A stretch of 64,000 nucleotides of DNA from Saccharopolyspora galaxeae (GTDB taxonomy: Bacteria > Actinomycetota > Actinomycetes > Mycobacteriales > Pseudonocardiaceae): NCBI RefSeq assembly GCF_016526145.1, contig NZ_JADDUE010000003.1:248001-312000 (forward strand). Direction: 5' to 3'. This document shows positions 1-64,000 of the stretch, in pieces (position 1 is the stretch's first letter; each line of letters begins with the position of its first letter). A program made the translations under genes and the position numbers. The notes under the pieces are model-generated. The model was not told the DNA's origin, ran no database searches, and worked only from the letters and a program-made list of their open reading frames with translations.

Positions 1-1
1 C

Positions 2-466
2 GACGGCTTCGGCAATCCGGGCTCGCCGTTGTGGGCCGAGTACCTGCGCCGGTTGCACGACGGCGAGCTCACCGACCGGTGGGTGCACGATCCGGCCTGG
101 GGAAACGCGGAGCAGGCATCGACCGAGCACGGCGTCCGGATCGCCGAAGCGCACGGCGCCCGGCCGAGCCGGGTGGACCGCGACATCTACGAGTTCTCCG
201 AGCTGTACCGGTGGATGCTGCGCAATCCGCAGCAGGCGCTGCTCGCGCTGAACCAGGCGTCGCTGGATACCACCGGGCTGCCGGTTCCGCCCGCGGACTT
301 CCTGCGCTGGTTCACCGACGTGACGATCTCGGAGCCGACCTACCGGGGCGCGCACGTGGCCCGCGACATCGCGCTGCCCGACCCGGTCTCGGCGCCGTTC
401 AGCGCGGCGCAGCTGCTGCTCGCGTACGCACCGGAGCTGCTCGGCGCGGGCACCAGCACCAATTGA
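2..466 (+). CDS. C-terminal fragment of an unidentified protein
   Basis: The frame is open from the left edge, so this is the 3' part (about 154 residues) of a longer gene; the TTG at 29 is only an internal codon. I do not recognise the family. The visible part is mostly helical and soluble-looking, with several aromatic pairs (YEFSELYRWML, DFLRWFTDV) and no membrane segment. Its TGA stop lies inside the Zur-like palindrome that precedes the L36 gene, so the two genes are tightly packed but separately controlled. A zinc-related role is possible from the neighbour only and is not shown by the sequence. Confidence 0.6.
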   Translation, partial: DGFGNPGSPLWAEYLRRLHDGELTDRWVHDPAWGNAEQASTEHGVRIAEAHGARPSRVDRDIYEFSELYRWMLRNPQQALLALNQASLDTTGLPVPPADFLRWFTDVTISEPTYRGAHVARDIALPDPVSAPFSAAQLLLAYAPELLGAGTSTN

Positions 467-485
467 AAACCGTTTTCGTTAGGCT
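464..485 (+). promoter_or_regulatory. Zur-like operator and promoter of the L36 gene
   Basis: TGAAAAC-C-GTTTTCG at 464-478 is a near-perfect 7-1-7 inverted repeat in a very GC-rich setting. It closely resembles the actinobacterial Zur box (TGAAAATGATTTTCA type). A possible -10 element TAGGCT follows at 480-485. Binding here would cover the promoter spacer, fitting zinc-dependent repression of the downstream zinc-free ribosomal protein gene. The match to the family consensus is from memory, and the function is inferred. Confidence 0.65.
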
Positions 486-520
486 TGGGCGGCGATGACC
501 GCACGAGCCGAGGAGGACGG

Positions 521-643
521 ATGAAGGTCCGCTCATCGATCAAGTCGCTGAAGAACAAGGAGGGCTCGCAGGTGGTGCGCCGCCACGGCAAGCTCTTCGT
601 GATCAACAAGCGCAACCCGCGCTGGAAGGGCCGCCAGGGCTGA
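521..643 (+). CDS. rpmJ: 50S ribosomal protein L36, zinc-independent (C-minus) form
   Basis: This 40-residue protein starts [19 protein letters not shown] and ends NPRWKGRQG, the YkgO/RpmJ2 type of L36. The Cys residues that bind zinc in the housekeeping form are absent. Such paralogues replace the zinc-containing L36 in the large subunit during zinc starvation and are usually repressed by Zur. The ATG follows a strong GAGGAGG ribosome site at the normal spacing, and a Zur-like palindrome lies about 45 bases upstream. A perfect 16-bp hairpin follows the stop. The gene is complete and of normal length. Confidence 0.95.
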
Positions 644-650
644 GCGAGCT

Positions 651-701
651 GAGCGAACGGACCGTTCGTCCCAATAGATCGGGCCAACGGTCCGTTCGCT
701 C
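651..701. terminator. Perfect 16-bp hairpin after L36
   Basis: GAGCGAACGGACCGTT at 651-666 pairs perfectly with 686-701 across a 19-base loop. Each arm is itself nearly palindromic (CGAACGG-A-CCGTTCG), so alternative cruciform folds are possible. There is no T tract. It is probably a factor-independent terminator of the GC-rich actinobacterial kind. Relatives occur at 762-802 and 53397-53439. Confidence 0.7.
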
Positions 702-761
702 CGAACACCCGGGCGCTCGCCGACACGGGCGGGGCCCGAAGCAGTGGGAGCCGGTTGAGTT

Positions 762-802
762 AGCGGACCGTTCGACCGGCTGGAACGGGCGAACGGTCCG
801 CT
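762..802. terminator. Perfect 13-bp hairpin, same family as 651-701
   Basis: AGCGGACCGTTCG at 762-774 pairs with 790-802 across a 15-base loop. It lies just beyond the stop of the leftward amidohydrolase gene, whose transcript it would end. With the hairpin at 651-701 it separates two convergent transcription units. Confidence 0.7.
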
Positions 803-842
803 CACTTGCGGCGAAGCGGGGCGGAAAGCGGGCCACCGGCCA

Positions 843-2468
843 CTATGGACAGAGAGCGTCCACTTCGTCGGGCTCGCGCACGTAGATGGTCCGGCCGCGC
901 AGGACGGTGCGCTGGCAGCGCGGCAGCGGCGCGCCGGGGCTCAGGTCCGGCAGCGCGGGAACACCCGCCCGCGGGTCGGTCGACCAGCGCTGCACCCGCG
1001 AATCCGGTGCCGTCACGACCAGATCGCCGGTCTCCCACACCGCGTAAGTCGCCGGTGCGCCCGGCATCAGCGCCCCCGTCACCCCGTCGTCGAGACCGGC
1101 GGCACGCCAGCCGCCGCGGGTGTGCGCGGTGAACGCGGCGCGCGGTGAGATGCCGAAACCTTCCGTGCGGTGGTGCACCGCGGCACGCACCGAAGCCCAC
1201 GGGTCGACCGGGGTCACCGGTGCGTCCGAGCCGAGCGCCAGCAGGATCCCGTTCGACGCCAACGCCGAGAACGGGTTCAACCGCGTGCCGCGCTGCACCC
1301 CGAGCCGCTGCGCGTACATGTCCGACGGACCGCCCCAAGCCGCGTCGAACGCGGGCTGCACCGATGCGGCCACCCCGAACGACCCGAGCTGCGCGGCCTG
1401 CTCCGGGCCGACCATCTCCAGGTGCTCCAGGCGGTGGCGCATGCTCGCCAGCGCGGGCACTCCCAGCACTTTCGCGGCGCGGCGGAAGCCCTCGCAAGCC
1501 TCGGCCACCCCGGCGTCACCGATGACGTGGAAACCGGCCTGCAACCCGTTCCTGGTGCACTCGACGAGGTGCTCGGCCACCGCCTCGGCGTCCAGGTAGA
1601 GCACGCCGGACGTGGTCGGATCGTCGTTGTAGGGCGCTCCGAGCGCGGCCGTGCGCGAGCCCATCGCGCCGTCGATGAACAGGTCGCCGCCGAGGCCCCG
1701 CACCCCGAGCTCGCGTGCGGTGTGCAGCGCGCCGAGCTCGCCCCAGTAGCCGACGACCTCCGGCAGATCACCCCGCGCGGACAGCGCCATCAGGTCGGCG
1801 AGGTCGTCCTCACCGGAGATGTCCGGTCCGGCGCACTCGTGCACGCTGGCCACGCCGTGCGCGGCCGCGTGCCGCAGGAAAGCCAGCTGCGCCTCGCGGC
1901 GCTGGGCCACGCCGAGCGATTCCCTGGCCGCGCTGCGCGCGTGGTGGTGGGCCACCCGGGTCAGCGGACCTTCGCCGCTCCAGCCCTCGGCGCCGCGGGC
2001 CAGCGGTGCGCGATCGATCAGGGCGGTGGAAACCAGCGCGGAGTGCACGTCGATCCGCGAGAGGTACACCGGCGCCCCGCCGCAGGCGCTGTCGATCTCG
2101 GAGCGGGTCGGCGGGCGGCGCTCCGGCCACCACGTCTCGTCCCAGCCGTGCCCCCACACCAGCGCGCCGGGGTGTTCCTCGACGTGATCGCGCAGCGCGT
2201 GCAGGAACTCCGTCAGCGAAGCGCACCCGGTCAGGTCGAGGCCGTTGAGCAGCAGGCCCGAGGAAGTGGCGTGCACGTGGGCGTCGACGAACGCGGGCGT
2301 GACGAACGCACCGCCGAGATCGACTACCTCCGCCTCGGGGTGCAGCGCACGGCCGACCCGGTCGGACCCGACCCAGGCGACGGTGCCGTCGATGACGGCC
2401 ATCGCGGTGGCGTCGGCGTCGGCGGGTGAGTGGATCCGCCCCCCGAGCAGCAACGTGGTCTCGGACAT
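843..2468 (-). CDS. Amidohydrolase family protein (YtcJ/AepA-like)
   Basis: A 541-residue metal-dependent amidohydrolase of the YtcJ type. Ligand motifs run in order: FVDAHVHA near residue 60, a central HVIGDAGV histidine, HRLEHLEMV, and the C-terminal GSDAPVTPVDPW aspartate. The N-terminal strand LLGGRIHSP and C-terminal part form the usual composite beta-sandwich. Such enzymes hydrolyse amide or N-formyl-type bonds; the substrate cannot be told here. I chose the ATG giving MSETTLLLGG because homology begins there, although the frame stays open about 500 bases further upstream. The ribosome site is weak. The gene runs alone, ending at the hairpin at 762-802. Confidence 0.85.
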   Translation of the reverse strand: MSETTLLLGGRIHSPADADATAMAVIDGTVAWVGSDRVGRALHPEAEVVDLGGAFVTPAFVDAHVHATSSGLLLNGLDLTGCASLTEFLHALRDHVEEHPGALVWGHGWDETWWPERRPPTRSEIDSACGGAPVYLSRIDVHSALVSTALIDRAPLARGAEGWSGEGPLTRVAHHHARSAARESLGVAQRREAQLAFLRHAAAHGVASVHECAGPDISGEDDLADLMALSARGDLPEVVGYWGELGALHTARELGVRGLGGDLFIDGAMGSRTAALGAPYNDDPTTSGVLYLDAEAVAEHLVECTRNGLQAGFHVIGDAGVAEACEGFRRAAKVLGVPALASMRHRLEHLEMVGPEQAAQLGSFGVAASVQPAFDAAWGGPSDMYAQRLGVQRGTRLNPFSALASNGILLALGSDAPVTPVDPWASVRAAVHHRTEGFGISPRAAFTAHTRGGWRAAGLDDGVTGALMPGAPATYAVWETGDLVVTAPDSRVQRWSTDPRAGVPALPDLSPGAPLPRCQRTVLRGRTIYVREPDEVDALCP

Positions 2469-2910
2469 GTCCCTGTGTGTTCCCTGTCCTGGGGATCTCC
2501 CCCGGCTTCGCTTCCTGGCGGCGCTGAGCTGATCGAGCCTACGGCCCGAACGGCCCCCACCGGATCCCGGCCCCCTCGCGGCCGGTCCCGCAACAGCGGG
2601 TGCGGCACCCCTCCTCGTCCTCGCCGGCGACCGGACCCGCAACCGGGCCGGACGCGCTCGGCCGCGCACGGCGAAGTCCCCGCCGCGCCTGACCGGAACG
2701 AAGCTCCCACACCCCGGACCGGCCGAGCAGCGGCCGACCTGCTCGCACCCGGCGGCACCTGGACAGGTGCACCGCATCGACGAGCCGCGCCGTGCGCCAC
2801 CGTGGCCGGAACCGGGCAGCACCAGCCGAGGGTTGCTGCCGACTCCGGCCACGATCGTTCCGGGAAGCTTACCCGCAGTGCTCGCGCCGCTGAGAGCCGC
2901 GGCGGGCGGT
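2469..2910. other. Intergenic stretch with no supported gene
   Basis: This stretch holds the upstream region of the amidohydrolase and the end of the fxsA-like gene. Long open frames on both strands have the composition of GC-rich shadows, with Arg/Pro/Ala-rich translations and no recognisable domain. I see no clear promoter or hairpin. Confidence 0.5.
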
Positions 2911-3495
2911 TCAGCGCGCTGCGTCCCCGCGCGGACGCTCTGCCTGGTCGGACGTGCCCAGCGAGGGGTTGTTCTGCGGCGGGATGTCGTCCTCACTGAC
3001 CGAGACGACCTCGCCGTCGATCACGTCACCGTCGTTGTTCGCCCGCGAACCGCCGGGCGAACCGGTCGCGAATCCGGCGCCCCATCCCGGTGCGGCCCAC
3101 CCCGGAGCCGCGCCCGTGCGCACCTGCTCGCGCACCCGCTGCGCCCGGCGCTCCGCGCTGCGCTGCATCCAGCGGCGCAGCAGCGCGCGGGTGGGCGGCA
3201 GCAGGCACAGCAGCCCGAGCACGTCGCTGACGAAACCGGGCAGCACGATCAGCGCGCCGCCGGCGACGATCAGCACCCCGTCGGACAGTTCCCGCTCAGG
3301 CGGCCTGCGCAGCTTCGCGGCCTCGTTGAAGGCGCGCAGCGTGCGGGCGCCTTCGCGGCGCATCAGCCAGCTGCCGAGCACGCCGCCGGCCAGCAGCAGC
3401 CCGATCGTGGGCAGCACACCGACCGCGTTGCCGACCAGCACCAGCACGCTGATCTCGACGAGGCCGATGGCCAGCAGCAGCAGGAGTATGGGCAC
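2911..3495 (-). CDS. FxsA family membrane protein
   Basis: A 194-residue protein with the FxsA core. An N-terminal hydrophobic helix starts at PILLLLLAIGLVEISVLV, then GVLPTIGLLLAGGVLGSWLMRREG, then a third hydrophobic stretch GVLIVAGGALIVLPGFVSDVLGLL. A basic cytoplasmic tail and an acidic C-terminus follow. FxsA proteins are small inner-membrane proteins, in E. coli linked to relief of phage F exclusion; their bacterial role is unclear. The GTG start is chosen because CGGAGG sits six bases upstream and the first membrane helix begins directly after it. The longer open frame upstream reads as low-complexity shadow. Confidence 0.88.
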   Translation of the reverse strand: MPILLLLLAIGLVEISVLVLVGNAVGVLPTIGLLLAGGVLGSWLMRREGARTLRAFNEAAKLRRPPERELSDGVLIVAGGALIVLPGFVSDVLGLLCLLPPTRALLRRWMQRSAERRAQRVREQVRTGAAPGWAAPGWGAGFATGSPGGSRANNDGDVIDGEVVSVSEDDIPPQNNPSLGTSDQAERPRGDAAR

Positions 3496-3776
3496 TGCAA
3501 ACCTCCGCAAGCGGGGAAACCCCGGCAGACAGCTACTTCTCCCTGTGTTCAACGCACCGGTGTCCGATTTTTCTCCCGATCCGCGCGGCGAACTTGCCGG
3601 AGTGTTGCGATCGCCACCCCGGCGAGCCCGCCTCCCCCGCCCGCAGCGGGACCGCAACTTTCGCATGCGGACGAACGCGCAGGTCAGCGGGGCCTCCCTG
3701 CCGGTCGCGCCGGGCTCGGCGAGTTCGGCACCGCCACGGGCGATGGCTTCATCAACACCGCATAGACTGCTCGCCG

Positions 3777-4898
3777 ATGCGGGCGCACAAGTCGAGATTC
3801 CTCGCACTGCTGGCGGTCTGCGGCGTCCTGGCGCTCGCGATCCTGGTCAGCGATCAGAACGTGCCGAGCCTGCCGCAGCAGCCGGAGCGGTTGCCCGCCG
3901 CGGTGGTCACGCTCGGCGACAGCACGCTGTCCGGCGAAGGCGGCGGCAACTACGAGGCGGGCACCAACGGCGCCAACGACGACTGGTGCCACCGATCGCC
4001 CGCCGCGGCGGTGCACCAGCTGCAGCTGCCGCCGGGGGTGAGCCGGTTCAACCTGGCCTGCTCGGGGGCGCAGGCGAAGCTGGTCGGCCTGCAGCCCAGC
4101 CCGGAGCACGCCGAGGGCTCGCAGGCCGCCCGGCTGGCCGAGCTCGCCTCCCGCTACCGGATCACCGACGTCGTGGTGCAGGTTGGCGCGAACGACGATC
4201 CGGGTTTCACCGACGCGGTCAACCGGTGCGTGCAGGCGTGGGCGCGGCGGGTGCCGGGCGGCTGCTCGGCACAGCTGAGCAAGACCTGGCCGCAGCGGGT
4301 GGAGCAGATGCGGCCCAAGGTCGTCTCGGCGCTGCGGGACGTGCGCTCGGTGATGGAGCAGGCGGGCTACACGCCGCAGAGCTATTCGCTGGTCGTGCAG
4401 TCCTACGCTTCGCCGGTCGGCCCGGAGATCGCCCCGCAGCTGCAGAACCTGTCCGGCTGCCCGTTCCAGACCGGTGATCTGAGGTGGATCAGGGACACCG
4501 GTGTGCCGCAGCTGTCCGAGGGGCTGCGGAAAGCCGCAGGCGCGGTCGACGCGCGGTTCCTCGACCTCTCGCGCGCCGGTGTCGGGCACGAGGCGTGCAC
4601 CGGTCCGTCACCGCAACAGGGGCAGCCGCAACAGGTTCCGCCGGGGCAGGCGTCGCCCGCCGGGCAGGGCGAGGAGTGGTTCACCCGGCTCACGGTGGAT
4701 TGGGAGAGCCTGCAGTACGACGACCGCGCCCCGCACGCGATGCAGGAGTCGTTCCACGCCAACGCCGCCGGACACGCCCAGCTGGGCGGTTGCCTCAGCC
4801 AGTTCCTGAACGACGACGCCCGGCGCGCGGCCTGCCTGCCGGACCGGCGCGGCGATCTGCAGGCCGTTCCGGAGGACGCGCGGGTTCCCGCGCCCTGA
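3777..4898 (+). CDS. Exported SGNH/GDSL-family hydrolase
   Basis: A 373-residue protein with one N-terminal hydrophobic segment (FLALLAVCGVLALAILV), so it is exported or membrane-anchored. Block I is GDSTLSGEG near residue 47 (catalytic Ser), block III is VGANDDPGF, and the C-terminal block V is ESFHANAAGHAQL (catalytic His). The extra cysteines suggest disulfides outside the cell. Family members are esterases or lipases; the substrate is unknown. A possible -10 TAGACT ends eight bases before the ATG and no ribosome site is visible, so the mRNA may be leaderless. It converges on the TetR gene downstream. Confidence 0.85.
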   Translation: MRAHKSRFLALLAVCGVLALAILVSDQNVPSLPQQPERLPAAVVTLGDSTLSGEGGGNYEAGTNGANDDWCHRSPAAAVHQLQLPPGVSRFNLACSGAQAKLVGLQPSPEHAEGSQAARLAELASRYRITDVVVQVGANDDPGFTDAVNRCVQAWARRVPGGCSAQLSKTWPQRVEQMRPKVVSALRDVRSVMEQAGYTPQSYSLVVQSYASPVGPEIAPQLQNLSGCPFQTGDLRWIRDTGVPQLSEGLRKAAGAVDARFLDLSRAGVGHEACTGPSPQQGQPQQVPPGQASPAGQGEEWFTRLTVDWESLQYDDRAPHAMQESFHANAAGHAQLGGCLSQFLNDDARRAACLPDRRGDLQAVPEDARVPAP

Positions 4899-4917
4899 GC
4901 CGTGCGCGCGCCGCGGG

Positions 4918-5592
4918 TCAGGGCGCGGACGGTTCCAGCATCGGCACCAGGAACCGGCGGGCGACGGCGCGGACCTGCTCGTCGTCGTCGATGTCGACGA
5001 GCTCGCTGGGAATGACCAGGAACGACGCCGAGACGCGGACCATCATCTCGGCGACGAGGTCCACGTCGACCGCCGCGGCGACGTGGCCGGCGGCCTGTTC
5101 GTGCCGGAGCTGGCCTGCCAGGAATCGCCGCACGGTGGCCAAGGTCCGGCCGCCGTCGTTGATCATCGAGGGCACCAGCAGGTCCGGCTCGGCCTCCATC
5201 AGGCCGCCGATCAGCGGATTGCCGCGGATGGCGCGCAGCGCGCTGGCGAATCCGAGCTCGACCCGGTCGGCGGCGGTCGCGGCCTGCGCGATGTCGGTGC
5301 GGAACCGGTCGAAGTACCAGCGGAACTCGCGGCGCACCACGTGCTCGACCAGCGCGTCCTTGGTGGTGAACCGGCGGTAGACGGTGATCCTGGAGACCCC
5401 GGCGCGGCGCGCCACGTCCTCCATCGTGGATCGGCGGATGCCCATTCGGCAGAACTGCTCGTACGCGGCGTCGAGCAGGCGCGCAGTGGTCTCGTCGGTG
5501 TCCTCGACGGGGTCGTCGGCCTCGGCGAACGCGCGTTCCAGCAGCGAGTCCGAGTCCTGCGGCGTCATGCAGCCGGACGGTACAGGTTCCAC
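4918..5592 (-). CDS. TetR-family regulator, probable repressor of the lcp genes
   Basis: A 224-residue TetR/AcrR protein. The HTH reads RRSTMEDVARRAGVSRITVYRRF, and the helical C-terminus is divergent, as usual for ligand domains. The GTG start is preferred because GGAAGGA lies four bases upstream; a second candidate is the ATG at 5568. It is divergent from the first lcp gene across a 342-base intergenic region with TGATAC/GTATCA repeats over the lcp promoter. TetR regulators named LcpR sit beside lcp in other rubber-degrading actinomycetes, so a similar job is likely here. This rests on position, not on ligand-domain similarity. Confidence 0.82.
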   Translation of the reverse strand: MEPVPSGCMTPQDSDSLLERAFAEADDPVEDTDETTARLLDAAYEQFCRMGIRRSTMEDVARRAGVSRITVYRRFTTKDALVEHVVRREFRWYFDRFRTDIAQAATAADRVELGFASALRAIRGNPLIGGLMEAEPDLLVPSMINDGGRTLATVRRFLAGQLRHEQAAGHVAAAVDVDLVAEMMVRVSASFLVIPSELVDIDDDEQVRAVARRFLVPMLEPSAP

Positions 5593-5843
5593 GGTGTCCT
5601 TCCTCGGCGCCCGGGAAGGACCCGGTGCCCATGGCTGGTGCCGGAAAGCCCGCGGCCGTTCCGGTCGGGTTCTCGCTACTGGCGGCCTGGCCGCACGGCG
5701 CACGCGGTTCGCGTGGCCTGGAGCCGGTGCAGTGCGAATGCTCTTTCTGGCCCCGCTGCTGTTCGCCGCATCGCAGGTACGGGTGATCTGTCGATTTCCA
5801 GTGCGGACGGAATTCGAAACGGGATCGGTCTCGGGGGCTGGTG

Positions 5844-5903
5844 TTCGGGATCGTCTTGTGCTTCCCTATGATACGCCGATCTGGTTCGTGTATCACCGTA
5901 TCA
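5844..5903 (+). promoter_or_regulatory. Promoter and probable TetR operator of the first lcp gene
   Basis: A -10 TATGAT at 5867-5872 lies 17 bases after a weak -35 (TTCGGG, 5844-5849), predicting a start near 5879. TGATAC at 5869-5874 is inverted relative to GTATCA at 5890-5895, which is repeated at 5898-5903. The repeats overlap the -10 and the transcription start, a repressor-like arrangement that suits the divergent TetR gene. No experiment supports the assignment. Confidence 0.5.
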
Positions 5904-5934
5904 ATCAGCTGTTCCCGGGCTCAAGGATCAGGAC

Positions 5935-7158
5935 ATGAATGAATTCAGCAGACGCAAGGTGTTGGCTTCCGGCGGAGCCCTGGGCGCGTTGGGCGCGCTG
6001 GGCATGGCATCGCCCGCGATGGCGTGGACGTGGTCGCCGAGCGGTTCGATCGCGGGCACCGGGGCGGGCGCCGACCCGAGCTGGGTCTGGGACCAGGAGG
6101 CCGACCCGCTGCTCGCGTCGCTGCTCGATCGGGACGACGTGCCCGAGGTCAACCGCCTGTTGTGGGACTGGACGCGCAACGACCAGGAGCTGCCGCGCGA
6201 GCTCCCGCAGGACCTGCGGGCGTTCATGGAACGGGCGCGCCAGCTGCCGCCATGGGCGGACCAGCGGAAGCTGGAGCTCGCGGCGGAGTTCAACAAGTCC
6301 AGGGGGATCTACCTCAACCTGCTCAACGGGGTCGGCGGCGGCATGTTGAGCACCGCCATCCCGAAGGAAGCCCGCGCGGTCTACTACTCCAAGGGCGGCG
6401 CGGACATGGAGGACCGCGTCGCCAAGACGAGCATCCTGGGATTCGCCGTCGGCGACCCGAACGCCTACCGGCCCGACGGGTCCGTCGTGGTGGAAGCGGT
6501 CAAGACCCGGCTGGTGCACGCGGCCGTGCGGCACCTGCTGCAGCAGTCCCCCGGCTGGAAGCAGACCAGCCGCGGCCAGCGGATCCCGATCAGCCAGGAG
6601 GACATGCTCGTCACCTGGCACACGCTGCCGACCTTCGCGATGCGCCGGATGCTCGACTGGGGCGTGCCGATCACCCGGGCCGAGTCCGACGCGTACCTGC
6701 ACGTCTGGCAGGTGACCGCCTATCTGCTCGGCATCCGCGAGGAGTACATCCCCGCCACCTGGAATGCCGCCTACGCCCAATCCGACCAGGTCCTCGGCCG
6801 GAACATGGGTCCGACGCCGGAAGGCGTCGAGCTGACCGACGTCCTGCTGGGCCAGCTCGCCGAGCAGACCAGCCCGCCGCTCGGGGTCACCCGGCCGCTG
6901 TGCAACGCCCTGGCCAGGTACCTGGTGGGCGATCAGGTCGCCGATTGGGACGCGATCCCGCGGGAGCCGGTCTGGGAACCGCTGATCAACGAGGCGTGGC
7001 CGCTGCTGGTGAAGTTCCGGGAGAACCTCGTTCCGCTGCCCGCGGTGCCCGAAGTCGCCTGGACCATCGACGAAGCCGCGCGCCAGTACATCCTCTTCTA
7101 CCTCACCAAGGGCAAGGAAACGAAGATCGATATCCCCACGATCAACCGTCCCAGGTGA
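5935..7158 (+). CDS. lcp: Latex-clearing protein (Lcp rubber oxygenase), copy 1
   Basis: Lcp proteins are secreted b-type heme dioxygenases that cleave the double bonds of cis-1,4-polyisoprene to oligo-isoprenoids with aldehyde and ketone ends. This copy has 407 residues, the family length, and a Tat signal (SRRKVLASGG, then a hydrophobic stretch ending near SPAMA). Residues matching the Streptomyces K30 active site appear at a constant offset of three: Glu145, Arg161, Lys164, Thr165 and heme-ligand His195 (K30: E148, R164, K167, T168, H198). At the presumed equivalent of the K30 distal Lys83 it has Arg81, where copy 2 has Lys. AGGA sites precede the ATG. The DUF2236 relationship is family knowledge. 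Confidence 0.9.
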   Translation: MNEFSRRKVLASGGALGALGALGMASPAMAWTWSPSGSIAGTGAGADPSWVWDQEADPLLASLLDRDDVPEVNRLLWDWTRNDQELPRELPQDLRAFMERARQLPPWADQRKLELAAEFNKSRGIYLNLLNGVGGGMLSTAIPKEARAVYYSKGGADMEDRVAKTSILGFAVGDPNAYRPDGSVVVEAVKTRLVHAAVRHLLQQSPGWKQTSRGQRIPISQEDMLVTWHTLPTFAMRRMLDWGVPITRAESDAYLHVWQVTAYLLGIREEYIPATWNAAYAQSDQVLGRNMGPTPEGVELTDVLLGQLAEQTSPPLGVTRPLCNALARYLVGDQVADWDAIPREPVWEPLINEAWPLLVKFRENLVPLPAVPEVAWTIDEAARQYILFYLTKGKETKIDIPTINRPR

Positions 7159-7327
7159 GCGCGTAGGTCCGTTCGAGCGCGCCGCAGCGGGCCCTTCCGG
7201 CGATTCGCCGGACCTTTTCGCCCGCACGACGCCGTGCGCACTGGTCATTCCGCTGGTTCTCGCGCGATGAGGACCTTCGATTTCCGCAAATTTCGCAATC
7301 CGTGGAACTCAAGGAGGAGTTCAGGAA

Positions 7328-8548
7328 ATGAGCGAACTCAGCAGGCGCAAATTATTGGCTTCCGGTGGTGCCTTGGGCGCGCTCGGCGCACTGGGCATGG
7401 CCAGCCCCGCGGCGGCGTGGACGTGGTCGCCGAGCGGTTCGGTCGTGGGCACCGGCACCGGTGCCGACCCGAGGTGGGTCTGGGACGAGGTGGCCGACCC
7501 GCTGGTCGGCTCGCTGCTCGACCGCGGTGCAGTGCCCCGGGTCAACGAGCTGCTGGCGCAGTGGACCAAGAACGGCCAGGAGCTGCCGAAGGGGCTTCCC
7601 GCCGAGCTGCGCGACTTCATCGAGAACGCCCGGCAGCGCCCGGAGTGGGTCGACGACCGCAAGCTCGACCTCGCGTACCAGTTCAACGAGAAGCGCGGGC
7701 TCTACCTCGGCGTCCTGTACGGGATGGCCAGCGGCATGATGAGCACGGTCATCCCGAAGGAGGCGCGGGCGGTCTACCACTCCTACGGCGGGGCCAACAT
7801 GAAGGACCGCATCACCAAGACCGCCAAGCTCGGATACGACATCGGCACCCCGAACGCCTACGCCGACGACGGCGAGATGATCGTCACCTGCGTCAAGACC
7901 CGGCTCACCCACGCCGGCGTGCGCAACCTGCTGCCGAAGTCGCCGCACTGGAGCCAGGTCGCGCCCGAGGACATCCCGATCAGCCAAGCGGACATGATGG
8001 TCACCTGGCACAGCCTGGCCACGACGGTCAACCGGAAGATGGTCGAGTGGCAGGTGCCGATCCCGGTCGAGGAGTCCGAGGCGTACCTGCACTCGTGGCA
8101 GATGTGCGCGCACATGCTCGGCATCGACGACGAGTACATCCCGGCTTCCTGGGACGAGGCGAACTCGCAGGCCGATCAGGTGCTCACGCCGGTGCTGGCG
8201 CCGACGGCCGAAGGTGTCAACCTGGCCGACATCCTGATGGACTTCGGCAAGGAGATCGACGGCACCATCCTGAGCAGGCCGGTCATCGGCGCGCTGACCC
8301 GGTTCATGCTCGGCGATCAGGTCGCCGAGTGGCTGATGATCCCGCCGGAGCCGGTCTGGGACCCGTTGCTGAAAACGTTCTGGGGCCCGTTCATCGCCGT
8401 CCGCGAAGGCCTGCTCGACGTCTTCCCCGGCACCGACCAGGTCTACTGGGCGTTCGACGAGATCATCCGGCAGGCGGTGCTGCTGTTCCTGTCCAAAGGG
8501 GACTACCCGATCAGCATCTCGATCCCCACCGGAAACCGGCCTTCCTGA
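7328..8548 (+). CDS. lcp: Latex-clearing protein (Lcp rubber oxygenase), copy 2
   Basis: A 406-residue paralogue of copy 1, alike along the whole length and clearly a tandem duplication that has since diverged. It keeps the Tat signal SRRKLLASGG and the active-site set Glu145, Arg161, Lys164, Thr165, His195. It also has Lys81 in WTKNGQELP, the likely distal heme ligand of the closed form in K30 Lcp. A strong AAGGAGGA ribosome site precedes the ATG. The 169-base gap from copy 1 holds no obvious hairpin, so read-through is possible. Two Lcp enzymes with different distal residues may differ in polymer access or product length; that is inference. Confidence 0.9.
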   Translation: MSELSRRKLLASGGALGALGALGMASPAAAWTWSPSGSVVGTGTGADPRWVWDEVADPLVGSLLDRGAVPRVNELLAQWTKNGQELPKGLPAELRDFIENARQRPEWVDDRKLDLAYQFNEKRGLYLGVLYGMASGMMSTVIPKEARAVYHSYGGANMKDRITKTAKLGYDIGTPNAYADDGEMIVTCVKTRLTHAGVRNLLPKSPHWSQVAPEDIPISQADMMVTWHSLATTVNRKMVEWQVPIPVEESEAYLHSWQMCAHMLGIDDEYIPASWDEANSQADQVLTPVLAPTAEGVNLADILMDFGKEIDGTILSRPVIGALTRFMLGDQVAEWLMIPPEPVWDPLLKTFWGPFIAVREGLLDVFPGTDQVYWAFDEIIRQAVLLFLSKGDYPISISIPTGNRPS

Positions 8549-8701
8549 GTCCACAACGGACGACTCGCGCGATCGCAGGTCGCAGCGGGAGGAGAGCGGA
8601 ACCGACAGCGGCGAGATCGATGCCGATGGACCGCAACCCGGCATCGATCGTCGTCGCGGTGCGACGCCTGCGAGCTGCCTCGCCGGCGAAGGGAGTCCCC
8701 G

Positions 8702-11005
8702 ATGAGCAACGATCTTCCGCCCGAGCCGGAGCCCGGCGGGCACGTCGTCGGCAGGCGGCGGTTCCTCGGATACCTGCTGGCGGCGCCGACGCTGGTCGCG
8801 GCCGCCGAACTCGGCGGCGCCGGCACCGCCGACGCGCAGCTGCCGTCACCGGCGCTCGCGGAGATCTTCGACGCGAACGACCTGATGACCGTGGCGGCGG
8901 CGCCGACCTCGCACCTGATCACGGTCGAGGTCGGCGAGGACGGCACGGTCTCGTTCGCGCTGCCGCGGGCGGAAGTCGGCCAGGGCATCACCACTTCGAC
9001 GAGCATGCTGATCGCCGAAGAGCTGCGCGTGCCGGTCGAGCGGGTTCGCGTCACGCTCGCCGATGCCCGCCCTGAGCTGGTGTTCAACCAGCTCACCGGC
9101 GGTTCCAACACGACAATCGCGACCTATCGGCCGATCCGGGTCGCCGCCGCGCTGGCCCGCGAGCGGCTGCTGGCGGTCGCGGCGGCCGAATTCGGTGCCG
9201 CAGCGCAAGATCTGACGTTGCGCGACGGAATGATCACGGCCGCCTCGGGCGCCGCCGCGGACATCGGCGCCTTCGCGGAAAAGGCCGCGAGCACCCGGGA
9301 CCGGCAGGTCGCGGTCGAACTCGGCCCGCGCGAGCAGCACACCGTCATCGGCACCCCGCACAACCGCGTCGACGGGCTCGCGGCTGTGACCGGGCGCAAG
9401 AAGTTCGCCATGGACCTCGACGTCCCGGGGGCCATGCCCGCGATGGTCTGCCGGCCGCCCACGATCAACGGGTCGGTCGCGGCCGCGTCCAACCTGGCCG
9501 AAGTCCGCAACATGCCCGGAGTGACCGATGTCGCGGTCATCTCCACCGGAGTCGCGGTGCGGGCGGAGACCTTCGGGCAGTGCATCGACGCCGTGCGCGC
9601 GCTCGAAGTGGCCTGGAAACCCGGTACCGCGGAAGGGAAATCCGACGACAGCGTGCTGGCGGAGCTGCGAGCCGCCGAGGCACCGCTCGGCCCACCACCG
9701 CTGGCGTCCACAGTGGAGGCGGAATTCACGTTCCAGTTCCGCAGCAACAGCGCGCTGGAACCGAACTGCGCGGTCGCCGACGTGCGCCGGGACCGGGCCG
9801 AGATCTGGTCCTGCCTGAAATCCCCGATCGTGGCCCAGCAGACCATCGCCGCCGACCTCGGCCTGCCCGTCGGCGCGGTGCGGGTGCACGTCACCGAGGG
9901 CGGCGGCTCCTTCGGGCGCAAGCTGTTCTTCGACGCCGCGCGGGAGGCCGCCGAGACCTCCCGGGCGGTGGGCAAACCGGTCAAGCTGATGTGGCACCGC
10001 GCCGACGACTCCCGGCAGGGCCGCACCCACCCGATGGCGATCTCTCGGGTGCGCCTGGCCCACTCCGGGCGCAGCGTGCTCGGGTACGAGCAGCGGCACA
10101 CCAGCGTTTCGACCGACTGGAGCCACGGGTTGGGCGAGATCATCACCGCGATGGTGGGCAAGCTTCCGGTCGGAGACATCGGCTTTTCCGAAACGATGTT
10201 CCAGCTCAGCGTCTCGATGCCCTACGAGTTCGGGGCGAGCAGCCAGTTGCTGTGCGAGACCGACAAGGGCTTCAACACCGGCAGCATGCGCAACGTCTAC
10301 TCACCGGACGTCACCTGCGCCCGCGAGCTCGTCGTCGACCGGCTCGCGGCGAAACTGGGCGAAGATCCTTACCGGTTCCGGCACGACTTCGTCCAGGACG
10401 ACCGTTCCCGCGCGGTGCTGGCCAAGGCCGCCGAACTCGGGGACTGGGGTCGGCCGATGCCCGCGGGCACCGCGCAGGGGATCGCCTTCCACGCCGAGTA
10501 CCGCGGGGTCACCGCGGCGCTGGTGGAGATCGATTGCCGTCCCGGCACCGTCGACCGGCCGATCCGCGACGGCGTGGCCGGACCGCGCGTCACCCGGGTC
10601 GTCTTCGCCGTCGACGCGGGCCTGGTGATCAATCCGCGCGGGCTCGAGGCGCAGATGATGGGCGGCATCATGGACGGCATCGCGCTGGCGCTGACTTCCA
10701 GCCTGCACCTGCGCGATGGCCACTTCCTCGAAGCCAGCTGGGACAACTACTTCTACACCCGGCAGTGGAACGTGCCGTTCGACCTGCACGTCGAGATCAT
10801 GCCGGACACCACCGGAGAACCGGGCGGGGCGGGCGAACTCGGCGTGGCAGCGGCGATGTCCGCGGTCGCCTGCGCCTACGGCCGCGCCACCGGCACGCAG
10901 CCCACCCGCTTCCCGATCAACCACGACACGCTTTCGTTCACCCCCAAACCCGCGGTGCCACCCGTTCCCGAGTCGCCGACGGACGGGCTGGAGCACGCAC
11001 GCTGA
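8702..11005 (+). CDS. Molybdopterin subunit of an exported aldehyde oxidoreductase (OxiB-like)
   Basis: A 767-residue xanthine-oxidase-family large subunit of the isoquinoline-oxidoreductase beta type. A Tat-like signal (GRRRFLGYLLAAPTLVAAA) opens the protein. Molybdenum-cofactor segments include GQGITTSTSMLIAEEL, GGSFGRKLF and GSMRNVYSPD, and the catalytic glutamate lies in GEPGGAGELGVAAA near residue 710. In Streptomyces K30 the lcp gene is followed by oxiB and oxiA, whose products oxidise the aldehydes released from rubber; the same order is seen here. There is no FAD subunit gene. The GGGAG site fits the ATG. The oxiA-like gene follows after nine bases. Confidence 0.88.
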   Translation: MSNDLPPEPEPGGHVVGRRRFLGYLLAAPTLVAAAELGGAGTADAQLPSPALAEIFDANDLMTVAAAPTSHLITVEVGEDGTVSFALPRAEVGQGITTSTSMLIAEELRVPVERVRVTLADARPELVFNQLTGGSNTTIATYRPIRVAAALARERLLAVAAAEFGAAAQDLTLRDGMITAASGAAADIGAFAEKAASTRDRQVAVELGPREQHTVIGTPHNRVDGLAAVTGRKKFAMDLDVPGAMPAMVCRPPTINGSVAAASNLAEVRNMPGVTDVAVISTGVAVRAETFGQCIDAVRALEVAWKPGTAEGKSDDSVLAELRAAEAPLGPPPLASTVEAEFTFQFRSNSALEPNCAVADVRRDRAEIWSCLKSPIVAQQTIAADLGLPVGAVRVHVTEGGGSFGRKLFFDAAREAAETSRAVGKPVKLMWHRADDSRQGRTHPMAISRVRLAHSGRSVLGYEQRHTSVSTDWSHGLGEIITAMVGKLPVGDIGFSETMFQLSVSMPYEFGASSQLLCETDKGFNTGSMRNVYSPDVTCARELVVDRLAAKLGEDPYRFRHDFVQDDRSRAVLAKAAELGDWGRPMPAGTAQGIAFHAEYRGVTAALVEIDCRPGTVDRPIRDGVAGPRVTRVVFAVDAGLVINPRGLEAQMMGGIMDGIALALTSSLHLRDGHFLEASWDNYFYTRQWNVPFDLHVEIMPDTTGEPGGAGELGVAAAMSAVACAYGRATGTQPTRFPINHDTLSFTPKPAVPPVPESPTDGLEHAR

Positions 11006-11014
11006 GGAGCGTCC

Positions 11015-11491
11015 TTGCCTGAACACACTTTTCGCCTCAACGGCGAGCAGGTCACCGTCACCACCGCAGATGACGTGCGGTTGCTCTGGGTACTGCGCGA
11101 TCTGCTCGGCGTGCACGGGCCGAAGTACGGCTGCGGCATCAACGTCTGCAAGGCGTGCACGAGCCACGTCAACGGCAAGGCCGTGAACCCCTGCGCGATC
11201 CCCGTCGGCGAGCTCTCGCCCACCGACGAGGTCACCACCATCGAAGGACTTCCGGCCACAGTGGACGCCGAGTTGCACCCGATGCAGGAAGCCTGGCTGG
11301 AGCAGGACGTCGTGCAGTGCGGCTACTGCCAGCCCGGCCAGATCATGGCCGCCGTGGCCCTGGTGCGCCGGGTCGCCGCGGAGGGCCGTGAGATCACCGA
11401 CTCGGACATCGACGGCATCCGCAACATCTGCCGCTGCGGCACCTACTTCCGGATCCGGCAGGCGATCAGAGCGGGTGCCAGCGAGATGTGA
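11015..11491 (+). CDS. [2Fe-2S] subunit of the aldehyde oxidoreductase (OxiA-like)
   Basis: A 158-residue two-cluster ferredoxin-type subunit. The N-terminal plant-type cluster is CGINVCKAC plus a later Cys (NPCAIP), and the second is CGYCQPGQ with CRCGTY. It passes electrons from the molybdenum subunit to an acceptor. The TTG start has GAGGAG overlapping the stop of the upstream gene, so the two are translationally linked. It has no signal peptide of its own and would be exported with the Tat-bearing large subunit, as known for this family. It ends the rubber cluster; a hairpin at 11525-11542 follows. Confidence 0.9.
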   Translation: MPEHTFRLNGEQVTVTTADDVRLLWVLRDLLGVHGPKYGCGINVCKACTSHVNGKAVNPCAIPVGELSPTDEVTTIEGLPATVDAELHPMQEAWLEQDVVQCGYCQPGQIMAAVALVRRVAAEGREITDSDIDGIRNICRCGTYFRIRQAIRAGASEM

Positions 11492-11524
11492 ACGCATGTC
11501 TTGGAACCGAGCTCGGGGTTTTCC

Positions 11525-11542
11525 AAGCGGCGCAAGCCGCTT
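11525..11542. terminator. Short hairpin between convergent oxiA-like and hrpB genes
   Basis: AAGCGGC-GCAA-GCCGCTT forms a perfect 7-bp stem with a GNRA-type tetraloop, flanked by TTTTCC on one side. It lies in the 85-base gap between convergent stops. Confidence 0.45.
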
Positions 11543-11576
11543 CCGGCGGCTACGCAACCCGCACCGCCGCGGGTGC

Positions 11577-14009
11577 TCATCGGCGATTCTTGGTGCGGCC
11601 CGTCGGGGCGGCGGTCGTGGGGTCATCCGGCCACGGGTGCTTCGGGTAGCGGCCGCGCAACTCGGCGCGGACCTGCGGGTAGCCGTTGGCCCAGAACGAT
11701 TCGAGGTCGGAGGTGACCGCGGCGGGCCGCCCGGCCGGGGAAAGCAGCTGCAGCACCAGCGCAACGCGCCCGTCGGCGAGTTCCGGCACCCGGCGCCAGC
11801 CGAAGACCTCCTGCAACTTCACCGGCAGCGCAGGTGCGTCGCCGGAGTAGTCGATGCGGACCTGCGAACCGGACGGCACTTCGACGGTGTCCGGAGCCAG
11901 TTCGTCGAACCGCGCGGCCTGCGACCACGGGACGAGCCTGCGCAGCCCGGCGGCCGCGGAGATGCGTTCGAGGTCCGCGCGCTTGCCCGCACGGGACAGT
12001 TCGGGCTCCAGCCAGTGGTCCACTTCGGACAGCAGTGCCGCATCGTCGACCGCGGGCCAAGGATCGCCGATCGCGATGTGCAGGAAAGCCAGCCGGTCGC
12101 GCAACCGCTCGGCGTCCTTGGTCCAGTGCAGCAGCCCGAGACCGGCCGTGCGCAACCCGTCGAGCAGGGCCGACCGCACCTGCGCGGGGTCGGGATCGCG
12201 CAGTGGACGGCTCTGCAGCGTGATCGCACCGAGCGTTTCCTCTTGCACCGCGCGAACATCGCCGTCGGCCCACTCGACGGTCCGCCGATCCTTCAGCAGC
12301 GGTGCGCCGACCCGCCGGGCCAGTTCTTCATCGGCCGGAGCCGCCAAGCGGACCGTGCCGTGCGCGTGGCCGGGCGTGCGATCGGCGACCGCGACCGCGA
12401 GCCATTCGCAGTGCCGCAGTGCCGCGGGCGCTTCGACGGCGGTTCCGGAGGCCATCAGGTACACCGGCGAGTCCGCGGACCTGCGGCGGGCGAGCCGTTC
12501 CGGATGCGCGAGCGCGACCACCTCGGCGAGGTCCTGCCCGCCCGGCTCCCCGTGCACCAGCCGGCTGAGCCTGCGGGCTTCCCGCCGCCACCGCTCGGAT
12601 CCCGGACCACCGCGCCGCAATCGCGCCAGCGCACTGTCCACATCGGTCTCCGTGGTGACCGAGTCGTCATCGAGCAGCGCGACGACCTCACCGGCGGCGC
12701 CGGCACCGACCCGTTCGCTGCCGTCGAGCAGGGCGCGCGCCAGCCTCGGGTGCAGCCCGAGCCCGGCCATCCGGTTCCCCCGCGCGGTCACCGCGCCGGA
12801 TTCGTCCAGCACCCCGAGTTCGCGCAGCACTTCGCGCCCGGCCGCGAGCGCTCCTGCGGGCGGCTCGTCCCACCAGCTCAGCGCGGCACCGTCGGGCGTT
12901 CCCCAGCACGCCAGTTCCAGCGCGAGCCTGCTCAGCTCCGCGGTGCGGATCTCCGGTTCGCCGAAGGCGGGCAGCGTGCTGTGCTCGTGCTCCGGCCAGC
13001 AGCGGTAAGCGACGCCGGGCCCTTGCCGTCCGGCCCGTCCGGCGCGCTGCTCGGCACCCGCGGCCGACACCCGCACGGTGACCAATCCGGACAGTCCGCG
13101 GCGCGGGTCGGCCCGGGATTGCCGGGACAGCCCGGAATCCACCACGGCGCGCACACCCGGCACGGTCAAGCTCGACTCCGCGACCGCGGTCGCCAGCACG
13201 ACACGCCGCCGCTGCCCTTCCCGCAACGCGGCGTCCTGCGCATCGCGCGCGAGCCGCCCGTGCAGCGGCATGACGTCCACATCGGACAAATTTGCCAACG
13301 CAGTTCGCACCCGGCGGATCTCCCCGGCGCCGGGCAGAAAGGCCAGCACGTCGCCGTCCTGCTCGTCCAGCGCCTTGCGCACCGCGCGCGCAACGCACGT
13401 CTCGATCCGCTCACCGCGGTTCGGCGGAACGTGCCGGTGCTCGACCGGGTAGATCCGCCCCTGCGCACGCAGCATCGGGGCGCCGCCGAGCAGTTCGGCC
13501 ACCTGGTTCGCCGCGAGGGTCGCCGAGGTCGCCAGCACCCGCAGGTCCGGCCGCAGTCCCTCCCGCGCGTCCAGCAGCAACGCCAGCAGCAGGTCCGCGT
13601 CCAGCTGCCGCTCGTGGCACTCGTCCAGCACCACAACGTCCACTGCGGACAGTTCCGGGTCCGCCTGCAACCGCCGCACCAGCAGTCCGGAGGTCACGAC
13701 TTCGACCACGGTGTCCGCACCCGCTTTGCGCTCCCCGCGCACCGAATACCCGACGCGGCCGCCCACTTCCTCGTCCAGCAGCGCGGCCATCCGCCCGGCC
13801 GCGGCCCTGGCCGCCAGCCGCCGCGGCTCGGCCACCACCACGCGCAGCCCGCGCTCGGCCAGCGCCAACGGGACCAGCGTGGTCTTCCCGGTGCCGGGCG
13901 GAGCCACCAGCACGGCCGTGCCGTGCTCGTCCAGCGCACCGGTGAGGTCGCCGAGCACGTCCAGCACCGGCAGCCCGGTGGACGCGGCGGCGGTGTGGAA
14001 GTCGGTCAT
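11577..14009 (-). CDS. hrpB: ATP-dependent helicase HrpB
   Basis: An 810-residue DEAH-box helicase of the HrpB family. Walker A is APPGTGKT at residues 36-43, the Walker B box is DECHE, motif III is SATL, and motif VI is QRAGRAGRQGPG. The HrpB C-terminal domain follows (VPSGSQVRIDYS...PALPVKLQEVFGW) and ends in PKHPWPDDP, characteristic of the family. HrpB proteins are monomeric RNA/DNA-binding ATPases of uncertain cellular role. The ATG giving MTDFHTAAAS is preferred over an earlier in-frame start because it suits the family length. The gene stands alone, head-on to the oxi genes. Confidence 0.93.
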   Translation of the reverse strand: MTDFHTAAASTGLPVLDVLGDLTGALDEHGTAVLVAPPGTGKTTLVPLALAERGLRVVVAEPRRLAARAAAGRMAALLDEEVGGRVGYSVRGERKAGADTVVEVVTSGLLVRRLQADPELSAVDVVVLDECHERQLDADLLLALLLDAREGLRPDLRVLATSATLAANQVAELLGGAPMLRAQGRIYPVEHRHVPPNRGERIETCVARAVRKALDEQDGDVLAFLPGAGEIRRVRTALANLSDVDVMPLHGRLARDAQDAALREGQRRRVVLATAVAESSLTVPGVRAVVDSGLSRQSRADPRRGLSGLVTVRVSAAGAEQRAGRAGRQGPGVAYRCWPEHEHSTLPAFGEPEIRTAELSRLALELACWGTPDGAALSWWDEPPAGALAAGREVLRELGVLDESGAVTARGNRMAGLGLHPRLARALLDGSERVGAGAAGEVVALLDDDSVTTETDVDSALARLRRGGPGSERWRREARRLSRLVHGEPGGQDLAEVVALAHPERLARRRSADSPVYLMASGTAVEAPAALRHCEWLAVAVADRTPGHAHGTVRLAAPADEELARRVGAPLLKDRRTVEWADGDVRAVQEETLGAITLQSRPLRDPDPAQVRSALLDGLRTAGLGLLHWTKDAERLRDRLAFLHIAIGDPWPAVDDAALLSEVDHWLEPELSRAGKRADLERISAAAGLRRLVPWSQAARFDELAPDTVEVPSGSQVRIDYSGDAPALPVKLQEVFGWRRVPELADGRVALVLQLLSPAGRPAAVTSDLESFWANGYPQVRAELRGRYPKHPWPDDPTTAAPTGRTKNRR

Positions 14010-14048
14010 CGCACCACATCCTGCCACCGCGCGTCCCCGGCTCGGCGC

Positions 14049-15083
14049 TCAGCTCAGCCGCCGCCGGATGTGCTCCAGCGCATCGGACAACGTGGACGGA
14101 CACCTGCGCCCGGCACCGCGGGCGAGCGCGTGCCGCAGCCGATGCTCGGTGCGGGCCGAGTACATCCGCTCCAGCATCGGCACGATCGCGACGGCGACCC
14201 GCTCGGCCTCGGCGATGTCGCCCGCCGCCAACGCCGCATCCAGCAACGCGGCCCGGTGGATGTACAGCGCCCACCGGTAGCCGTCGTCGCGGGCCGCCTC
14301 GACCGCCGCGCCCAGCAGCGGCAACGCCTCGGCGTGCCGGCCCAGCGAGACGCGCAGGCTGCCCGCGTGCCCGACGAGTTCGCGCTCGTCGAACCACCAG
14401 GACCACGCCGGATCCCGGCTGCTCAGGCCGTCCGAGAACATCGCCCCGGCACGCTCGAAAGCTCGCAGCGCACCGGGTTCGTTGCCCGCATGGCCCAGCA
14501 CGCGCGCTTGCCGCAACCGGAACAACGCCCGCACCCGCCTCGGCACGCGCGGGTCCTCGGCGAAGTGGCGGGAGATCCGCAGCGCTTCGCCGTAATGACC
14601 GGAACCGGTGCAGACCAGTGCCTCGTTGGACAGCACGAACCACGTCATCGCGGTGTCCCCGGCCGCCCGCGCGAGCAGCAGCGCCTCGGCGTTGATCCGC
14701 CGCGCCTGCGTCAGCCGCAGACCGTCGAAGAGCATCCAACCGGCCAGTTCGCCCATTTCCGCGGTCACGGCTTGCAGATCCCGACGCACCGCGCGCACAT
14801 ACCGCCCGGTGCGCAGAACCTGTTGTGCGGCGCGGAAACTTTGCAACACCGACGGCGCGACCGCACCCGAGCCCAACTGCGCGTCCAACCGCGCGAACCG
14901 GCCGATCGCGGCGTGCAGCGCCTCGACGGAATCGGCATCCGCCGACGCTGCCGCACCAGGTTCCCGCACGGGTCCGATGATGACCGGCGCGCACCGGCGC
15001 GTCCACGCTCCGCAGGGCGTTCGTACCCGGGGTTCGCCCGCCCGGGTGCCGAGTCGCGCGGCCAAGTGATGGAATGCGGGCAT
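14049..15083 (-). CDS. TPR-type sensor protein lacking the expected HTH domain
   Basis: A Leu/Ala/Arg-rich helical protein resembling the tetratricopeptide C-terminal half of actinobacterial XRE-TPR regulators (for example EMGELAGWMLFDGLRLTQARRINAEALLLARAAGD). These normally begin with an 80-residue helix-turn-helix, but none is visible here. The only long in-frame start, ATG at 15083, overlaps the start codon of the divergent dienelactone hydrolase and has no ribosome site. GTG at 14969 is another option. It may be a truncated relic of a regulator or a genuine TPR-only adaptor. The start is uncertain. Confidence 0.55.
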   Translation of the reverse strand: MPAFHHLAARLGTRAGEPRVRTPCGAWTRRCAPVIIGPVREPGAAASADADSVEALHAAIGRFARLDAQLGSGAVAPSVLQSFRAAQQVLRTGRYVRAVRRDLQAVTAEMGELAGWMLFDGLRLTQARRINAEALLLARAAGDTAMTWFVLSNEALVCTGSGHYGEALRISRHFAEDPRVPRRVRALFRLRQARVLGHAGNEPGALRAFERAGAMFSDGLSSRDPAWSWWFDERELVGHAGSLRVSLGRHAEALPLLGAAVEAARDDGYRWALYIHRAALLDAALAAGDIAEAERVAVAIVPMLERMYSARTEHRLRHALARGAGRRCPSTLSDALEHIRRRLS

Positions 15084-15780
15084 GGCTGACAATCCGCTGC
15101 AGAACGTGACCTTTCCCAGCAACGGCAACACCGCGCACGGCTACCTGACGTTGCCGGAGTCCGGTAGCGGTCCCGGTGTCGTGGTGATCCAGGAGTGGTG
15201 GGGGCTGACCGACCACATCGCCGACGTGTGCAACCGGCTCGCCAACGAGGGCTTCGTCGCCCTCGCGCCGGACCTCTACGGCGGCAGCACCACGCACGAC
15301 GCCGACGAGGCCGGCCGGCTGATGCAGGAGCTGCCGGTGGATCGCGCGGCCCGCGACCTCGGCGGCGCGGTGGACTACCTGCTCGGGCACGAGGCCGTCA
15401 CCAGCAAGCAGGTCGGCGCCGTCGGCTTCTGCATGGGCGGTGGGTTCGTGCTGGTGCTCGCCGCGCAGCAGGGCGACAAGGTCGGCGCCGCGGTGCCGTT
15501 CTACGGCGTGCTCGGCGAGGAATACCCGGGCTTCGAGAACCTCACCGCTCCCCTGCTGGGCCACTTCGGCGAGCAGGACTCGATGGCGCCGCCGGAGTCC
15601 GTCGAGCAGCTGGCGGACCGGATCGAGCGCGAAGCGGGCGAACGCCCGGACTTCCGCATCTACCCGGCCGGGCACGCCTTCTTCAACGACTCGAACGCGC
15701 TCGGCACCTACGACGCGACGCAGGCGGCCAAGGCGTGGGGCTCCACGCTGGAATTCCTCCGGGCGAAGCTGGAGCGCTGA
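15082..15780 (+). CDS. Dienelactone hydrolase family protein
   Basis: A 232-residue alpha/beta hydrolase of the dienelactone hydrolase family. The nucleophile elbow is GFCMGGGF with Cys in place of Ser, preceded by the conserved QEWWGL glutamate near residue 36. The C-terminal histidine is AGHAFFND and the acid is in FGEQD. It has no signal peptide and is therefore cytosolic. Family members hydrolyse dienelactones or related esters in aromatic breakdown, but no catechol-pathway genes adjoin it. A 17-bp perfect hairpin follows the stop. A relative with the same catalytic layout is at 41172-41876. Confidence 0.92.
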   Translation: MADNPLQNVTFPSNGNTAHGYLTLPESGSGPGVVVIQEWWGLTDHIADVCNRLANEGFVALAPDLYGGSTTHDADEAGRLMQELPVDRAARDLGGAVDYLLGHEAVTSKQVGAVGFCMGGGFVLVLAAQQGDKVGAAVPFYGVLGEEYPGFENLTAPLLGHFGEQDSMAPPESVEQLADRIEREAGERPDFRIYPAGHAFFNDSNALGTYDATQAAKAWGSTLEFLRAKLER

Positions 15781-15810
15781 GCCCTCGGCGGCGTTCGCCC
15801 TCGGCGGCGT

Positions 15811-15853
15811 CGCTGTGGACGGATCGCTCACCAGCGGCGATCCGTCCACAGCG
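15811..15853. terminator. Perfect 17-bp bidirectional terminator hairpin
   Basis: CGCTGTGGACGGATCGC at 15811-15827 pairs fully with 15837-15853 across a nine-base loop. It fills the gap between the convergent stops at 15780 and 15856. Confidence 0.8.
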
Positions 15854-15855
15854 CG

Positions 15856-16173
15856 TCAGCTTTCGAAGATCTCGGCCAGGAAGTCGCTCGTCGCGGGCTC
15901 GTACGGCAGGAGTTGTCCAGCCTCGTCGACCCCGCAGCGGCCGAGGTGCGCCTGCCTGCTCGTCTCGGTGTCGGGCACCACGTCCAGCGCGACGGTGTCG
16001 CCGAGGACCGCATCCGGAGACTCGAGGCCGGCTTCCCCGCCGGTTCTGACGATCTTGGAATCCGCCGCTACGTCGGGGTCCTCGAGCGCACTGCGGGCCA
16101 TCTCGTCGTGGAAGTAAGCCGCGCGAAGCCAGGCGTACTGACGCGCCGCGTCGAGCTGTCGTTGCGTGATCAC
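15856..16173 (-). CDS. Unidentified small protein, coupled to the upstream gene
   Basis: A 105-residue acidic protein (MITQRQLDAARQYAWLRAAYFHDEMARSALEDPDV...) with no family I can name and no membrane segment. I chose the GTG start because it overlaps the upstream stop as GTGA, the usual sign of translational coupling; a longer frame to 16224 would run into the upstream gene. The two proteins probably work together, as in a complex or a protein/partner pair. It ends at a strong terminator. Confidence 0.6.
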   Translation of the reverse strand: MITQRQLDAARQYAWLRAAYFHDEMARSALEDPDVAADSKIVRTGGEAGLESPDAVLGDTVALDVVPDTETSRQAHLGRCGVDEAGQLLPYEPATSDFLAEIFES

Positions 16174-16604
16174 AGGCAATTCCAGACGAAGAGGAGTTCC
16201 GCGTTGTCGACCGCTTCCCTGCACAGCGGCTGCAACTCGGCGAGCCAGTCCCGCACGGATTCTGGCGAGGCGCCCGCGAGCTCCGGCAGCCCAGCCCAGT
16301 CCTGCGCGAGCGGCGTGAGCTGGTCGGCGCCGACCGCGGGCAGCAGCGTGACGATCCGGCTGCTCACCGGCGTGACGACCGGCGCGGCGTAGAGATCGGG
16401 TTCCTGATCGGGGGTCTGGGCGGCGTGCCCGATGGCTTCGCCGAGGTCGGTTTCGGACAGCAGCACGTCGAGCGCCGCGAGCGCGACCGGATCCAGGCCA
16501 CGGGCCCGCAGCGTCCTGAACCCGTATCGCTGCGGGTCCGGGAACCCGGCTTGCCGATATGCGGGAATCGCGTCCGGATCCGCCGCGAAAACGTCTGTGA
16601 TCAT
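16170..16604 (-). CDS. Unidentified protein, first gene of a coupled pair
   Basis: A 144-residue protein of unknown family (MITDVFAADPDAIPAYRQAGFPDPQRYGFRTLRARGLDPV...). It is Leu/Asp-rich, soluble and mostly helical, with the motif NAELLFVWNCL at the C-terminus. Its TGA overlaps the GTG of the next gene by two bases, so the pair forms an operon. GTG at 16607 is an equally possible start; a third, further upstream, would begin MSAPGTVRR. The pair is divergent from the TetR gene at 16765. No function can be assigned. Confidence 0.6.
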   Translation of the reverse strand: MITDVFAADPDAIPAYRQAGFPDPQRYGFRTLRARGLDPVALAALDVLLSETDLGEAIGHAAQTPDQEPDLYAAPVVTPVSSRIVTLLPAVGADQLTPLAQDWAGLPELAGASPESVRDWLAELQPLCREAVDNAELLFVWNCL

Positions 16605-16706
16605 CACAATCCAGCTGGTTCGTGCCTGGTCGCGCCGAACCGTACCGGGCGCGCTCACGACTTCACCCGCGCCCTGCCGGGCCAGGAGCGCCGGGCGGGA
16701 ACCCCG

Positions 16707-16770
16707 TAGGCTGAGCCGATGAGCCCCTTCAGGTTGAGCCGATGAGCCCCCTTAGGTTGATCTGATGAGC
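16707..16770 (+). repeat. Triplicated 23-bp promoter/start unit before the TetR gene
   Basis: Units begin at 16707, 16730 and 16753 (TAGGCTGAGCCGATGAGC, CAGGTTGAGCCGATGAGC, TAGGTTGATCTGATGAGC), an exact 23-base period. Each carries a -10-like hexamer (TAGGCT, CAGGTT, TAGGTT) six bases before an ATGAGC. The last ATG is the real start at 16765, predicting a leaderless transcript. The two upstream ATGs are followed by different frames. Confidence 0.7.
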
Positions 16771-17403
16771 GCAGACGCCACGCCGCGGCCCGAGCGGCCG
16801 CGCCTGGAACCGGCCGCGGTGGTCACCGAAGCCGTCCGGCTGCTCGACGAGCAGGGGTTCGACGCGGTGTCCATGCGCGCGGTCGCCGACCGGCTCGGGG
16901 TGCGGATGAACACCGTGCTCTGGCACATCAAGAGCAAGGCGCGGCTGCGCGAGCTGATGGCCGACGCGCTGATCGGCGAGGTCTCGCTGACCGACCTGCC
17001 GCAGGACTGGGAACCGCGGGTCCGCGAGCTGTTCCACCGCTACCGGCGCGCCCTGCTGGCCCACCGGGACGGTGCCGCCGTGGTCACCGGTACCTACGCG
17101 CCGGACCCGCACACGCTGCGGTTCGCCGACGAGCTCAGCGGCACGCTGCTGGGCGCCGGGCTCGGGCGGCGGGAGACCTCGTGGGCGGTGTGGACGCTGG
17201 TGTACTACACGCTCGGGCTGGTGCAGGAGGAGCAGGCGCTGCCGGGCGCGCGCCGGAGCGGGCTGCACGAGGCGGTCACCGAACGCGACCTGCCGGGCCT
17301 GCACCGGATCTTGGACGAGCTGGACGTGCTGGACTTCGACGAGCGGTTCGACTTCGGCCTCACACTGCTGCTGACCTCGCTGCGGCAGCGCGCGGAGGTT
17401 TGA
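16765..17403 (+). CDS. TetR-family regulator with a TetR_C-type domain
   Basis: A 212-residue repressor-type protein. The HTH reads AVSMRAVADRLGVRMNTVLWHIKSKARL, which matches the classical TetR subfamily (MRALADRLGV..L..HV..K..L). The C-terminal ligand domain is of the tetracycline-repressor type. The start is fixed by the leaderless -10 TAGGTT six bases upstream in the third copy of a 23-bp repeat. The repeat is also the likely place for autoregulation. The divergent pair at 15856-16604 could be a target; no efflux gene is adjacent. Confidence 0.88.
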   Translation: MSADATPRPERPRLEPAAVVTEAVRLLDEQGFDAVSMRAVADRLGVRMNTVLWHIKSKARLRELMADALIGEVSLTDLPQDWEPRVRELFHRYRRALLAHRDGAAVVTGTYAPDPHTLRFADELSGTLLGAGLGRRETSWAVWTLVYYTLGLVQEEQALPGARRSGLHEAVTERDLPGLHRILDELDVLDFDERFDFGLTLLLTSLRQRAEV

Positions 17404-17409
17404 GCCGCC

Positions 17410-17500
17410 CCGGCCGTCGGCAAGCCTGCGGACGGAGTCCCGGACCGACCGGCAGGCCACCCGGCCGTCGGCAGGCCCGCGGATGAAGTCCCGGATTGGT
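17410..17500. repeat. Imperfect direct repeat, period about 51 bp
   Basis: CCGGCCGTCGGCAAGCCTGC at 17410 recurs with few changes at 17461, and both copies continue into a GTCCCGGA segment. It sits between the TetR stop and a small acidic gene. It has no obvious function and may be a short duplication. Confidence 0.5.
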
Positions 17501-17510
17501 CGGAAACACG

Positions 17511-17729
17511 ATGTCCGCACGGCATGAACAGCCCGAACCACAGGAGCGAGCCGACCCGCCGATCGGCCACGGCAACGAGGACGAGGGCTACGACGAAGGC
17601 TCGGGCGACCGGATCACCCCGGACACGCCCATCGGCGACGAAGACGACCGGTGGCGCCCGGAGCCCGGCGAGCAGCCGCACCCCCGCCACCTGCCCGCCG
17701 ACATCCCCCCGGACGCCCCGGAGGAATGA
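17511..17729 (+). CDS. Small acidic, probably disordered protein
   Basis: A 72-residue protein (MSARHEQPEPQERADPPIG...) rich in Asp, Glu and Pro, with no hydrophobic segment and no known domain. Composition predicts disorder. Codon use is typical of the region, and the other frames across it read as shadows. A TTG at 17496 would add five residues. It is followed by a 12-bp hairpin. Similar short acidic proteins are common and uncharacterised in actinomycetes. Confidence 0.5.
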   Translation: MSARHEQPEPQERADPPIGHGNEDEGYDEGSGDRITPDTPIGDEDDRWRPEPGEQPHPRHLPADIPPDAPEE

Positions 17730-17776
17730 TCGGGGGTCGTGGTACTAACACGTCTTCGCCTCGCTGTTCGCCAGGA

Positions 17777-17809
17777 GCGGTGCGGCGGTTCGCGACACCG
17801 CCGCACCGC
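17777..17809. terminator. Perfect 12-bp hairpin between convergent genes
   Basis: GCGGTGCGGCGG at 17777-17788 pairs with 17798-17809 across a nine-base loop. It lies between the small acidic gene and the leftward gnd gene and probably terminates both. Confidence 0.7.
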
Positions 17810-17816
17810 GGTCGTC

Positions 17817-19253
17817 TCAGGCGGTTTCTTCGGTGCGGTCGGCGTCCCAGCGGGTGTGGTAGGTGCCGTCGGCGTCGACGCGGCGGTAGGTGTGCGCGCC
17901 GAAGTAGTCGCGCTGCGCCTGCGTCAGCGCAGCGGGCAGCCGTGCGGCGCGCAGCGAGTCGTAGTACGCCAGCGCGGCGGAGAAACCGGGTGTCGGGATG
18001 CCGAGGTCGGCCGCGGTCCGCACCACGCGCCGCCAAGCGTCCTGGGCGTCGGCCAGCTCGCGGGAGAACTCCGCGTCCGCCAGCAGCGTCGGCAGCGCCG
18101 GGTCCGCGCTGTAGGCGTTGCGGATCCGGTCCAGGAACGCCGCGCGGATGATGCAGCCGCCGCGCCAGATCGTGGCCATCGCACCGAGGTCGATGTCCCA
18201 GCCGTACTCCCGGCTGCCCACCGAGATCATGTTCCAGCCCTGCGCGTAGGAGACGACCTTGGAGGCGTACAGCGCCTGCTCCACGTCCGCGGCCAGCCGC
18301 TCGGCGTCCTCAGTGGACAGCGCGGAGGCCGTTGGCCCGGCCAGTCCTTGCGCCGCCTCGCGCAGGTCCGCGTGCCCGGACAGGCTGCGCGCGAACACCG
18401 CCTCGGCGATCCCGGAGACCGGCACGCCCAGCTCCAGCGCGGTCTGCACGGTCCAGCGGCCGGTGCCCTTCTGCTCGGCCTGGTCCAGGATCACGTCGAC
18501 GAACGGCTCGCCGGTGGCGCCGTCGGTGTGCGTGAGCACCTCGGCGGTGATCTCCACCAGGTAGGACGCCAGGCGGCCCTGGTTCCAGTCGCGGAACACC
18601 TCGGCGATCTGCGCCGGTTCCAGCCCGCCCGCGCGGCGCAGCAGGTCGTAGGACTCGCCGATCAGCTGCATGTCGGCGTACTCGATGCCGTTGTGCACCA
18701 TCTTCACGAAGTGCCCGGCACCACCCGGCCCGACGTGCGTGCAACAGGGCGTGCCGTCCACGTGCGCGCTGATGCGCTCCAGCATCGGCCCGAGCGATTC
18801 GTACGCCTCCGCGGAGCCGCCGGGCATGATCGACGGACCGTGCAGCGCGCCTTCCTCGCCGCCGGAGATGCCGGTGCCGACGTAGTGCAGCCCGCGGGCG
18901 CGCAGCGCCTCGTCGCGGCGGCGGGTGTCCTCGAAGTGCGCGTTGCCGCCGTCGATGAGCACGTCGCCTTCTTCCAGCAGCGGCGCGAGCTCGTCGATCA
19001 CGGCGTCGGTGGGGTCGCCCGCCTTGACCATGATGACCACCCGGCGCGGGCGTTCCAGCGCGGCGACGAGCTCCGCGGCGGACTCGGCGGGGGCGAACTC
19101 GCCCTCCTCGCCGAACCGGTCCATGAACTCGCGGGTGCGGCTGGGCGTGCGGTTGTGCACCGCCACGGTGTAGCCGTTGCGCGCGAAGTTGCGGGCCAGG
19201 TTACGGCCCATCACCGCCAGGCCGGTGACGCCCACTTGCGCCAGCTTCGACAT
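17817..19253 (-). CDS. gnd: 6-phosphogluconate dehydrogenase (decarboxylating)
   Basis: Oxidative pentose-phosphate enzyme converting 6-phosphogluconate to ribulose 5-phosphate, CO2 and reduced cofactor. The 478 residues match the long enteric-type enzyme. The Rossmann motif is GVTGLAVMGRNLARN, and NRTPSRTREF follows in the cofactor-specificity loop, suggesting NADP. The signature DWNQGRLASYLVEITAEVL and the catalytic GPGGAGHFVKMVHNGIEYADM (Lys, His, Asn) are intact. The C-terminus QRDYFGAHTYRRVD is typical. AGAGG precedes the ATG. It is a single gene; no zwf or opc is in the window. Confidence 0.97.
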   Translation of the reverse strand: MSKLAQVGVTGLAVMGRNLARNFARNGYTVAVHNRTPSRTREFMDRFGEEGEFAPAESAAELVAALERPRRVVIMVKAGDPTDAVIDELAPLLEEGDVLIDGGNAHFEDTRRRDEALRARGLHYVGTGISGGEEGALHGPSIMPGGSAEAYESLGPMLERISAHVDGTPCCTHVGPGGAGHFVKMVHNGIEYADMQLIGESYDLLRRAGGLEPAQIAEVFRDWNQGRLASYLVEITAEVLTHTDGATGEPFVDVILDQAEQKGTGRWTVQTALELGVPVSGIAEAVFARSLSGHADLREAAQGLAGPTASALSTEDAERLAADVEQALYASKVVSYAQGWNMISVGSREYGWDIDLGAMATIWRGGCIIRAAFLDRIRNAYSADPALPTLLADAEFSRELADAQDAWRRVVRTAADLGIPTPGFSAALAYYDSLRAARLPAALTQAQRDYFGAHTYRRVDADGTYHTRWDADRTEETA

Positions 19254-19403
19254 GAAAACCTCTTTCGGCGTCCGGTTGACTCACCCTGCCCAACCAGGCC
19301 GTCCGCGGCGGTGTTCCCGAGTTGGGGCATCCAGGCGGGCGGGGTGCTCAAGTCCACAGGACCGCAAGTCCACAGTGCCGCGGCCGCGGCGGCAAACGCG
19401 GGA

Positions 19404-20591
19404 TCAGCCGTCCAGCGACTCGATCGTGGCGACCGAAGGCGGCTGCGCACGCAGCTCGGCAGCGGTCCGCTCCGCCGCGTCGAGCACGCGGATCACGTTG
19501 CGGTGCGCCAACTTCGCCAGGTCGTCGTCCGACCACCCGCGGTCCAGGAGTTCGGCGAACAGCCGCGGGTAACCCGCCACGTCCGGCATGTCGTCCGGGG
19601 TGGTCTGCACCCCGTCGTAATCGCCGCCGATGCCGAGGTGGTCGATCCCCGCGACCTCCCGCATGTGGTCGAGGTGGTCGGCCACGGTGGCGGCGGTGAC
19701 TTCCGGGCGCGGGTGCGCTGCCTCGTAGTCGGCGCGGAACCGCCGCTCGGCATCCGGGTCACCGGCGGGCCCGCGTGCTGCGAGTTCGGCCTCGTAGCGC
19801 TGGAACCACTCCCTGGTCGGCTGCGAGATGAACGACGGCACGAACGTCGCCATCGCGACCCCGCCGTTGGCGGGCAGCTCGGCCAGCACATCGTCCGGGA
19901 TGTTGCGCGGGTGGTCGCAGACCGCGCGGGACGACGAGTGCGAGAACAGCACCGGCGCGCGGGTCGTGCGCAGCGCGTGGCGCATCGTGTCGGCCGAGAC
20001 GTGCGAGAGGTCGACCAGCATCCCGAGCCGGTTCATCTCCCGCACCACCTCTTCGCCGAAGCGGGTCAGCCCGTGCGCGGCCGGTTCGTCGGTGGCCGAG
20101 TCCGCCCAGGGCACGTTGTCGTTGTGGGTCAGCGTCAGGTAGCGCACGCCCAGCGCGTGCAAGGACCGCAGCGTCGCCAGCGAAGAGGCGATGCAGTGGC
20201 CGCCTTCGGCACCCATGAGCGAGGCGATGCGGCCGCGGGCCATCGCGGCGCGCACTTCTTCCGCGGTGCCTGCCAGCTCCAGCTGCTCCGGATGGCGCGC
20301 GGCAAGGCGCAGCACGCAGTCGATCTGCTCCAGGGTGGCCGCGACCGCCCGGTCGCCTTGCAGGGCGGTTTGCACGTAGACGGACCAGAACTGGCCGCCG
20401 ACGCCGCCCGCGCGCAGCCGCGCCAGGTCGGTGTGCAGGTGCTGCGACTGGTCTTGATCGATGTCCAGCCGAGCGAGGTCGTAGGCGTCGTGTTCGCGCA
20501 GCGCCCACGGCAGGTCGTTGTGCCCGTCGAGTACCGGGTGCCGATCGAGCAGCGCACGGGCGCGCGCTGCTGATCCTCGCTCGTCGGGCAT
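19404..20591 (-). CDS. Membrane dipeptidase family protein (peptidase M19)
   Basis: A 395-residue zinc dipeptidase of family M19. Metal ligands are DGHNDLPW near residue 24, the bridging Glu in MGAEGGHCI, His in LVDLSHVS, His in [10 protein letters not shown], and the Asp in GIGGDYDGV. Members hydrolyse dipeptides, including D-amino-acid dipeptides and beta-lactam-like bonds. No signal peptide is seen, so it is probably cytosolic despite the family name. GAGG precedes the ATG. It runs in the same direction as gnd with a 150-base gap. Confidence 0.92.
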
Positions 20592-21343
20592 CGCTACCTC
20601 ACGCTTCCTTCGCCACGATCACGACGTCGTGCTGTCTACCCCGCGGGCCGCCGGGGTTCAACAGGTCGTGCGCAGTGCGGCCGCCGCAGCTCGCCGTCCC
20701 GTGCGGCTTTTCGGGCGACTCGAACCCCCTCTATGCATTGCGGCAACGGCATGTGATCACGCTCAGCGATCAGCCGGGCGGACCAAGATCACCGCAAAGT
20801 TGATCTTTTCCAGCGCAACGACTGTCGCCCACCACGGCGCACCGTCGCCGTACGAGTTCGGCGCGCAGCGGCCGAGCCGCTGGTCGGAATTGCGCCACCC
20901 GCCGAACGTGAAAGTTTTTCCTCGGAATCAAGAATGGATATTCGTTCCTGGCGAATTCAAAAAGTTGCACCGTCGGCCGGATTAATCACGCAGTGTGCTT
21001 CGCCATCGAGTACCGAGCTGCACCCGACTGTGGGTTTGTAGGCGTCCGGTTTGTGGCATAAAGTCGTGGTCGAGCCAGGACGGAAACTCGCCTGCCGGCA
21101 CCCCGCCTTCCGAAACCCGCCTTCCGGGACCAGCCTTCCGACACCCCGCAAGGTGAACCTCGCACGGCACCGGCGCCGCGTTCGCCGGTTCCATTCGACC
21201 GCCGGGTTCCGGACCTCGTTCCGAGACCGCGGCCGCGAAGACCGGAAGGCGCGCACCGCGTTTCCGGCCGGGCTCGGCCAAATCCGCGCACCGGTCGCGA
21301 AATCTTGCCGCGCGCACCGGAAAACTCCCGAGGAGGAACACAC
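20592..21343 (+). promoter_or_regulatory. Long intergenic region with a promoter and about 270-base leader
   Basis: This is a 752-base divergent region without a supported gene. At 21036-21041 TTGTAG and at 21059-21064 TAAAGT, 17 bases apart, form a plausible rightward promoter starting near 21071. The resulting leader before the GTG at 21344 is about 270 bases and very GC-rich. It begins with three tandem imperfect copies of CCGCCTTCCG (about 21105-21150). The segment 20890-21000 is unusually AT-rich for the window. I could not fold the leader into a known riboswitch. Confidence 0.4.
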
Positions 21344-22204
21344 GTGCATTACGGAACCGCACTCCGCGACGAGGTCGCCGGTTCGGAGATAACACCCCTG
21401 ATCGGCGTTTACGACATGTTCTCGGCGTCCATCTCGGCCCAGCACTATTCCGGGATGTTCATTTCCGGGTTCGGCTTCGCCGCCTCGCACTACGGCCTGC
21501 CGGACATCGGTTTCATCGCCTGGCCGGACATCGTGGCGTTCGTGCAGCGGCTGCGGCTGGCGTTCCCCCGCCAGCACCTGCTGGTCGACATCGACGACGG
21601 CTACGTCGACCCGGAGGTCGCCTGCCACGTGGTCGAGCAGCTGGAGATGATCGGCGCCTCCGGCGTCATCCTGGAGGACCAGAAGCGGCCGCGGCGCTGC
21701 GGGCACGTGGACGGCAAGCAGGTGCTGCCGCTGGAGGACTACCTGGAGAAGCTGGAGCTGGTGCTGGCCACCCGCAAGGACCTGGTGGTCGTGGCGCGCA
21801 CCGACGCCACCGAGGAGCCGGAGATCCTGCGCCGGGCCGCGGCGCTGGCCGAAACCGACGCGGACGTGCTGCTGGTGGACGGGGTGCGCAGCGTCGACTG
21901 GATCCGCAAGGTCCGCAAGGTGATCGGCGACAAGCCGCTGCTGTTCAACCAGATCGCCGGCGGCAAATCGCCGCGCATCTCGCTGCCGGAATTGCAGGAA
22001 CTCGGCGTGAACGTCGCCATCTACAGCACGCCGTGCCTGTTCGCGGCGCAGACCGCGATCCAGGACGCGCTGCACGAACTGCGCGCCAACGACGGCAGGC
22101 TGCCGGAGATCTCCGAACGCAGCGTGGGCGTGGCGGACTCGCTGGCGCTGCTGGAGAGCAACATCAGCCGGCACCACGTCAAACCGGTGGAAATGCCGGT
22201 CTGA
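21344..22204 (+). CDS. PEP mutase / isocitrate lyase superfamily enzyme
   Basis: A 286-residue TIM-barrel protein. The metal-binding strand is LLVDIDDGYVDPEVA, and the active-site loop is ILEDQKRPRRCGH, close to the KRCGH signature of methylisocitrate and dimethylmalate lyases rather than the phosphonate-forming mutase loop. VVARTDATEEPEI and LLFNQIAGGKSPRI follow in place. It probably cleaves or forms a C-C bond next to a carboxylate; the substrate is unknown. The GTG start has an excellent GAGGAGGAA site. A transporter gene follows 122 bases downstream and may supply or export the acid. Confidence 0.8.
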   Translation: MHYGTALRDEVAGSEITPLIGVYDMFSASISAQHYSGMFISGFGFAASHYGLPDIGFIAWPDIVAFVQRLRLAFPRQHLLVDIDDGYVDPEVACHVVEQLEMIGASGVILEDQKRPRRCGHVDGKQVLPLEDYLEKLELVLATRKDLVVVARTDATEEPEILRRAAALAETDADVLLVDGVRSVDWIRKVRKVIGDKPLLFNQIAGGKSPRISLPELQELGVNVAIYSTPCLFAAQTAIQDALHELRANDGRLPEISERSVGVADSLALLESNISRHHVKPVEMPV

Positions 22205-22326
22205 TCCCGCGCCGGAGCGGAAAGCGAACCATCGAGCGGGTCCGCTGCCCGGTGGAAATCGAACCGTTCCGCCGCTCGTGCAAACATCCGCATTCGGCGG
22301 AAAACGACGTCGTGGAGTTGCCGGAA

Positions 22327-23331
22327 ATGATGTCCCGAATGGCGGCCCGGCTGAAGCCGGACCCCTATGTGCTGGCGCTGCTGCTCACCGCCGCAGTGGC
22401 CGCGATCCTGCCCGCCCGCGGCGGATATGCGATCGGGCTGGACCACGCGGTGACGGTGGCGATCGGCCTGCTGTTCTTCCTGTACGGCGCACGGCTGCCC
22501 GGCGGGGCCGCCTGGGAGGGAATCCGGCACTGGCGGCTGCACGGCGTCATTCTGCTGAGCACGTTCGTGCTGTTCCCGCTGCTGGGCCTGGCCTGCGCGG
22601 TGCTGGTGCCCGCCGTGCTGCCGCAACCGCTCTACCTCGGGTTGCTGTTCCTGTGCGTGCTGCCCTCGACGGTGCAGTCGTCGATCACGTTCACCTCGAT
22701 CGCGGGCGGCAACGTTGCCGCGGCGATCTGCGCGGCCAGCTTCTCGAACCTGCTGGGCGTGCTGGTGACCCCGTTGCTGGCCGGCTGGCTGGTCTCGCGC
22801 ACCACCGGCGGGTTCCCGCTGGACGCGCTGCCGGAGATCGTGTTGCTGCTGCTGGTGCCGTTCCTGCTCGGGCAGGCGTTGCGCCGGTGGGTCGGCGAGT
22901 GGGTGCGGCGGCACGGCAAGGTGCTCGGCCGGATGGACCGGTGCGTGATCCTGGGCGTGGTCTACACGGCGTTCAGCGAAGGCACCGTCGGCGGCATCTG
23001 GCACCAGCTCACGCCGGTGCGGCTGCTACTGCTCCTGGTGGTCAGCGCGGTGCTGCTGGCGATCGTGCTCGCCGTGACCGGCCTGCTGGGCCGCTGGTTC
23101 GGGTTCAGCAGGCCGGACCTTATCGCGCTGGTGTTCTGCGGCTCGAAGAAGAGCCTGGCCAGCGGCCTGCCGATGGCCTCGGTGCTGTTCGCCGGACCCG
23201 GCGCGGGGCTGCTGGTGCTGCCGCTGATGCTCTACCACCAGCTGCAGCTGATCGCCTGCGCCTGGCTGGCCCGCAGATTCGCCGCAACGACGCCCGAAGC
23301 GGAGCCTGACGTGGCACCGGCAAGTCGTTGA
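22327..23331 (+). CDS. Bile acid:sodium symporter family transporter (SBF-like, YfeH type)
   Basis: A 334-residue integral membrane protein with about ten hydrophobic helices and the SBF-like signature FCGSKKSLASGLPMASVLF near residue 275. The crossover region SITFTSIAGGNVAAAICAASF is also typical of the BASS fold. The family transports organic anions with sodium. The ATG is chosen before the first basic segment (MMSRMAARLKPDPY); a GTG 15 bases earlier is possible. It follows the PEP-mutase-family gene in the same direction, suggesting transport of the same carboxylate; that is inference. Confidence 0.87.
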   Translation: MMSRMAARLKPDPYVLALLLTAAVAAILPARGGYAIGLDHAVTVAIGLLFFLYGARLPGGAAWEGIRHWRLHGVILLSTFVLFPLLGLACAVLVPAVLPQPLYLGLLFLCVLPSTVQSSITFTSIAGGNVAAAICAASFSNLLGVLVTPLLAGWLVSRTTGGFPLDALPEIVLLLLVPFLLGQALRRWVGEWVRRHGKVLGRMDRCVILGVVYTAFSEGTVGGIWHQLTPVRLLLLLVVSAVLLAIVLAVTGLLGRWFGFSRPDLIALVFCGSKKSLASGLPMASVLFAGPGAGLLVLPLMLYHQLQLIACAWLARRFAATTPEAEPDVAPASR

Positions 23332-23384
23332 AGAACCCTCGAATCCCTTGCCCCATCGGAAAAATCTCCTGGAAAGGAACTCCC

Positions 23385-23615
23385 GTGCGCCTCTTGCGCC
23401 AACTCGCCGCCTGCGCGGCACTCGCCGGAACCCTGCTGATCGCGCCGATCGGAGTGGCCCACGCCGGGCCGAGCAGCGACGGGCACAGCCACGCGGCGGG
23501 CCCGAGCGCGTTGAACCTCAGCAACAACGGCGACAGCCTGCTGGAGATCGACCGGACGCTGAACTTCAACTTCGGCGGCCCCGGCGCCACCGCAGGCAGC
23601 GACCACGATAATTGA
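23385..23615 (+). CDS. Small secreted peptide of unknown function
   Basis: A 76-residue precursor. A Sec signal (LLRQLAACAALAGTLLIAPIG) ends in AHA, giving a mature chain of about 48 residues that starts GPSSDGHSHAAGPSALN and ends in a His/Asp tail. The middle (LNLSNNGDSLLEIDRTLNFNF) is Asn-rich and amphipathic. It has no Cys and is not a chaplin. The GTG start follows GGAAAGGA at good spacing. It lies 53 bases behind the transporter, so the three genes may form one unit. A REP-like hairpin follows. Confidence 0.65.
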   Translation: MRLLRQLAACAALAGTLLIAPIGVAHAGPSSDGHSHAAGPSALNLSNNGDSLLEIDRTLNFNFGGPGATAGSDHDN

Positions 23616-23639
23616 GGGTCTCGGGGCGGTTTGCGTAGC

Positions 23640-23690
23640 GGTGCCGGTAGCGGAACCTCAGCGGCTCCGCCGCTGACAAGACGAGGACGA
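23640..23690. repeat. REP-like palindromic element, copy 1
   Basis: Core hairpin TCAGCGGC-TCC-GCCGCTGA (23658-23676), preceded by GGTAGCGGAACC and followed by CAAGACGAGGAC. A related element lies inverted at 25905-25985 with the same core and flanks. It probably also acts as a terminator for the small secreted peptide gene. The shared flanks mark it as a dispersed repeat rather than a chance hairpin. Confidence 0.55.
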
Positions 23691-23855
23691 AACCGTGACC
23701 GTCGTCGTGACATGCCTCGGAAACGGGTCGCAGAGTGGTGCCGGGCAATGCGGTGCCGGTCCTGCGCACGGGCTCGTGGGCTGCCTGCCGCACCGGCTCG
23801 GTCGTACGGTTACCGGATGCGCATGGGCGCATCGAACCGACCGGAAAGGACCGAC

Positions 23856-24362
23856 ATGACCAGCGCTGACGTGCTCATCGACGGCTACGACCGGATCCGC
23901 GATGCGGTGCTGGAGGCCGTCGAGGGCCTCACCGAGCAGGATCTGGCGTTCCGCGTCGACGCGCAGGCGAACTCGATCGCCTGGCTGGTGTGGCACCTGA
24001 CCCGAGTGCAGGACGATCACCTCGCGGGCGTGAGCGGGACCGATCAGGTGTGGCTGGCGCGCGGTTTCCGGGACCGCTTCGGATTGCCCTTCGACGAGGC
24101 CGACATCGGCTACGGGCACAGCTCCGACCAGGTCGCGGCCGTGCGCGCGCCCGCGAACCTGCTGACCGAGTACCACGACGCGGTGCACCGGCAGACCACC
24201 GACTCGGTGCGCAAGCTGACCGACGAGGACCTCGACGAGGTGATCGACCGCGGCTGGACCCCGCCGGTGACCCGCGGCGTCCGGCTGGTCAGCGTGCTGG
24301 CGGACGGTCTGCAGCACGCCGGGCAAGCGGCGTTCGTACGCGGCATCGTCGAACGCCGCTGA
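23856..24362 (+). CDS. DinB-family protein (mycothiol-transferase-like)
   Basis: A 168-residue four-helix protein of the DinB/DUF664 superfamily. The metal-binding histidines appear in SIAWLVWHLTRVQDDH, YHDAVHRQT and LADGLQHAGQ. In mycothiol-making actinomycetes, members act as thiol-dependent S-transferases or detoxification enzymes; the substrate here is unknown. GGAAAGGA precedes the ATG. Upstream in-frame sequence is the tail of a repeat region and was left out. A long hairpin follows the stop, facing the convergent methyltransferase gene. Confidence 0.85.
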   Translation: MTSADVLIDGYDRIRDAVLEAVEGLTEQDLAFRVDAQANSIAWLVWHLTRVQDDHLAGVSGTDQVWLARGFRDRFGLPFDEADIGYGHSSDQVAAVRAPANLLTEYHDAVHRQTTDSVRKLTDEDLDEVIDRGWTPPVTRGVRLVSVLADGLQHAGQAAFVRGIVERR

Positions 24363-24363
24363 C

Positions 24364-24397
24364 GCCGGTCGGCATCGCCGCGGCGGTGCCGACCGGC
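24364..24397. terminator. Perfect 11-bp hairpin, extendable through the loop
   Basis: GCCGGTCGGCA at 24364-24374 pairs with 24387-24397. The loop CGCCGCGGCG is itself self-complementary, so the stem can extend with one mismatch. It separates convergent genes. Confidence 0.7.
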
Positions 24398-24494
24398 CAC
24401 CGCCGCGGCAGCCGCCGGTCTCGTTTCACCGCGGCGTCGGCTCGTTCACGTCAGCCGCTTTCGCCACCTGTGCAACCCGAGCTCGACGGCACGC

Positions 24495-25304
24495 CTAGAT
24501 CTCGGCGACTCCGGCCAGGTAGGCCACCTGTGCCGGCTCGGCTTCCTGATCACCGTCCGGGTGCCATTGCGACGGCGTCACCAAACCCGGCGGGACCAGG
24601 TCGAACCCTTCCAGCAGCGCGGAGATCTGCGCGGGCGAACGCCAGAAGCTCGGCGGGTTCGCGTTGCGGTAGAGCTCGGCGACCCGGCCGGCGACCTCCG
24701 GCGGCACCGACTCCGGGGTGACGTGCGACAGCGCGAGGAAGCTGCCGGGCACCAGCGGTTCGGTGTAGCGGCGGACGACCTCGCGGGCCACGTCGTCGTC
24801 TTCGACGAAGTTCAGCACCGAGACCATCAGCACCGCGATCGGGCGGTCGAAGTCCAGCAGCTGCGTCACCCCGTCCGCGGTCAGCACCCGGTCGATGTCG
24901 CGCAGGTCCGCCTCGGTCACCGTGGTCCGCTCGACGTTGCGCAGCAGATGCCTGCCGTGCGCGACCGCGACGGGTTCGTTGTCCACGTAGGCGACCCTGG
25001 CGCGCGGGTCGAGCCAGCGCGCGACCTCGTGCACGTTGCCGACGGTCGGCACTCCGGAGCCGAGGTCGAGGAACTGCTCGACGCCCTGTTGCACGCAGAA
25101 CCGCACCGCTCTGGCCAGGAACGACCGGTTCGCGCGGATGGAGGTGACCGCGTCCGGCATCGCCGCGATCACCTGCCGGGCCGCATCCCGGTCCGATTCG
25201 AAATTCGTCGACCCGCCCAGGTAGTAGTCGTACATGCGGGCCGAGTTGGGCCGTCGCACGTCGATCTCGGACAGATCTTCGGGCTGCACCTCGAGCCACG
25301 TCAT
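24495..25304 (-). CDS. SAM-dependent methyltransferase (DUF574 type)
   Basis: A 269-residue methyltransferase of the actinobacterial DUF574 family. The N-terminal signature PNSARMYDYYLGGSTNFESDRDAA is followed by the SAM-binding FLDLGSGVPTVGNVHEVA, then VAYVDNEPVAVAHG (acidic residue for the SAM ribose). VLNFVEDDDVAREVV and LSHVTPESVPPEVA are also conserved. Substrates are largely unknown; paralogues are numerous in actinomycetes. GAGGAGG precedes the ATG at good spacing. The thioesterase gene lies just upstream on the same strand, with a 74-base gap. Confidence 0.92.
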   Translation of the reverse strand: MTWLEVQPEDLSEIDVRRPNSARMYDYYLGGSTNFESDRDAARQVIAAMPDAVTSIRANRSFLARAVRFCVQQGVEQFLDLGSGVPTVGNVHEVARWLDPRARVAYVDNEPVAVAHGRHLLRNVERTTVTEADLRDIDRVLTADGVTQLLDFDRPIAVLMVSVLNFVEDDDVAREVVRRYTEPLVPGSFLALSHVTPESVPPEVAGRVAELYRNANPPSFWRSPAQISALLEGFDLVPPGLVTPSQWHPDGDQEAEPAQVAYLAGVAEI

Positions 25305-25378
25305 CGGCTCAACCTCCTCGCACCGCCGCACCACGAAGTTAGCGGGTGAACACGCTCGGCGACCACCACCGGGGCGGT

Positions 25379-25831
25379 TCAGTTCGCGGCGAAGCGCGCC
25401 AAGTCCTGCAGTGCGGCCACGATCGTCTCCGGCACGCTCGTGGGCTTGCGGGTCTCGCGGTCGACGTAGACGTGCACGAACCGGCCGACCGAGGCCGGTT
25501 CGGCGGCACCGTCGCCGAAGACCGCCAGCCGGTAGGTGACGCTGGAGCTGCCCAGTCGTTCCAGCCCGAGACCGACCTCGATCCCGGCGGGAAAGCTCAA
25601 TTCGGACAGGTAGCGGCACCCGGTTTCCACGACCAGCCCGATCGCGGGCAGCTCGCGGATGTCCGAGCCGGTGGCGCGCATCAGCCAGCCGTTGACCGCG
25701 GTGTCGAACCACGAGTAGTGCACGACGTTGTTGATGTGCCCGTAGACGTCGTTGTCCTCCCACCGCGTCGTGATCGGCCACAGCACGGTGAAGTCCGCAC
25801 GTTCCGGGAACGGCTCGGCAAAGCTCGACAT
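25379..25831 (-). CDS. Acyl-CoA thioesterase, hotdog fold
   Basis: A 150-residue YbgC/4-hydroxybenzoyl-CoA-thioesterase-like protein. The active-site motif is RWEDNDVYGHINNVVHYSWFDTAVN, with the catalytic Asp near residue 21. The remainder has the hotdog strand pattern (SYRLAVFG..., VGRFVHVYVDRETRKPTSVPE). It hydrolyses acyl-CoA thioesters; chain specificity is not evident. The ATG giving MSSFAEPFPERADF is preferred over a longer frame to 25864. Confidence 0.9.
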   Translation of the reverse strand: MSSFAEPFPERADFTVLWPITTRWEDNDVYGHINNVVHYSWFDTAVNGWLMRATGSDIRELPAIGLVVETGCRYLSELSFPAGIEVGLGLERLGSSSVTYRLAVFGDGAAEPASVGRFVHVYVDRETRKPTSVPETIVAALQDLARFAAN

Positions 25832-25904
25832 GCCGATAGATCCTATGTCTCCGGTGCTCCGCACCCGCGCGCACGGCGCACTCCCGCGAGCTGGGTGCGC
25901 CCGG

Positions 25905-25985
25905 GTTGTCGTTGTCCTGTCAGCGGCGGCGCCGCTGAGCGGGTGACCATCTACGACAACGGACCACCGGCGGGGTGCCGCTACC
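25905..25985. repeat. REP-like palindromic element, copy 2 (inverted)
   Basis: Core TCAGCGGC-GGC-GCCGCTGA at 25920-25938. Read on the minus strand, its flanks GGTAGCGGCACC and ACAGGACAACGAC match those of the element at 23640-23690. It lies between the thioesterase start and the end of the TetR gene and probably ends the TetR transcript. Confidence 0.5.
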
Positions 25986-26014
25986 CGGACACCTCCGCAA
26001 AACGAGGTCCGATC

Positions 26015-26584
26015 TCATCGGGGTGGTTCGGCGACGCGTTGGGCGGCTGTCACCGCGGCCCGCCGGATGGTGTCCGGGTCGCGCCCGCCGACCTTGCCCA
26101 CCGCCAGCGCGGACAGCGCCATCGAGCGGGCGATGCCCAGCAGCACCACGAGCAGGTCGGCGGCGTGCCACGACGGGTCGATGTGCCCGGTCGCTTGGCC
26201 GCTGCGGATCTCGTCGATCTTCGGGCGCAGCCCGCTGAACCGGATGTCGTCGCGGGTGAGGTCCACCGGTTGGTCCAGGTCCAGCCACGCCTGCAGCCGG
26301 GCGCTCTGCGGGTCGTGCAAGTAGTGGTCGAACAACCGGCCCACGTAGCCGGGGACGTCGTCGCCGCGCAGCGCGGTGCGTTCGGAGGTTTCGGCGACCC
26401 ATCGGCTGGCGACCTCCGCGAACAGCTCCTCCTTGCTGGGGAAGTAGGCGTAGAGCCGGTCCTTGCTGGCGCGGGCGCCGGCGGCGATGCGGTTGATCCG
26501 CGCGCCCGCGACGCCGTGGCGGGCGAATTCCTCCTTGGCCGCGGCGAGGATCCGCTCGCGGGTGGCTTGGCCTGCTGCGCGCAC
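26015..26584 (-). CDS. TetR-family regulator
   Basis: A 189-residue TetR/AcrR protein. The HTH is GARINRIAAGARASKDRLYAYFPSKEEL, close to the RutR/YcdC-like group, and the C-terminal half is helical. The GTG start has no ribosome site; a -10 TAGGCT ends six bases upstream, so the transcript is probably leaderless. Two palindromes (CCGAACC-N4-GGTTCGG and a weaker copy) overlap its promoter and imply autoregulation. No obvious target gene is divergent. Confidence 0.85.
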   Translation of the reverse strand: MRAAGQATRERILAAAKEEFARHGVAGARINRIAAGARASKDRLYAYFPSKEELFAEVASRWVAETSERTALRGDDVPGYVGRLFDHYLHDPQSARLQAWLDLDQPVDLTRDDIRFSGLRPKIDEIRSGQATGHIDPSWHAADLLVVLLGIARSMALSALAVGKVGGRDPDTIRRAAVTAAQRVAEPPR

Positions 26585-26590
26585 CGGATC

Positions 26591-26648
26591 AGCCTACCTT
26601 GCCGAACCGGCTGGTTCGGGGATGCTGACGCCGGACCAACTGGCTCGG
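26591..26648 (-). promoter_or_regulatory. Leaderless promoter and twin operators of the TetR gene
   Basis: The minus-strand -10 TAGGCT (26591-26596) lies six bases before the GTG. CCGAACCGGCTGGTTCGG (26602-26619) is an inverted repeat with 7-bp arms covering the -35 region. CCGGACCAACTGGCTCGG (26631-26648) is a weaker second copy 29 bases further out. A TetR-family dimer, probably the adjacent gene product, is the natural ligand. Confidence 0.55.
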
Positions 26649-26753
26649 TGAGCGGCTCGGCGCCGGTGGCGCGCCGAGCTGTCGCGGCGCTGGGCAGCGC
26701 GGGAGCTTCGGCCGTGGCCGGGCTCGGCGCCCGGGAGACCACGGACCTGGTGA

Positions 26754-27470
26754 TCACTTCTGCTGCAGGGCCGCGGCGATCGACTCCTGCGCCTGCGCCT
26801 TGCCCACTCCGAGCCCGGACAGCACGCCGGAACCGTCCTCCAGATCCAGCAGTGCGAGCAGGATGTGCTCGGTGCCGACGAAGTCGTGCCCCATCCGCAG
26901 CGATTGCCGGAAGGTGAGCTCCAAGGCCTTCTTCGCGCCGGAGTCGAACGGGATCAGCGGCGGCACGTCCTCGACCGGGTCCGGCAGCACGGCAGCAGCG
27001 GCGCTGCGCACGTCCTCGGCGGTGACCTGCTGCGCGGTCAGGGCCGTGACCGCCACGCCCTCGGGCTCGCTCAGCAGCGCCAGCACCAGGTGCGCGGTCC
27101 GGATCTCGGGATTACCGGCCGCGCGGGCCTCTTCCTGCGAGGCGACGACGACGTTGCGCGCCCGCGGGGTGAAGCGGCTGAAGCCCTGCGCCGGGTCGAG
27201 GTCGGAGACGCCGCCGGGATCCTTCGGCAGGAAGCGCTTCTGCGCGGCCTGCTTGGTCACGCCCATGCTTCCGCCGATGTCCGTCCAGGAGGCGCCGGAG
27301 CTGCGGGCCTGATCGACGAAGTGCCCGATCAGGTGGTCGCTGATCTCGCCGAGGTGCTCGGCGGCCAGCACCGCGTCGGAGAGCTGGTCGAGGACGTCGG
27401 AGCGGTTCTTCTTGATCGCGTCGATCAGGTCGTCGAGCCGGATCGACTGCGTTGCGGATTCGTTCGGCAT
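26754..27470 (-). CDS. HTH regulator fused to a Clp N-terminal domain
   Basis: A 238-residue two-part protein. Residues 58-80 (GASWTDIGGSMGVTKQAAQKRF) form a helix-turn-helix of the sigma-factor/MerR-like kind. Residues 100-238 are a double Clp_N repeat (RTAHLVLALLSEPEG..., VGTEHILLALLDLEDGSG), the peptide/adaptor-binding domain of ClpA/ClpC. There is no AAA+ module. It may sense ClpC clients or adaptors and control transcription. Its promoter lies inside two GTCAAC-N5-GTTGAC palindromes and the mRNA appears leaderless (TATGGT six bases before the ATG), which points to tight autorepression. The start is fixed by this promoter. Confidence 0.85.
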   Translation of the reverse strand: MPNESATQSIRLDDLIDAIKKNRSDVLDQLSDAVLAAEHLGEISDHLIGHFVDQARSSGASWTDIGGSMGVTKQAAQKRFLPKDPGGVSDLDPAQGFSRFTPRARNVVVASQEEARAAGNPEIRTAHLVLALLSEPEGVAVTALTAQQVTAEDVRSAAAAVLPDPVEDVPPLIPFDSGAKKALELTFRQSLRMGHDFVGTEHILLALLDLEDGSGVLSGLGVGKAQAQESIAAALQQK

Positions 27471-27472
27471 GC

Positions 27473-27517
27473 GTCAACCATAAGTTGACGACGTTGGTTC
27501 GTCAACGCTGAGTTGAC
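27473..27517 (-). promoter_or_regulatory. Promoter embedded in twin palindromic operators
   Basis: GTCAAC-CATAA-GTTGAC (27473-27489) and GTCAAC-GCTGA-GTTGAC (27501-27517) are perfect 6-5-6 inverted repeats, 28 bases apart. On the minus strand the outer one supplies a -35 TTGACG (27500-27505) and the inner one contains the -10 TATGGT (27477-27482), with an exact 17-base spacer. Transcription would start at the ATG. A bound repressor would block both promoter boxes. Confidence 0.75.
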
Positions 27518-27608
27518 GACCGCCCTGCGGTGCCGCGCGGAGCGCGAACCGTGCCCGCCGACCACATCGCACCCAACCGTCCACAATGCTCGGACGGCGA
27601 ATTCGCGG

Positions 27609-28949
27609 TCACCGCGCCGAAACGGCGAAGCGCACCGCGAACGGATTCAACGCGGCAGGCAGCGCCTCCGGACGCAGCGCGGGCGCGCTCAACCGGAAAT
27701 CGTGCCGCCGCAACAACTTCCCGAGCACGGTGCTCGCCGTGAACAGCACCAGCTCCCGTCCCGGGCAAGTGCCCGGCCCGCCGCTAAACGGGAACAGCGA
27801 CCAGTCCTGCTCGGCGCGGCCGTCCAGCCACGCCTGCGGATCGAACCGGTCGGCCTGCGGCAGCACCTCGTCATCGCGGTGGAAGAACGAGCTGAGGATC
27901 AGGGTGGCGGTACCGGCGGGCAGCGTGCCCGCGTCCCACTCGGTTTCGGTCGTGCTGTCCCGCAACACCACCGCCGTCGTCGGCCACAGCCGCACCGACT
28001 CCAGCACGCTCGCGCGAGTCAGCGGCAGGTCCTGCGGCCGGGCGAGATCCCGATCCGTCAGCTCGGCGCGCACCCGACCGGCCTGGTCCGGGTGCGCGGC
28101 CAGCAACGCGAGCGCGCGGTAGGTGGCCATGCCCGCCGGGTCGGAGGCGAACAGCCACTGCGGGACCTGCTCGACCGGAGCGGTCGCGGCGCTGGACGGG
28201 GCGGCGGCGACCAGCTCCGCCAAGCTGCCCGGCTCGGCCGCGTCCAGGTACTCCTGCAACCGCCGCGTGAACCGTTCGCGCAAGTCGCCGCGTTTCGGCC
28301 GCAGGTAGGCCCAGTTCGCGTCGTAGCGCAGCTCGGTGAGCAGCGCGGTCAGCTCCCGATCGTCCCGCGCGGCGTCGCCGAGCACGATCCGCCGGATCGC
28401 GCGCCGCCACGCCTGGGCGAAATCGTTCCACACCAGCGAATTCCGCGATTCCGCGGTGCGCAACAGCTCGTCCGCCTCCTCGCCCGCCTTGCCGACGAGC
28501 CGGTCGGCCATCCGGTGCACCTGGTTGCCGGTGTCGAGCACGTCCTCGTTGAACCGCCGCCGGTCGGCGCGGTTCGCCCCGTGCGAGACCAGCACGCCGC
28601 GCGGCTGGAAGTGGTTCAGCGCACCGCGCTTTTCCACGTTGGCCAGCGCGAACGGCTCGGGTGATCCTTCCAGGACGCGATGCACGTGCGCCGGTGAGAG
28701 CACCAGCGCCACCGAGCGGAACGGCACTCGCAGCCGCAGCGGACCCGGCCCGTAGCGGCGCCGGAATTCCTGCAGCAGCCGCACGGAACGCCGGTCCGTG
28801 CCGAGCCTGCCCGCCAGTTCGACCATGCGCGGGCGGCGGGCGATCACGCCTTGGGCCAGCATCGGGGCGATGGCGATCGCCGCGGCCCGCAGGGTGTCCG
28901 GGGTCGAGGCGCGGGGCAGGGACTTCGCGCCGGTGCTCGTCGCGGTCAT
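27609..28949 (-). CDS. Cytochrome P450
   Basis: A 446-residue P450. The heme-ligand loop is FSGGPGTCPGRELVLF (Cys near residue 399), the K-helix ExxR is ESVRL, and FFHRDDEVLPQADRFDPQAW precedes them. The I-helix reads ASDPAGMATYRAL: the threonine is there but the usual acidic residue before it is Ala, so proton delivery may be unusual. The N-terminus has no membrane anchor, as expected of a soluble bacterial enzyme. ATG follows GGAG at four bases; a GTG codon lies directly before it. No ferredoxin or reductase gene adjoins, and the substrate is unknown. Confidence 0.92.
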   Translation of the reverse strand: MTATSTGAKSLPRASTPDTLRAAAIAIAPMLAQGVIARRPRMVELAGRLGTDRRSVRLLQEFRRRYGPGPLRLRVPFRSVALVLSPAHVHRVLEGSPEPFALANVEKRGALNHFQPRGVLVSHGANRADRRRFNEDVLDTGNQVHRMADRLVGKAGEEADELLRTAESRNSLVWNDFAQAWRRAIRRIVLGDAARDDRELTALLTELRYDANWAYLRPKRGDLRERFTRRLQEYLDAAEPGSLAELVAAAPSSAATAPVEQVPQWLFASDPAGMATYRALALLAAHPDQAGRVRAELTDRDLARPQDLPLTRASVLESVRLWPTTAVVLRDSTTETEWDAGTLPAGTATLILSSFFHRDDEVLPQADRFDPQAWLDGRAEQDWSLFPFSGGPGTCPGRELVLFTASTVLGKLLRRHDFRLSAPALRPEALPAALNPFAVRFAVSAR

Positions 28950-29217
28950 CACGCTCCAAAGCGAGGGGTCGCTGCGCCGCGGGTTACCCGTTGAGGCCGG
29001 TGTTATTCGCGCACCGCACAACCGCGCACGGCCTGCTCGGCAAATTCCCGACCACATCAGCAACTTCCGTCGCTGTCTTCGCAAGGTTGCACCGGCAGGT
29101 ACCGTGGTCACCGGTTGAGTTCACAGCCGCGCACAGACGGAGAACGCCTAGGGCGCATCTCGGCGCTGTGGCTCACAGCGGCGCCGAGCGTCCTCCGCGA
29201 TCGATCAGGAGGCGGCA

Positions 29218-29688
29218 ATGCGTGTGGCTCAGAGCCCTCCCTTCCCGGAAGAGACGCACATCGGCGACGTGGACTTCACCGTCCCGGCCGCGCGAGGCAT
29301 CAGCCCGGTGCCGACTCAGGAACACGCCGAACAGGCATCGGCGCAAGGTCTCAGCATCGACGTCACGCGGCCCGACCCCGGCACGATCGTGCTGTCGGCG
29401 CGCGGCGAGATCGACAGCCACACGGTGCAACGGCTGCACGAGCTGATGTGGCACCGGCTCGCCTCGTGCAGCGAAGTCGTGGTGCTGGACCTTTCGGCGA
29501 TCACGTACTGCAACACCAGCGGACTGCGACTGCTGGAGCAGTGCCGGCTGCGGGCCGAGGAGCGCGACATCTCGTTGCGCGTCGTACCCGACCGCTACGG
29601 GCTGCTGGCGCGGCTGCTGGACATCACCGGCACCCGGGAGCGTTTCGCGCTCCGGGCGAACGCGGTGACCGCGGCGCACGCGGAGTGA
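29218..29688 (+). CDS. STAS-domain anti-sigma factor antagonist
   Basis: A 156-residue protein with a disordered N-terminal 45 residues and a STAS domain (LSIDVTRPDPGTIVLSARGEIDS...). Such proteins bind anti-sigma kinases and are switched off by phosphorylation of a serine in the DSSGL loop. Here the loop reads CNTSGLRLL, so the phospho-site position is Thr and the preceding acid is Asn. It may therefore be regulated differently or not phosphorylated. AGGAGG precedes the ATG. No anti-sigma or sigma gene is adjacent. A 13-bp hairpin follows. Confidence 0.88.
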   Translation: MRVAQSPPFPEETHIGDVDFTVPAARGISPVPTQEHAEQASAQGLSIDVTRPDPGTIVLSARGEIDSHTVQRLHELMWHRLASCSEVVVLDLSAITYCNTSGLRLLEQCRLRAEERDISLRVVPDRYGLLARLLDITGTRERFALRANAVTAAHAE

Positions 29689-29693
29689 TCCGC

Positions 29694-29728
29694 AGGCGCG
29701 TCGGCGCCGCCCGGCCGCCGACGCGCCT
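29694..29728. terminator. Perfect 13-bp bidirectional hairpin
   Basis: AGGCGCGTCGGCG at 29694-29706 pairs with 29716-29728 across a nine-base loop and is followed by TTG. It lies six bases after the STAS stop and before the convergent cupin stop. Confidence 0.75.
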
Positions 29729-29782
29729 TGCTGTCCACATCGCCACGGCGCGTACCGTCCTGCTCGGACCCGCGGCGGCCGC

Positions 29783-30148
29783 TCAGACGGCCCAGTCGAT
29801 CCCGATGTCCCCGTCGCTGACCAGCAGGAACTCGCAGCCCTCCACCGGATCGGCTTGCTCCGGCCCGTAAACGTGCCCGGCGCGGACACCGCGAACCGCA
29901 TTGGCGCCGACCCAGCCCTCATCGCCGAACCGCAGCGCGCCTTTGACCATGTAGTACGTCGTGTTGAACGGGTGGCTGTGCTCCGGGGCGGCGAACCCGG
30001 GCGGGAACCAGGCGTAGAAGACGTTGGGGGCCAGGATCTTGACCTGAGCGGCGTTCTCGCCGCCGGGCAGGTGCGGGTCCTCGTAGGGAACCCAGGGCTC
30101 CTCGTCGAGGACTTTCGCCCACACGGCGGGGGCGCTTTCGATACTCAT
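29783..30148 (-). CDS. Cupin-domain protein
   Basis: A 121-residue single-domain cupin. The first metal motif is PPGFAAPEHSHPFNTTYYMVKGALRFG and the second strand set is GHVYGPEQADPVEGCEFLLVSDGDIGIDW. Two His of motif 1 are present; motif 2 offers a Glu and no clear His, so metal binding may be altered. The fold suits a small dioxygenase, isomerase or sensor. The start is ATG with GGAGAA upstream. It is a single gene. Confidence 0.82.
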   Translation of the reverse strand: MSIESAPAVWAKVLDEEPWVPYEDPHLPGGENAAQVKILAPNVFYAWFPPGFAAPEHSHPFNTTYYMVKGALRFGDEGWVGANAVRGVRAGHVYGPEQADPVEGCEFLLVSDGDIGIDWAV

Positions 30149-30509
30149 CGGACGGTTCTCCAGTTCGGTACTTCGCGAAAAGCACGAGCGTGCCGCGGAC
30201 AGTGTGCACGCGTTCTGACCGGGAGATCCACCCGCCCCCTCGGCAATTTTTCGGCATATTCCAGAACGGCTATACCGATCGGATAATGCCGTCGATCGCG
30301 ACCGGAAAGGCGTGCGAACTGCGAGGATGATCGGCCTGTTCGGCCCAAAGCCGCGAGCGAAACGGCGGCACGACGTCCGGGCGTTCAGCGCAAGGGCGGC
30401 GACCGACCGCAGAACCGTTGCGAATCCAGTGCAAGGTCCGGCGCGAAAACGGAACCGAACGATTTCCGGCCGAAAAGCGGGGCGCCGCCGCGACGACGCC
30501 CCGCCGGGG
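30149..30509. other. Intergenic stretch, promoter region of the cupin gene
   Basis: No gene is supported in these 361 bases. The segment 30240-30295 is AT-rich for this genome and contains a leftward TATAGC hexamer, a weak -10 candidate for the cupin gene. I see no hairpin for the aldo/keto reductase end. Confidence 0.4.
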
Positions 30510-31508
30510 TCAACGGCCGATGCTGCCCCGCAGTCCACTCGCGTACCGCTCCCCCGCGGTCGATCCGGGCGGGAAGATCCCGGAGAGCTCGGCGACCAGG
30601 TCCGCGGGCGGTTCCAGCCGGGCGGCCTCGATGTTCCCGTCCAGATTGGACACCCGCCGGGTGCCCGGGATCGGCACGATGTCCTCGCCCTGCGCCAGCA
30701 GCCATGCCAGCGCCAGCGCCGCGGGCGTGGTGCCCAGCTCGTCGGCGCGCTCCCGCAACCGGTCGACCCTGGTGAGGTTCTCGCGCAGCGCCTCTTCCTC
30801 GAACCGCGGATAGCGCTGCTGGCGCGCGGAGAGGTTCTCCACGTCATCAGCGCTGCGGATCGACCCGCCGAGCACGCCGCGTCCCAGCGGCGAATACGCC
30901 ACCACGCCCACGCCGAGCTCCCGCGCGGCCGGCAGCAGCTCGGCCTCCACGTCGCGGGTGAACAGCGAGTACTCCTCCTGCGTCACCGCGATCGGATGCA
31001 CGGCGTGCGCCCGCCGCAACGTCTCCGCGCTGACCTCGGAGAGCCCGATGTGGCGGGCCTTGCCCTGCGCGACGATGTCGGCCAACGCGCCGACGCTGTC
31101 CTCGATCGGTGTGCTCGGGTCGACCCGGTGCAGGTAGTACACGTCGACGTGGTCGGTGCCCAGGCGCTTGAGGCTGGCGTCGATCGCCTCCCGGATCCGA
31201 TCCGGGTGGCCGAGCCCTTCGGCACCTCCGCCGCCGGTCTTGGTGGCCAGCACCACCCGCTCCCGCAGACCGCCGGACAGCGCCTGGCCGAGCAGCATCT
31301 CGTTGTGCCCGCGGCCGTAGACGTCGGCGGTGTCGATGTGCGTGATGCCCGCGTCCACGAGGTGCCGGATCAGCCGCTTCGACTCGGTGTCGTCGGCCTC
31401 GCCGTAGACCCCGGACAGCCCCATCGCGCCGTAGCCCAGCGCGCTGACCGCCGGACCGCGGGAGCCGAGGCGGTGCTGCGGGATCTCGTCCCGCCGAGCC
31501 AGAGACAT
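30510..31508 (-). CDS. Aldo/keto reductase
   Basis: A 332-residue NADPH-dependent oxidoreductase of the AKR13/YajO-like group. The catalytic tetrad is visible: Asp and Tyr in HIDTADVYGRGHNEMLLG, Lys in VLATKTGGGG and His in VDVYYLHRVDP. The cofactor-binding end is VPIPGTRRVSNLDGNIEA. It reduces aldehydes or ketones; the natural substrate is unknown. GGTGA precedes the ATG weakly. It is divergent from the UbiX-like gene with a 260-base shared region. Confidence 0.92.
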   Translation of the reverse strand: MSLARRDEIPQHRLGSRGPAVSALGYGAMGLSGVYGEADDTESKRLIRHLVDAGITHIDTADVYGRGHNEMLLGQALSGGLRERVVLATKTGGGGAEGLGHPDRIREAIDASLKRLGTDHVDVYYLHRVDPSTPIEDSVGALADIVAQGKARHIGLSEVSAETLRRAHAVHPIAVTQEEYSLFTRDVEAELLPAARELGVGVVAYSPLGRGVLGGSIRSADDVENLSARQQRYPRFEEEALRENLTRVDRLRERADELGTTPAALALAWLLAQGEDIVPIPGTRRVSNLDGNIEAARLEPPADLVAELSGIFPPGSTAGERYASGLRGSIGR

Positions 31509-31768
31509 CAGTTGGTCACCTTCCTGTTCGCCGTCGCCCGCACCGCCCGGCGCGGGTCGCTCTCCCAGCACAACACCGCGCGGGCCGTCCGGCTTCCAAG
31601 CCCTGGTCCGGCACTTCTCGGATGCCGGGAAATCCGCCTGGAGCCCCCGTGCGGCGAGCCACGCCCGCCGGTCCCGCGAACCGCGCGTTGCGTCCACCGC
31701 ATCCGGCAGCCCCGACCGGCAGCCCGCAAACTCGCCGGTGCAGCGAGGACTTCGTGCGAGGAGGGCCG

Positions 31769-32398
31769 ATGGCGCAACGACAGCGGATGATCATGGCGGT
31801 GACCGGAGCGGGCGGCACCCGGGTGGCGCGGCGCGTGCTGTCCGCGCTGGACCGCGACGAGCGGGTCGAACACGTGGACCTCATGGTCTCGCCGTCGGGC
31901 CGCAAGCTGGTGGCGCACGAGTTCGGCGGCACCGACGGCGACGATCCGGCGCGCCTGCTGCTCGGCGGCGACTCCGCCAAGGTCCGCGCCCTGGACCCGG
32001 ACGACCTCGCGGGCGCACCGACCTCGGGCAGCTACCCGTCCACCAGCATGATCGTGCTCCCGGCCGCGCTGGGCGTGGTCGGCCGGATCGCGCAGGGCCA
32101 GGCGAACACGTTGATCGAGCGGGCCGCGGACGTGTGCCTGAAGGAACGGCGCTCGCTGGTGCTGTGCGTGCGGGAAACACCGTTCAACCTGATCCACCTG
32201 CGGAACATGACGCAGGTGACCGAGGCCGGTGCCGTCGTGTACCCGATGATCCCGACCTACTACAACGCGCCGCAGAGCGTCGAGCAGCTGCAGGAGGAGT
32301 TCACCGCGCGGCTGCTGGGATTCCTCGGCCTCGACCAGACCGACTACTACGCGTGGAGCGGCGACGACACTCCCGCCCACCAGGACCGCGCTCGCTAG
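31769..32398 (+). CDS. UbiX/Pad1-type flavin prenyltransferase family protein
   Basis: A 209-residue flavoprotein. The N-terminal FMN loop MAVTGAGGTRVARRVL, the SGSYPSTSMIVLPAALGVVGRIAQG segment (normally SGSFxTxGMVIAPCS) and RAADVCLKERRSLVLCVRETPFNLIHLRNM are UbiX hallmarks. UbiX makes the prenylated FMN cofactor of UbiD decarboxylases. No ubiD gene lies in the window. The APCSM cysteine position is LPAAL, so the active site differs from the canonical form. GAGGAGGG precedes the ATG. Confidence 0.85.
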   Translation: MAQRQRMIMAVTGAGGTRVARRVLSALDRDERVEHVDLMVSPSGRKLVAHEFGGTDGDDPARLLLGGDSAKVRALDPDDLAGAPTSGSYPSTSMIVLPAALGVVGRIAQGQANTLIERAADVCLKERRSLVLCVRETPFNLIHLRNMTQVTEAGAVVYPMIPTYYNAPQSVEQLQEEFTARLLGFLGLDQTDYYAWSGDDTPAHQDRAR

Positions 32399-32403
32399 CG
32401 CGG
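32386..32403. terminator. Hairpin overlapping the stop of the UbiX-like gene
   Basis: CCGCGCT-CGCT-AGCGCGG is a perfect 7-bp stem spanning the TAG stop in the 16-base gap before the convergent FolD-like gene. A second small stem GGCG-GCTT-CGCC follows. Confidence 0.45.
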
Positions 32404-32414
32404 CGGCTTCGCCC

Positions 32415-33320
32415 TCAGCCGTTCCAGTTGCGGTAGAGGCGCACGGCGTTGCGCAGCGCCATCGTCACCGTCATCGGGCCGATCCTGGGAGCGAAGACTT
32501 CGGCGGCTTCGCCGATGTCGTCGGTGAAGTTCTTCATCGTGGAGAAGTTCACGCAGGTAGCGCCCGGCTTGATCTCGCCGGGCCCGACCAGCGGGAATTC
32601 CCGCGACGGCACGCCGGTCACGACCACGTCGGCCTGCGCCAGCGCCGCGGCGCGGTCGATGTCGGTGGCGCGGACCTCGGAGGTGCCCCGGTCCTTCGGC
32701 GGCAGGTACGACAGCGCGCCGTCGATGTCGAACGAGGTGACCTCGGCGCCGTCGTTGGCCATCATCGCCGCCAGCGGCTGGCCCACGATCTCGCTGCGGT
32801 TGAACACGCAGGCCCGCAGGCCGCTGAGCGGCTCGGGCGAGCCGGGCCGGGTCACCCCGGCCTCCTCCAGCAGCTTCAGCACGGCCAGCGGGGTGCACGG
32901 CAGCACCGCCCGCTTGGTGTGGCCGGTGTCGATGTAGCGGCGGTTCTCGTAGAGGCAGCGGCTCCAGAACGAGTGCAGCCCCTCGACGTCCTTGCGCGGG
33001 TCGACGAGTTCCCGCAGCCACCGGTCCTGCGCGAGCCCTTGGATCGGGTAGTAGATGAAGATCCCGTGCACCCGCGGGTCGCTGCCCGCCTCGTGCACGG
33101 CGCGCTCGATCTGCTCGGGAGGCAGCACGCGCTCCTCGAAGTGGATTCCGACCTGTTCGCAGCCGCGCCGGGTGTATTCGGCGTAGGTCTGGGTCGGACC
33201 CTCGCCTTCGACGCGGAAACCGGCCAGGCTCAGCGGTTCCGGGAGCGCGGCGACCTCGGCGCGGATCTGCGCGCGGTAGTTCTTGGCGAGGGCGCTGGGG
33301 TCAAGGACTCGAGCGGACAC
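32415..33320 (-). CDS. Methylenetetrahydrofolate dehydrogenase, probably monofunctional (MTD1-like)
   Basis: A 301-residue FolD-superfamily protein: TYAEYTRRGCEQVGI, DPRKDVEGLHSFW, PCTPLAVLKLLEEAGV, FNRSEIVGQPLAAMM and IGPMTVTMALRN follow in FolD order. Two catalytic positions differ. The Lys of the YxxxK motif is Thr50, and the Gln of the QLPLP loop is Tyr90 (FIYYPIQ). The yeast NAD-dependent monofunctional enzyme MTD1 has the same Thr/Tyr pair (T57, Y98) and lacks cyclohydrolase activity. This protein therefore probably oxidises methylene-THF to methenyl-THF, perhaps with NAD, but does not hydrolyse it. The start codon suits the family; the ribosome site is weak. Confidence 0.88.
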   Translation of the reverse strand: MSARVLDPSALAKNYRAQIRAEVAALPEPLSLAGFRVEGEGPTQTYAEYTRRGCEQVGIHFEERVLPPEQIERAVHEAGSDPRVHGIFIYYPIQGLAQDRWLRELVDPRKDVEGLHSFWSRCLYENRRYIDTGHTKRAVLPCTPLAVLKLLEEAGVTRPGSPEPLSGLRACVFNRSEIVGQPLAAMMANDGAEVTSFDIDGALSYLPPKDRGTSEVRATDIDRAAALAQADVVVTGVPSREFPLVGPGEIKPGATCVNFSTMKNFTDDIGEAAEVFAPRIGPMTVTMALRNAVRLYRNWNG

Positions 33321-33569
33321 GGTTGTTCTCTAGCACAGCGGCCGCGCTCCTGCGATGCCGCCCCTGCCCGTTCAGCGGCCGTGCGCGGCGCTGTGACCTC
33401 GGATTCCGGAACGGGCGCCCGCGTCCAACCGGAACGCGTCGGTACCGGTGTGTCGGACATCAAGCGAGCCGCCCGAGTGCGCGATCAACACCCGATCCAG
33501 CGATGCGGGCGCCCGCCGAAGCGGTCGATGATCTTGCGGTAGCTGAAGTCGATCAACGAGAAGGCGCCG

Positions 33570-33917
33570 ATGCGACTCCGACTCGGACCTCCACTGTGGA
33601 CGATCGCGGCGGCGGCCGCCGCGCTCCCGCTGGGCACCGGCAACGCCGCCGCGGACCCGCTGCTCGAAGTGCGCGACGTCAAGGGCGTCGACCTCGGGCA
33701 CGTCGAGGAGGGCATCGCCCGCGACGTGGCGCGCGACCTCGCCCGGGACCTGGCGCGGGACCTGGCCCGGGATCTCGCGCGGGACCTGGCCCGCGATCTC
33801 GGCCGGGACCTGGCCAAGGACACCGCCCGCGACCTGGCGCGCGATGCGGCCAAGGACCTCGGCCGGGACCACGAGCTCGTCCGGCGAACCGTCGGAAAGG
33901 TCGTCGACCACGTCTGA
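33570..33917 (+). CDS. Exported protein made of an ARDL tetrapeptide repeat
   Basis: A 115-residue precursor. The Sec-type signal (LWTIAAAAAALPLGTGNAAA) probably cleaves after AAA. Then come LLEVRDVKGVDLGHVEEGI and about a dozen copies of a four-residue unit (ARDL, with RDV, GRDL, AKDT, AKDL variants) from residue 50 to 98. The unit repeats at the DNA level as a 12-base period. A four-residue periodicity of hydrophobic and alternating Arg/Asp would give a charged helix with a slowly rotating hydrophobic stripe. GAGAAGG precedes the ATG. I know no named family. Confidence 0.75.
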   Translation: MRLRLGPPLWTIAAAAAALPLGTGNAAADPLLEVRDVKGVDLGHVEEGIARDVARDLARDLARDLARDLARDLARDLGRDLAKDTARDLARDAAKDLGRDHELVRRTVGKVVDHV

Positions 33918-33992
33918 ACGCTCGGCAGGCCGCAGCGCTCACGTGTTGGGACGGTCTGGCCGAACCGCACCTGCGGCTGGTGACCTTCCGGC

Positions 33993-35048
33993 ATGTCCGC
34001 ACAACTCCGGTTCGGCGTCTGGGCGCTGGTCTACGGCAACTGGGCCTCGTTCCACCACCCCGAAGACCCCGTCGACGCCTCGTGGGAACGCAACCGGCGG
34101 CAGATCCTGCAAGCCGAGGAACTCGGCTACGACAGCACGCTGCTCGCCCAGCACGTGATCAACCCGTTCGGCGAGCAGTACGACCAGCTCGACACCTGGA
34201 CCGCCGCCGCGGCACTCGCCGCGCTCACCGAGCGCATCGAGATCATCGCCGCGATCAAGCCGTACCTCTACCACCCGGTGGTGCTGGCCAAGCAGGCCTT
34301 GCAGATCGAGGAGATCAGCCGCGGGCGGTTCGGCATCAACCTGGTCAACGCATGGTTCAAACCCGAGCTGGAACGCGCGGGCATCGGATTCGCCGAGCAC
34401 GACGAGCGCTACGCCTACGGCACCGAATGGCTGCGGGTGGTGCGCGGGCTGCTGGCCGGTGAGCGGGTCAGCTTCCGCGGCGAGCACTTCCACATCGACG
34501 ACTACCAGCTCAAACCGGCCAGCGGGCACCGCGACCGGCCTGCCGTCTACGTCGGCGGTGAGTCGGACCCGGCGCGGGCGCTGGCCGCGGATCTCGCCGA
34601 CACCTGGTTCATCAACGGCCAGCCGCAGCAGGACGTGCGCGCGCTGATCGACGACGTCGCCTCCCGCCCGCGCGAGGGCGACCCGCTGCGGTACGCGCTG
34701 TCGGCGTTCGTCATCGCCCGCGAAACCGATGCCGAAGCGCAGGAAGTGCTGGCCTACCAATGGGAATTGGCCGAACAGGGCAAGCGGGCGTGGGACGGGC
34801 TGGTCGCCAACGCGGACCCGAAGGCGGTCATGTTCCACACCTTCGCCAAGCATCCGCACATCGGCACCAACGGCGGCACCGCGGCCGGTCTGGTCGGCAG
34901 CTACGACGCGGTGGCCGAGCGGATCCTGCAGTTCCGCCGGCTCGGCATCGGCACGCTCATGCTGCAGTTCCAGCCGTTCGAGTCCGAACAGCGCCGGTTC
35001 GCGCACGAAGTCATCCCGCGCTACCGGCGGCTGGAGGGAGCCGGTTGA
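33993..35048 (+). CDS. LLM-class flavin-dependent monooxygenase (SsuD/SfnG-like)
   Basis: A 351-residue luciferase-like TIM barrel: MSAQLRFGVWALVYGNW, LTERIEIIAAIKPYLYHPVVLAKQALQIEEISRGRF and GINLVNAWFKPELERAGIGF correspond to the FMNH2-dependent alkanesulfonate and dimethylsulfone monooxygenases. It probably splits C-S bonds of a sulfonate or sulfone, or oxidises a related substrate. No flavin reductase or sulfonate ABC transporter is adjacent, so the exact role is open. No strong ribosome site is seen before the ATG (GACCTTCCGGC). It follows the repeat-protein gene by 75 bases. Confidence 0.9.
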   Translation: MSAQLRFGVWALVYGNWASFHHPEDPVDASWERNRRQILQAEELGYDSTLLAQHVINPFGEQYDQLDTWTAAAALAALTERIEIIAAIKPYLYHPVVLAKQALQIEEISRGRFGINLVNAWFKPELERAGIGFAEHDERYAYGTEWLRVVRGLLAGERVSFRGEHFHIDDYQLKPASGHRDRPAVYVGGESDPARALAADLADTWFINGQPQQDVRALIDDVASRPREGDPLRYALSAFVIARETDAEAQEVLAYQWELAEQGKRAWDGLVANADPKAVMFHTFAKHPHIGTNGGTAAGLVGSYDAVAERILQFRRLGIGTLMLQFQPFESEQRRFAHEVIPRYRRLEGAG

Positions 35049-35200
35049 CCGGCGCGTCCGTCCACTTCGGACTTCGCGGTCCTGGCGTCGGTCCGGCGGC
35101 GAACGAACCGTTCGCCCGGTACTCGGCCCACCGCGGCCGGATGCATCCGCAGCGACGCGGCCGCGAAGCCGCATTCCAGCGTCCATCCGGATGAACGACC

Positions 35201-35230
35201 TTGTGACCGCGCTGCGCTGATCACTAGCGT
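35201..35230 (+). promoter_or_regulatory. Candidate promoter of the RHS gene
   Basis: TTGTGA at 35201-35206 and TAGCGT at 35225-35230 are separated by 18 bases. A start near 35237 would give a leader of about 30 bases with the GGGGG ribosome site before the ATG at 35267. Confidence 0.4.
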
Positions 35231-35266
35231 GATGCCCCTCTCGCAGGTGGTGGATGGGGGTCACAC

Positions 35267-38200
35267 ATGACGAGCGCGGAACCCTTTCCGAATCGGCCGA
35301 TCCGGGAACTTCTGGGCCGCGTTCCCGGATATTCGTTCGCCGGGGACGGCGTGCACACCGCGGTGGGCAACCACACCCGCACCGCGCTCGACCTGCCGAT
35401 GCCGAGTCCGCTGCCGAGCTGGGCGAGGACCTACAACTCGCGCGGACCCGGCTCCGGCCGGCTCGGACGCGGTTGGACGTCCACAATGGACGCAAGGCTG
35501 GATTTCGAGTCGTCCGAAGGAATCGTGCTGCACCACTCGGACGGTCGCGCGCTGACCTTCCCGCACCGTCCGGACGGCACCCACGGGCGCGCGACCGACC
35601 TGCCCGCCGAGCTGCGCGAGCAGGCCGAGTCCTGGCAACTGCACTTCTTCAGCGGCGAGGTCTGGGAGTTCGACGCCGCCGGGCGGATGCGTTCTCGCGC
35701 CGCCCGCGGGCAACGAGTGGACTGCGAATATGATTCGGCCGGGCTGCTGATCTCCGCGGTGCACTCGGCCGGATTCCGGTTGGAGTTGTCCTACGGCGCG
35801 GGCGGCCTGCTGCGCCGGATCGTCGCCGACGACGGCCGCGCGGTGCATTACGAGTACGGGACCGCGGGCGTCGCGGACGCAGCATCGCCGGACATCCCGG
35901 TGTTGAGCTCGGCCACCACCCCCGGCACCGGCGCGACGAGGTACGACAGCACTCCGGCCGGGCTGCTCGCGCGGGTCACCGACGCCGACGGCGTGGTGCT
36001 GGTGCGCAACGACTTCGCGGACGTGGCCTCGGGAGACCCCGCCGACGGCCGAGTGGTGCAGCAGGTTCTCGCGGGCGAGGTCGAAGTCCGCTTCTCCTAC
36101 GACGACGCGAACCGCACGACCGCGGTGCACGGCCCGACCGGGGCCCGGACCGAGTTCGGCCACGCCCCGGACGGCCGCCCCGTGCGTGTCACCGATGCGC
36201 TCGGAGGCACGACTTCGCTGCGCCGCGACGAGGACGGCCGACTCGTCGAGGGCAGCACCGCGGGCGGCACCGCGTTCGCACAGCACTACGACGAAGCGGG
36301 CGACCTGGTCACCGAAACGTTCGGGGACGCCACCACGAGCTGGACCCACGACGAGGCACACCGGATCACGAGCGTCACCGACCCGGCAGGCCTGCGCACC
36401 CTGTTCACCTACCACGGCGACGAGCGGATCCCTGCCACGATCAGCGACCCGTCCGGCGGCATCACGCACCAGGTCGTGCAGGACGGGAAAGTCCTCCGCA
36501 CGCGGCGCCCCGCCGGCGGGATCTGGTGGTACGAGCACGACGACCGCGGCAACCTCGTCACCGCCACCGCACCGGACGGCGCGAACACCCGCTACGAGCA
36601 CGATGCGGCAGGCAGGCGCGTCGCCGAGACGAACGCCCTCGGTGAGCGGATCGAGTACCGGTACGACGACGCCGGACGGCTGGTCGGCACCACCGGCCGG
36701 GACGGCATCGTGCGGCAGCGGCGGTATTCCGCGGCGGGCAGGCTGCTGAGCACGAGCGATCAGGAAGGCACGCGCAGCAGTCGCGAGTACGACGCGGCGG
36801 GCCGGTTGGCCACGACCACCGGCCCGCTCGGCACGAGCACCCGCTACGGCTACGACCGGGCGGGAAACCTCGCAACGGTCACCGGACCCGCCGGTGAGCA
36901 GGTCACGCTCGCGCACGACGAGCTGAACCGGATCACCGCCGTGACCGACGCGGTGGGCGCCACCACCCGCTACGAGTACGACGCCGAGGGCAACAACACC
37001 AGCGTCAGCTCACCGGCGGGCACGATGCGCAAGGAGTTCGACCAGCGCGGCAACGCGGTCGTGGAAACCGACCCCGGCGGAGCCGTCACCACCGTCGACT
37101 ACGACGCGCTGGACCGTCCCGTCGCCGTGACGGACCCGGCCGGAGCGACCTGGCGCACGCAGTACGACGACACCGCCGGGGTCGTCACCGAGACCGGCCC
37201 GGACGGCGCGGTCGCGATGCGGCGCCACGGCCCGGACGGGCGGACTTCGGTGCGCATCGATCCGCTGGGCAGGCGCACCGAATACCACTACGACGACAAC
37301 GGCCGGATCACCGCGATCACCGATCCGGAGGGCGGGCGGACCCGGTTCGAGCACGACGCCGCGGGACGGACGACGGCGGTGCGCACCCCGGCCGGCCTGG
37401 TCACCCGCTTCCGGTACGAACACGGGCGGCTCGCCGCCGTGGTGGACCCGCGCGGCTGGATCACCCGGTACCGCTACGACTCGCGGGGCAGGCGCACCGA
37501 AGTGATCAACCCGAGCGGGATGCGCACCCGGTTCGGTTACGACGCCGCCGGGCGCCTGGTGAGCCGCACCGACGCACGCGGCGGCACCACCCGCCACCAC
37601 TACGACGAACTCGGCAACCTCACCGAGCTCGTCGACGCGAAAGGGGTCAGCACCCGGTTCACCCACGACGCCGCGGGCAGGCGGACATCGGTGACCGACC
37701 CGCTCGGGCGCACCACCCGCCGCGAGTACGACGCGGCGGGGAACCTGGCCACGCTGATCGAACCTTCGGGGCTGCGGCAGCACTTCGAGTACGACGCACG
37801 CGGCAACCTGCTGCGCCGCCACGGCGAAGACGGCGCCGAAGTGCGCTACACCTACGACGCGGCGGGCCGCCGCAAGAGCATGTCCGACAGCACCGGAACG
37901 ACCGGCTACGACTACGACACGGCCGGACGGTTGCGCACCGTCACGTTCCCGGACGAAGGCCGCCTGGTCGCCGATTACGACGCAGCGGGCCAGCGCACCA
38001 CCTTGCACTATCCGGATGGTGCGGCGGCGCACTACCGCTACGACGGCAACGGCAGACTCGTCGGCCTGCGCGACTCCGACGCCGGAGAAGCCGTCTACGC
38101 CGTGGACCCGGACGGGCGGCTGGTGACCGAGCAGCTGCCCGGCGGCTGGTCGCGGCGCTACCGCTACGAAGGCGGGCTGCTGGCGGAGTTCGCCGAGAAC

Positions 38201-39979
38201 CGGGCGAACGTACCGGCGATCCGCACCGAACTTTCGCACGACGCCGACGGGCGGATCACCGGCCAGGTCGATCACGTCGGCGCGGACGCCACCGGTGCGG
38301 AAGAGGTGCTGCGGCACGCCTTCGGCTACGACCCGGGCGGCCAGCTGGTCTCGATCAGCTCGCGCACGGCGGACGGTTCCGCGGACACCCGCATCGCCTA
38401 CGACATCGCGGGGAACAGGACCGCGGTGGTCCGCGAGGGTGCGCGGACCGGTTACCTCTACGACGCGGCGGATCAGCTCGTCGCCGTCGAGCAGGAAGGC
38501 AGGCGGATCGCCTACCGCTACGATCCGGCAGGCCGGTTGCTCGAACAGCACGACGGCGACCGCCGACAGGTCATCGACTACGACGGCCTCGGCCTCCCGC
38601 GGGTATCGACGCGCACCACCGCGTGGTCGTCGGAGCGAACCGAGCTGCGCTACAACGGCGACGGCCTGCTCACCGAGCTGGAGTCGCGCATCGGCGACGA
38701 CGCGGCGCCGACCTCGGTCGACTACCGCTGGAGCGTGGGAGACCGGCTGCCGCAGATCCTTGATCAACGGGTCCGGACGGATGCCCGGCAGGACGACTCC
38801 TCACCGGTCGGCGGACGGCTGGCCGGCGCCCGATTCACCTATGGCCAAGGCCGGGCTTTCGCCACCACCGCGCAGAATTCGGTCGTGTTCGCCCGGGACG
38901 CCTTCGGCTCCACCGTCCGCACCGAGCAGACCCGGCCGTGGGCGCAGGCCGAGCGCTACGGGGCGTTCGGGGCGCTCGAGGCCGAACCGGACCGCGCGCC
39001 GCTGTCCGCCCCGGAGATTCCCAGGTTCGGCTACCGCGGCGAACTGTCGCTGGCCTCCGACGTCTACCTGCGCGCCCGCTTCCTCGACGGCGCGGTGGGC
39101 CGGTTCCACGCCCCGGACCCGGTCGCGCTGATCGGGGCGAGCAGCCAGGCCAACAACCGCTACCAGTACGCGGAAAACGATCCGTTGAACCGCACCGACC
39201 CGACCGGGGCGTGGGCGGTCGCCGACGCGCGCGGCGGGCTGCTGGCGCAACTTGCCGCCACGGGCATCGGAGGATGCGGCAACTGCTCGGGCGATCCGGG
39301 CAACGGTTTGGAACGGCACTGGAAGTGCTTCCAAGACCAGGCTTGTTTCCGCGTCCGCGGCTACCGGTTGACCGAGGACGCGCTCGACGCGGATCCGGAC
39401 ACGCTCAAGGACCTCTACTACAGCCGCAGGCCCGAGCGCGCAGCCCAGGCTTTGACGATCAACAAGCTCAACGCGGAACGGGCCGGCGGGTGGGATTCGT
39501 TCTGGGGCGGCGTGTTGGACTACACGCCGGTCAGCGAGCGGGTCGACTGGGAAGTCGGCCCGCGCGGGACGAACCGGTTCCGCGTCGACATCACCACCGA
39601 GGAACGCGACATCTTCGAGGTCAAACGCTGGGCGGGGCCGGCCACCGCGGTGGAGGTGACCGGGCAGCTGAACGGCTACGTGCTCAGCGCGGGCTACTGG
39701 GGCGTCGATTTCGAGCCCAGCGACGAGCTGACCGAGTGGGCCTCCGGCTTCGACGTGACCACCGGGTTCTTCTCGTACTTCGAGACGCCGTGGACCAATG
39801 ACACCGTTTTCGTGTGGGGCCTGGGCAATCCGGACGGGCACATCTACTTCGCCGAGAACGACCGGGCGAGCGACGACGTGCAGTCGAAGGCCTACAGCGA
39901 AGGCGGGCCGCTGACCGAGCTGCCCGAACCCGTCATCCCGATCCCGATCCGTCCTGTTCCGGTGCCGGTCGTGCCGTGA
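35267..39979 (+). CDS. RHS/YD-repeat polymorphic toxin with a probable nuclease tip
   Basis: A 1570-residue protein. Residues 25-75 (GDGVHTAVGNHTRTALDLP...WARTYNSRG) form a DUF6531-like RHS entry. About 1100 residues of YD repeats follow (GxxxxxxYDxxGRL units). The RHS core runs to FLDGAVGRFHAPDP...NRYQYAENDPLNRTDPTGAW near residue 1313. The last 257 residues are a separate tip with CGNC and two more Cys. It carries RFRVDI near 1440, IFEVKRW near 1450 and VTGQLNGYV after that, the D...ExK...Q pattern of PD-(D/E)XK nucleases. There is no signal peptide, PAAR or WXG region. The shell would enclose and release the tip. Confidence 0.85.
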   Translation: MTSAEPFPNRPIRELLGRVPGYSFAGDGVHTAVGNHTRTALDLPMPSPLPSWARTYNSRGPGSGRLGRGWTSTMDARLDFESSEGIVLHHSDGRALTFPHRPDGTHGRATDLPAELREQAESWQLHFFSGEVWEFDAAGRMRSRAARGQRVDCEYDSAGLLISAVHSAGFRLELSYGAGGLLRRIVADDGRAVHYEYGTAGVADAASPDIPVLSSATTPGTGATRYDSTPAGLLARVTDADGVVLVRNDFADVASGDPADGRVVQQVLAGEVEVRFSYDDANRTTAVHGPTGARTEFGHAPDGRPVRVTDALGGTTSLRRDEDGRLVEGSTAGGTAFAQHYDEAGDLVTETFGDATTSWTHDEAHRITSVTDPAGLRTLFTYHGDERIPATISDPSGGITHQVVQDGKVLRTRRPAGGIWWYEHDDRGNLVTATAPDGANTRYEHDAAGRRVAETNALGERIEYRYDDAGRLVGTTGRDGIVRQRRYSAAGRLLSTSDQEGTRSSREYDAAGRLATTTGPLGTSTRYGYDRAGNLATVTGPAGEQVTLAHDELNRITAVTDAVGATTRYEYDAEGNNTSVSSPAGTMRKEFDQRGNAVVETDPGGAVTTVDYDALDRPVAVTDPAGATWRTQYDDTAGVVTETGPDGAVAMRRHGPDGRTSVRIDPLGRRTEYHYDDNGRITAITDPEGGRTRFEHDAAGRTTAVRTPAGLVTRFRYEHGRLAAVVDPRGWITRYRYDSRGRRTEVINPSGMRTRFGYDAAGRLVSRTDARGGTTRHHYDELGNLTELVDAKGVSTRFTHDAAGRRTSVTDPLGRTTRREYDAAGNLATLIEPSGLRQHFEYDARGNLLRRHGEDGAEVRYTYDAAGRRKSMSDSTGTTGYDYDTAGRLRTVTFPDEGRLVADYDAAGQRTTLHYPDGAAAHYRYDGNGRLVGLRDSDAGEAVYAVDPDGRLVTEQLPGGWSRRYRYEGGLLAEFAENRANVPAIRTELSHDADGRITGQVDHVGADATGAEEVLRHAFGYDPGGQLVSISSRTADGSADTRIAYDIAGNRTAVVREGARTGYLYDAADQLVAVEQEGRRIAYRYDPAGRLLEQHDGDRRQVIDYDGLGLPRVSTRTTAWSSERTELRYNGDGLLTELESRIGDDAAPTSVDYRWSVGDRLPQILDQRVRTDARQDDSSPVGGRLAGARFTYGQGRAFATTAQNSVVFARDAFGSTVRTEQTRPWAQAERYGAFGALEAEPDRAPLSAPEIPRFGYRGELSLASDVYLRARFLDGAVGRFHAPDPVALIGASSQANNRYQYAENDPLNRTDPTGAWAVADARGGLLAQLAATGIGGCGNCSGDPGNGLERHWKCFQDQACFRVRGYRLTEDALDADPDTLKDLYYSRRPERAAQALTINKLNAERAGGWDSFWGGVLDYTPVSERVDWEVGPRGTNRFRVDITTEERDIFEVKRWAGPATAVEVTGQLNGYVLSAGYWGVDFEPSDELTEWASGFDVTTGFFSYFETPWTNDTVFVWGLGNPDGHIYFAENDRASDDVQSKAYSEGGPLTELPEPVIPIPIRPVPVPVVP

Positions 39980-39993
39980 CGGCTACGGTGTCC

Positions 39994-40024
39994 GTTGCCC
40001 GTTCGGCCGGTTGCCCGTTCGGCC
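39994..40024. repeat. Tandem 16-bp repeat between the RHS gene and the next gene
   Basis: GTTGCCCGTTCGGCC occurs at 39994 and again at 40010, in the 64-base gap. It may be a small duplication; no hairpin forms, so co-transcription of the two genes is likely. Confidence 0.6.
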
Positions 40025-40043
40025 ATCGCACTGAGGGGACGGC

Positions 40044-41063
40044 ATGACGATCGACATCCGGCGCGGTACCGCGCAGCTGTTGCGGGGCGACCCAACGGTC
40101 ACGCTGCTCGTGCGCACGTCCACCGGCCCGGAGGTCACGCGGGCGCTGCGGGCGGCGTGCGCGGATCTGCGCGAGCTGGGAACTTCGGGCGGCGACGAGC
40201 CGGAGGGCCCGAAGTACGTCTCCGAGCCGATGCGCTCCCCCATCGGCTCGCTGATCATGGTGGACTTCGGCGAGGACCTGCCGCTGAGCGAACGGGAACG
40301 GACGCCGGACCTGCTCGCGCACCGGCTGGACGAGCACGGCGTGACCGACGCCGAGATCGGTCCCGCCCCGGCCATCGGAGACCGCTACACGGCGCTGGAC
40401 GCGTTTTCCCCGATCGCGCGCGGCTGGCTGCGTGGCCGTGCGGGCCCGGATTCCCCGCGAGTGGCCGACCGGCCCGGTGCCGAGGTCGTCGACCTGGCGT
40501 TGCGCTGGTTGCCGAGCGACCAGGACGAACATCAGCTGCTGGGCGTGTTCGGCTCCGCCGAGGTCGAACTGGCGAGGCAGGACCTGGCCGCTGCGGTCGA
40601 GGCGAAATTGCGGACCGACGGCGGGATGACGCTGCTGTCGACCGACTTCAGCACCGGTGGTTTCGCGGTCGGGATGGGCGATTTCTTCCGGCACGGCGCG
40701 ACGATCGGGGCGGCGGGGCCCGCCGTCGACGTGCCCGAAGCGTTGCGGGCGCAGCGCGAGCTGATCCGCGCGGGCAGCGGTGCATTGGCGTGGGGCTGCG
40801 CGGGGATCGCCGAGCGGGATCGGCTGTTCCCGTACGCGCATCCGCACCAGGCGTCCGCGAAGGTCCGGCCGACCCGGCCGTTGTGGTACCAGCTGCTGTC
40901 CGAGGAACTGCTCGCTGCGCTCGGAGGCCCGCCGGAAGGCAGCAGGATGCTGCCGGACGGCCGGGTGGAGCTCACCATCGGCGAACCCGAGCAGTGGCTG
41001 CCCGGGCATCCGGATGGCGCGGCGATGCTGCGGCGGGCGCGCGAGCTGCTCAGCCCGGGGTGA
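40044..41063 (+). CDS. Unidentified protein downstream of the RHS toxin, possible immunity gene
   Basis: A 339-residue soluble protein (MTIDIRRGTAQLLRGDPTVTLLVRTSTGPEV...) with no family I recognise. It is acidic overall and contains GSLIMVDFGEDLPLSERERTPDLLAHRL and a C-terminal EPEQWLPGHPDGAAMLRRARELL. GAGGGG precedes the ATG. Genes directly behind RHS toxins often encode the cognate immunity protein, and the 64-base gap without terminator fits. At 339 residues it would be large for that role. Position is the only support. Confidence 0.6.
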   Translation: MTIDIRRGTAQLLRGDPTVTLLVRTSTGPEVTRALRAACADLRELGTSGGDEPEGPKYVSEPMRSPIGSLIMVDFGEDLPLSERERTPDLLAHRLDEHGVTDAEIGPAPAIGDRYTALDAFSPIARGWLRGRAGPDSPRVADRPGAEVVDLALRWLPSDQDEHQLLGVFGSAEVELARQDLAAAVEAKLRTDGGMTLLSTDFSTGGFAVGMGDFFRHGATIGAAGPAVDVPEALRAQRELIRAGSGALAWGCAGIAERDRLFPYAHPHQASAKVRPTRPLWYQLLSEELLAALGGPPEGSRMLPDGRVELTIGEPEQWLPGHPDGAAMLRRARELLSPG

Positions 41064-41171
41064 TCGGTTCTTCGGAGGTCGCGCTGGCGCACCCGGCATC
41101 ATCTCTGCTCGCCGCGTACAGCACCGCGACCGGAGGCTGCTGCGGCGTGCGGCGGGCCGAGTTGATCCCGC

Positions 41172-41876
41172 TCAGCTCAGGTGCTCGGCGAAGAAGTTCC
41201 GCACCCGCTGCCAGGCGTCCTCGGACGACTCGTGGTGGTAACCGAAGCCCAGCACCCGGGTCAGCGGCCCGAACGGGCCGACCGGCAGCTGGTTGGCGAA
41301 GCTGTGCCCGGCTTCCGGGTACTCCTTGACGTCGTGCGGCACGCCCAGCTCGGTCAGCTGCGAATCCAGCTTGTCCGCGGCACCGCGCAGCGTCGGGTCC
41401 TTGCCGCCGAAGCTGGCCACCACAGGGCAAGACCCGGCCAGCACCTCGGCGTCCGAAGGCACCTGCCCGTAGTACGGCGCCGCGGCCTGGAACCCGCGCG
41501 GCGCGGCCAGCAGCGCGAAGCCACCACCCATGCAGAACCCGGCGACGCCGACCGCGCCGGTGCAGTCGGACCGGCTCGCGAGCAGCTCGCGAGCCGCTTC
41601 GATGTCCTCGAACGCCCGGCCGCTGCCCTTGCTGAGCTGGCCGAAGACCGAGCGCACGCAGCGCGCGAAACCGCCTCGGCTGTAGAGGTCCGGCGCGATC
41701 GCGAGGTATCCGGCGGAGGCGAACCGGTCGGTGATGTTCTTGGTGTCCTGGTTCAGCCCGAAAGCGTCGTGCACGACCACCACGCCGGGCCACGGCGCTG
41801 CACCGGAGATCGACGGATACGGCACGGACAGGTGGCCTTCGAGCCTGCCGTCCGCGGTGGGGATCTGCTCAGTCAT
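41172..41876 (-). CDS. Dienelactone hydrolase family protein
   Basis: A 234-residue alpha/beta hydrolase with the DLH nucleophile GFCMGGGFALL, upstream HDAFGLNQDTKNI and C-terminal EYPEAGHSFANQLP (His) with FGGKDPT (Asp). The glutamate seen in QEWWGL of canonical members is Asp here (VHDAFGL), as in many of the carboxymethylenebutenolidase-like group. It is cytosolic and its substrate is unknown. A divergent TetR gene at 42181 may control it. Confidence 0.9.
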   Translation of the reverse strand: MTEQIPTADGRLEGHLSVPYPSISGAAPWPGVVVVHDAFGLNQDTKNITDRFASAGYLAIAPDLYSRGGFARCVRSVFGQLSKGSGRAFEDIEAARELLASRSDCTGAVGVAGFCMGGGFALLAAPRGFQAAAPYYGQVPSDAEVLAGSCPVVASFGGKDPTLRGAADKLDSQLTELGVPHDVKEYPEAGHSFANQLPVGPFGPLTRVLGFGYHHESSEDAWQRVRNFFAEHLS

Positions 41877-42180
41877 GGCACCGAACCTCGATGGTCGTCC
41901 AGCTGTGGTGTGCGTGGCGGGGCCGCGGGACCTTCCCGGCCGCTTCCGGCGCACCGGTCCGGGTACGGCCACGCGCGAGCGTCGTGCCCGGCCCGCGCCG
42001 CTGGGCATCACCGCGTGCGCCCAGGCGATGCCTTGCGGCGCAACGGCTCCGCCGAGCAGACCCTACTAGGCGTAGGGCGAAGTTTCGGGCCTGCCGCACG
42101 CCGACCTCGTATCGACGCGCCCTTGCGCCGTAGTGACCGAAACATGCATATTGGTCATTACCGTTCGGGAGGAGGACCCG
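41877..42180. promoter_or_regulatory. Divergent promoter region with a small palindrome
   Basis: A 304-base region between the dienelactone hydrolase and TetR starts. CCCTAC-TAGGC-GTAGGG at 42061-42077 is a perfect 6-5-6 inverted repeat and a possible operator. TGACC at 42134 and GGTCA at 42153 form a looser pair close to the TetR start. No gene is supported. Confidence 0.4.
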
Positions 42181-42861
42181 TTGCCCAGACCGCTGATCCC
42201 GCACCGCGCCTCGGTCATCCTCGACCGCGCCGAGGAGCTGTTCTGCGCGAACGGCTACGACCGCACGAGCATCGCGGAGATCTCGGCGCGATCCGGCATC
42301 GCCAAGGGCGCGGTGTACCGGGAATTCCCGAGCAAGGGCGCGGTGCTGGACGCACTGCTGGTGCGCAACTCGCAGCGGATGCTCGCCGAAGTGCGCGCCG
42401 GGGTCGAAGGCAGCAGCGGACCGGTGGGGCTGGCCGCGGCATACCGGTTCGGCATCCGCGCGCTGCTCCGGGACCCGCTAGCGCGCGCATTCCTGCAAGC
42501 CGACACGGACGTGCTCGGCAGCTACATCCGCGACCGCACGGACGACCGCTACGCAGCGCGCGTCGCGTGGGTCACGCGCTACCTCGACGAGTTGCAGCGC
42601 GCCGGGGCCGTTCGCGGCGACGTCGACCCGGAGGACGTCTCGATCGCCCTCAGCGCGCTCACCGTCGGCGTGTTCTCCATCGGCCCGCTGGTGGGCGGGC
42701 TCAGCGACGATCGGCTGGAACCCGTCCTGGACGTGATCACCGACATGGTCGAAAGCGGGTTGGATCGGACCGCGGCCGCGCGCGACGACGGGGCGACCCG
42801 CCGGGCGCAGCTGCACCTGCTCGATCGCGTGCAGGAGCAACTTGGGAGTCCGGCGGAATGA
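42181..42861 (+). CDS. TetR-family regulator
   Basis: A 226-residue TetR/AcrR protein with the HTH RTSIAEISARSGIAKGAVYREFPSKGAV and a helical C-terminal domain. The TTG start is chosen because GGAGGAGG lies at ideal spacing just upstream; the frame extends to an ATG at 42133 without a ribosome site. A hydrolase gene follows 22 bases later, so the two are co-transcribed and the regulator may answer to that enzyme's substrate or product. Confidence 0.87.
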   Translation: MPRPLIPHRASVILDRAEELFCANGYDRTSIAEISARSGIAKGAVYREFPSKGAVLDALLVRNSQRMLAEVRAGVEGSSGPVGLAAAYRFGIRALLRDPLARAFLQADTDVLGSYIRDRTDDRYAARVAWVTRYLDELQRAGAVRGDVDPEDVSIALSALTVGVFSIGPLVGGLSDDRLEPVLDVITDMVESGLDRTAAARDDGATRRAQLHLLDRVQEQLGSPAE

Positions 42862-42883
42862 TCCGCGGTGAACGGGGGACCTG

Positions 42884-43747
42884 ATGCACCGGAGCACCTT
42901 CATCGACCTTCCCGAGGGCAGCCTGCGCGTGCTCAGCGCCGGGCAGAGCGGTAGTCCGGTCCTGCTGCTCAGCGGCGCCGGGCTGGACAACGCGCTGCTG
43001 AGCTGGCGGCACCTCATTCCCGCGCTCGCGACCCAGCACCGGGTCTTCGCCCTGGACTGGCCCAAGCAGGGCGCGAGCAGGCCGTGGCGCGGACCCGCCG
43101 ACCACGACGTGATGCTGCGCTGCATCGGCGCCGTGCTCGACCACTTCGGACTCGACGACGCGAGTCTGGTCGGACTGTCCCAGGGCGGGGCGCTGACGCT
43201 GGCCTACGCCATCGAGCACCCGGAGCGGGTGCGGCGGCTGGTCGCGCTGGCACCGGGCGGTGTCCTGTCGTTCCCGCCCGGTCTGCACCAGCTGCTGTGG
43301 TTGACCGCCAAGCTGGCCCCGCTCACGTCCCGCCTGTCCGGCCTGCTGTTCCGGCACCGGGCGATGGTCGCCTGGTTCGCCAGGCGGGCGCTGTTCGCCG
43401 GGCCGGTCGCCGACTTCGACGACGTGGTCACCGAGATCCACCGGGAAGTGCTGGCCAACGGCGCCGGCGCCTCGGATTGGCAGAACGCCTCGATCGGCCT
43501 GCGCGCGATGAACGTGGACCTGCGCGACCGCCTGCCCGAGATCCGCTGCCCGGCGCTGTTCATCCAGGGCGACCGCGACGTCGGGGTGAAACCGGAGCAC
43601 ACCGCCGCAGCAGCCCGGCGGGTCCCGGGCGCGCGCCTGGAGGTGCTGCCCGGCAACGGGCACTGGTCGGCACGCCAGTCACCGGCCCGCGTCAACTCGC
43701 TGATCGCGGAGTTCCTGACGCCGTCCGCTGCGCAGCCGCCGCGCTGA
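42884..43747 (+). CDS. Alpha/beta hydrolase
   Basis: A 287-residue alpha/beta hydrolase. The oxyanion region is LLLSGAGLDNALLSW, the nucleophile is VGLSQGGALTLAYA (Ser near residue 97), the acid is in IQGDRDVGVKPEH, and the base is LPGNGHWSARQSP. A cap domain lies between (residues 125-200). No signal peptide. The substrate is unknown; the operon with a TetR regulator suggests an inducible detoxification or catabolic esterase. GGGGG precedes the ATG. Confidence 0.9.
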   Translation: MHRSTFIDLPEGSLRVLSAGQSGSPVLLLSGAGLDNALLSWRHLIPALATQHRVFALDWPKQGASRPWRGPADHDVMLRCIGAVLDHFGLDDASLVGLSQGGALTLAYAIEHPERVRRLVALAPGGVLSFPPGLHQLLWLTAKLAPLTSRLSGLLFRHRAMVAWFARRALFAGPVADFDDVVTEIHREVLANGAGASDWQNASIGLRAMNVDLRDRLPEIRCPALFIQGDRDVGVKPEHTAAAARRVPGARLEVLPGNGHWSARQSPARVNSLIAEFLTPSAAQPPR

Positions 43748-43777
43748 GCCGCGCGAGGCGTCCACATCGGAAGGAAA

Positions 43778-43806
43778 CGGGCCGGCCGGTGGTCCCGGCC
43801 GGCCCG
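43778..43806. terminator. Perfect 12-bp hairpin between convergent genes
   Basis: CGGGCCGGCCGG at 43778-43789 pairs with 43795-43806 across a five-base loop. It ends the hydrolase operon and the leftward YhgE gene. Confidence 0.75.
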
Positions 43807-43811
43807 CTCGG

Positions 43812-45743
43812 TCATGCCATGCCGCGGCGGAAGGTGTAGGCCGGGCGGAACTGGGTGGCGCGGACCGTCCGGCCGCGCTCGACGGCCAGGTAAGTCACCA
43901 CCAGTCCGGCCAGCCCCCACACGACCAGCACCGCGATCGAGCCGCCGCCGACGGTGCCGCCGCCGGTGAGCGCCCGCAGCGCGTCCTGCGCCGGACCGAC
44001 CGGCAGCGCCGCGGAGATCTGCCCGAGCACGCCGGGCACCGCCGAGATGAAGCCGTTCGCCAGCACGACCAGCCCCACCAGCAATCCGACGAACCGCCCG
44101 ATGTTGCCGAACGCGGCCGCGAGTCCCTGGTTGACCGCGGTGAACGCGACCGCCGTCAGCGCCAGCAACCCGGCGCAACCGAACCACTGCCCCACCGAGA
44201 GATCCCCGGCGATGCCGACGACCACGCTCACCAGCAGCCCCTGCACCACCGCGAGCGCGGCGGGCGATCGGGCCTGGTCCAGAGCCAGCCGGAACGACGA
44301 GCGGGTCGATTCCAGCGTCCGCTCCGGCTTCGGGCGCAGCACCAGGAACGTGATCACCGCGCCTGCCCACAGCGCCAGCACCGCGTACAGCGCCAGGCCG
44401 GACGAGCCGAAGCCGATGGAGGTGCCTTCCGCGGTCGTGACCGGGTTCGCCACCGCCTTCGCCAGCTTGTCGCGGTCCCCGTCCGGGTACTTCGGCAGCT
44501 TCTCGACCGCCTCGCCCAGGCCGTCGGACAGCTGCCCGGTGCCGTCGCCGAGCTGCCGTGCGCCGTCGGCGAGGCCGCGGGTGCCGCCCGCGAGCTGGTC
44601 GGCGCCGTCGGCGAGCTGACCGGCACCGCCGCTGGTCTGCGACAGCCCGCCGGCGAGCTGCCCCATTCCGCCGTTGAGCTGCTCGGCGCCTCCGGCGAGC
44701 TGGCCGAGACCGCCGGTGAGCGCGGGCAGCCCGCCGGAAAGCTGCTCCAGCCCACCGGAAACACCGGTGCTGGCCTGCTGCAGCTGTCCGCCGCCCTCGG
44801 ACAGCGCCTTCGCCGTCGCGGCCTGCACCGCCAGCTTGTTGCACATCGGCACCACACCGGGCGGGCACTCCTTGGACATCTCGCCCAGTTCCTTGGCCAT
44901 GCCCTGCAGCCCGGTGTTGAGCTGCTGCACGCCCTGGGATTCCTTCGCGGAGACATCGGCCAGCGTGCCGACCTGGTCGGGCAGCTGCGCGGTCTGCTGC
45001 TGGATCTGCTGCAACCCGCCGGTCAACGCGTTCATGCCCTGCGCGAGCTGACCAGCGCCGTTGTCCAGCGCGCCGAGCCCGCCCGCGAGCTGCCGCGTGC
45101 CGTCCGCCAGCTGACCTGCACCACCGGAGAGCTGATCGGTGCCGCCCGCGAGCTGGTCGGCGCCGTCGGCCAGCTGCGTCGCGCCCTTCGAGGCTTCGCC
45201 GAGCTGGTCGTTGAGGGTGTTGAACCCGACGTAGATGTTGTCCAGGTAGGTGGTGGTCAACTGCTGGCCGAGCAGGTTCGCGGCGGTGTCGGTCACCGTC
45301 TTGCTGATCGCCTCGTCGGCCAGCCGGCTGCGGTCGCCGGTGTCGACGTCGACGGTGGCGCGCTTGGCCTGCGCCGGATCGCCGGAGAACGAGGTGGCGG
45401 CCTGGGAGAAGTTCTTCGGGATCGTCACGACCGCCGAGTAGGTGCCGTCCTCCAGTCCTTCCCGCGCGGTCTCCGGAGTGGCGAACTCCCAGGTGTAATT
45501 GCTCTTGATCTCACCGCCGACCAGCTTCGCGGACAGCTGCCTGCCCAGCGGGGTGAGCTGGCCGTTGATCTCGACCGGCTCGTCGGTGTTCACCACCGCG
45601 GCCTTGACGTCCTTGAGCCGGTCCTGCGGTTTGCCCAGCGACCAGGTCAGCAGGCCCGCGATGGCCAGCGGCACCAGCAGCAGGCCGAGCAGCGGCAGCC
45701 AGCGGACCCGGAACCGGGACCGCTCCTTCAGCGACGGACTCAC
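43812..45743 (-). CDS. YhgE/Pip-domain membrane protein
   Basis: A 643-residue protein of the YhgE/Pip (ABC-2-like) family. One N-terminal membrane helix (WLPLLGLLLVPLAIAGLLTW) is followed by a large extracellular part. Residues about 190-430 hold many short repeats of the QLAxGxxQL type (GADQLAGGTDQLSGGAGQLADG and so on), interrupted by a short segment with two Cys (ECPPGVVPMCNKL). Five or so helices close the protein. Such proteins accompany RND/MMPL exporters or ESX-like systems. It lies 32 bases behind the MMPL gene in one operon. The start is GTG with AGAGGAA upstream. Confidence 0.9.
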   Translation of the reverse strand: MSPSLKERSRFRVRWLPLLGLLLVPLAIAGLLTWSLGKPQDRLKDVKAAVVNTDEPVEINGQLTPLGRQLSAKLVGGEIKSNYTWEFATPETAREGLEDGTYSAVVTIPKNFSQAATSFSGDPAQAKRATVDVDTGDRSRLADEAISKTVTDTAANLLGQQLTTTYLDNIYVGFNTLNDQLGEASKGATQLADGADQLAGGTDQLSGGAGQLADGTRQLAGGLGALDNGAGQLAQGMNALTGGLQQIQQQTAQLPDQVGTLADVSAKESQGVQQLNTGLQGMAKELGEMSKECPPGVVPMCNKLAVQAATAKALSEGGGQLQQASTGVSGGLEQLSGGLPALTGGLGQLAGGAEQLNGGMGQLAGGLSQTSGGAGQLADGADQLAGGTRGLADGARQLGDGTGQLSDGLGEAVEKLPKYPDGDRDKLAKAVANPVTTAEGTSIGFGSSGLALYAVLALWAGAVITFLVLRPKPERTLESTRSSFRLALDQARSPAALAVVQGLLVSVVVGIAGDLSVGQWFGCAGLLALTAVAFTAVNQGLAAAFGNIGRFVGLLVGLVVLANGFISAVPGVLGQISAALPVGPAQDALRALTGGGTVGGGSIAVLVVWGLAGLVVTYLAVERGRTVRATQFRPAYTFRRGMA

Positions 45744-45775
45744 AGTGAATTCCTCTGCTTTCTAGCGGTCGCGGC

Positions 45776-48478
45776 TTACCGGGTCGCGCCGGAGAGCACG
45801 TTGGGCATGGCTTCGGCGTCGTCTCGCAGTTCGGTCATCGAGCCGATCCCGGGCAGAATGTCGCGCACGTCCGCCAGGCCGGTCGTTCCTGCCAGCACCG
45901 TGGGACGGGAACCGGTCAGCAACTCCCGGATCTCCAGGCGCGCCGCGGGGTCGGAGACCCGGTCGGTGCGGTCCAGCACCAGCACGGCGGGATCCTCGGC
46001 GAGCGCGCTGCGCACCGACTCCGCACCGCCTTCGCCGACGTCGACGTAGGCGACCCGCGAGCGCACCGACGATGCACGGGCGGGCAGCACGTAGCCGAGG
46101 ACCTTCAACCTGCCGCCGTCGGCCTTCAACCGGCCGGACAGCGTCAGCAGCAACGCGCTGATCGCGGACTCGTGCGTGCCGCGCACGACGTGGATTCCCT
46201 GGCGCGGCAACAGGAAACCGACGTCCTGGTAGATCGGGTCACCGCCGGACGGGTCGGCCATCCGCAGCCCTTCGCAGGCGATCGCCTCGTCGGAGCCGGG
46301 GCTGGGCCAGTCGGCCAGCTCGATCTCCTCGCGCAGGTTCTCGCCTTCCACGTCGAACGAGGGCAGCACCCGGTCCAGCTTGCGCGGCATCCACCACGCC
46401 CGGTCGCCCAGCAGCGCCAGCACCGCGGGCACCAGCGTCATGCGCACGATGAACGCGTCGACGAACACGCCGACGGCGAGCCCGAGCGCGATCGGCTTCA
46501 GGTTCGCATCGCCCTCCGGCACGAACGCGATGAACACCGCGAACATGATCACCGCGGCGGCGGTGACGACCTTCGCCGAGGAAACGAATCCTCTGTGGAC
46601 GGACCCGCGCGCGTCGCGGGTGTGCACGAATTCCTCGCGCATTCGGGTGACCAGGAAGACCTCGTAGTCCATGGCCAGCCCGAACAGCACGCCCATCAGC
46701 ACGATCGGCATGAAGCTGATCACCGGTCCGGCACGGGTGACGCCGAAGAATTCGGCCAGCCAGCCGTGCTGGAACACCAGCGCGACGATGCCCAGCGAGG
46801 ACCCGATGCTGAGCAAGTATCCCAGCGTCGCCTTGATCGGCACCGCGATGGAGCGGAACACCATCGTCAGCAGGATCAGCGACAGCCCGACCACGACCAC
46901 GGCAAACGGCAGCAGCGCCTCACCGAGCTTGGCCGAGACGTCGATGCCGACCGCGGTGAACCCGGTGACCGAGAGGTTCACCCCGTAGGTCTCCTGGAAG
47001 TGCGGCCGCAGCGAGCGGAGCTCGTCGACGAGCTGCTTGGTCTGCTCGGAATCCGGCGCGCCTTCCGGGACCACCTGCACGATGCCGGTGTCGGCGGTCG
47101 GGTTCGGGGTGGCCATCGGCACGTCGGCCACGCCGGGCAGCCGCTCGATCTCGCCCTTGAGGTCGTTCATCAGCCCGAGCGGGTCGTTGCTGGTGACGAT
47201 GTTGCCGGTGACGATCAGCGGGCCGTTGAAGCCCTTCGGGAAGTGTTCGGCGATTCGCTCGTAGGTGACCCGGGCCGGGTCTTCCTTCGGCAGCGCCCCG
47301 GAGTCGGGCAGTGCCAGCCGCAGCCCGGCCGCTGGCAACGTGGCCATCCCGAGCGCCCCGATCACGAGCACCACGGTGACGATCGGGAAGCGGGTCACCG
47401 CGCGCACCCAGCCGCTGAAGAACCGCTCGCCGAACGGGCGCTTGGCGCGCTTTTTCGGTTCCCGCGCCTTGATCCGGTTGCGCGCGAAGCCCAGCAGCGC
47501 GGGCATCAGCGTCACCGACACCAGCACCGCGATGCCGACGCCGACCGCGGCCGCGATGCCCATCGTGGTCAGGAACGGGATGCCCGCCACGCCGAGCCCG
47601 ACCAGCGCGATCATCACGGTGAGCCCGGCGAAGATGACCGCCGAACCCGCGGTGGCCGTGGAGCGCGCCGCGGCTTCCTGCGGCGATACGCCCTCGGCCA
47701 GTTCTTGCTGGTGTCTGGACACGATGAACAGCGCGTAGTCAATGCCCACGGCCAGGCCGAGCATCAGCGACAGCAGCGGGGTGGTCGCGTTGATCGTCCA
47801 AATCGCCGTGGCCAGGAAGATCAGCGCGGTGGAGATCCCCACCCCTAGCAGTGCGTTGATCAGCGGCATCCCTGCCGCCAGGAACGAGCCGAGGGTGATC
47901 ACGAGCACCACGATCGCGATCACCAGGCCGAGCGCTTCGACGATGCTCAGGCCCGGGATCTCGGTGGAGAACAACGGACCGCCGTGCGAGGCCTGCGCAC
48001 CTTCCGGCAGCCGGTCCTGCAGGTCGGCGGCGATCTGGGCGATGCGGTCCTTGGTGGGCTGCCCGATCGATTGGGTCTGGCCTTCGAGCTGGGCCATGAT
48101 GATGCCGGCTTGGCCGTCGTCGCTGATCGAACCGCCCAGGTCCTCCTGGTACGGCGAGATCACCGAGGCGACGCCGTCCATGTTCTCGAGTTCGCGGACG
48201 GTCTTGTCGATCTCGGCGTGCACGGCCGGATCGCGCACGCCTTGCGGCGCGACCGTGAGGACCTGCGCCGAGGCGCCGCTGGTCTGCGGGAAAGTCACCG
48301 ACAGCCGCTCGAGGGCGTTCTGCGCCTCGGTGCCCGGGATGCTGACGTTGTTGTCCAGGCCCTGGTTCATCAGGCCCGCACCGCCTCCCGCGATGGCCAG
48401 CACCAGCAGCCAGATCAGCAGGACGGTCTTGCGGGCGGCGAATGCTCGGCGACCGACTGAGTAGAGGAACGACGACAC
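45776..48478 (-). CDS. MMPL/RND-family exporter with a degenerate C-terminal ABC-like domain
   Basis: A 900-residue transporter. Two MMPL halves, each with one helix, a large external loop and five helices (for example MLGLAVGIDYALFIVSRHQQEL and MGVLFGLAMDYEVFLVTRMREEF with the conserved Asp-Tyr pairs), fill residues 1-720. The last 165 residues resemble an ABC nucleotide-binding domain: GIHVVRGTHESAISALLLTLSGRL stands where Walker A should be, but GKS/T is missing. DPAVLVLDRTD stands where Walker B should be, without the catalytic Glu. It is probably a non-hydrolysing regulatory module. The start is GTG with GGGAG. A twin operator lies upstream. Confidence 0.9.
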   Translation of the reverse strand: MSSFLYSVGRRAFAARKTVLLIWLLVLAIAGGGAGLMNQGLDNNVSIPGTEAQNALERLSVTFPQTSGASAQVLTVAPQGVRDPAVHAEIDKTVRELENMDGVASVISPYQEDLGGSISDDGQAGIIMAQLEGQTQSIGQPTKDRIAQIAADLQDRLPEGAQASHGGPLFSTEIPGLSIVEALGLVIAIVVLVITLGSFLAAGMPLINALLGVGISTALIFLATAIWTINATTPLLSLMLGLAVGIDYALFIVSRHQQELAEGVSPQEAAARSTATAGSAVIFAGLTVMIALVGLGVAGIPFLTTMGIAAAVGVGIAVLVSVTLMPALLGFARNRIKAREPKKRAKRPFGERFFSGWVRAVTRFPIVTVVLVIGALGMATLPAAGLRLALPDSGALPKEDPARVTYERIAEHFPKGFNGPLIVTGNIVTSNDPLGLMNDLKGEIERLPGVADVPMATPNPTADTGIVQVVPEGAPDSEQTKQLVDELRSLRPHFQETYGVNLSVTGFTAVGIDVSAKLGEALLPFAVVVVGLSLILLTMVFRSIAVPIKATLGYLLSIGSSLGIVALVFQHGWLAEFFGVTRAGPVISFMPIVLMGVLFGLAMDYEVFLVTRMREEFVHTRDARGSVHRGFVSSAKVVTAAAVIMFAVFIAFVPEGDANLKPIALGLAVGVFVDAFIVRMTLVPAVLALLGDRAWWMPRKLDRVLPSFDVEGENLREEIELADWPSPGSDEAIACEGLRMADPSGGDPIYQDVGFLLPRQGIHVVRGTHESAISALLLTLSGRLKADGGRLKVLGYVLPARASSVRSRVAYVDVGEGGAESVRSALAEDPAVLVLDRTDRVSDPAARLEIRELLTGSRPTVLAGTTGLADVRDILPGIGSMTELRDDAEAMPNVLSGATR

Positions 48479-48539
48479 GCCAGACTCCCTGTCACCGGAC
48501 GTACCGGACGGGTCTATGCCACTAACGGACGAAGGACAC

Positions 48540-48581
48540 GGATACGGCGCTGTATCCGATACAGCAGCGTATCCGATACCA
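48540..48581. promoter_or_regulatory. Twin TetR operators between the MMPL and TetR genes
   Basis: GCTGTATC-C-GATACAGC (48549-48565) is a perfect 17-base palindrome. GTATC-C-GATAC (48569-48579) repeats its core 17 bases away, and GGATAC at 48540 pairs with GTATCC at 48552. The overlapping array sits 60-100 bases before each divergent gene and is the natural site of the TetR protein encoded at 48679. Confidence 0.75.
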
Positions 48582-48678
48582 TCGACCGTCCCCACCCGGG
48601 TGCAAGTCCAAGGTCGAAACTGCTGGTATAGATCCCGGTCCTGGGTCATCCTGGTCCGGCGTCGAGGAGGAAGTCCGC

Positions 48679-49365
48679 GTGAACACGAGCAAGGCCGCCG
48701 GGGCGCCGGAAGGCGGCGCACGGGAGACCGCGCGCCGGGCCAAGACGCGGGAACGGCTCATCGACGCCGCCTACCGGCAGTTCTGCGAGCACGGCATCAA
48801 CGGCACCTCCATCGAGGCCATCTGCGACGACGCCGGGTTCACCCGCGGCGCGTTCTACTCCAACTTCGCCAGCAAGGAGGAGCTGTTCTTCGCACTGGCC
48901 GACCGGGAGAACCGGATGCGGCTGGAGACGCTGCGCGAACGGTTCGACGACGCGGTCGCCGCGCTCGGCGGAACCGGCGGCAAGCCCGATCCGGCGCGGA
49001 TCGAAGGGGTGATCGCCGACATCCTGGCGGTGCAGCCGGAGAACCGGCAGTGGTCGCTGCTCAACAGCGAATTCCGGCTGCTGGCGATGCGCGATCCGCA
49101 GGTCGCGCCGCGCTTCCTGGAGAGTTCGCAGGCGTTCCAGCACGAGCTGGCGTCGATAGTCGACGCCGCGCTCGGCTCGGTGGGGCTGCGCTTCCTGATC
49201 GATCCGCTGCACCTGACCCGGCTGCTGCTGGACCAGTTCGAGTCCGCGATGCAGGAGGCGATCCTCTCCGGTGCGCAGGACGCCGAGAAGGCCGCGCGGG
49301 ACACCATCATGCAGACGCTGCCGCCGTTGATTCACAGCCTCACCGAGGTGCGTCCGGCGGATTGA
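48679..49365 (+). CDS. TetR-family regulator of the MMPL-YhgE operon
   Basis: A 228-residue TetR/AcrR protein; HTH GTSIEAICDDAGFTRGAFYSNFASKEELFFAL. The C-terminal domain is helical and of the BetI/AcrR-like sort. The GTG start follows GAGGAGG. It is divergent from the MMPL exporter operon across a 200-base region with a perfect palindromic operator, the classical layout of an efflux pump and its local repressor. Confidence 0.9.
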   Translation: MNTSKAAGAPEGGARETARRAKTRERLIDAAYRQFCEHGINGTSIEAICDDAGFTRGAFYSNFASKEELFFALADRENRMRLETLRERFDDAVAALGGTGGKPDPARIEGVIADILAVQPENRQWSLLNSEFRLLAMRDPQVAPRFLESSQAFQHELASIVDAALGSVGLRFLIDPLHLTRLLLDQFESAMQEAILSGAQDAEKAARDTIMQTLPPLIHSLTEVRPAD

Positions 49366-49517
49366 CCCGGATCCGGTCCGCTCGGATTCCGGTGACCGTA
49401 GATCATTCGTAGCCGGGGCCGCCCGCGGCCGGTCCGGTGCGCGATGAGATTCCGCACGGCATGATCAAGGAAGCTTTGCCAGGCTCGGGGTGTTCCCGGC
49501 AGTGCGGCCGATCCCGG

Positions 49518-49574
49518 CCGTTCCGGGAAGACCCCGCCGTTCCGGGAAGACCCGGCCGCCCCGGGAGGACCCGG
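49518..49574. repeat. Three tandem 19-bp repeats before the OsmC gene
   Basis: CCGTTCCGGGAAGACCC at 49518 and 49537 and CCGCCCCGGGAGGACCC at 49556 have an exact 19-base period. Each contains the small palindrome TTCCGGGAA or CCCGGGAGG. They lie 34-90 bases before the ATG and could be stacked regulator sites or a polymorphic tandem array. Confidence 0.6.
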
Positions 49575-49607
49575 CACCCGACGCAGTCGACGACAAGGAG
49601 AACTGCC

Positions 49608-50039
49608 ATGGCCGATCGCAACGCCACGACCACTTGGAACGGCGACCTGGGCTCTGGGTCGGGCCTGGTGACGCTGGATTCCTCGAACGCGGGCCAGTTC
49701 CCGGTCTCGTTCGCGACGCGCGCGGAGGACCCGGCCGGGCAGACCAGCCCGGAGGAGCTGATCGCGGCCGCGCACTCCTCCTGCTTCAGCATGCAGCTTT
49801 CCGGCGTGCTCGGGGAATCCGGGCTCACCCCGGAGCGGATCGACGCCAGCGCGGAGGTCACCCTCGGCAAGTCCGGCGGCGGGTTCGCCATCACCGGCAT
49901 CGCGCTGACCGTGCGCGCCAACGTTCCCGGCGCCGACGAGGACACCTTCCAGCAGGCCGCGCAGAAGGCCAAGGAGATCTGCCCGGTCTCGGCCGCGCTG
50001 ACCGGCACCACGATCACCTTGGACGCAGCGCTGGGCTGA
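49608..50039 (+). CDS. OsmC-family peroxiredoxin
   Basis: A 143-residue OsmC/Ohr-superfamily protein of the OsmC branch. The two redox Cys are in AAHSSCFSMQLSG and AKEICPVSAAL, and the motif NAGQFPVSFATRAEDPAGQTSPEELIAAAH is typical. It reduces organic hydroperoxides in the cytosol, as a dimer sharing active sites. AAGGAG precedes the ATG. The preceding tandem repeats may hold its control region. A classic 16-bp hairpin ends the transcript. Confidence 0.94.
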   Translation: MADRNATTTWNGDLGSGSGLVTLDSSNAGQFPVSFATRAEDPAGQTSPEELIAAAHSSCFSMQLSGVLGESGLTPERIDASAEVTLGKSGGGFAITGIALTVRANVPGADEDTFQQAAQKAKEICPVSAALTGTTITLDAALG

Positions 50040-50055
50040 GCCCGCGCCGCACGGA

Positions 50056-50090
50056 AAAAGTCCCTTGTGGATCGTCCACAAGGGACTTTT
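50056..50090. terminator. Strong bidirectional terminator, 16-bp stem with A/T flanks
   Basis: AAAAGTCCCTTGTGGA pairs perfectly with TCCACAAGGGACTTTT across a three-base loop. A and T tracts at the two ends make it work in both directions, for osmC and for the convergent condensation-domain operon. Confidence 0.92.
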
Positions 50091-50117
50091 CGCGTTTTCC
50101 CCGGTGATCGGGGAAAG

Positions 50118-51563
50118 TCAGCCCGGTGACGCCGGTTCGGGCCGCGCGTGCTCGCGGCGCAGTTCGTGATCCCCGTGCTCGACGACCCGGTGCAGCACCG
50201 AACGCACCCGCTCCGAGTAGCGGCCGACGTTCTCGGCGGCCACCTGGGTGTCCGGATGGCTGACCAGCAGGCAGGTCCACTCCCGCGCCCGGTTGACCCA
50301 GAGCATCACGTCGGTCTCTTCGCGCGGGCCGCCGAGGACCTGCGCGTCCGCACGCTGCCAATCCTCGTGGCCGCGAATCCGCCGCCCATCCATGAACGAC
50401 GTCATCGGCAGCACCGTCTGTTCGATGCCGTCCAGCGAGAGCCGCGAGCCGAGGTGCTGCATCAGCTTGATCATCGGCACGTCCGCGATGCCGCGCGCCC
50501 GGGCGAACGCCTGCTCGGCCTGGAGCAGCACTTCGCCGAAGGTGCGCGAACCGGTCAGCTCGAAGTGGATCGGGACCAGGTTGATGAACCACCCGTGCGC
50601 GGCCGCCCAGCGCGGCTCGTCGCGGGTGTGCACCGGAGTCAGCGTCCGGTACGTCTCCTCCCCGGCCAGCTCGGCCGAAGCGATGGCCAGCGCCACGAAC
50701 AGGCCTGCCGCGAAACCACCGCCGTGCTCCCGGCAACGGCGCCCGAACACGTTGGCCTGCCGGGGGTCGAACAACTCGTACTCGGTCAGCCGGGAGGTCG
50801 CTGCCTCGCCGTCGGCCAGCCCGAGCGACAGCGGGAATCCCGCGGGCTTTTTCCCGCCGCTGAGCCAGAAATCGCTCCACAGCTCGACGGCGGCGGTCAG
50901 CGACCGCTCCGGGATCTCGGCGGCTCGTTCCCGCGCGGCGAATTCCGCGTGGTCGCCGACCTCCGGCAGTCCGGGGTCAACTCCGGTGATCTCCTGCTCG
51001 TAGAGCCGCCGCAGCTCGTCGAACACCAGGACCATCGAATATCCGTCGGTGTGCCCGTGATCCACTGCGAAGTACACAGTGGACGATTCTGCGCGCAGCA
51101 CCGCGCCGAGCACGAACGGCGGCCAGTGCAGCGCTTTCGCCGCGTCGTCGAACCGGTTCAGCAGGTGCTCGCGGATTTCGGGGCCGGTGTGCTCGCCCAG
51201 TTCGACGGGCGCGAATTCCACGTCGTCACCAGCGATCGCGTACCGACGCAGCTCGCCGTCGGCATCCGGCTCGAACCACGTCAGCATCGTGCCGTGCCTG
51301 CGCACCCATTGCCGCCAGGCCGCCGCCATCGCGTCCGGGTCGATCCTGCCCGGCAGCTCGAAAGACGTGCCCAGCCAGGAAGAATGCGCCACCCCCGCGG
51401 CATCGTTGGCCACCTCCCGGCGCAAGTGGCTCTCCTGGATGGGCGAAGCCGGTGCGGGATGTTCCGCGCGCTGCTGCACGGCCACCTCGGTGCGAGTGGT
51501 CGGCCGCCATTCTACGAGCAGGCCGGGTTCCGGCTCCTGCTGCGAGAGTTCGTTCATCCGCAC
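50118..51563 (-). CDS. Stand-alone condensation-domain acyltransferase (PapA-like), second of a pair
   Basis: A 481-residue chloramphenicol-acetyltransferase-fold protein. The active-site motif is FAVDHGHTDGYSMVL near residue 165, a variant of HHxxxDG in which the first His is Asp and the catalytic second His is kept. The late motif is TSFMDGRRIRG (DFGWG-like region). Free-standing members esterify or amidate acyl carriers and lipids. The GTG start is taken because AAAGGAG lies eight bases upstream; an ATG three codons in is possible. It is 14 bases behind a homologous gene in one operon. Confidence 0.85.
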   Translation of the reverse strand: MRMNELSQQEPEPGLLVEWRPTTRTEVAVQQRAEHPAPASPIQESHLRREVANDAAGVAHSSWLGTSFELPGRIDPDAMAAAWRQWVRRHGTMLTWFEPDADGELRRYAIAGDDVEFAPVELGEHTGPEIREHLLNRFDDAAKALHWPPFVLGAVLRAESSTVYFAVDHGHTDGYSMVLVFDELRRLYEQEITGVDPGLPEVGDHAEFAARERAAEIPERSLTAAVELWSDFWLSGGKKPAGFPLSLGLADGEAATSRLTEYELFDPRQANVFGRRCREHGGGFAAGLFVALAIASAELAGEETYRTLTPVHTRDEPRWAAAHGWFINLVPIHFELTGSRTFGEVLLQAEQAFARARGIADVPMIKLMQHLGSRLSLDGIEQTVLPMTSFMDGRRIRGHEDWQRADAQVLGGPREETDVMLWVNRAREWTCLLVSHPDTQVAAENVGRYSERVRSVLHRVVEHGDHELRREHARPEPASPG

Positions 51564-51577
51564 GGAGCTGACTCCTT

Positions 51578-53053
51578 TCAGCTGGTTCGGGACACGGCGT
51601 CCGGCGCGGACTCGCGTTCCGGTGCGGACTCCGTCCACATTGGAGGGATGGTGGTGGCGAGACCGGCGACGGCCACCGCGCGCAGCAGCCGCCGGATCTG
51701 GTGCACGTAGTCGTCGAGCACCGCCGCTGCCGCCGCGGTGCCGGGAAAGCGGCACGTCACGTCGATGCCGTTGTGGTTGCGGTTGACCCAGAGGTAAACC
51801 TCGTCCGCCGAAGTGGCGGGCGCGTGCAGCGCTTGCGCGTTCCAGTCGTCCCAGTTGCACGCGCCTGGACTGGCGCGCATGTCCATGTAGGACAGCACGA
51901 AGCGCGGCACGAGCTCGGTCCCGAGCAGTTCGGAGACCTTCGGCAGCGGAACCGCCGACAACGGCTTCGCCGTGCGCAACGCGTTGCCCGCGGTGGGCAG
52001 CATTTCGAGCACGTCGGCTCCGCCGGTGATGCTCTCGGGAGTGCGCAGCTGGATCGGTGCGACACCGACGAACCAGCCGACCGACTGCGCCCACCGCTGC
52101 GCGGAACGAGTGTGCAGCAGCAGCAACGTGCGGAACGTGGTCTGCTGCGACATCAGGTTCGCGACCGTGCCGAGGGTCGCCAGCACGCCGGAATACACGC
52201 TGCCGCCGTTGCGGCGGCACGAGGTCTCCAGCGCGTCGGCGCCCTCTTCGTCCAACAGCCGTCGGCAGAATCCGCGTTGCGGCCCCGAAAAACCGGACAC
52301 CACGGGGTCCACCCGCAGGTCCGCGCCCGCCAGCGGCAGCGGGAAGCTCGGCAGCTCGCCTCCGCAGGAGGCGACGAAATCCGCCCACTCGCCCACGATC
52401 TCGTCGGAGCGCTCGAATCCATCGGTGAAAACCCGCTCTTCGGCGCAGAAATCGACGTAGCTGCCGACCTCGGCCAGCTCCGCGCCGCGCCCTTCGCGCT
52501 CGGCCGCGTAGAGCTCCTGAACCTCGTGCGCCGCCAGCAGGATCGAGTACCCGTCCACGTTCCCGTGATCGAACGCCATGCACAGCGTCACCGAGTCGGC
52601 GCGCGAGATCGTTGCGAACACGTAGGACGGCCAGCCGGTGGGGTCGGTGTGCGCGTTGAACATCGCGCGCAGCTCGGCGGTGATCTCCTCATCGGCATCG
52701 AAGTCGCCGATTTCCTTGCGGGACAACGAAAGCCGTCCCGGACCCCAGGTGCGACGCCGGAGCTCGCCAGCTTGATGGGTGAGTTCGCTGCGCAGCGACT
52801 CGTGCCGGTCCAGCCAGCGCAGCACGGCAGCACGAAGTGCGGTTTCGTCCAGCTCGCCCGGAAGATCGAACCCGACGGCCAGCCAACTCGGCTGGGCGGT
52901 CTCCGCGGCGGCGTGGTTGCGGAGGTGGTCCTCCTGCAGGTGCGACGGCGGGCGGTCGTCGTCCCGCGGCCGGGCCGCTGCGGCAGGCACGACGGTCCAC
53001 CGCGTCATCGCGCCCGGTCGAACCTGGTAGTCCGCGATCTCCGTGAACTTCAT
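51578..53053 (-). CDS. Stand-alone condensation-domain acyltransferase (PapA-like), first of a pair
   Basis: A 491-residue homologue of the next gene. The active-site motif is MAFDHGNVDGYSILL, again Asp-His-x3-Asp-Gly. MKFTEIADYQVRPG opens the chain, and the C-terminal half has LSYMDMRASPG at the DFGWG position. Both proteins share RWTVVPA/VEWRPT and HLQEDHLRN/PIQESHLRR N-terminal blocks, so the pair arose by duplication. No carrier protein, adenylation domain or polyketide synthase is in the window, so the acyl donor comes from elsewhere. The ribosome site before ATG is weak. Confidence 0.85.
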   Translation of the reverse strand: MKFTEIADYQVRPGAMTRWTVVPAAAARPRDDDRPPSHLQEDHLRNHAAAETAQPSWLAVGFDLPGELDETALRAAVLRWLDRHESLRSELTHQAGELRRRTWGPGRLSLSRKEIGDFDADEEITAELRAMFNAHTDPTGWPSYVFATISRADSVTLCMAFDHGNVDGYSILLAAHEVQELYAAEREGRGAELAEVGSYVDFCAEERVFTDGFERSDEIVGEWADFVASCGGELPSFPLPLAGADLRVDPVVSGFSGPQRGFCRRLLDEEGADALETSCRRNGGSVYSGVLATLGTVANLMSQQTTFRTLLLLHTRSAQRWAQSVGWFVGVAPIQLRTPESITGGADVLEMLPTAGNALRTAKPLSAVPLPKVSELLGTELVPRFVLSYMDMRASPGACNWDDWNAQALHAPATSADEVYLWVNRNHNGIDVTCRFPGTAAAAAVLDDYVHQIRRLLRAVAVAGLATTIPPMWTESAPERESAPDAVSRTS

Positions 53054-53396
53054 GCCACCCACTCGCAATTCGACGGCACCGATTCCCACCGCGTCGGCTC
53101 AATGCGTCGCCAGGCCGATGCGCGGATGGGGACCGCGATAATGCCGCAAACCGAATCCATTGCAGCCCCCGGGACACTTATGCGCCTGTGCACTGGGAAA
53201 ACGACGATTAAATCCACGAAGTGAAACTTTGCACTGGCGCTCGCGCATACCACGAACGAGTGACGAAAAGTGGTGTCAATACAATTGTTCAGCGATCAAG
53301 GGAATTTTTGCCCCAGCTTGCCAATTCGATCGCAAGAACAGCCGGAAACTCGCTCAAATCGGACGAATAACACCGCAATACGCGCAGGCACGAAAA
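53054..53396. other. AT-rich region upstream of the acyltransferase pair
   Basis: A 343-base region of clearly lower GC than its neighbours, especially 53200-53390. It contains a leftward TTGACA (53273-53278 on the complementary strand), a good -35 box, but no well-spaced -10. It probably carries the operon promoter. Small open frames here have no support. Confidence 0.45.
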
Positions 53397-53439
53397 GAGC
53401 GGACCGCTCGCCCGTTCTTGCCGGGCCAACGGTCCGCTC
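53397..53439. terminator. Hairpin of the GAGCGGACCG family
   Basis: GAGCGGACCG at 53397-53406 pairs with 53430-53439. It is preceded by AAAA and followed by CCTTGG. It ends the leftward Lrp transcript and is related to the hairpins at 651-701 and 762-802. Confidence 0.65.
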
Positions 53440-53490
53440 CCTTGGTTTCCGCCCCGCCTCCAGGGCTCAGTCCACTACGGCCAGTGGCGC

Positions 53491-53955
53491 TCAGATCTGC
53501 GGCGGGCGGTGTTCGTACGGTGTGGACAGCACGACGGTCGTGCGGGTGGAGACCTTCGCGCACTCCCGGATCTGGCGCAGCAGATCCTCCAGCCCCAGCG
53601 GGGATTCCACCCGCACCTGCAGGATGTAGGACTCGTCGCCCGCCACCGAGTAGCAGGACTCGATCTGCGGCAGGTGCTCCAGCCGCTGCGGGTAATCGTC
53701 CGGCGCCGCGGGATCTATCGGGGTCAGCGAGATGAACGCGGTCATCGGCAGCCCGATCTGCTCACCGTCCACTTTGGCCACATAGCCCTGCAGCGCGCCG
53801 CGCTGCTCCAGCCGCCGGACCCGCTGGTGCACGGCGGACACGCTCAGGCCCACCCGTTCGGCGAGATCGGTGAAGCTGCACCGGCCGTCGTGCACGAGTT
53901 CGCGCAGGATCGCCCGGTCGGTCGCTTCCAGCTCGCCAGTGTTGCGGTCGTTCAC
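53491..53955 (-). CDS. Lrp/AsnC-family transcriptional regulator
   Basis: A 154-residue Lrp-type protein. HTH: CSFTDLAERVGLSVSAVHQRVRRLEQRGALQGY; then the RAM effector domain (MTAFISLTP, ESCYSVAGDESYILQVRVES, STRTTVVLS). It senses amino acids and controls their metabolism. The GTG start overlaps the upstream TGA of the Xaa-Pro peptidase gene (GTGA), so the two are translationally coupled. The regulator may respond to amino acids released by that peptidase. Confidence 0.93.
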   Translation of the reverse strand: MNDRNTGELEATDRAILRELVHDGRCSFTDLAERVGLSVSAVHQRVRRLEQRGALQGYVAKVDGEQIGLPMTAFISLTPIDPAAPDDYPQRLEHLPQIESCYSVAGDESYILQVRVESPLGLEDLLRQIRECAKVSTRTTVVLSTPYEHRPPQI

Positions 53956-55100
53956 GCGGGTAGCACCACCAGCTCGTGCGGTTGTTCGTTGACGCTGTCC
54001 ACCCCGTCCTCGGTGACGATCACGATGTCCTCGATCCGGGCGCCCCAGCGGCCTTCCTGGTAGATGCCGGGCTCGATGCTGAAAGCCATGCCCGGCTCCA
54101 GTTCGAGGCGGTTCCCGGCGACCACGTACGGCTCCTCGTGCACGTCGAGGCCGATGCCGTGCCCGGTGCGGTGGATGAACTCCCGCCCGAACCCGGCGGC
54201 TGCGATCGGTTCCCGCGCGGCCGCGTCGATCGACTCCGCGGTGGCGCCGGGACGCACCGCTTGCACCGCGGCCTGCTGGGCCGCCTGCAACACCGCGTAG
54301 GTGTCGCGCACGTCCGGCTGCGACGGTTCCCCCACCGCGTAGGTGCGGGTGCAGTCCGAGTTGTAGCCCGACGGGATCGGCCCGCCGATGTCGACGACCA
54401 CCACGTCGCCGCGCTCGATCACGCGGTCCGACAGCGCGTGGTGCGGGCTCGCGCCGTTCGCGGCGGAACCGACGATGACGAAGTCGGCCTCGGTGTGGCC
54501 CTCCTCGACGATGGCGGCGGCGATGTCCGCACCCACCTGCGCCTCGGTGCGCCCCGCGGTGAGGAACTCGGCCATCCGCGCGTGCACGCGGTCGATCGCC
54601 GCGCCCGCGGTGCGCAGCGCCTCCACCTCGGACGGGTCCTTGCGCATCCGCAGCTCGCGCAGCACCGGACCGGCCAGCGCCTGCTCGCCGCCGACCGCGG
54701 CTTGCAGCGGCAAGGCGTGCAGCGCGGGCATCACATCGGCGACCCCGACCCGCGAGGGCTGGCGCTCGCGCCGCAGCAGGTCCGCGACCAGCGCGTGCGG
54801 GTCCTCGCCGTCGACCCAGGTCACCACCTCGACGCCGAGGTCGTCAGCGGGCACGTCGTGGTAGCCGGGCGCTTCCAGCTTCGGCAGCACCAGCACCGGC
54901 GCGGCTTCGGAACCGGCCGCGGGCAGCACCAGCGTGCTCAGCCGCTCGAACGATTCCCCGCGGACTCCCAGCAGGTATTGCAGATCCGAACCGGGCGTGA
55001 TCAGCAGGGCGTCCAGGTTCGCGTCCGCGGCGGTGGCCGCGGCGCGGTCCAGCCTGGCGGAGAGCACCGCGGGATCCTGCTTGAGCGAGACAGTGGCCAT
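53952..55100 (-). CDS. Xaa-Pro peptidase family protein (M24)
   Basis: A 382-residue pita-bread metallopeptidase with an N-terminal creatinase-like domain. The five metal ligands are visible: Asp in VVVDIGGPIPSGYNSD, Asp in CTRTYAVG, His in HRTGHGIGLDVHEEPY, Glu in SIEPGIY and Glu in ARIEDIVIV. It removes N-terminal residues before proline. ATG is chosen at the family start. A -10-like TAGGCT lies eight bases upstream with no ribosome site, so a leaderless mRNA is likely. The stop overlaps the lrp-type gene. Confidence 0.93.
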   Translation of the reverse strand: MATVSLKQDPAVLSARLDRAAATAADANLDALLITPGSDLQYLLGVRGESFERLSTLVLPAAGSEAAPVLVLPKLEAPGYHDVPADDLGVEVVTWVDGEDPHALVADLLRRERQPSRVGVADVMPALHALPLQAAVGGEQALAGPVLRELRMRKDPSEVEALRTAGAAIDRVHARMAEFLTAGRTEAQVGADIAAAIVEEGHTEADFVIVGSAANGASPHHALSDRVIERGDVVVVDIGGPIPSGYNSDCTRTYAVGEPSQPDVRDTYAVLQAAQQAAVQAVRPGATAESIDAAAREPIAAAGFGREFIHRTGHGIGLDVHEEPYVVAGNRLELEPGMAFSIEPGIYQEGRWGARIEDIVIVTEDGVDSVNEQPHELVVLPA

Positions 55101-55489
55101 GGCCGCCAAGCCTAACCACGCCGACCCCGGACGCCAGGGCGGTGGTTCGCCTCGTTCCGCCGGGAACCGGCCGGTGACGAGGAGTCGTTCCGGTGCCCGG
55201 GCGACCGGCACCGCTTCGCGGAACCTGCTGCGGGAAGCCCCGGGTGCTTGATCTTCGTCGGGTCGGCGGCGGAGGTTCCGCCACCCGGGCGCTCCCGCGA
55301 ACAAGCCCGAACCCGGGTCCGAGGAAACCGGGGCGGGAGAGGGAGAGCACCCCCGCCCCGGCCCTCTGCACCCGGCCGGCGTCGCGGTCCGGGGCCGCGT
55401 TCGTCCGGCCGGGCAAGGCCCGGCCACCGGTCGGGGTGCGGTGGCGGGCCGGCTCGAGCTGCCGGGATTGATCAGGCTGCCGAGGTCGG
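55101..55489. other. Intergenic stretch with a strong hairpin
   Basis: No gene is supported. CCGGGGCGGG at 55328-55337 pairs with 55352-55361 (10-bp stem, 14-base loop) and is a likely terminator for the leftward small-protein gene. The right-hand part is Arg/Pro-rich noise in all frames. Confidence 0.5.
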
Positions 55490-55804
55490 TCAGCCGCAAG
55501 CCGCGGGTTCGGGCGGCCACACGAGTTCGTCGTCCGGCGGTGCGATCTCGTCGTCCGCGGTCAGGCAGGACGTGCACACGGACCGCTGCTCCCCCTCCAG
55601 CAGCGGTCCGCGCTGCGGCGAACCGGTCAGCACCCGGTCCACCTGGCCGCACAGCGGGTAGCCGCACTTCGCGACGAGGACCGGGCCCCACTCATCGCGC
55701 GAGACCAGATGCCACCGGGACCCCCGCACCGGTGCCATCCACGCCCATTCGATCCCCTCAGCGGACACGCCGCCCGCGCCCGCGGCGGCATCTTGGATGT
55801 CCAT
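55490..55804 (-). CDS. Small Cys-rich hypothetical protein
   Basis: A 104-residue protein with four Cys as KCGYPLCGQ and SVCTSC, spaced like a structural zinc site, inside a Trp-rich N-terminal part (IEWAWMAPVRGSRWHLV). The tail is acidic (ADDEIAPPDDELVWPPEP). Related small proteins lie near DUF397/XRE genes in other actinomycetes, and one is 380 bases away here. The ATG start is supported by a leaderless-type -10 TAGAGT seven bases upstream (55812-55817). Function unknown. Confidence 0.65.
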   Translation of the reverse strand: MDIQDAAAGAGGVSAEGIEWAWMAPVRGSRWHLVSRDEWGPVLVAKCGYPLCGQVDRVLTGSPQRGPLLEGEQRSVCTSCLTADDEIAPPDDELVWPPEPAACG

Positions 55805-56186
55805 GCGTCCGACTCTATGAGCGTGCACGGGCCGGGAGTGACAATCATCTGACAACGCTCGGGCGTGGCGCGGGGCGGCGCCCGCGGTGCCCTTCGGGCA
55901 CCTGCACCGCGTTGGGACGGCATCAGGATGGTGGTGCCCGAATCGCGAGCCGGGAATATTCATCATTGCTCCTCCGCGCTGAATTCAGTCATGTGACGTG
56001 AGTTTTCCGCCAGGGCGGTGCTCGAACGCCGGAACCATGCCGGTATGGTTTTACCGACGTTCGCCGGAACTGTTTGCTCGATCAGCATGACTGTCAGCGC
56101 CGCGGCAACACCAATGCTGCGTTCGCGTGATCATCGGCCCGCGCATCGGTGCCGCTATCGGCGCTGCCCGGAGAAACGGAATCAAC
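55805..56186. other. Divergent intergenic region before the XRE gene
   Basis: No gene is supported. GGTGCCC-TTC-GGGCACC (55886-55902) is a small perfect hairpin. The region 55950-56120 is less GC-rich and probably holds the XRE promoter. The leftward -10 TAGAGT at 55812-55817 serves the small Cys-rich gene. Confidence 0.45.
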
Positions 56187-57041
56187 ATGAACAGAACCGC
56201 AGGTACGCCCCGGGCGAGGGCGCTGTCCGCCGCATTGCGGGAAACCCGCCGCGCGAGCGGAGTCGGGTTGCGCGCACTCTCCCGTCAACTGGAACTTTCG
56301 CACACCCAATTGTCACATTGGGAGAACGGCAGCCGGGTGCCGAGCATCGAGACCGTCGCCATGATCCTCGCCGCGCTGCGGGTGCCGTCCGGCGACCGGG
56401 AACGCATCCTCGACCTCGCCCGCAACACCACCGAACCGAACTGGCTCACCGTCGGGCTCGCCGGGATCCCGCAACAACTCGCCGGAGCCATCGAGAGCGA
56501 GCGGGCGGCATCGGCGATGTCCCAGTGGTCCCCGATGATGGTTCCCGGACTGCTGCAAACACCCGATTTCACGCGCGCCATGATGTGGGATGGCACGCTG
56601 CCTCCGGAGGAGGAGGACATCCGGCTGATGGTTCGGTCCGGTCGCAGCGAAGTCCTCACTCGTAGTGATCCACTGCGGTTCGAGGCCATCGTCAGCGAGG
56701 TCGTGCTGCGGCAGAACATTGCCACTCCGCGGGTCATGGCCGAGCAGTTCGGCCACCTGATCGAGATGAGCGAACGCCCGAACATCACAATCCGTCTGGT
56801 TCCACTTGAGACCGGCTACCACCCCGGGCTGTCCGGACCGTTCGTGCTCTACGATTTCCCGGCGGCGCCACCCGTGGTCCATTTTGAACATTTCAGTTCG
56901 GGAGCATTCGTACCTACCGAACACGACGTCAACGAGCACCGGCAGGCTCTCAAGGAAATCCGAAAACTTGCCTTTGATCAGTCGGAATCGCTAAGGTTCA
57001 TCGAGCAGGCTCGCAATGATTGGGAGAGTCACGATGAGTGA
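56187..57041 (+). CDS. XRE-family regulator with a DUF5753 domain
   Basis: A 284-residue protein: HTH in residues 10-62 (LRALSRQLELSHTQLSHWENGSRVPSIETVAMIL) and a DUF5753 ligand domain (SQWSPMMVPGLLQTPDFTRAMM..., LPLETGYHPGLSGPFVLYDF). With DUF397 partners this family forms the actinomycete regulator/effector pairs exemplified by BldB-like and AbaA-orfA systems involved in development and antibiotics. Its stop overlaps the first DUF397 gene (ATGAGTGA). Confidence 0.93.
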   Translation: MNRTAGTPRARALSAALRETRRASGVGLRALSRQLELSHTQLSHWENGSRVPSIETVAMILAALRVPSGDRERILDLARNTTEPNWLTVGLAGIPQQLAGAIESERAASAMSQWSPMMVPGLLQTPDFTRAMMWDGTLPPEEEDIRLMVRSGRSEVLTRSDPLRFEAIVSEVVLRQNIATPRVMAEQFGHLIEMSERPNITIRLVPLETGYHPGLSGPFVLYDFPAAPPVVHFEHFSSGAFVPTEHDVNEHRQALKEIRKLAFDQSESLRFIEQARNDWESHDE

Positions 57042-57210
57042 ACCGTACTGGCAGAAGTCCAGCTACACGCACCCCAACGGCGAATGCGTCGAACTGTCCG
57101 TCCCGCGCGGCCGAGTGCGCGACTCCAAAGACCCGAACGGACCAGTGCTACAGATCGACGTACCGACACTGCTCACCGCCGTCCGGCAGGGACGCTTCGA
57201 CCGCCGGTGA
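57034..57210 (+). CDS. DUF397 protein, copy 1
   Basis: A 58-residue DUF397 protein: WQKSSYTHPNGECVELSV, then RVRDSKDPNGPVLQIDVPTLLTAVRQGRF. DUF397 proteins partner DUF5753-type XRE regulators. The ATG lies inside the end of the regulator gene (eight-base overlap), so the two are co-translated. Length and motifs are normal. Confidence 0.93.
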   Translation: MSEPYWQKSSYTHPNGECVELSVPRGRVRDSKDPNGPVLQIDVPTLLTAVRQGRFDRR

Positions 57211-57302
57211 CCGCACACCGGGCCGGTGAGCAGCACACGACCCCGCCGCTCACCGGCCCCGGGCAGCCCCAACACCGCGAACGGCGAGCAGGAGAGCCGA
57301 AC

Positions 57303-57479
57303 ATGAGCCAAATGCGCTGGCAGAAATCCAGCCGGTCCCACCCGAACAGCAACTGCGTCGAACTGTCCATTCCGCGCGGCCGAGTGCGCGACTCCAAGGA
57401 CCCAGAAGGCCCGACGCTGCCCGTCGATGTCCCGACGCTGCTCACCGCCATCCGGCAGGGGCGCTTCGACGCACCGTGA
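57303..57479 (+). CDS. DUF397 protein, copy 2
   Basis: A 58-residue tandem duplicate of the preceding gene (WQKSSRSHPNSNCVELSI ... RVRDSKDPEGPTLPVDVPTLLTAIRQGRF), about 70% identical by eye. GGAGAG precedes the ATG. The 92-base spacer has no terminator. One regulator with two DUF397 partners suggests alternative complexes. Confidence 0.93.
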   Translation: MSQMRWQKSSRSHPNSNCVELSIPRGRVRDSKDPEGPTLPVDVPTLLTAIRQGRFDAP

Positions 57480-57529
57480 GCGCTGCGGGCTCCGGGGCGG
57501 CTGTCGGGGCGGCGTGACAGGGTGAGGTC

Positions 57530-58456
57530 GTGACGGGATCTCTCATGCTGATCGACGCCGCCGGGCTGTGGTTCCGGTCGTACTACGCGCTGCCGGAGTC
57601 GTTGACAGCGCCGGACGGGACGCCGGTGAACTCGGTGCGCGGGTTCTGCGACATGCTCGCCAAGCTCATCACCGAGCGGCGGCCGACGCGGCTCGTCGCC
57701 TGCCTGGACAACGACTGGCGGCCGCAGTTCCGCGTGGACGCGCTGCCGACCTACAAGACGCACCGGGTCGCCGAGGAAGATCCCGACGCCGAGGACGTTC
57801 CGGACACGCTCAGCCCGCAGATCCCGGTGATCCTCGACGTGCTCGACGCGCTCGGCATCGCCACCGCCGAAGCCGAGGGCTACGAGGCCGATGACGTGAT
57901 CGGAGTGCTCGCCGAGCGGGAACGCACCGACCCCGTCGAAGTCGTCACCGGCGACCGCGACCTGTTCCAGCTGGTGCGGCCGGAGCCCGCGCCGGTGCGG
58001 GTGATCTACGTCGGCGGCGGGCTGGCGAAGGCGCAGAACTACGGCCCGGCCGAACTCGCCGAGCGCTACGCGCTCGATCCTTCCCGGGCCGGGGACGCCT
58101 ACGCGGAAATGGCGGTGCTGCGCGGCGATCCGTCCGACGGCCTGCCCGGTGTCGCGGGCATCGGCGAGAAGACCGCCGCCAAGCTGATCACCGAATTCGG
58201 TTCGCTCGCCGCGCTGCTTTCCGCCGCCGAAGCCGGGGACAAGCGGCTGACCCCGCGAGTGCGCGGCAAACTCGCCGATTCCGCCGAATACCTGGCCGCG
58301 GCCCCGTCCGTGGTCCGCGTGGTCCGCGACGCCCCGGTCGTCCTCGACCGCCCCGACCCGCTCCCGAAATCCGCGGCCGACCCGGACCGCCTGACCGAAC
58401 TCGACCGCGCCTGGAACCTCGGCGGGCCGCTGGAACGCCTCACCGCCGCTTTCTGA
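57530..58456 (+). CDS. 5'-3' exonuclease (PolA N-terminal domain-like)
   Basis: A 308-residue stand-alone FEN/PIN-type nuclease. Acidic residues: LIDAAGLWFRSYYAL, ACLDNDWRPQFR, AEGYEADDVIGVLA and VTGDRDLFQLV. The H3TH DNA-binding motif is GLPGVAGIGEKTAAKLI. The FxxxR and YKxxR helical arch is seen in FRVDALPTYKTHR. It removes flaps and RNA primers in replication or repair, apart from a polymerase. GTG has GGTGAGG; an ATG at 57545 with GGGA is a second candidate. Confidence 0.93.
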   Translation: MTGSLMLIDAAGLWFRSYYALPESLTAPDGTPVNSVRGFCDMLAKLITERRPTRLVACLDNDWRPQFRVDALPTYKTHRVAEEDPDAEDVPDTLSPQIPVILDVLDALGIATAEAEGYEADDVIGVLAERERTDPVEVVTGDRDLFQLVRPEPAPVRVIYVGGGLAKAQNYGPAELAERYALDPSRAGDAYAEMAVLRGDPSDGLPGVAGIGEKTAAKLITEFGSLAALLSAAEAGDKRLTPRVRGKLADSAEYLAAAPSVVRVVRDAPVVLDRPDPLPKSAADPDRLTELDRAWNLGGPLERLTAAF

Positions 58457-58652
58457 TCCGCCGGGGCTGCACGAGCATTCGCCGGAGCGGTCCCGGCCGG
58501 AACGGATCAGCACGAGGGATTTCCCCGCTGCTCGGCGAGCGCTGCTCGCAACGTCCCGGCGAACACCCGGATTCCGGCGATTATCGCCTCGTCTTCGCGG
58601 CCACCCGAAAAAGGAGTGGTGAGCAGTCGGCGCGCACCGAAGAGGAGATCGC

Positions 58653-59300
58653 ATGTCCACGCCCGGGTTCGATCCGGAAACCGTCGATGAAATCGGATGC
58701 CCGGTCTGGATCAGCGAACTCGCCCACGACGATCCGAACCACCTCGTGCACGTGGTCCGCGACCTCGAACCGGCGCGCGCGCTGGAACTGCTGGGGGCCG
58801 ATCGGCAGTCGATCTCCTCTTGCGAACTGCCCGCCGAACGCCCCGACGAGCACACGTCGCTGCCCGGAGCCGCCATCGCGCCGCTGAACCCGACGGCGGT
58901 GCTGCTGGCCGGGCGAGTCGGCGACTGGACCTTCGTCTACGACGACCTCGGCCACACCCTCGGCTTCTTGAGGACCGCGGACCCGGACCTGGAAACCGCG
59001 CAAGTGCTCTCCGGCGAAGGCGCAGCAGCGGCGACCGGCTACGTCACGATCACCGGACAGGCCGGTTTCGTCTACGCCGTCGGCGGCGAGCTGCTCACCA
59101 ACGCGAGCGCGGTGTTCGAGTTGAGCGATCTCCCCGAGGACGCCCCGGCCGAAATCCGCGCCGCCTTCGAATCGGCGGGATCCTGCGATCCCGAGCTCGA
59201 CGACTACCTCGGCATCCGCGCGGTCTGCGCGCTGGCGGGGCTGCCCTGCGGACTGGAAGCCATCCGGGAGCTCCCGCTGCTGGTCGCACCGCTGGACTGA
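58653..59300 (+). CDS. DUF6461-like hypothetical protein
   Basis: A 215-residue soluble acidic protein. LVHVVRDLEPARALELLGA near the N-terminus and VLLAGRVGDWTFVYDDLGHTLGF resemble the DUF6461 family, often found in polymorphic-toxin or immunity-like settings of actinomycetes. Function unknown. GAGGAG precedes the ATG. It is 196 bases behind the exonuclease gene, with its own likely promoter. Confidence 0.65.
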   Translation: MSTPGFDPETVDEIGCPVWISELAHDDPNHLVHVVRDLEPARALELLGADRQSISSCELPAERPDEHTSLPGAAIAPLNPTAVLLAGRVGDWTFVYDDLGHTLGFLRTADPDLETAQVLSGEGAAAATGYVTITGQAGFVYAVGGELLTNASAVFELSDLPEDAPAEIRAAFESAGSCDPELDDYLGIRAVCALAGLPCGLEAIRELPLLVAPLD

Positions 59301-59324
59301 GGTGAACCGACCGCGTGGCGCGGA

Positions 59325-60551
59325 TCAGAACTGGGTGCCGCACCAAGGCGGGCGCGCCGTGGCGAACAGCGCGTCCGCGGGGGCCAGGGCCGCGGGGTCG
59401 TGCACCTGGATGCGGTTCGCGGCGGCGAGGGTGGAAGGGGCTACCTCGCCCAGGTAGATCGAGCCGAGAGCGTCCGCGTCGAGCGTGATCTGTGCGGGTT
59501 CGTCGCAGGGCACGGCGTCGTCGGAGGTGATCCGGTAGTTTCCGGCGTTCTCCGGCAGCACCGCGTCCCGCACCTCGATGATCACCGGTTCGGCCGCGCC
59601 GTAAGTGCGCTCGGCCAGCGCGTGCGGCACATCCACCAGCCGCACCCACAGATCGTCGTCGACCCGGGTTACCTGGCAGGCGCGCGAATCCGCCAGCCAC
59701 CACGACAGCGCCTCGTCCATCGGGCGGTCCGGGGCGATCACGTCGGTCACCAGGTCCAGGCCGAGCAGGAAGCGCCACAGCGAAGCCTCCGCGGCGGTGT
59801 CGGCCGCGTGCAGGTCGACGACCTTCGCGGTGATCGAACCGTTGCCGAAGACGTGGTCGGTCTTCTCCGTCTCGTAGAGCACGAAACCGTCGTCGCCGTC
59901 CGGGCCGGAATGCACCGCGACGAACATGCCGCCGCCGTTGTCGACGGTGTCGGCCAGCCGCGTCGTCCACCAGCCCTCGCTGCGCGCCATCATCCCGTGC
60001 CGCGCATTGCCGATCCGCGCGTACGTCTCCGGCAGCAGCTTCTCCGCCGTCGCACCGTCGAGCAGGCGCACGTTGCCGTCACCGGGCGCATCGGGGCGCA
60101 GGACCGCGTCTGCACGGCGCAGCGCCACGCGCTGGCTGCGGCTGGCCATGCCGTAGCCGAAGCGCGGGTAGATCGCGGTCTCCGAAGCGTGCAGCATCGC
60201 CAGCCGCTCCCCGCGCCGCTTGGTGTCCGCCAGCTGCGCGTCCATCAAGCCGCGCAGCAAGCCCCGGCGGGTCCGGTCCGCGCGCACGCCAACACCGGTG
60301 ACCGCGGCCGACGGCAGCACCGCACCGCCCGGCACCACCAGCGTGGAAGGCAACGACATCGCGGTGCCGCTGAGTTCGCCGTCGACGAACCCGCCGAACA
60401 CCCGCCCCGGCTCGTAGCGGGTGGAGGAACGCTGCCAGCGCTCCTCCGACGGGCGCTGGCCGTGCTGCAACGATGCGACGAACAGATCGAGCGCCGGGCG
60501 GAATTCGGAATCGGCCAGCGGCCGGACGTTGACCTCGCTCACCCCATGCAT
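59325..60551 (-). CDS. Eis-like GNAT N-acetyltransferase
   Basis: A 408-residue protein of the Eis family: a GNAT core with V-G-V-R/RRGLLRGLM (acetyl-CoA loop), a second GNAT-like domain and a sterol-carrier-like C-terminus (SIYLGEVAPSTLAAANRIQVHDP). The Tyr acid lies in AIYPRFGYGMASR, and the chain ends in Phe, whose terminal carboxylate is the base in mycobacterial Eis. It acetylates amines, including aminoglycosides in some species. The start is ATG at 60551; a GTG nine bases in is also possible. Confidence 0.92.
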   Translation of the reverse strand: MHGVSEVNVRPLADSEFRPALDLFVASLQHGQRPSEERWQRSSTRYEPGRVFGGFVDGELSGTAMSLPSTLVVPGGAVLPSAAVTGVGVRADRTRRGLLRGLMDAQLADTKRRGERLAMLHASETAIYPRFGYGMASRSQRVALRRADAVLRPDAPGDGNVRLLDGATAEKLLPETYARIGNARHGMMARSEGWWTTRLADTVDNGGGMFVAVHSGPDGDDGFVLYETEKTDHVFGNGSITAKVVDLHAADTAAEASLWRFLLGLDLVTDVIAPDRPMDEALSWWLADSRACQVTRVDDDLWVRLVDVPHALAERTYGAAEPVIIEVRDAVLPENAGNYRITSDDAVPCDEPAQITLDADALGSIYLGEVAPSTLAAANRIQVHDPAALAPADALFATARPPWCGTQF

Positions 60552-60591
60552 CTTGCCCGCGAGAAAGCGATCCGTCGAACGGATTTCCGGC

Positions 60592-61017
60592 TCAGCGCGG
60601 ATAGCCGACCTCGTACACCCCGGAGGAATCGCGGACCGTCACCGGCACCGACTTGCGCTCGCCGCCGAGATCGACCTGGCACTCGAAGCTGCTGCCCGGA
60701 TCGGCGACCTGCCCCGCCGGGCAGCGCACCGATTGCACGGCGCCGAGACGGTAAGACGTGCGCAACGTCTGCTGCACGCCCTGCTGCACGCTCGTCGCGT
60801 CCAGCTCGGGACGCACCAGCAGCCCGGGCGAAACGAACCCGACGAACGCGACGGCCGCGGCCACCACCAGCAGCACCAGCGCGCCGATCAACCACGGCAA
60901 CTTGCCGGAACGGCGCCGCGGTCCCGCGGGACCGGGTTCACCGCGGTAGCCGGTCGGCGGACGTTGCGCAGCTGTGCCCCGTTGCGGGGCACCGGGCGGG
61001 CCGTAGGGGCCGGTCAT
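60592..61017 (-). CDS. DUF4333 membrane-anchored protein
   Basis: A 141-residue protein: Pro/Gly/Arg-rich cytoplasmic head, one membrane helix (LPWLIGALVLLVVAAAVAFVGFV) and an external DUF4333 domain with two Cys (SVRCPAGQ, FECQVDLGG) and VPVTVRDSSGVYEV. Such proteins are common in actinomycetes and resemble small secreted regulators of unknown role. CGGAGG precedes the ATG. The eis-like gene lies 40 bases downstream and may be co-transcribed. Confidence 0.88.
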   Translation of the reverse strand: MTGPYGPPGAPQRGTAAQRPPTGYRGEPGPAGPRRRSGKLPWLIGALVLLVVAAAVAFVGFVSPGLLVRPELDATSVQQGVQQTLRTSYRLGAVQSVRCPAGQVADPGSSFECQVDLGGERKSVPVTVRDSSGVYEVGYPR

Positions 61018-61113
61018 GAATACCTCCGGACGAAATGCTCAGGCGGGCGAGAACGGTGCGACCCCCGCAACACCGCGCCCGCGAATCCAATCACAGCGCC
61101 CGGACGCCGATGA

Positions 61114-63957
61114 TCACACCGCCCCGGCGGCCACCACACCGCGGCGGATCGCGGTGACCGCCTTCGCCGCGGCCGAACCGACCGGGTCGGACTTGCCCGC
61201 GACCTTGGCGACCTGGTCCAGCAGGTCGATCACCTGGCGGCACCAGCGCACGAAATCACCGGCGGAAAGCTCGTGCCCGGTCGACGCGGCGGCGGTGAGC
61301 ACCCGCTCCAGCGACTCGCCGCGGGCCCAGCGGAACACCGGCCACGCGAAGCCCGGGTCCGGTTCGCGGGTGCGGTCGAGCTTGTGCCTGCGCTCGTCGT
61401 CCTCCAGCTCGGCCCACAACCGCCACGTCGCGGCCAGCGCGTCGGACACGTCGCCGGATGGCACCGCGGGCGCCATCGGGCCTTCCCGCCGCGACTCGTA
61501 GACCAGCGAGGACACCACCGCTGCCAGCTCCGGCGGCCCCAGCGAATCCCAGACGCCGACCCGCAGGCACTCCGCGGCCAGCAGATCCGACTCGCTGTAG
61601 AGGCGGGAGAGCCGGCGGCCGTGCTCGGTCACCGGCTTCTCCGGGTCGTCGACCGTCACGTAGTCGCGCTCGGACAGCAGCGCGATGATCCGGTCGAACG
61701 AGCGGGCCAGCGAATGCGTCGTGGTCGCGACCTTGCGGCGCAGGTTGTCGGTCTCGGAGCGGAGTCGCTCGTGCCGCTCGGCCCAGCGGGCGTGCTTCTC
61801 CCGGTCGTCGCAGCCGTGGCACGGGTGGGCCTTCAGCGCGCGGCGCAGGCTCGCCAGCTCCGCGTCGTCGCCCGAGTCGTCGCGCCGCTTGCCGCGCCCG
61901 CTGCGCGGGGCGATTCCGGTCTCGCGCAGCCCGGAAGCCAGGTCGCGGCGGGACTTCGGGGACCGGGTGTCGACGTGCTTGGGCAGCTTCATCCGGCCCA
62001 GCGCCTCCACCGGTGAGCTGAAGTCGGCCACCGACAACCGGCCCGACCAGCGGTCCTCGGTGAGCACCAGCGGGCGCGGCTCGCCCATCGGCTCCAGCCC
62101 GGGATCGATCACCACGGCCAGCCCGGCCCGGCGGCCGGACGGCACCTGGATCACGTCGCCCTTGCGCAGCTTCTCCAACGACTTCGCCGCCTCCGCGCGC
62201 CGCGACGCGCGGTTCTGCTTGGCCAGCGCCTTCTCCCGGTCGCTGATGCGGCGGCGCAGCGCGAAGTACTCGGCGAAGTCGCCGAGGTGGCACTCCATCG
62301 ACTCGGCGTAGCCCTCCAGCGCTTCGGCGTTGCGCTCCACCCGGCGGGACATGCCGACCACCGAGCGGTCCGCCTGGAACTGCGCGAACGACTGCTCCAG
62401 CAGGTCCCGCGAGGCGTCCCGGCCGACGCGCTGCACCAGGTTCACCGCCATGTTGTAGCCGGGGCGGAACGACGAGCGCAGCGGGTACGTGCGGGTGGAA
62501 GCCAGACCCGCGACCTGCTTCGGGTCCACGCCCGGCTGCCAGATCACGACCGCGTGGCCCTCCACGTCGATGCCGCGGCGGCCCGCCCGGCCGGTGAGCT
62601 GGGTGTACTCGCCGGGGGTGAGGTCGACGTGCGACTCGCCGTTGAACTTGACCAGCCGCTCCAGCACCACCGTGCGGGCAGGCATGTTGATGCCCAGCGC
62701 GAGGGTCTCGGTGGCGAACACGGCCTTGACCAGGCCGCGCACGAACAGCTCCTCGACGGTCTCCTTGAACGCGGGCAGCAGGCCGGCGTGGTGGGCGGCG
62801 ACACCGCGCTCCAGCGCGTCCCGCCACTCCCAGTAACCCAGCACCTCCAGGTCGGACTCCGGCAGCGAGGCGGTGTGCTCCTCGACCACCTCGCGGATCT
62901 CGTCCACCTCGTGCTCGGTGGTCAGCCGCAGGCCCGAGCGCACGCACTGGCTCACCGCGGCGTCGCAACCGGCGCGGCTGAAGATGAACACGATCGCGGG
63001 CAGCAGCCCGGCCGCGTCCAGGTTGGTCAGCACCTCCACCCGCGACGGGGTGAAGAACTTCGGCGGTTTCGGCCCCTTGCGCCGCCCCGGCGGGCCGCCG
63101 CGACCGCGGCCCGGCGGCATGTGCGTGCGGGCGAGTTCCTGGGTGTGCCGCAGCAGCCGCGGGTTCAGCTTCAGCTCGCGGTCCTCGGTCTCACCGCCGA
63201 ACAGGTCGAACATCCGCGAGCCCACCAGCATGTGCTGCCACAGCGGCACCGGGCGGTGCTCGTCGACCACGACGCGGGTGTCGCCGCGGACCTCGACCAG
63301 CCACTCGCCGAACTCCTCGGCGTTGCTGACCGTCGCCGACAGGCTCGCCAGCTGCACCTGCTGCGGCAGGTGCAGGATCACTTCCTCCCACACCGCGCCG
63401 CGGAACCGGTCGGCGAGGTAGTGCACCTCGTCCATCACCACGTAGCCGAGCTGGTCGATGCCCTGGGAACTCGCGTAGAGCATGTTCCGCAGCACCTCGG
63501 TGGTCATCACCACCACCTGCGCGTCCCCGTTGATCGAGGTGTCGCCGGTCAGCAGCCCGACCGCGCCGGTGCCGTGGCGCTCGCAGAGGTCGGCGTACTT
63601 CTGGTTGGACAGCGCCTTGATCGGGGTGGTGTAGAAGCAGCGGCGGCCCTCGGCCAGCGCCAGGTGCACGGCGAACTCCCCGACCACCGTCTTGCCCGCG
63701 CCGGTCGGCGCGCACACCAGCGCGCCGTGCCCGGACTCCAGGGCCTGGCAGGCGGTGCGCTGGAACGGGTCCAGGTCGAAGGAGAGCTCGCCGGCGAACT
63801 CCGCGAACTTCGGGTGCGCGCTGCGGTGCCGGTGCGCCGAGTACGACTCGGCAGGCGACGCGGGGGTGTCCGGGTCGCGGGGCTGCGCGCCGACCGGCTG
63901 CGGGGAGTCCGCAGGGCTGCCCGGCTGCTGCGGTTGCGCCGGTTCCGGGTTCACCAT
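61114..63957 (-). CDS. helY: DEAD/DEAH-box RNA helicase HelY (Ski2/Mtr4-like)
   Basis: A 947-residue helicase. Walker A APTGAGKTVVGEF near residue 85, DEVHYLADRFRG (DEVH box), LSATVSNAEEFGEWL, then the second RecA domain with the Q-x-G-RAGRRG motif QLTGRAGRRGID. The C-terminal half carries the DSHCT domain with CHGCDDREKHARW (CxxC motif). It is related to eukaryotic Ski2/Mtr4 helicases that feed RNA to the exosome. A Pro-rich head precedes the core. GGAGGAG is three to eight bases before the ATG. It is normally next to tatC in actinomycetes. Confidence 0.95.
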   Translation of the reverse strand: MVNPEPAQPQQPGSPADSPQPVGAQPRDPDTPASPAESYSAHRHRSAHPKFAEFAGELSFDLDPFQRTACQALESGHGALVCAPTGAGKTVVGEFAVHLALAEGRRCFYTTPIKALSNQKYADLCERHGTGAVGLLTGDTSINGDAQVVVMTTEVLRNMLYASSQGIDQLGYVVMDEVHYLADRFRGAVWEEVILHLPQQVQLASLSATVSNAEEFGEWLVEVRGDTRVVVDEHRPVPLWQHMLVGSRMFDLFGGETEDRELKLNPRLLRHTQELARTHMPPGRGRGGPPGRRKGPKPPKFFTPSRVEVLTNLDAAGLLPAIVFIFSRAGCDAAVSQCVRSGLRLTTEHEVDEIREVVEEHTASLPESDLEVLGYWEWRDALERGVAAHHAGLLPAFKETVEELFVRGLVKAVFATETLALGINMPARTVVLERLVKFNGESHVDLTPGEYTQLTGRAGRRGIDVEGHAVVIWQPGVDPKQVAGLASTRTYPLRSSFRPGYNMAVNLVQRVGRDASRDLLEQSFAQFQADRSVVGMSRRVERNAEALEGYAESMECHLGDFAEYFALRRRISDREKALAKQNRASRRAEAAKSLEKLRKGDVIQVPSGRRAGLAVVIDPGLEPMGEPRPLVLTEDRWSGRLSVADFSSPVEALGRMKLPKHVDTRSPKSRRDLASGLRETGIAPRSGRGKRRDDSGDDAELASLRRALKAHPCHGCDDREKHARWAERHERLRSETDNLRRKVATTTHSLARSFDRIIALLSERDYVTVDDPEKPVTEHGRRLSRLYSESDLLAAECLRVGVWDSLGPPELAAVVSSLVYESRREGPMAPAVPSGDVSDALAATWRLWAELEDDERRHKLDRTREPDPGFAWPVFRWARGESLERVLTAAASTGHELSAGDFVRWCRQVIDLLDQVAKVAGKSDPVGSAAAKAVTAIRRGVVAAGAV

Positions 63958-64000
63958 CCTCGACTCCTCCCGGGTGCCGGAGGTGTCCGGGCTGGAGATG
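63951..64000 (-). CDS. Possible 3' end of the gene upstream of helY
   Basis: A minus-strand frame is open from the right edge and ends ...APGRSRGW with a TGA that overlaps the helY start (ATGGTGA). The synteny of actinomycetes would make this the C-terminal tail of TatC, but the fragment is too short to identify. Confidence 0.3.
   Translation of the reverse strand, partial: SPARTPPAPGRSRGW

Follow-up and report, generated by a model that had tools for sequence, protein, structure and literature searches.

Tandem genes for latex clearing protein (Lcp), a rubber oxygenase, followed by oxiB and oxiA have been described in Actinoplanes OR16 (PMC7413915), Dactylosporangium AC04546 (PMC11169899) and Streptomyces CFMR 7. 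The lcp1-lcp2-oxiB-oxiA genes of OR16 are co-transcribed, the adjacent TetR protein binds the lcp1 promoter, and oxygen uptake on latex has been recorded for the purified Lcps (PMC7413915); all three Lcps of AC04546, assayed as crude extracts, release Schiff-positive products (aldehydes) from rubber (PMC11169899). Saccharopolyspora erythraea that received lcp from Streptomyces sp. K30 forms clear zones, so that a bacterium carrying the genus name Saccharopolyspora can export and mature an Lcp. For orthologues of the genes analyzed here, Lcp activity, co-transcription, induction by rubber and binding of the regulator have been shown in print, and these properties may be extended to the present genes by analogy.

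The window, i.e., the whole 64,000-nucleotide stretch of Saccharopolyspora galaxeae DNA analyzed here, contains a five-gene rubber-degradation set of this type, with a TetR gene on the minus strand and two full-length lcp genes, oxiB and oxiA on the plus strand, all five reading frames being intact (Table 1). The assignment of these genes in an earlier note, made from the sequence, is borne out by matches to the profiles TetR_N, MPAB_Lcp_cat (both Lcps), MoCoBD_1 and MoCoBD_2, and Fer2 and Fer2_2. Other soil bacteria with this layout have been reported and studied experimentally before, and the set is not unusual.

Table 1. Features of the rubber-degradation locus (positions in the window)
Feature	Position	Strand	Remarks
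TetR-family regulator, LcpR type	4918..5592	-	divergent from the lcp operon; TetR_N E 4.6e-14
Operator-like element TGATAC-N15-GTATCA-N2-GTATCA, 35 bp	5869..5903		between TetR and the first lcp
lcp, clade A, latex clearing protein / rubber oxygenase, 407 aa	5935..7158	+	61% identical to Lcp K30, catalytic residues kept
Tat signal of clade-A Lcp, SRRKVL ... AMA/W	5935..6024	+	read by eye
lcp, clade B, latex clearing protein / rubber oxygenase, 406 aa	7328..8548	+	57% identical to Lcp K30, catalytic residues kept
Tat signal of clade-B Lcp, SRRKLL ... AAA/W	7328..7417	+	read by eye
oxiB, molybdopterin subunit of aldehyde oxidoreductase	8702..11005	+	MoCoBD_1, MoCoBD_2
oxiA, [2Fe-2S] subunit, 158 aa	11015..11491	+	TTG start; Fer2_2 E 2.1e-24, Fer2 E 1.7e-5

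The OR16 operon resembles the locus in gene content, the divergent TetR gene, the Tat signals, the two tandem lcp genes ahead of oxiB-oxiA and the single transcript, which is predicted for the window. In addition to this pair, OR16 carries a third lcp at another site under a separate regulator, and the first lcp of its pair is assigned to clade B, that of the window to clade A. The Lcps of AC04546 include orthologues of both window enzymes (83% identity for clade A and 73% for clade B), arranged in tandem before oxiB-oxiA but in the order TetR-B-A on the contig, with two TetR genes nearby and a third lcp far away. No third lcp is detected in the source genome at E 1e-60. Streptomyces sp. K30 (structures 5o1l and 5o1m) is similar in the Lcp sequence and its residues and in the presence of oxiBA beside lcp but is described with one lcp only. 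The locus of Saccharopolyspora sp. NFXS83 contains all five genes, likewise ordered A-then-B, at 80-90% identity, and differs in that the neighboring HrpB gene is located on another contig.

Both window Lcps align end to end with the rubber oxygenase Lcp K30. A search of solved structures identifies 5o1l with E 5.9e-165 for the clade-A protein and E 9.6e-146 for the clade-B protein, and two Lcp K30 sequences are the sole matches of either protein at the cut-off of E 0.001. The MPAB_Lcp_cat domain (DUF2236) is recognized with 53.9 and 65.5 bits, respectively, against the Pfam cut-off of 23; four other matches to this profile are listed besides the two Lcps. The catalytic residues occupy a constant offset, as the earlier note had maintained: E148, R164, K167, T168 and H198 of K30 correspond to E145, R161, K164, T165 and H195 in both proteins (-3). 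These are residues whose mutation matters for Lcp, and R164, T168 and H198 are near-invariant. The Tat signals proposed for both proteins are likewise recognizable by eye, in the form of SRRKxL and, ahead of residue 31, AxA; the signal of OR16 Lcp1 is reported to be cleaved between residues 30 and 31 (PMC7413915). Judging from sequence, both proteins are predicted to be haem-binding, polyisoprene-cleaving Lcp rubber oxygenases that should cut natural rubber.

The two Lcps represent separate paralogue clades. In a FastTree analysis of an Lcp set that was drawn by Lcp queries, with distant or non-Lcp MpaB proteins absent as an outgroup, clade B is a clean split (94) and clade A is recovered except for one row, L072 (90); K30 Lcp belongs to neither. 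Quick IQ-TREE trees were additionally made for each clade singly. The earlier note had suggested that a tree placing both proteins outside the Lcp clade would speak against its reading; instead, they cluster with the tandem pair of AC04546 and align closely with K30, and each clade includes active Lcps of AC04546. A recent lcp duplication is rejected because the copies are 58% identical and the two clades each span many genera. Gene conversion affecting the 50 codons at the start was also considered and rejected: this segment contains 84% identical residues in the window, compared to 54% elsewhere, but the range is 50-88% in other two-lcp loci, so that the window value mostly reflects the signal that the copies have in common and the first residues of the mature proteins. 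A tandem lcp pair of this kind consists of two separate paralogues that have been maintained side by side, not of a newly duplicated gene. The coexistence of the two clades side by side in many genera would fit a division of labor, with clade B mainly responsible for rubber cleavage and clade A directed at different polyisoprenoids, shorter oligomers or polymers of another kind. In OR16, Lcp1 (clade B, via AC04546) exceeds Lcp2 about 7-fold in activity, and orthology would make the 7328-8548 enzyme the more active one in the window. However, seven K30 positions are alike across both clades (159 rows, some of which are one gene under two handles, with single exceptions, X at 164, Glu at 167 and X at 198), and every tandem Lcp tested in OR16 and AC04546 acts on natural rubber; such specialization appears possible but doubtful.

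The earlier note considered a tandem pair less usual than a single copy, and this view stands in a weak form: tandem pairs are published for at least three strains, two adjacent lcp genes are present in 34 of the 78 named loci (a sample of close relatives), and among 200 genomes sampled from the family, with the species of the window among them, a by-eye count yields 19 with tandem lcp. The A-then-B order, the reverse of the common one, is found only in the species of the window and two Saccharopolyspora genomes. A quick tree of 35 rows places the clade-A gene of the window away from most other Pseudonocardiaceae, beside Streptomyces (SH-aLRT 83). In a larger set, a constraint that groups this gene with seven other Pseudonocardiaceae rows is not rejected (p-AU 0.253); one that groups it with eight A-first rows (Streptomyces and others) is rejected (p 0.018). 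Both constraint groups were chosen with knowledge of the first tree. The TetR and OxiB trees are mostly unresolved. These trees do not support the idea that the clade-A gene was imported from a different lineage and the order thereby reversed.

The nearest solved structure of both OxiB and OxiA is the aldehyde dehydrogenase 8gy3 (large subunit, E 5.3e-30, and small subunit, E 1.8e-37, respectively). The separate Mo-cofactor and [2Fe-2S] subunits directly after lcp agree with OxiBA of the K30/OR16 type and with the description in the earlier note. OxiB starts with a Tat-like sequence, RRRFLGYL, and contains a GELG motif near its end, the glutamate of which we presume to have the role usually assigned to it. 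OxiBA is predicted to oxidize the rubber fragments. Alternatively, OxiBA could be a general aldehyde oxidoreductase that came to reside in the operon by chance and does not act on rubber aldehydes, given that a 63% identical OxiB paralogue with its own OxiA is encoded about 33 kb from the module, that OxiB relatives of 62-63% identity occur in five of six genomes from the genus, counting that of the window, with one of the five devoid of any lcp match, and that intact oxiB is absent beside the pair in 7 of the 19 tandem loci from the family, for which only a few kb per locus were fetched. Nevertheless, the 34 named tandem loci (which partly come from the same genomes as the 19) include 31 with oxiB and oxiA directly after lcp and three that have the lcp pair without oxiB, and oxiB and oxiA are co-transcribed with lcp in OR16. 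A chance association is improbable, and a role in rubber degradation is the preferred reading.

The TetR protein consists of 224 amino acids if translated from GTG 5592 or 216 from ATG 5568. Among 92 alignments of a still longer form, starting at GTG 5703, with its relatives and itself, 23 start exactly at residue 38, which is GTG 5592, with AGGAAGG just upstream, compared to 6 at residue 46 (ATG 5568) and one, presumably the window itself, at residue 1. For this reason, 5592 is taken as the likely start, and both 5703 and 5568 are rejected; the TetR searches were run with the 5568 form. An orthologue of this gene, 68-84% identical, is divergent from lcp at a distance of up to 600 bp in 67 of the 78 named loci; in the other 11, no divergent TetR gene is found within 600 bp. 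The divergent position and the conserved orthologue beside lcp suggest an LcpR-type regulator that is predicted to bind the lcp promoter. The 35-bp element is absent from the earlier note. Its core recurs in 72 of the 82 distinct TetR-lcp intergenic regions, compared to 3 of 4100 letter-shuffled ones, and the strict core is missing from the other 10 regions. At up to 3 mismatches, the source genome contains a single such site, just ahead of the lcp operon, and a wider regulon, which a second site would have indicated, is rejected at that threshold. This conservation and the single genomic occurrence indicate that the element is likely the operator for TetR. Only the right-hand GTATCA part is shared, by eye, with the palindrome printed for OR16.

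In the genus, the module is patchy and not located at a fixed place. It is intact in three of six genomes (two of one species); one of the others has only TetR and clade B, one a truncated remnant and one nothing, and oxiB of S. indica is in fragments. Such a distribution and such erosion could mean that the locus is a relic or a recent import no longer used in the source strain, but the five frames are intact and 99-100% conserved in the second genome of the same species, and the operator-like element is intact as well. Disuse is very improbable, and the set most likely works in the source strain. Only tentatively, the locus can be viewed as a re-assembled Saccharopolyspora operon, in which an old two-clade pair was reversed and supplied with a dedicated one-site regulator while the module was gained, moved and eroded within the genus; the weaker clade-A enzyme would then come first and clade B second, with a changed dose ratio.

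With high confidence, the locus is interpreted as an inducible module consisting of two Tat-exported Lcps, an OxiBA that oxidizes aldehyde ends and a TetR repressor acting at the 35-bp element. After export through the Tat pathway, the two b-haem Lcp dioxygenases, each of its own clade, would cleave polyisoprene to give oligomers that carry aldehyde and keto termini. The molybdenum/[2Fe-2S] enzyme OxiBA would be exported via the Tat signal of OxiB, with OxiA carried along, and would convert the aldehyde ends to acids that may be taken up and channeled into beta-oxidation; no electron-acceptor subunit is encoded inside the operon. The divergent TetR would keep the operon repressed as long as no ligand derived from rubber brings about its release. 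It is in this sense that we infer the "complete polymer-to-acid module" of the earlier note.

Thus, the locus adds a well-defined candidate rubber degrader close to Saccharopolyspora, the genus name under which a foreign Lcp works. The shared 35-bp element is a candidate operator across many actinomycetes and may help to locate further lcp operons that are inducible.

Open reading frames and Pfam families (TetR_N, MPAB_Lcp_cat twice, MoCoBD_1/MoCoBD_2 and Fer2/Fer2_2) agree with the locus proposed in the earlier note, that is, a TetR gene, two lcp genes, oxiB and oxiA, and none of the five products reaches the cut-off of an NCBIfam model. The GC content at the third codon position (0.90-0.94 in the module frames; window GC 71%) indicates that these frames behave like real genes of the window. 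For the TetR gene, GTG 5592 is a likelier start than 5568 or 5703, given that 23 of the 92 alignments of the long form start exactly at this codon, which is directly preceded by AGGAAGG.

Features of the rubber-degradation module and the adjacent predicted regulatory site
Feature	Position	Strand	Basis
TetR gene, then lcp, lcp, oxiB, oxiA	4918-11491	TetR -, other four +	open reading frames
lcp (clade A)	5935-7158	+	
lcp (clade B)	7328-8548	+	
oxiB	8702-11005	+	
oxiA	11015-11491	+	
operator-like element TGATACGCCGATCTGGTTCGTGTATCACCGTATCA, between TetR and lcp	5869-5903		predicted, sequence conservation

The Lcp of Streptomyces sp. K30 is the sole relative of solved structure detected for either window Lcp at E 0.001. 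Comparison with characterised Lcps, suggested in the earlier note, aligns both with K30 nearly end to end (61% pairwise identity for the 5935-7158 protein and 57% for the 7328-8548 protein; 58% between the two). Both also retain, at one constant offset as stated in the earlier note (here found to be -3), the K30 residues Glu148, Arg164, Lys167, Thr168 and His198, the roles of which are described in the available parts of PMC5522427 and PMC6311187. In an alignment of 159 Lcp rows, some genes being entered twice under different handles, Glu148 and Thr168 never vary, and Arg164, Lys167 and His198 are each kept in 158 (the exceptions are X, Glu and X, respectively).

Relatives were collected in a single scan of named genome contigs, from which the best 80 of 101 were kept, giving 78 distinct loci that sample close kin and provide no estimate of prevalence. 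A FastTree analysis of 158 Lcp rows (from these loci, 24 additional loci and the window, plus K30, with the 315-residue row of the congeneric locus L102 left out and the 351-residue row of locus L050 kept) places the 7328-8548 Lcp with 68 others in a clean split (clade B, support 94). The 5935-7158 Lcp belongs to clade A, a split with support 90 from which a single row, that of locus L072, is excepted; the K30 Lcp falls outside both clades.

Among the 78 loci (best 80 of 101 relatives), 34 carry tandem lcp genes (less than 500 bp apart, same strand), followed in 31 by oxiB and oxiA, and a divergent TetR gene lies within 600 bp of an lcp in 67 and is absent in 11. The order TetR-B-A-oxiB-oxiA is found in 23 of these loci and the A-B order of the window in two, those of Saccharopolyspora sp. 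NFXS83 (L023) and S. indica (L024). In S. endophytica (L056) the pair is arranged B-A, as is common; S. indica (L024, L108) keeps both lcp genes, and the oxiB matches after the pair are short fragments only. In a family sample of 200 genomes, own species included, 54 have an Lcp match at E 1e-60; as counted by eye, two matches lie less than 200 bp apart in 19 genomes and about 3-4 kb apart in four more. The order within these 19 tandem pairs is B-A in 12, A-B in four (the own genome, the same species, and G005 and G173, which are the same records as L023 and L024, both named Saccharopolyspora) and A followed by a K30-like gene in three (genomes G026, G032 and G116). Within the few kb fetched, oxiB lies beside the pair in 12 of the 19 and is absent or only fragmentary in seven.

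Within the genus, the module is intact in three of six genomes (own, same species and NFXS83); the other three contain, respectively, TetR with a clade-B gene, the L102 remnant, and no module genes. In the remnant (L102:5960-7697), the side-by-side matches to TetR, clade-A lcp and oxiA are all truncated, and no match to oxiB or to a clade-B lcp was found within the 15-kb stretch. An HrpB gene adjoins the module here, lies more than 1 Mb from lcp-type genes in two other genomes of the genus, and is on a different contig from them in a third (draft). Given this patchy presence and the shifting distance to HrpB, the module is accessory.

Of 89 TetR-lcp intergenic regions, 82 are distinct, and 72 of these carry the core of the operator-like element, GTWTSWNNGTAYC; among letter-shuffled regions it is present in 3 of 4100. 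In the 72 core-bearing regions, TGATAC, which was not included in the search pattern, begins 21 bases upstream of the core and is 90-100% conserved per base. Ten regions are devoid of the strict core; three of these (loci L030, L042 and L068) show a near-match by eye, and one is the 34-base L102 remnant. The full element pattern has a single genomic site at up to 3 mismatches (both strands of one site). The palindrome of Actinoplanes sp. OR16, as given in the available part of PMC7413915, has only its right-hand GTATCA part in common with the window element. No description of the 35-bp consensus was found in the accessible portions of the literature searched, outside which lie the primary LcpR VH2 and LcpRB A3(2) papers, and we do not claim it as unpublished. 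Loci L032 and L039 encode a second TetR homologue close to the lcp pair, and the intergenic region of locus L044 contains, by eye, a second partial operator-like repeat.

The clade-B Lcp of Dactylosporangium AC04546 (L039) has 402 aa and the signal end AWT-WA that is published for lcp2, and its clade-A counterpart has the AWS-WS end given for lcp3 (PMC11169899, in part). From these matches we infer that clade B corresponds to lcp2 and clade A to lcp3, tentatively, since the clade-A frame has 399 aa vs 407 printed and the genes are listed in print as lcp3, lcp2, oxiB-oxiA. Published excerpts on AC04546 report aldehyde staining on rubber from crude extracts for all three Lcps and match values of 80.1% for AC04546 Lcp2 vs OR16 Lcp1 and 76.4% for Lcp3 vs OR16 Lcp2. 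In OR16, Lcp1 has about 7-fold the activity of Lcp2, lcp1-lcp2-oxiB-oxiA is apparently a single transcript, and the promoter is bound by the adjacent TetR (PMC7413915, in part). Read together with the AC04546 mapping, this activity ratio predicts that the clade-B enzyme would be the stronger of the two window Lcps.

For both OxiB and OxiA, the top solved-structure match by sequence is the aldehyde dehydrogenase 8gy3, which fits oxidation of an aldehyde to an acid. The operon encodes neither a cytochrome nor a flavin subunit. A second OxiB/OxiA-like pair (OxiB 63% identical), adjoined by a PucR-type regulator, is located about 33 kb from the module (G000:C28:217695-219962 in the own genome; L105:12160-14996). 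Counting the own genome, five of the six in the genus have an OxiB relative at 62-63%, and one of these five shows no lcp match.

Elsewhere in the window, a 1570-aa RHS-repeat protein with DUF6531 (35267-39979) coincides with the strongest AT skew (0.308, 36001-38000), an MMPL-family transporter gene on the minus strand adjoins a TetR gene on the plus strand (45776-49365 for the two), and a 503-aa frame (51578-53089) matches an NRPS-type condensation domain, with some of the neighbours scanned.

The layout lcp-lcp-oxiB-oxiA is the same in Streptomyces CFMR 7 (PMC9108482 and PMC11169899, in part), and Saccharopolyspora erythraea carrying the K30 lcp forms clear zones (PMC3426405, in part). The locus, correctly recognised in the earlier note, is an ordinary new representative of an operon type already published; what is particular to it is a small variant of gene order and a useful operator prediction.
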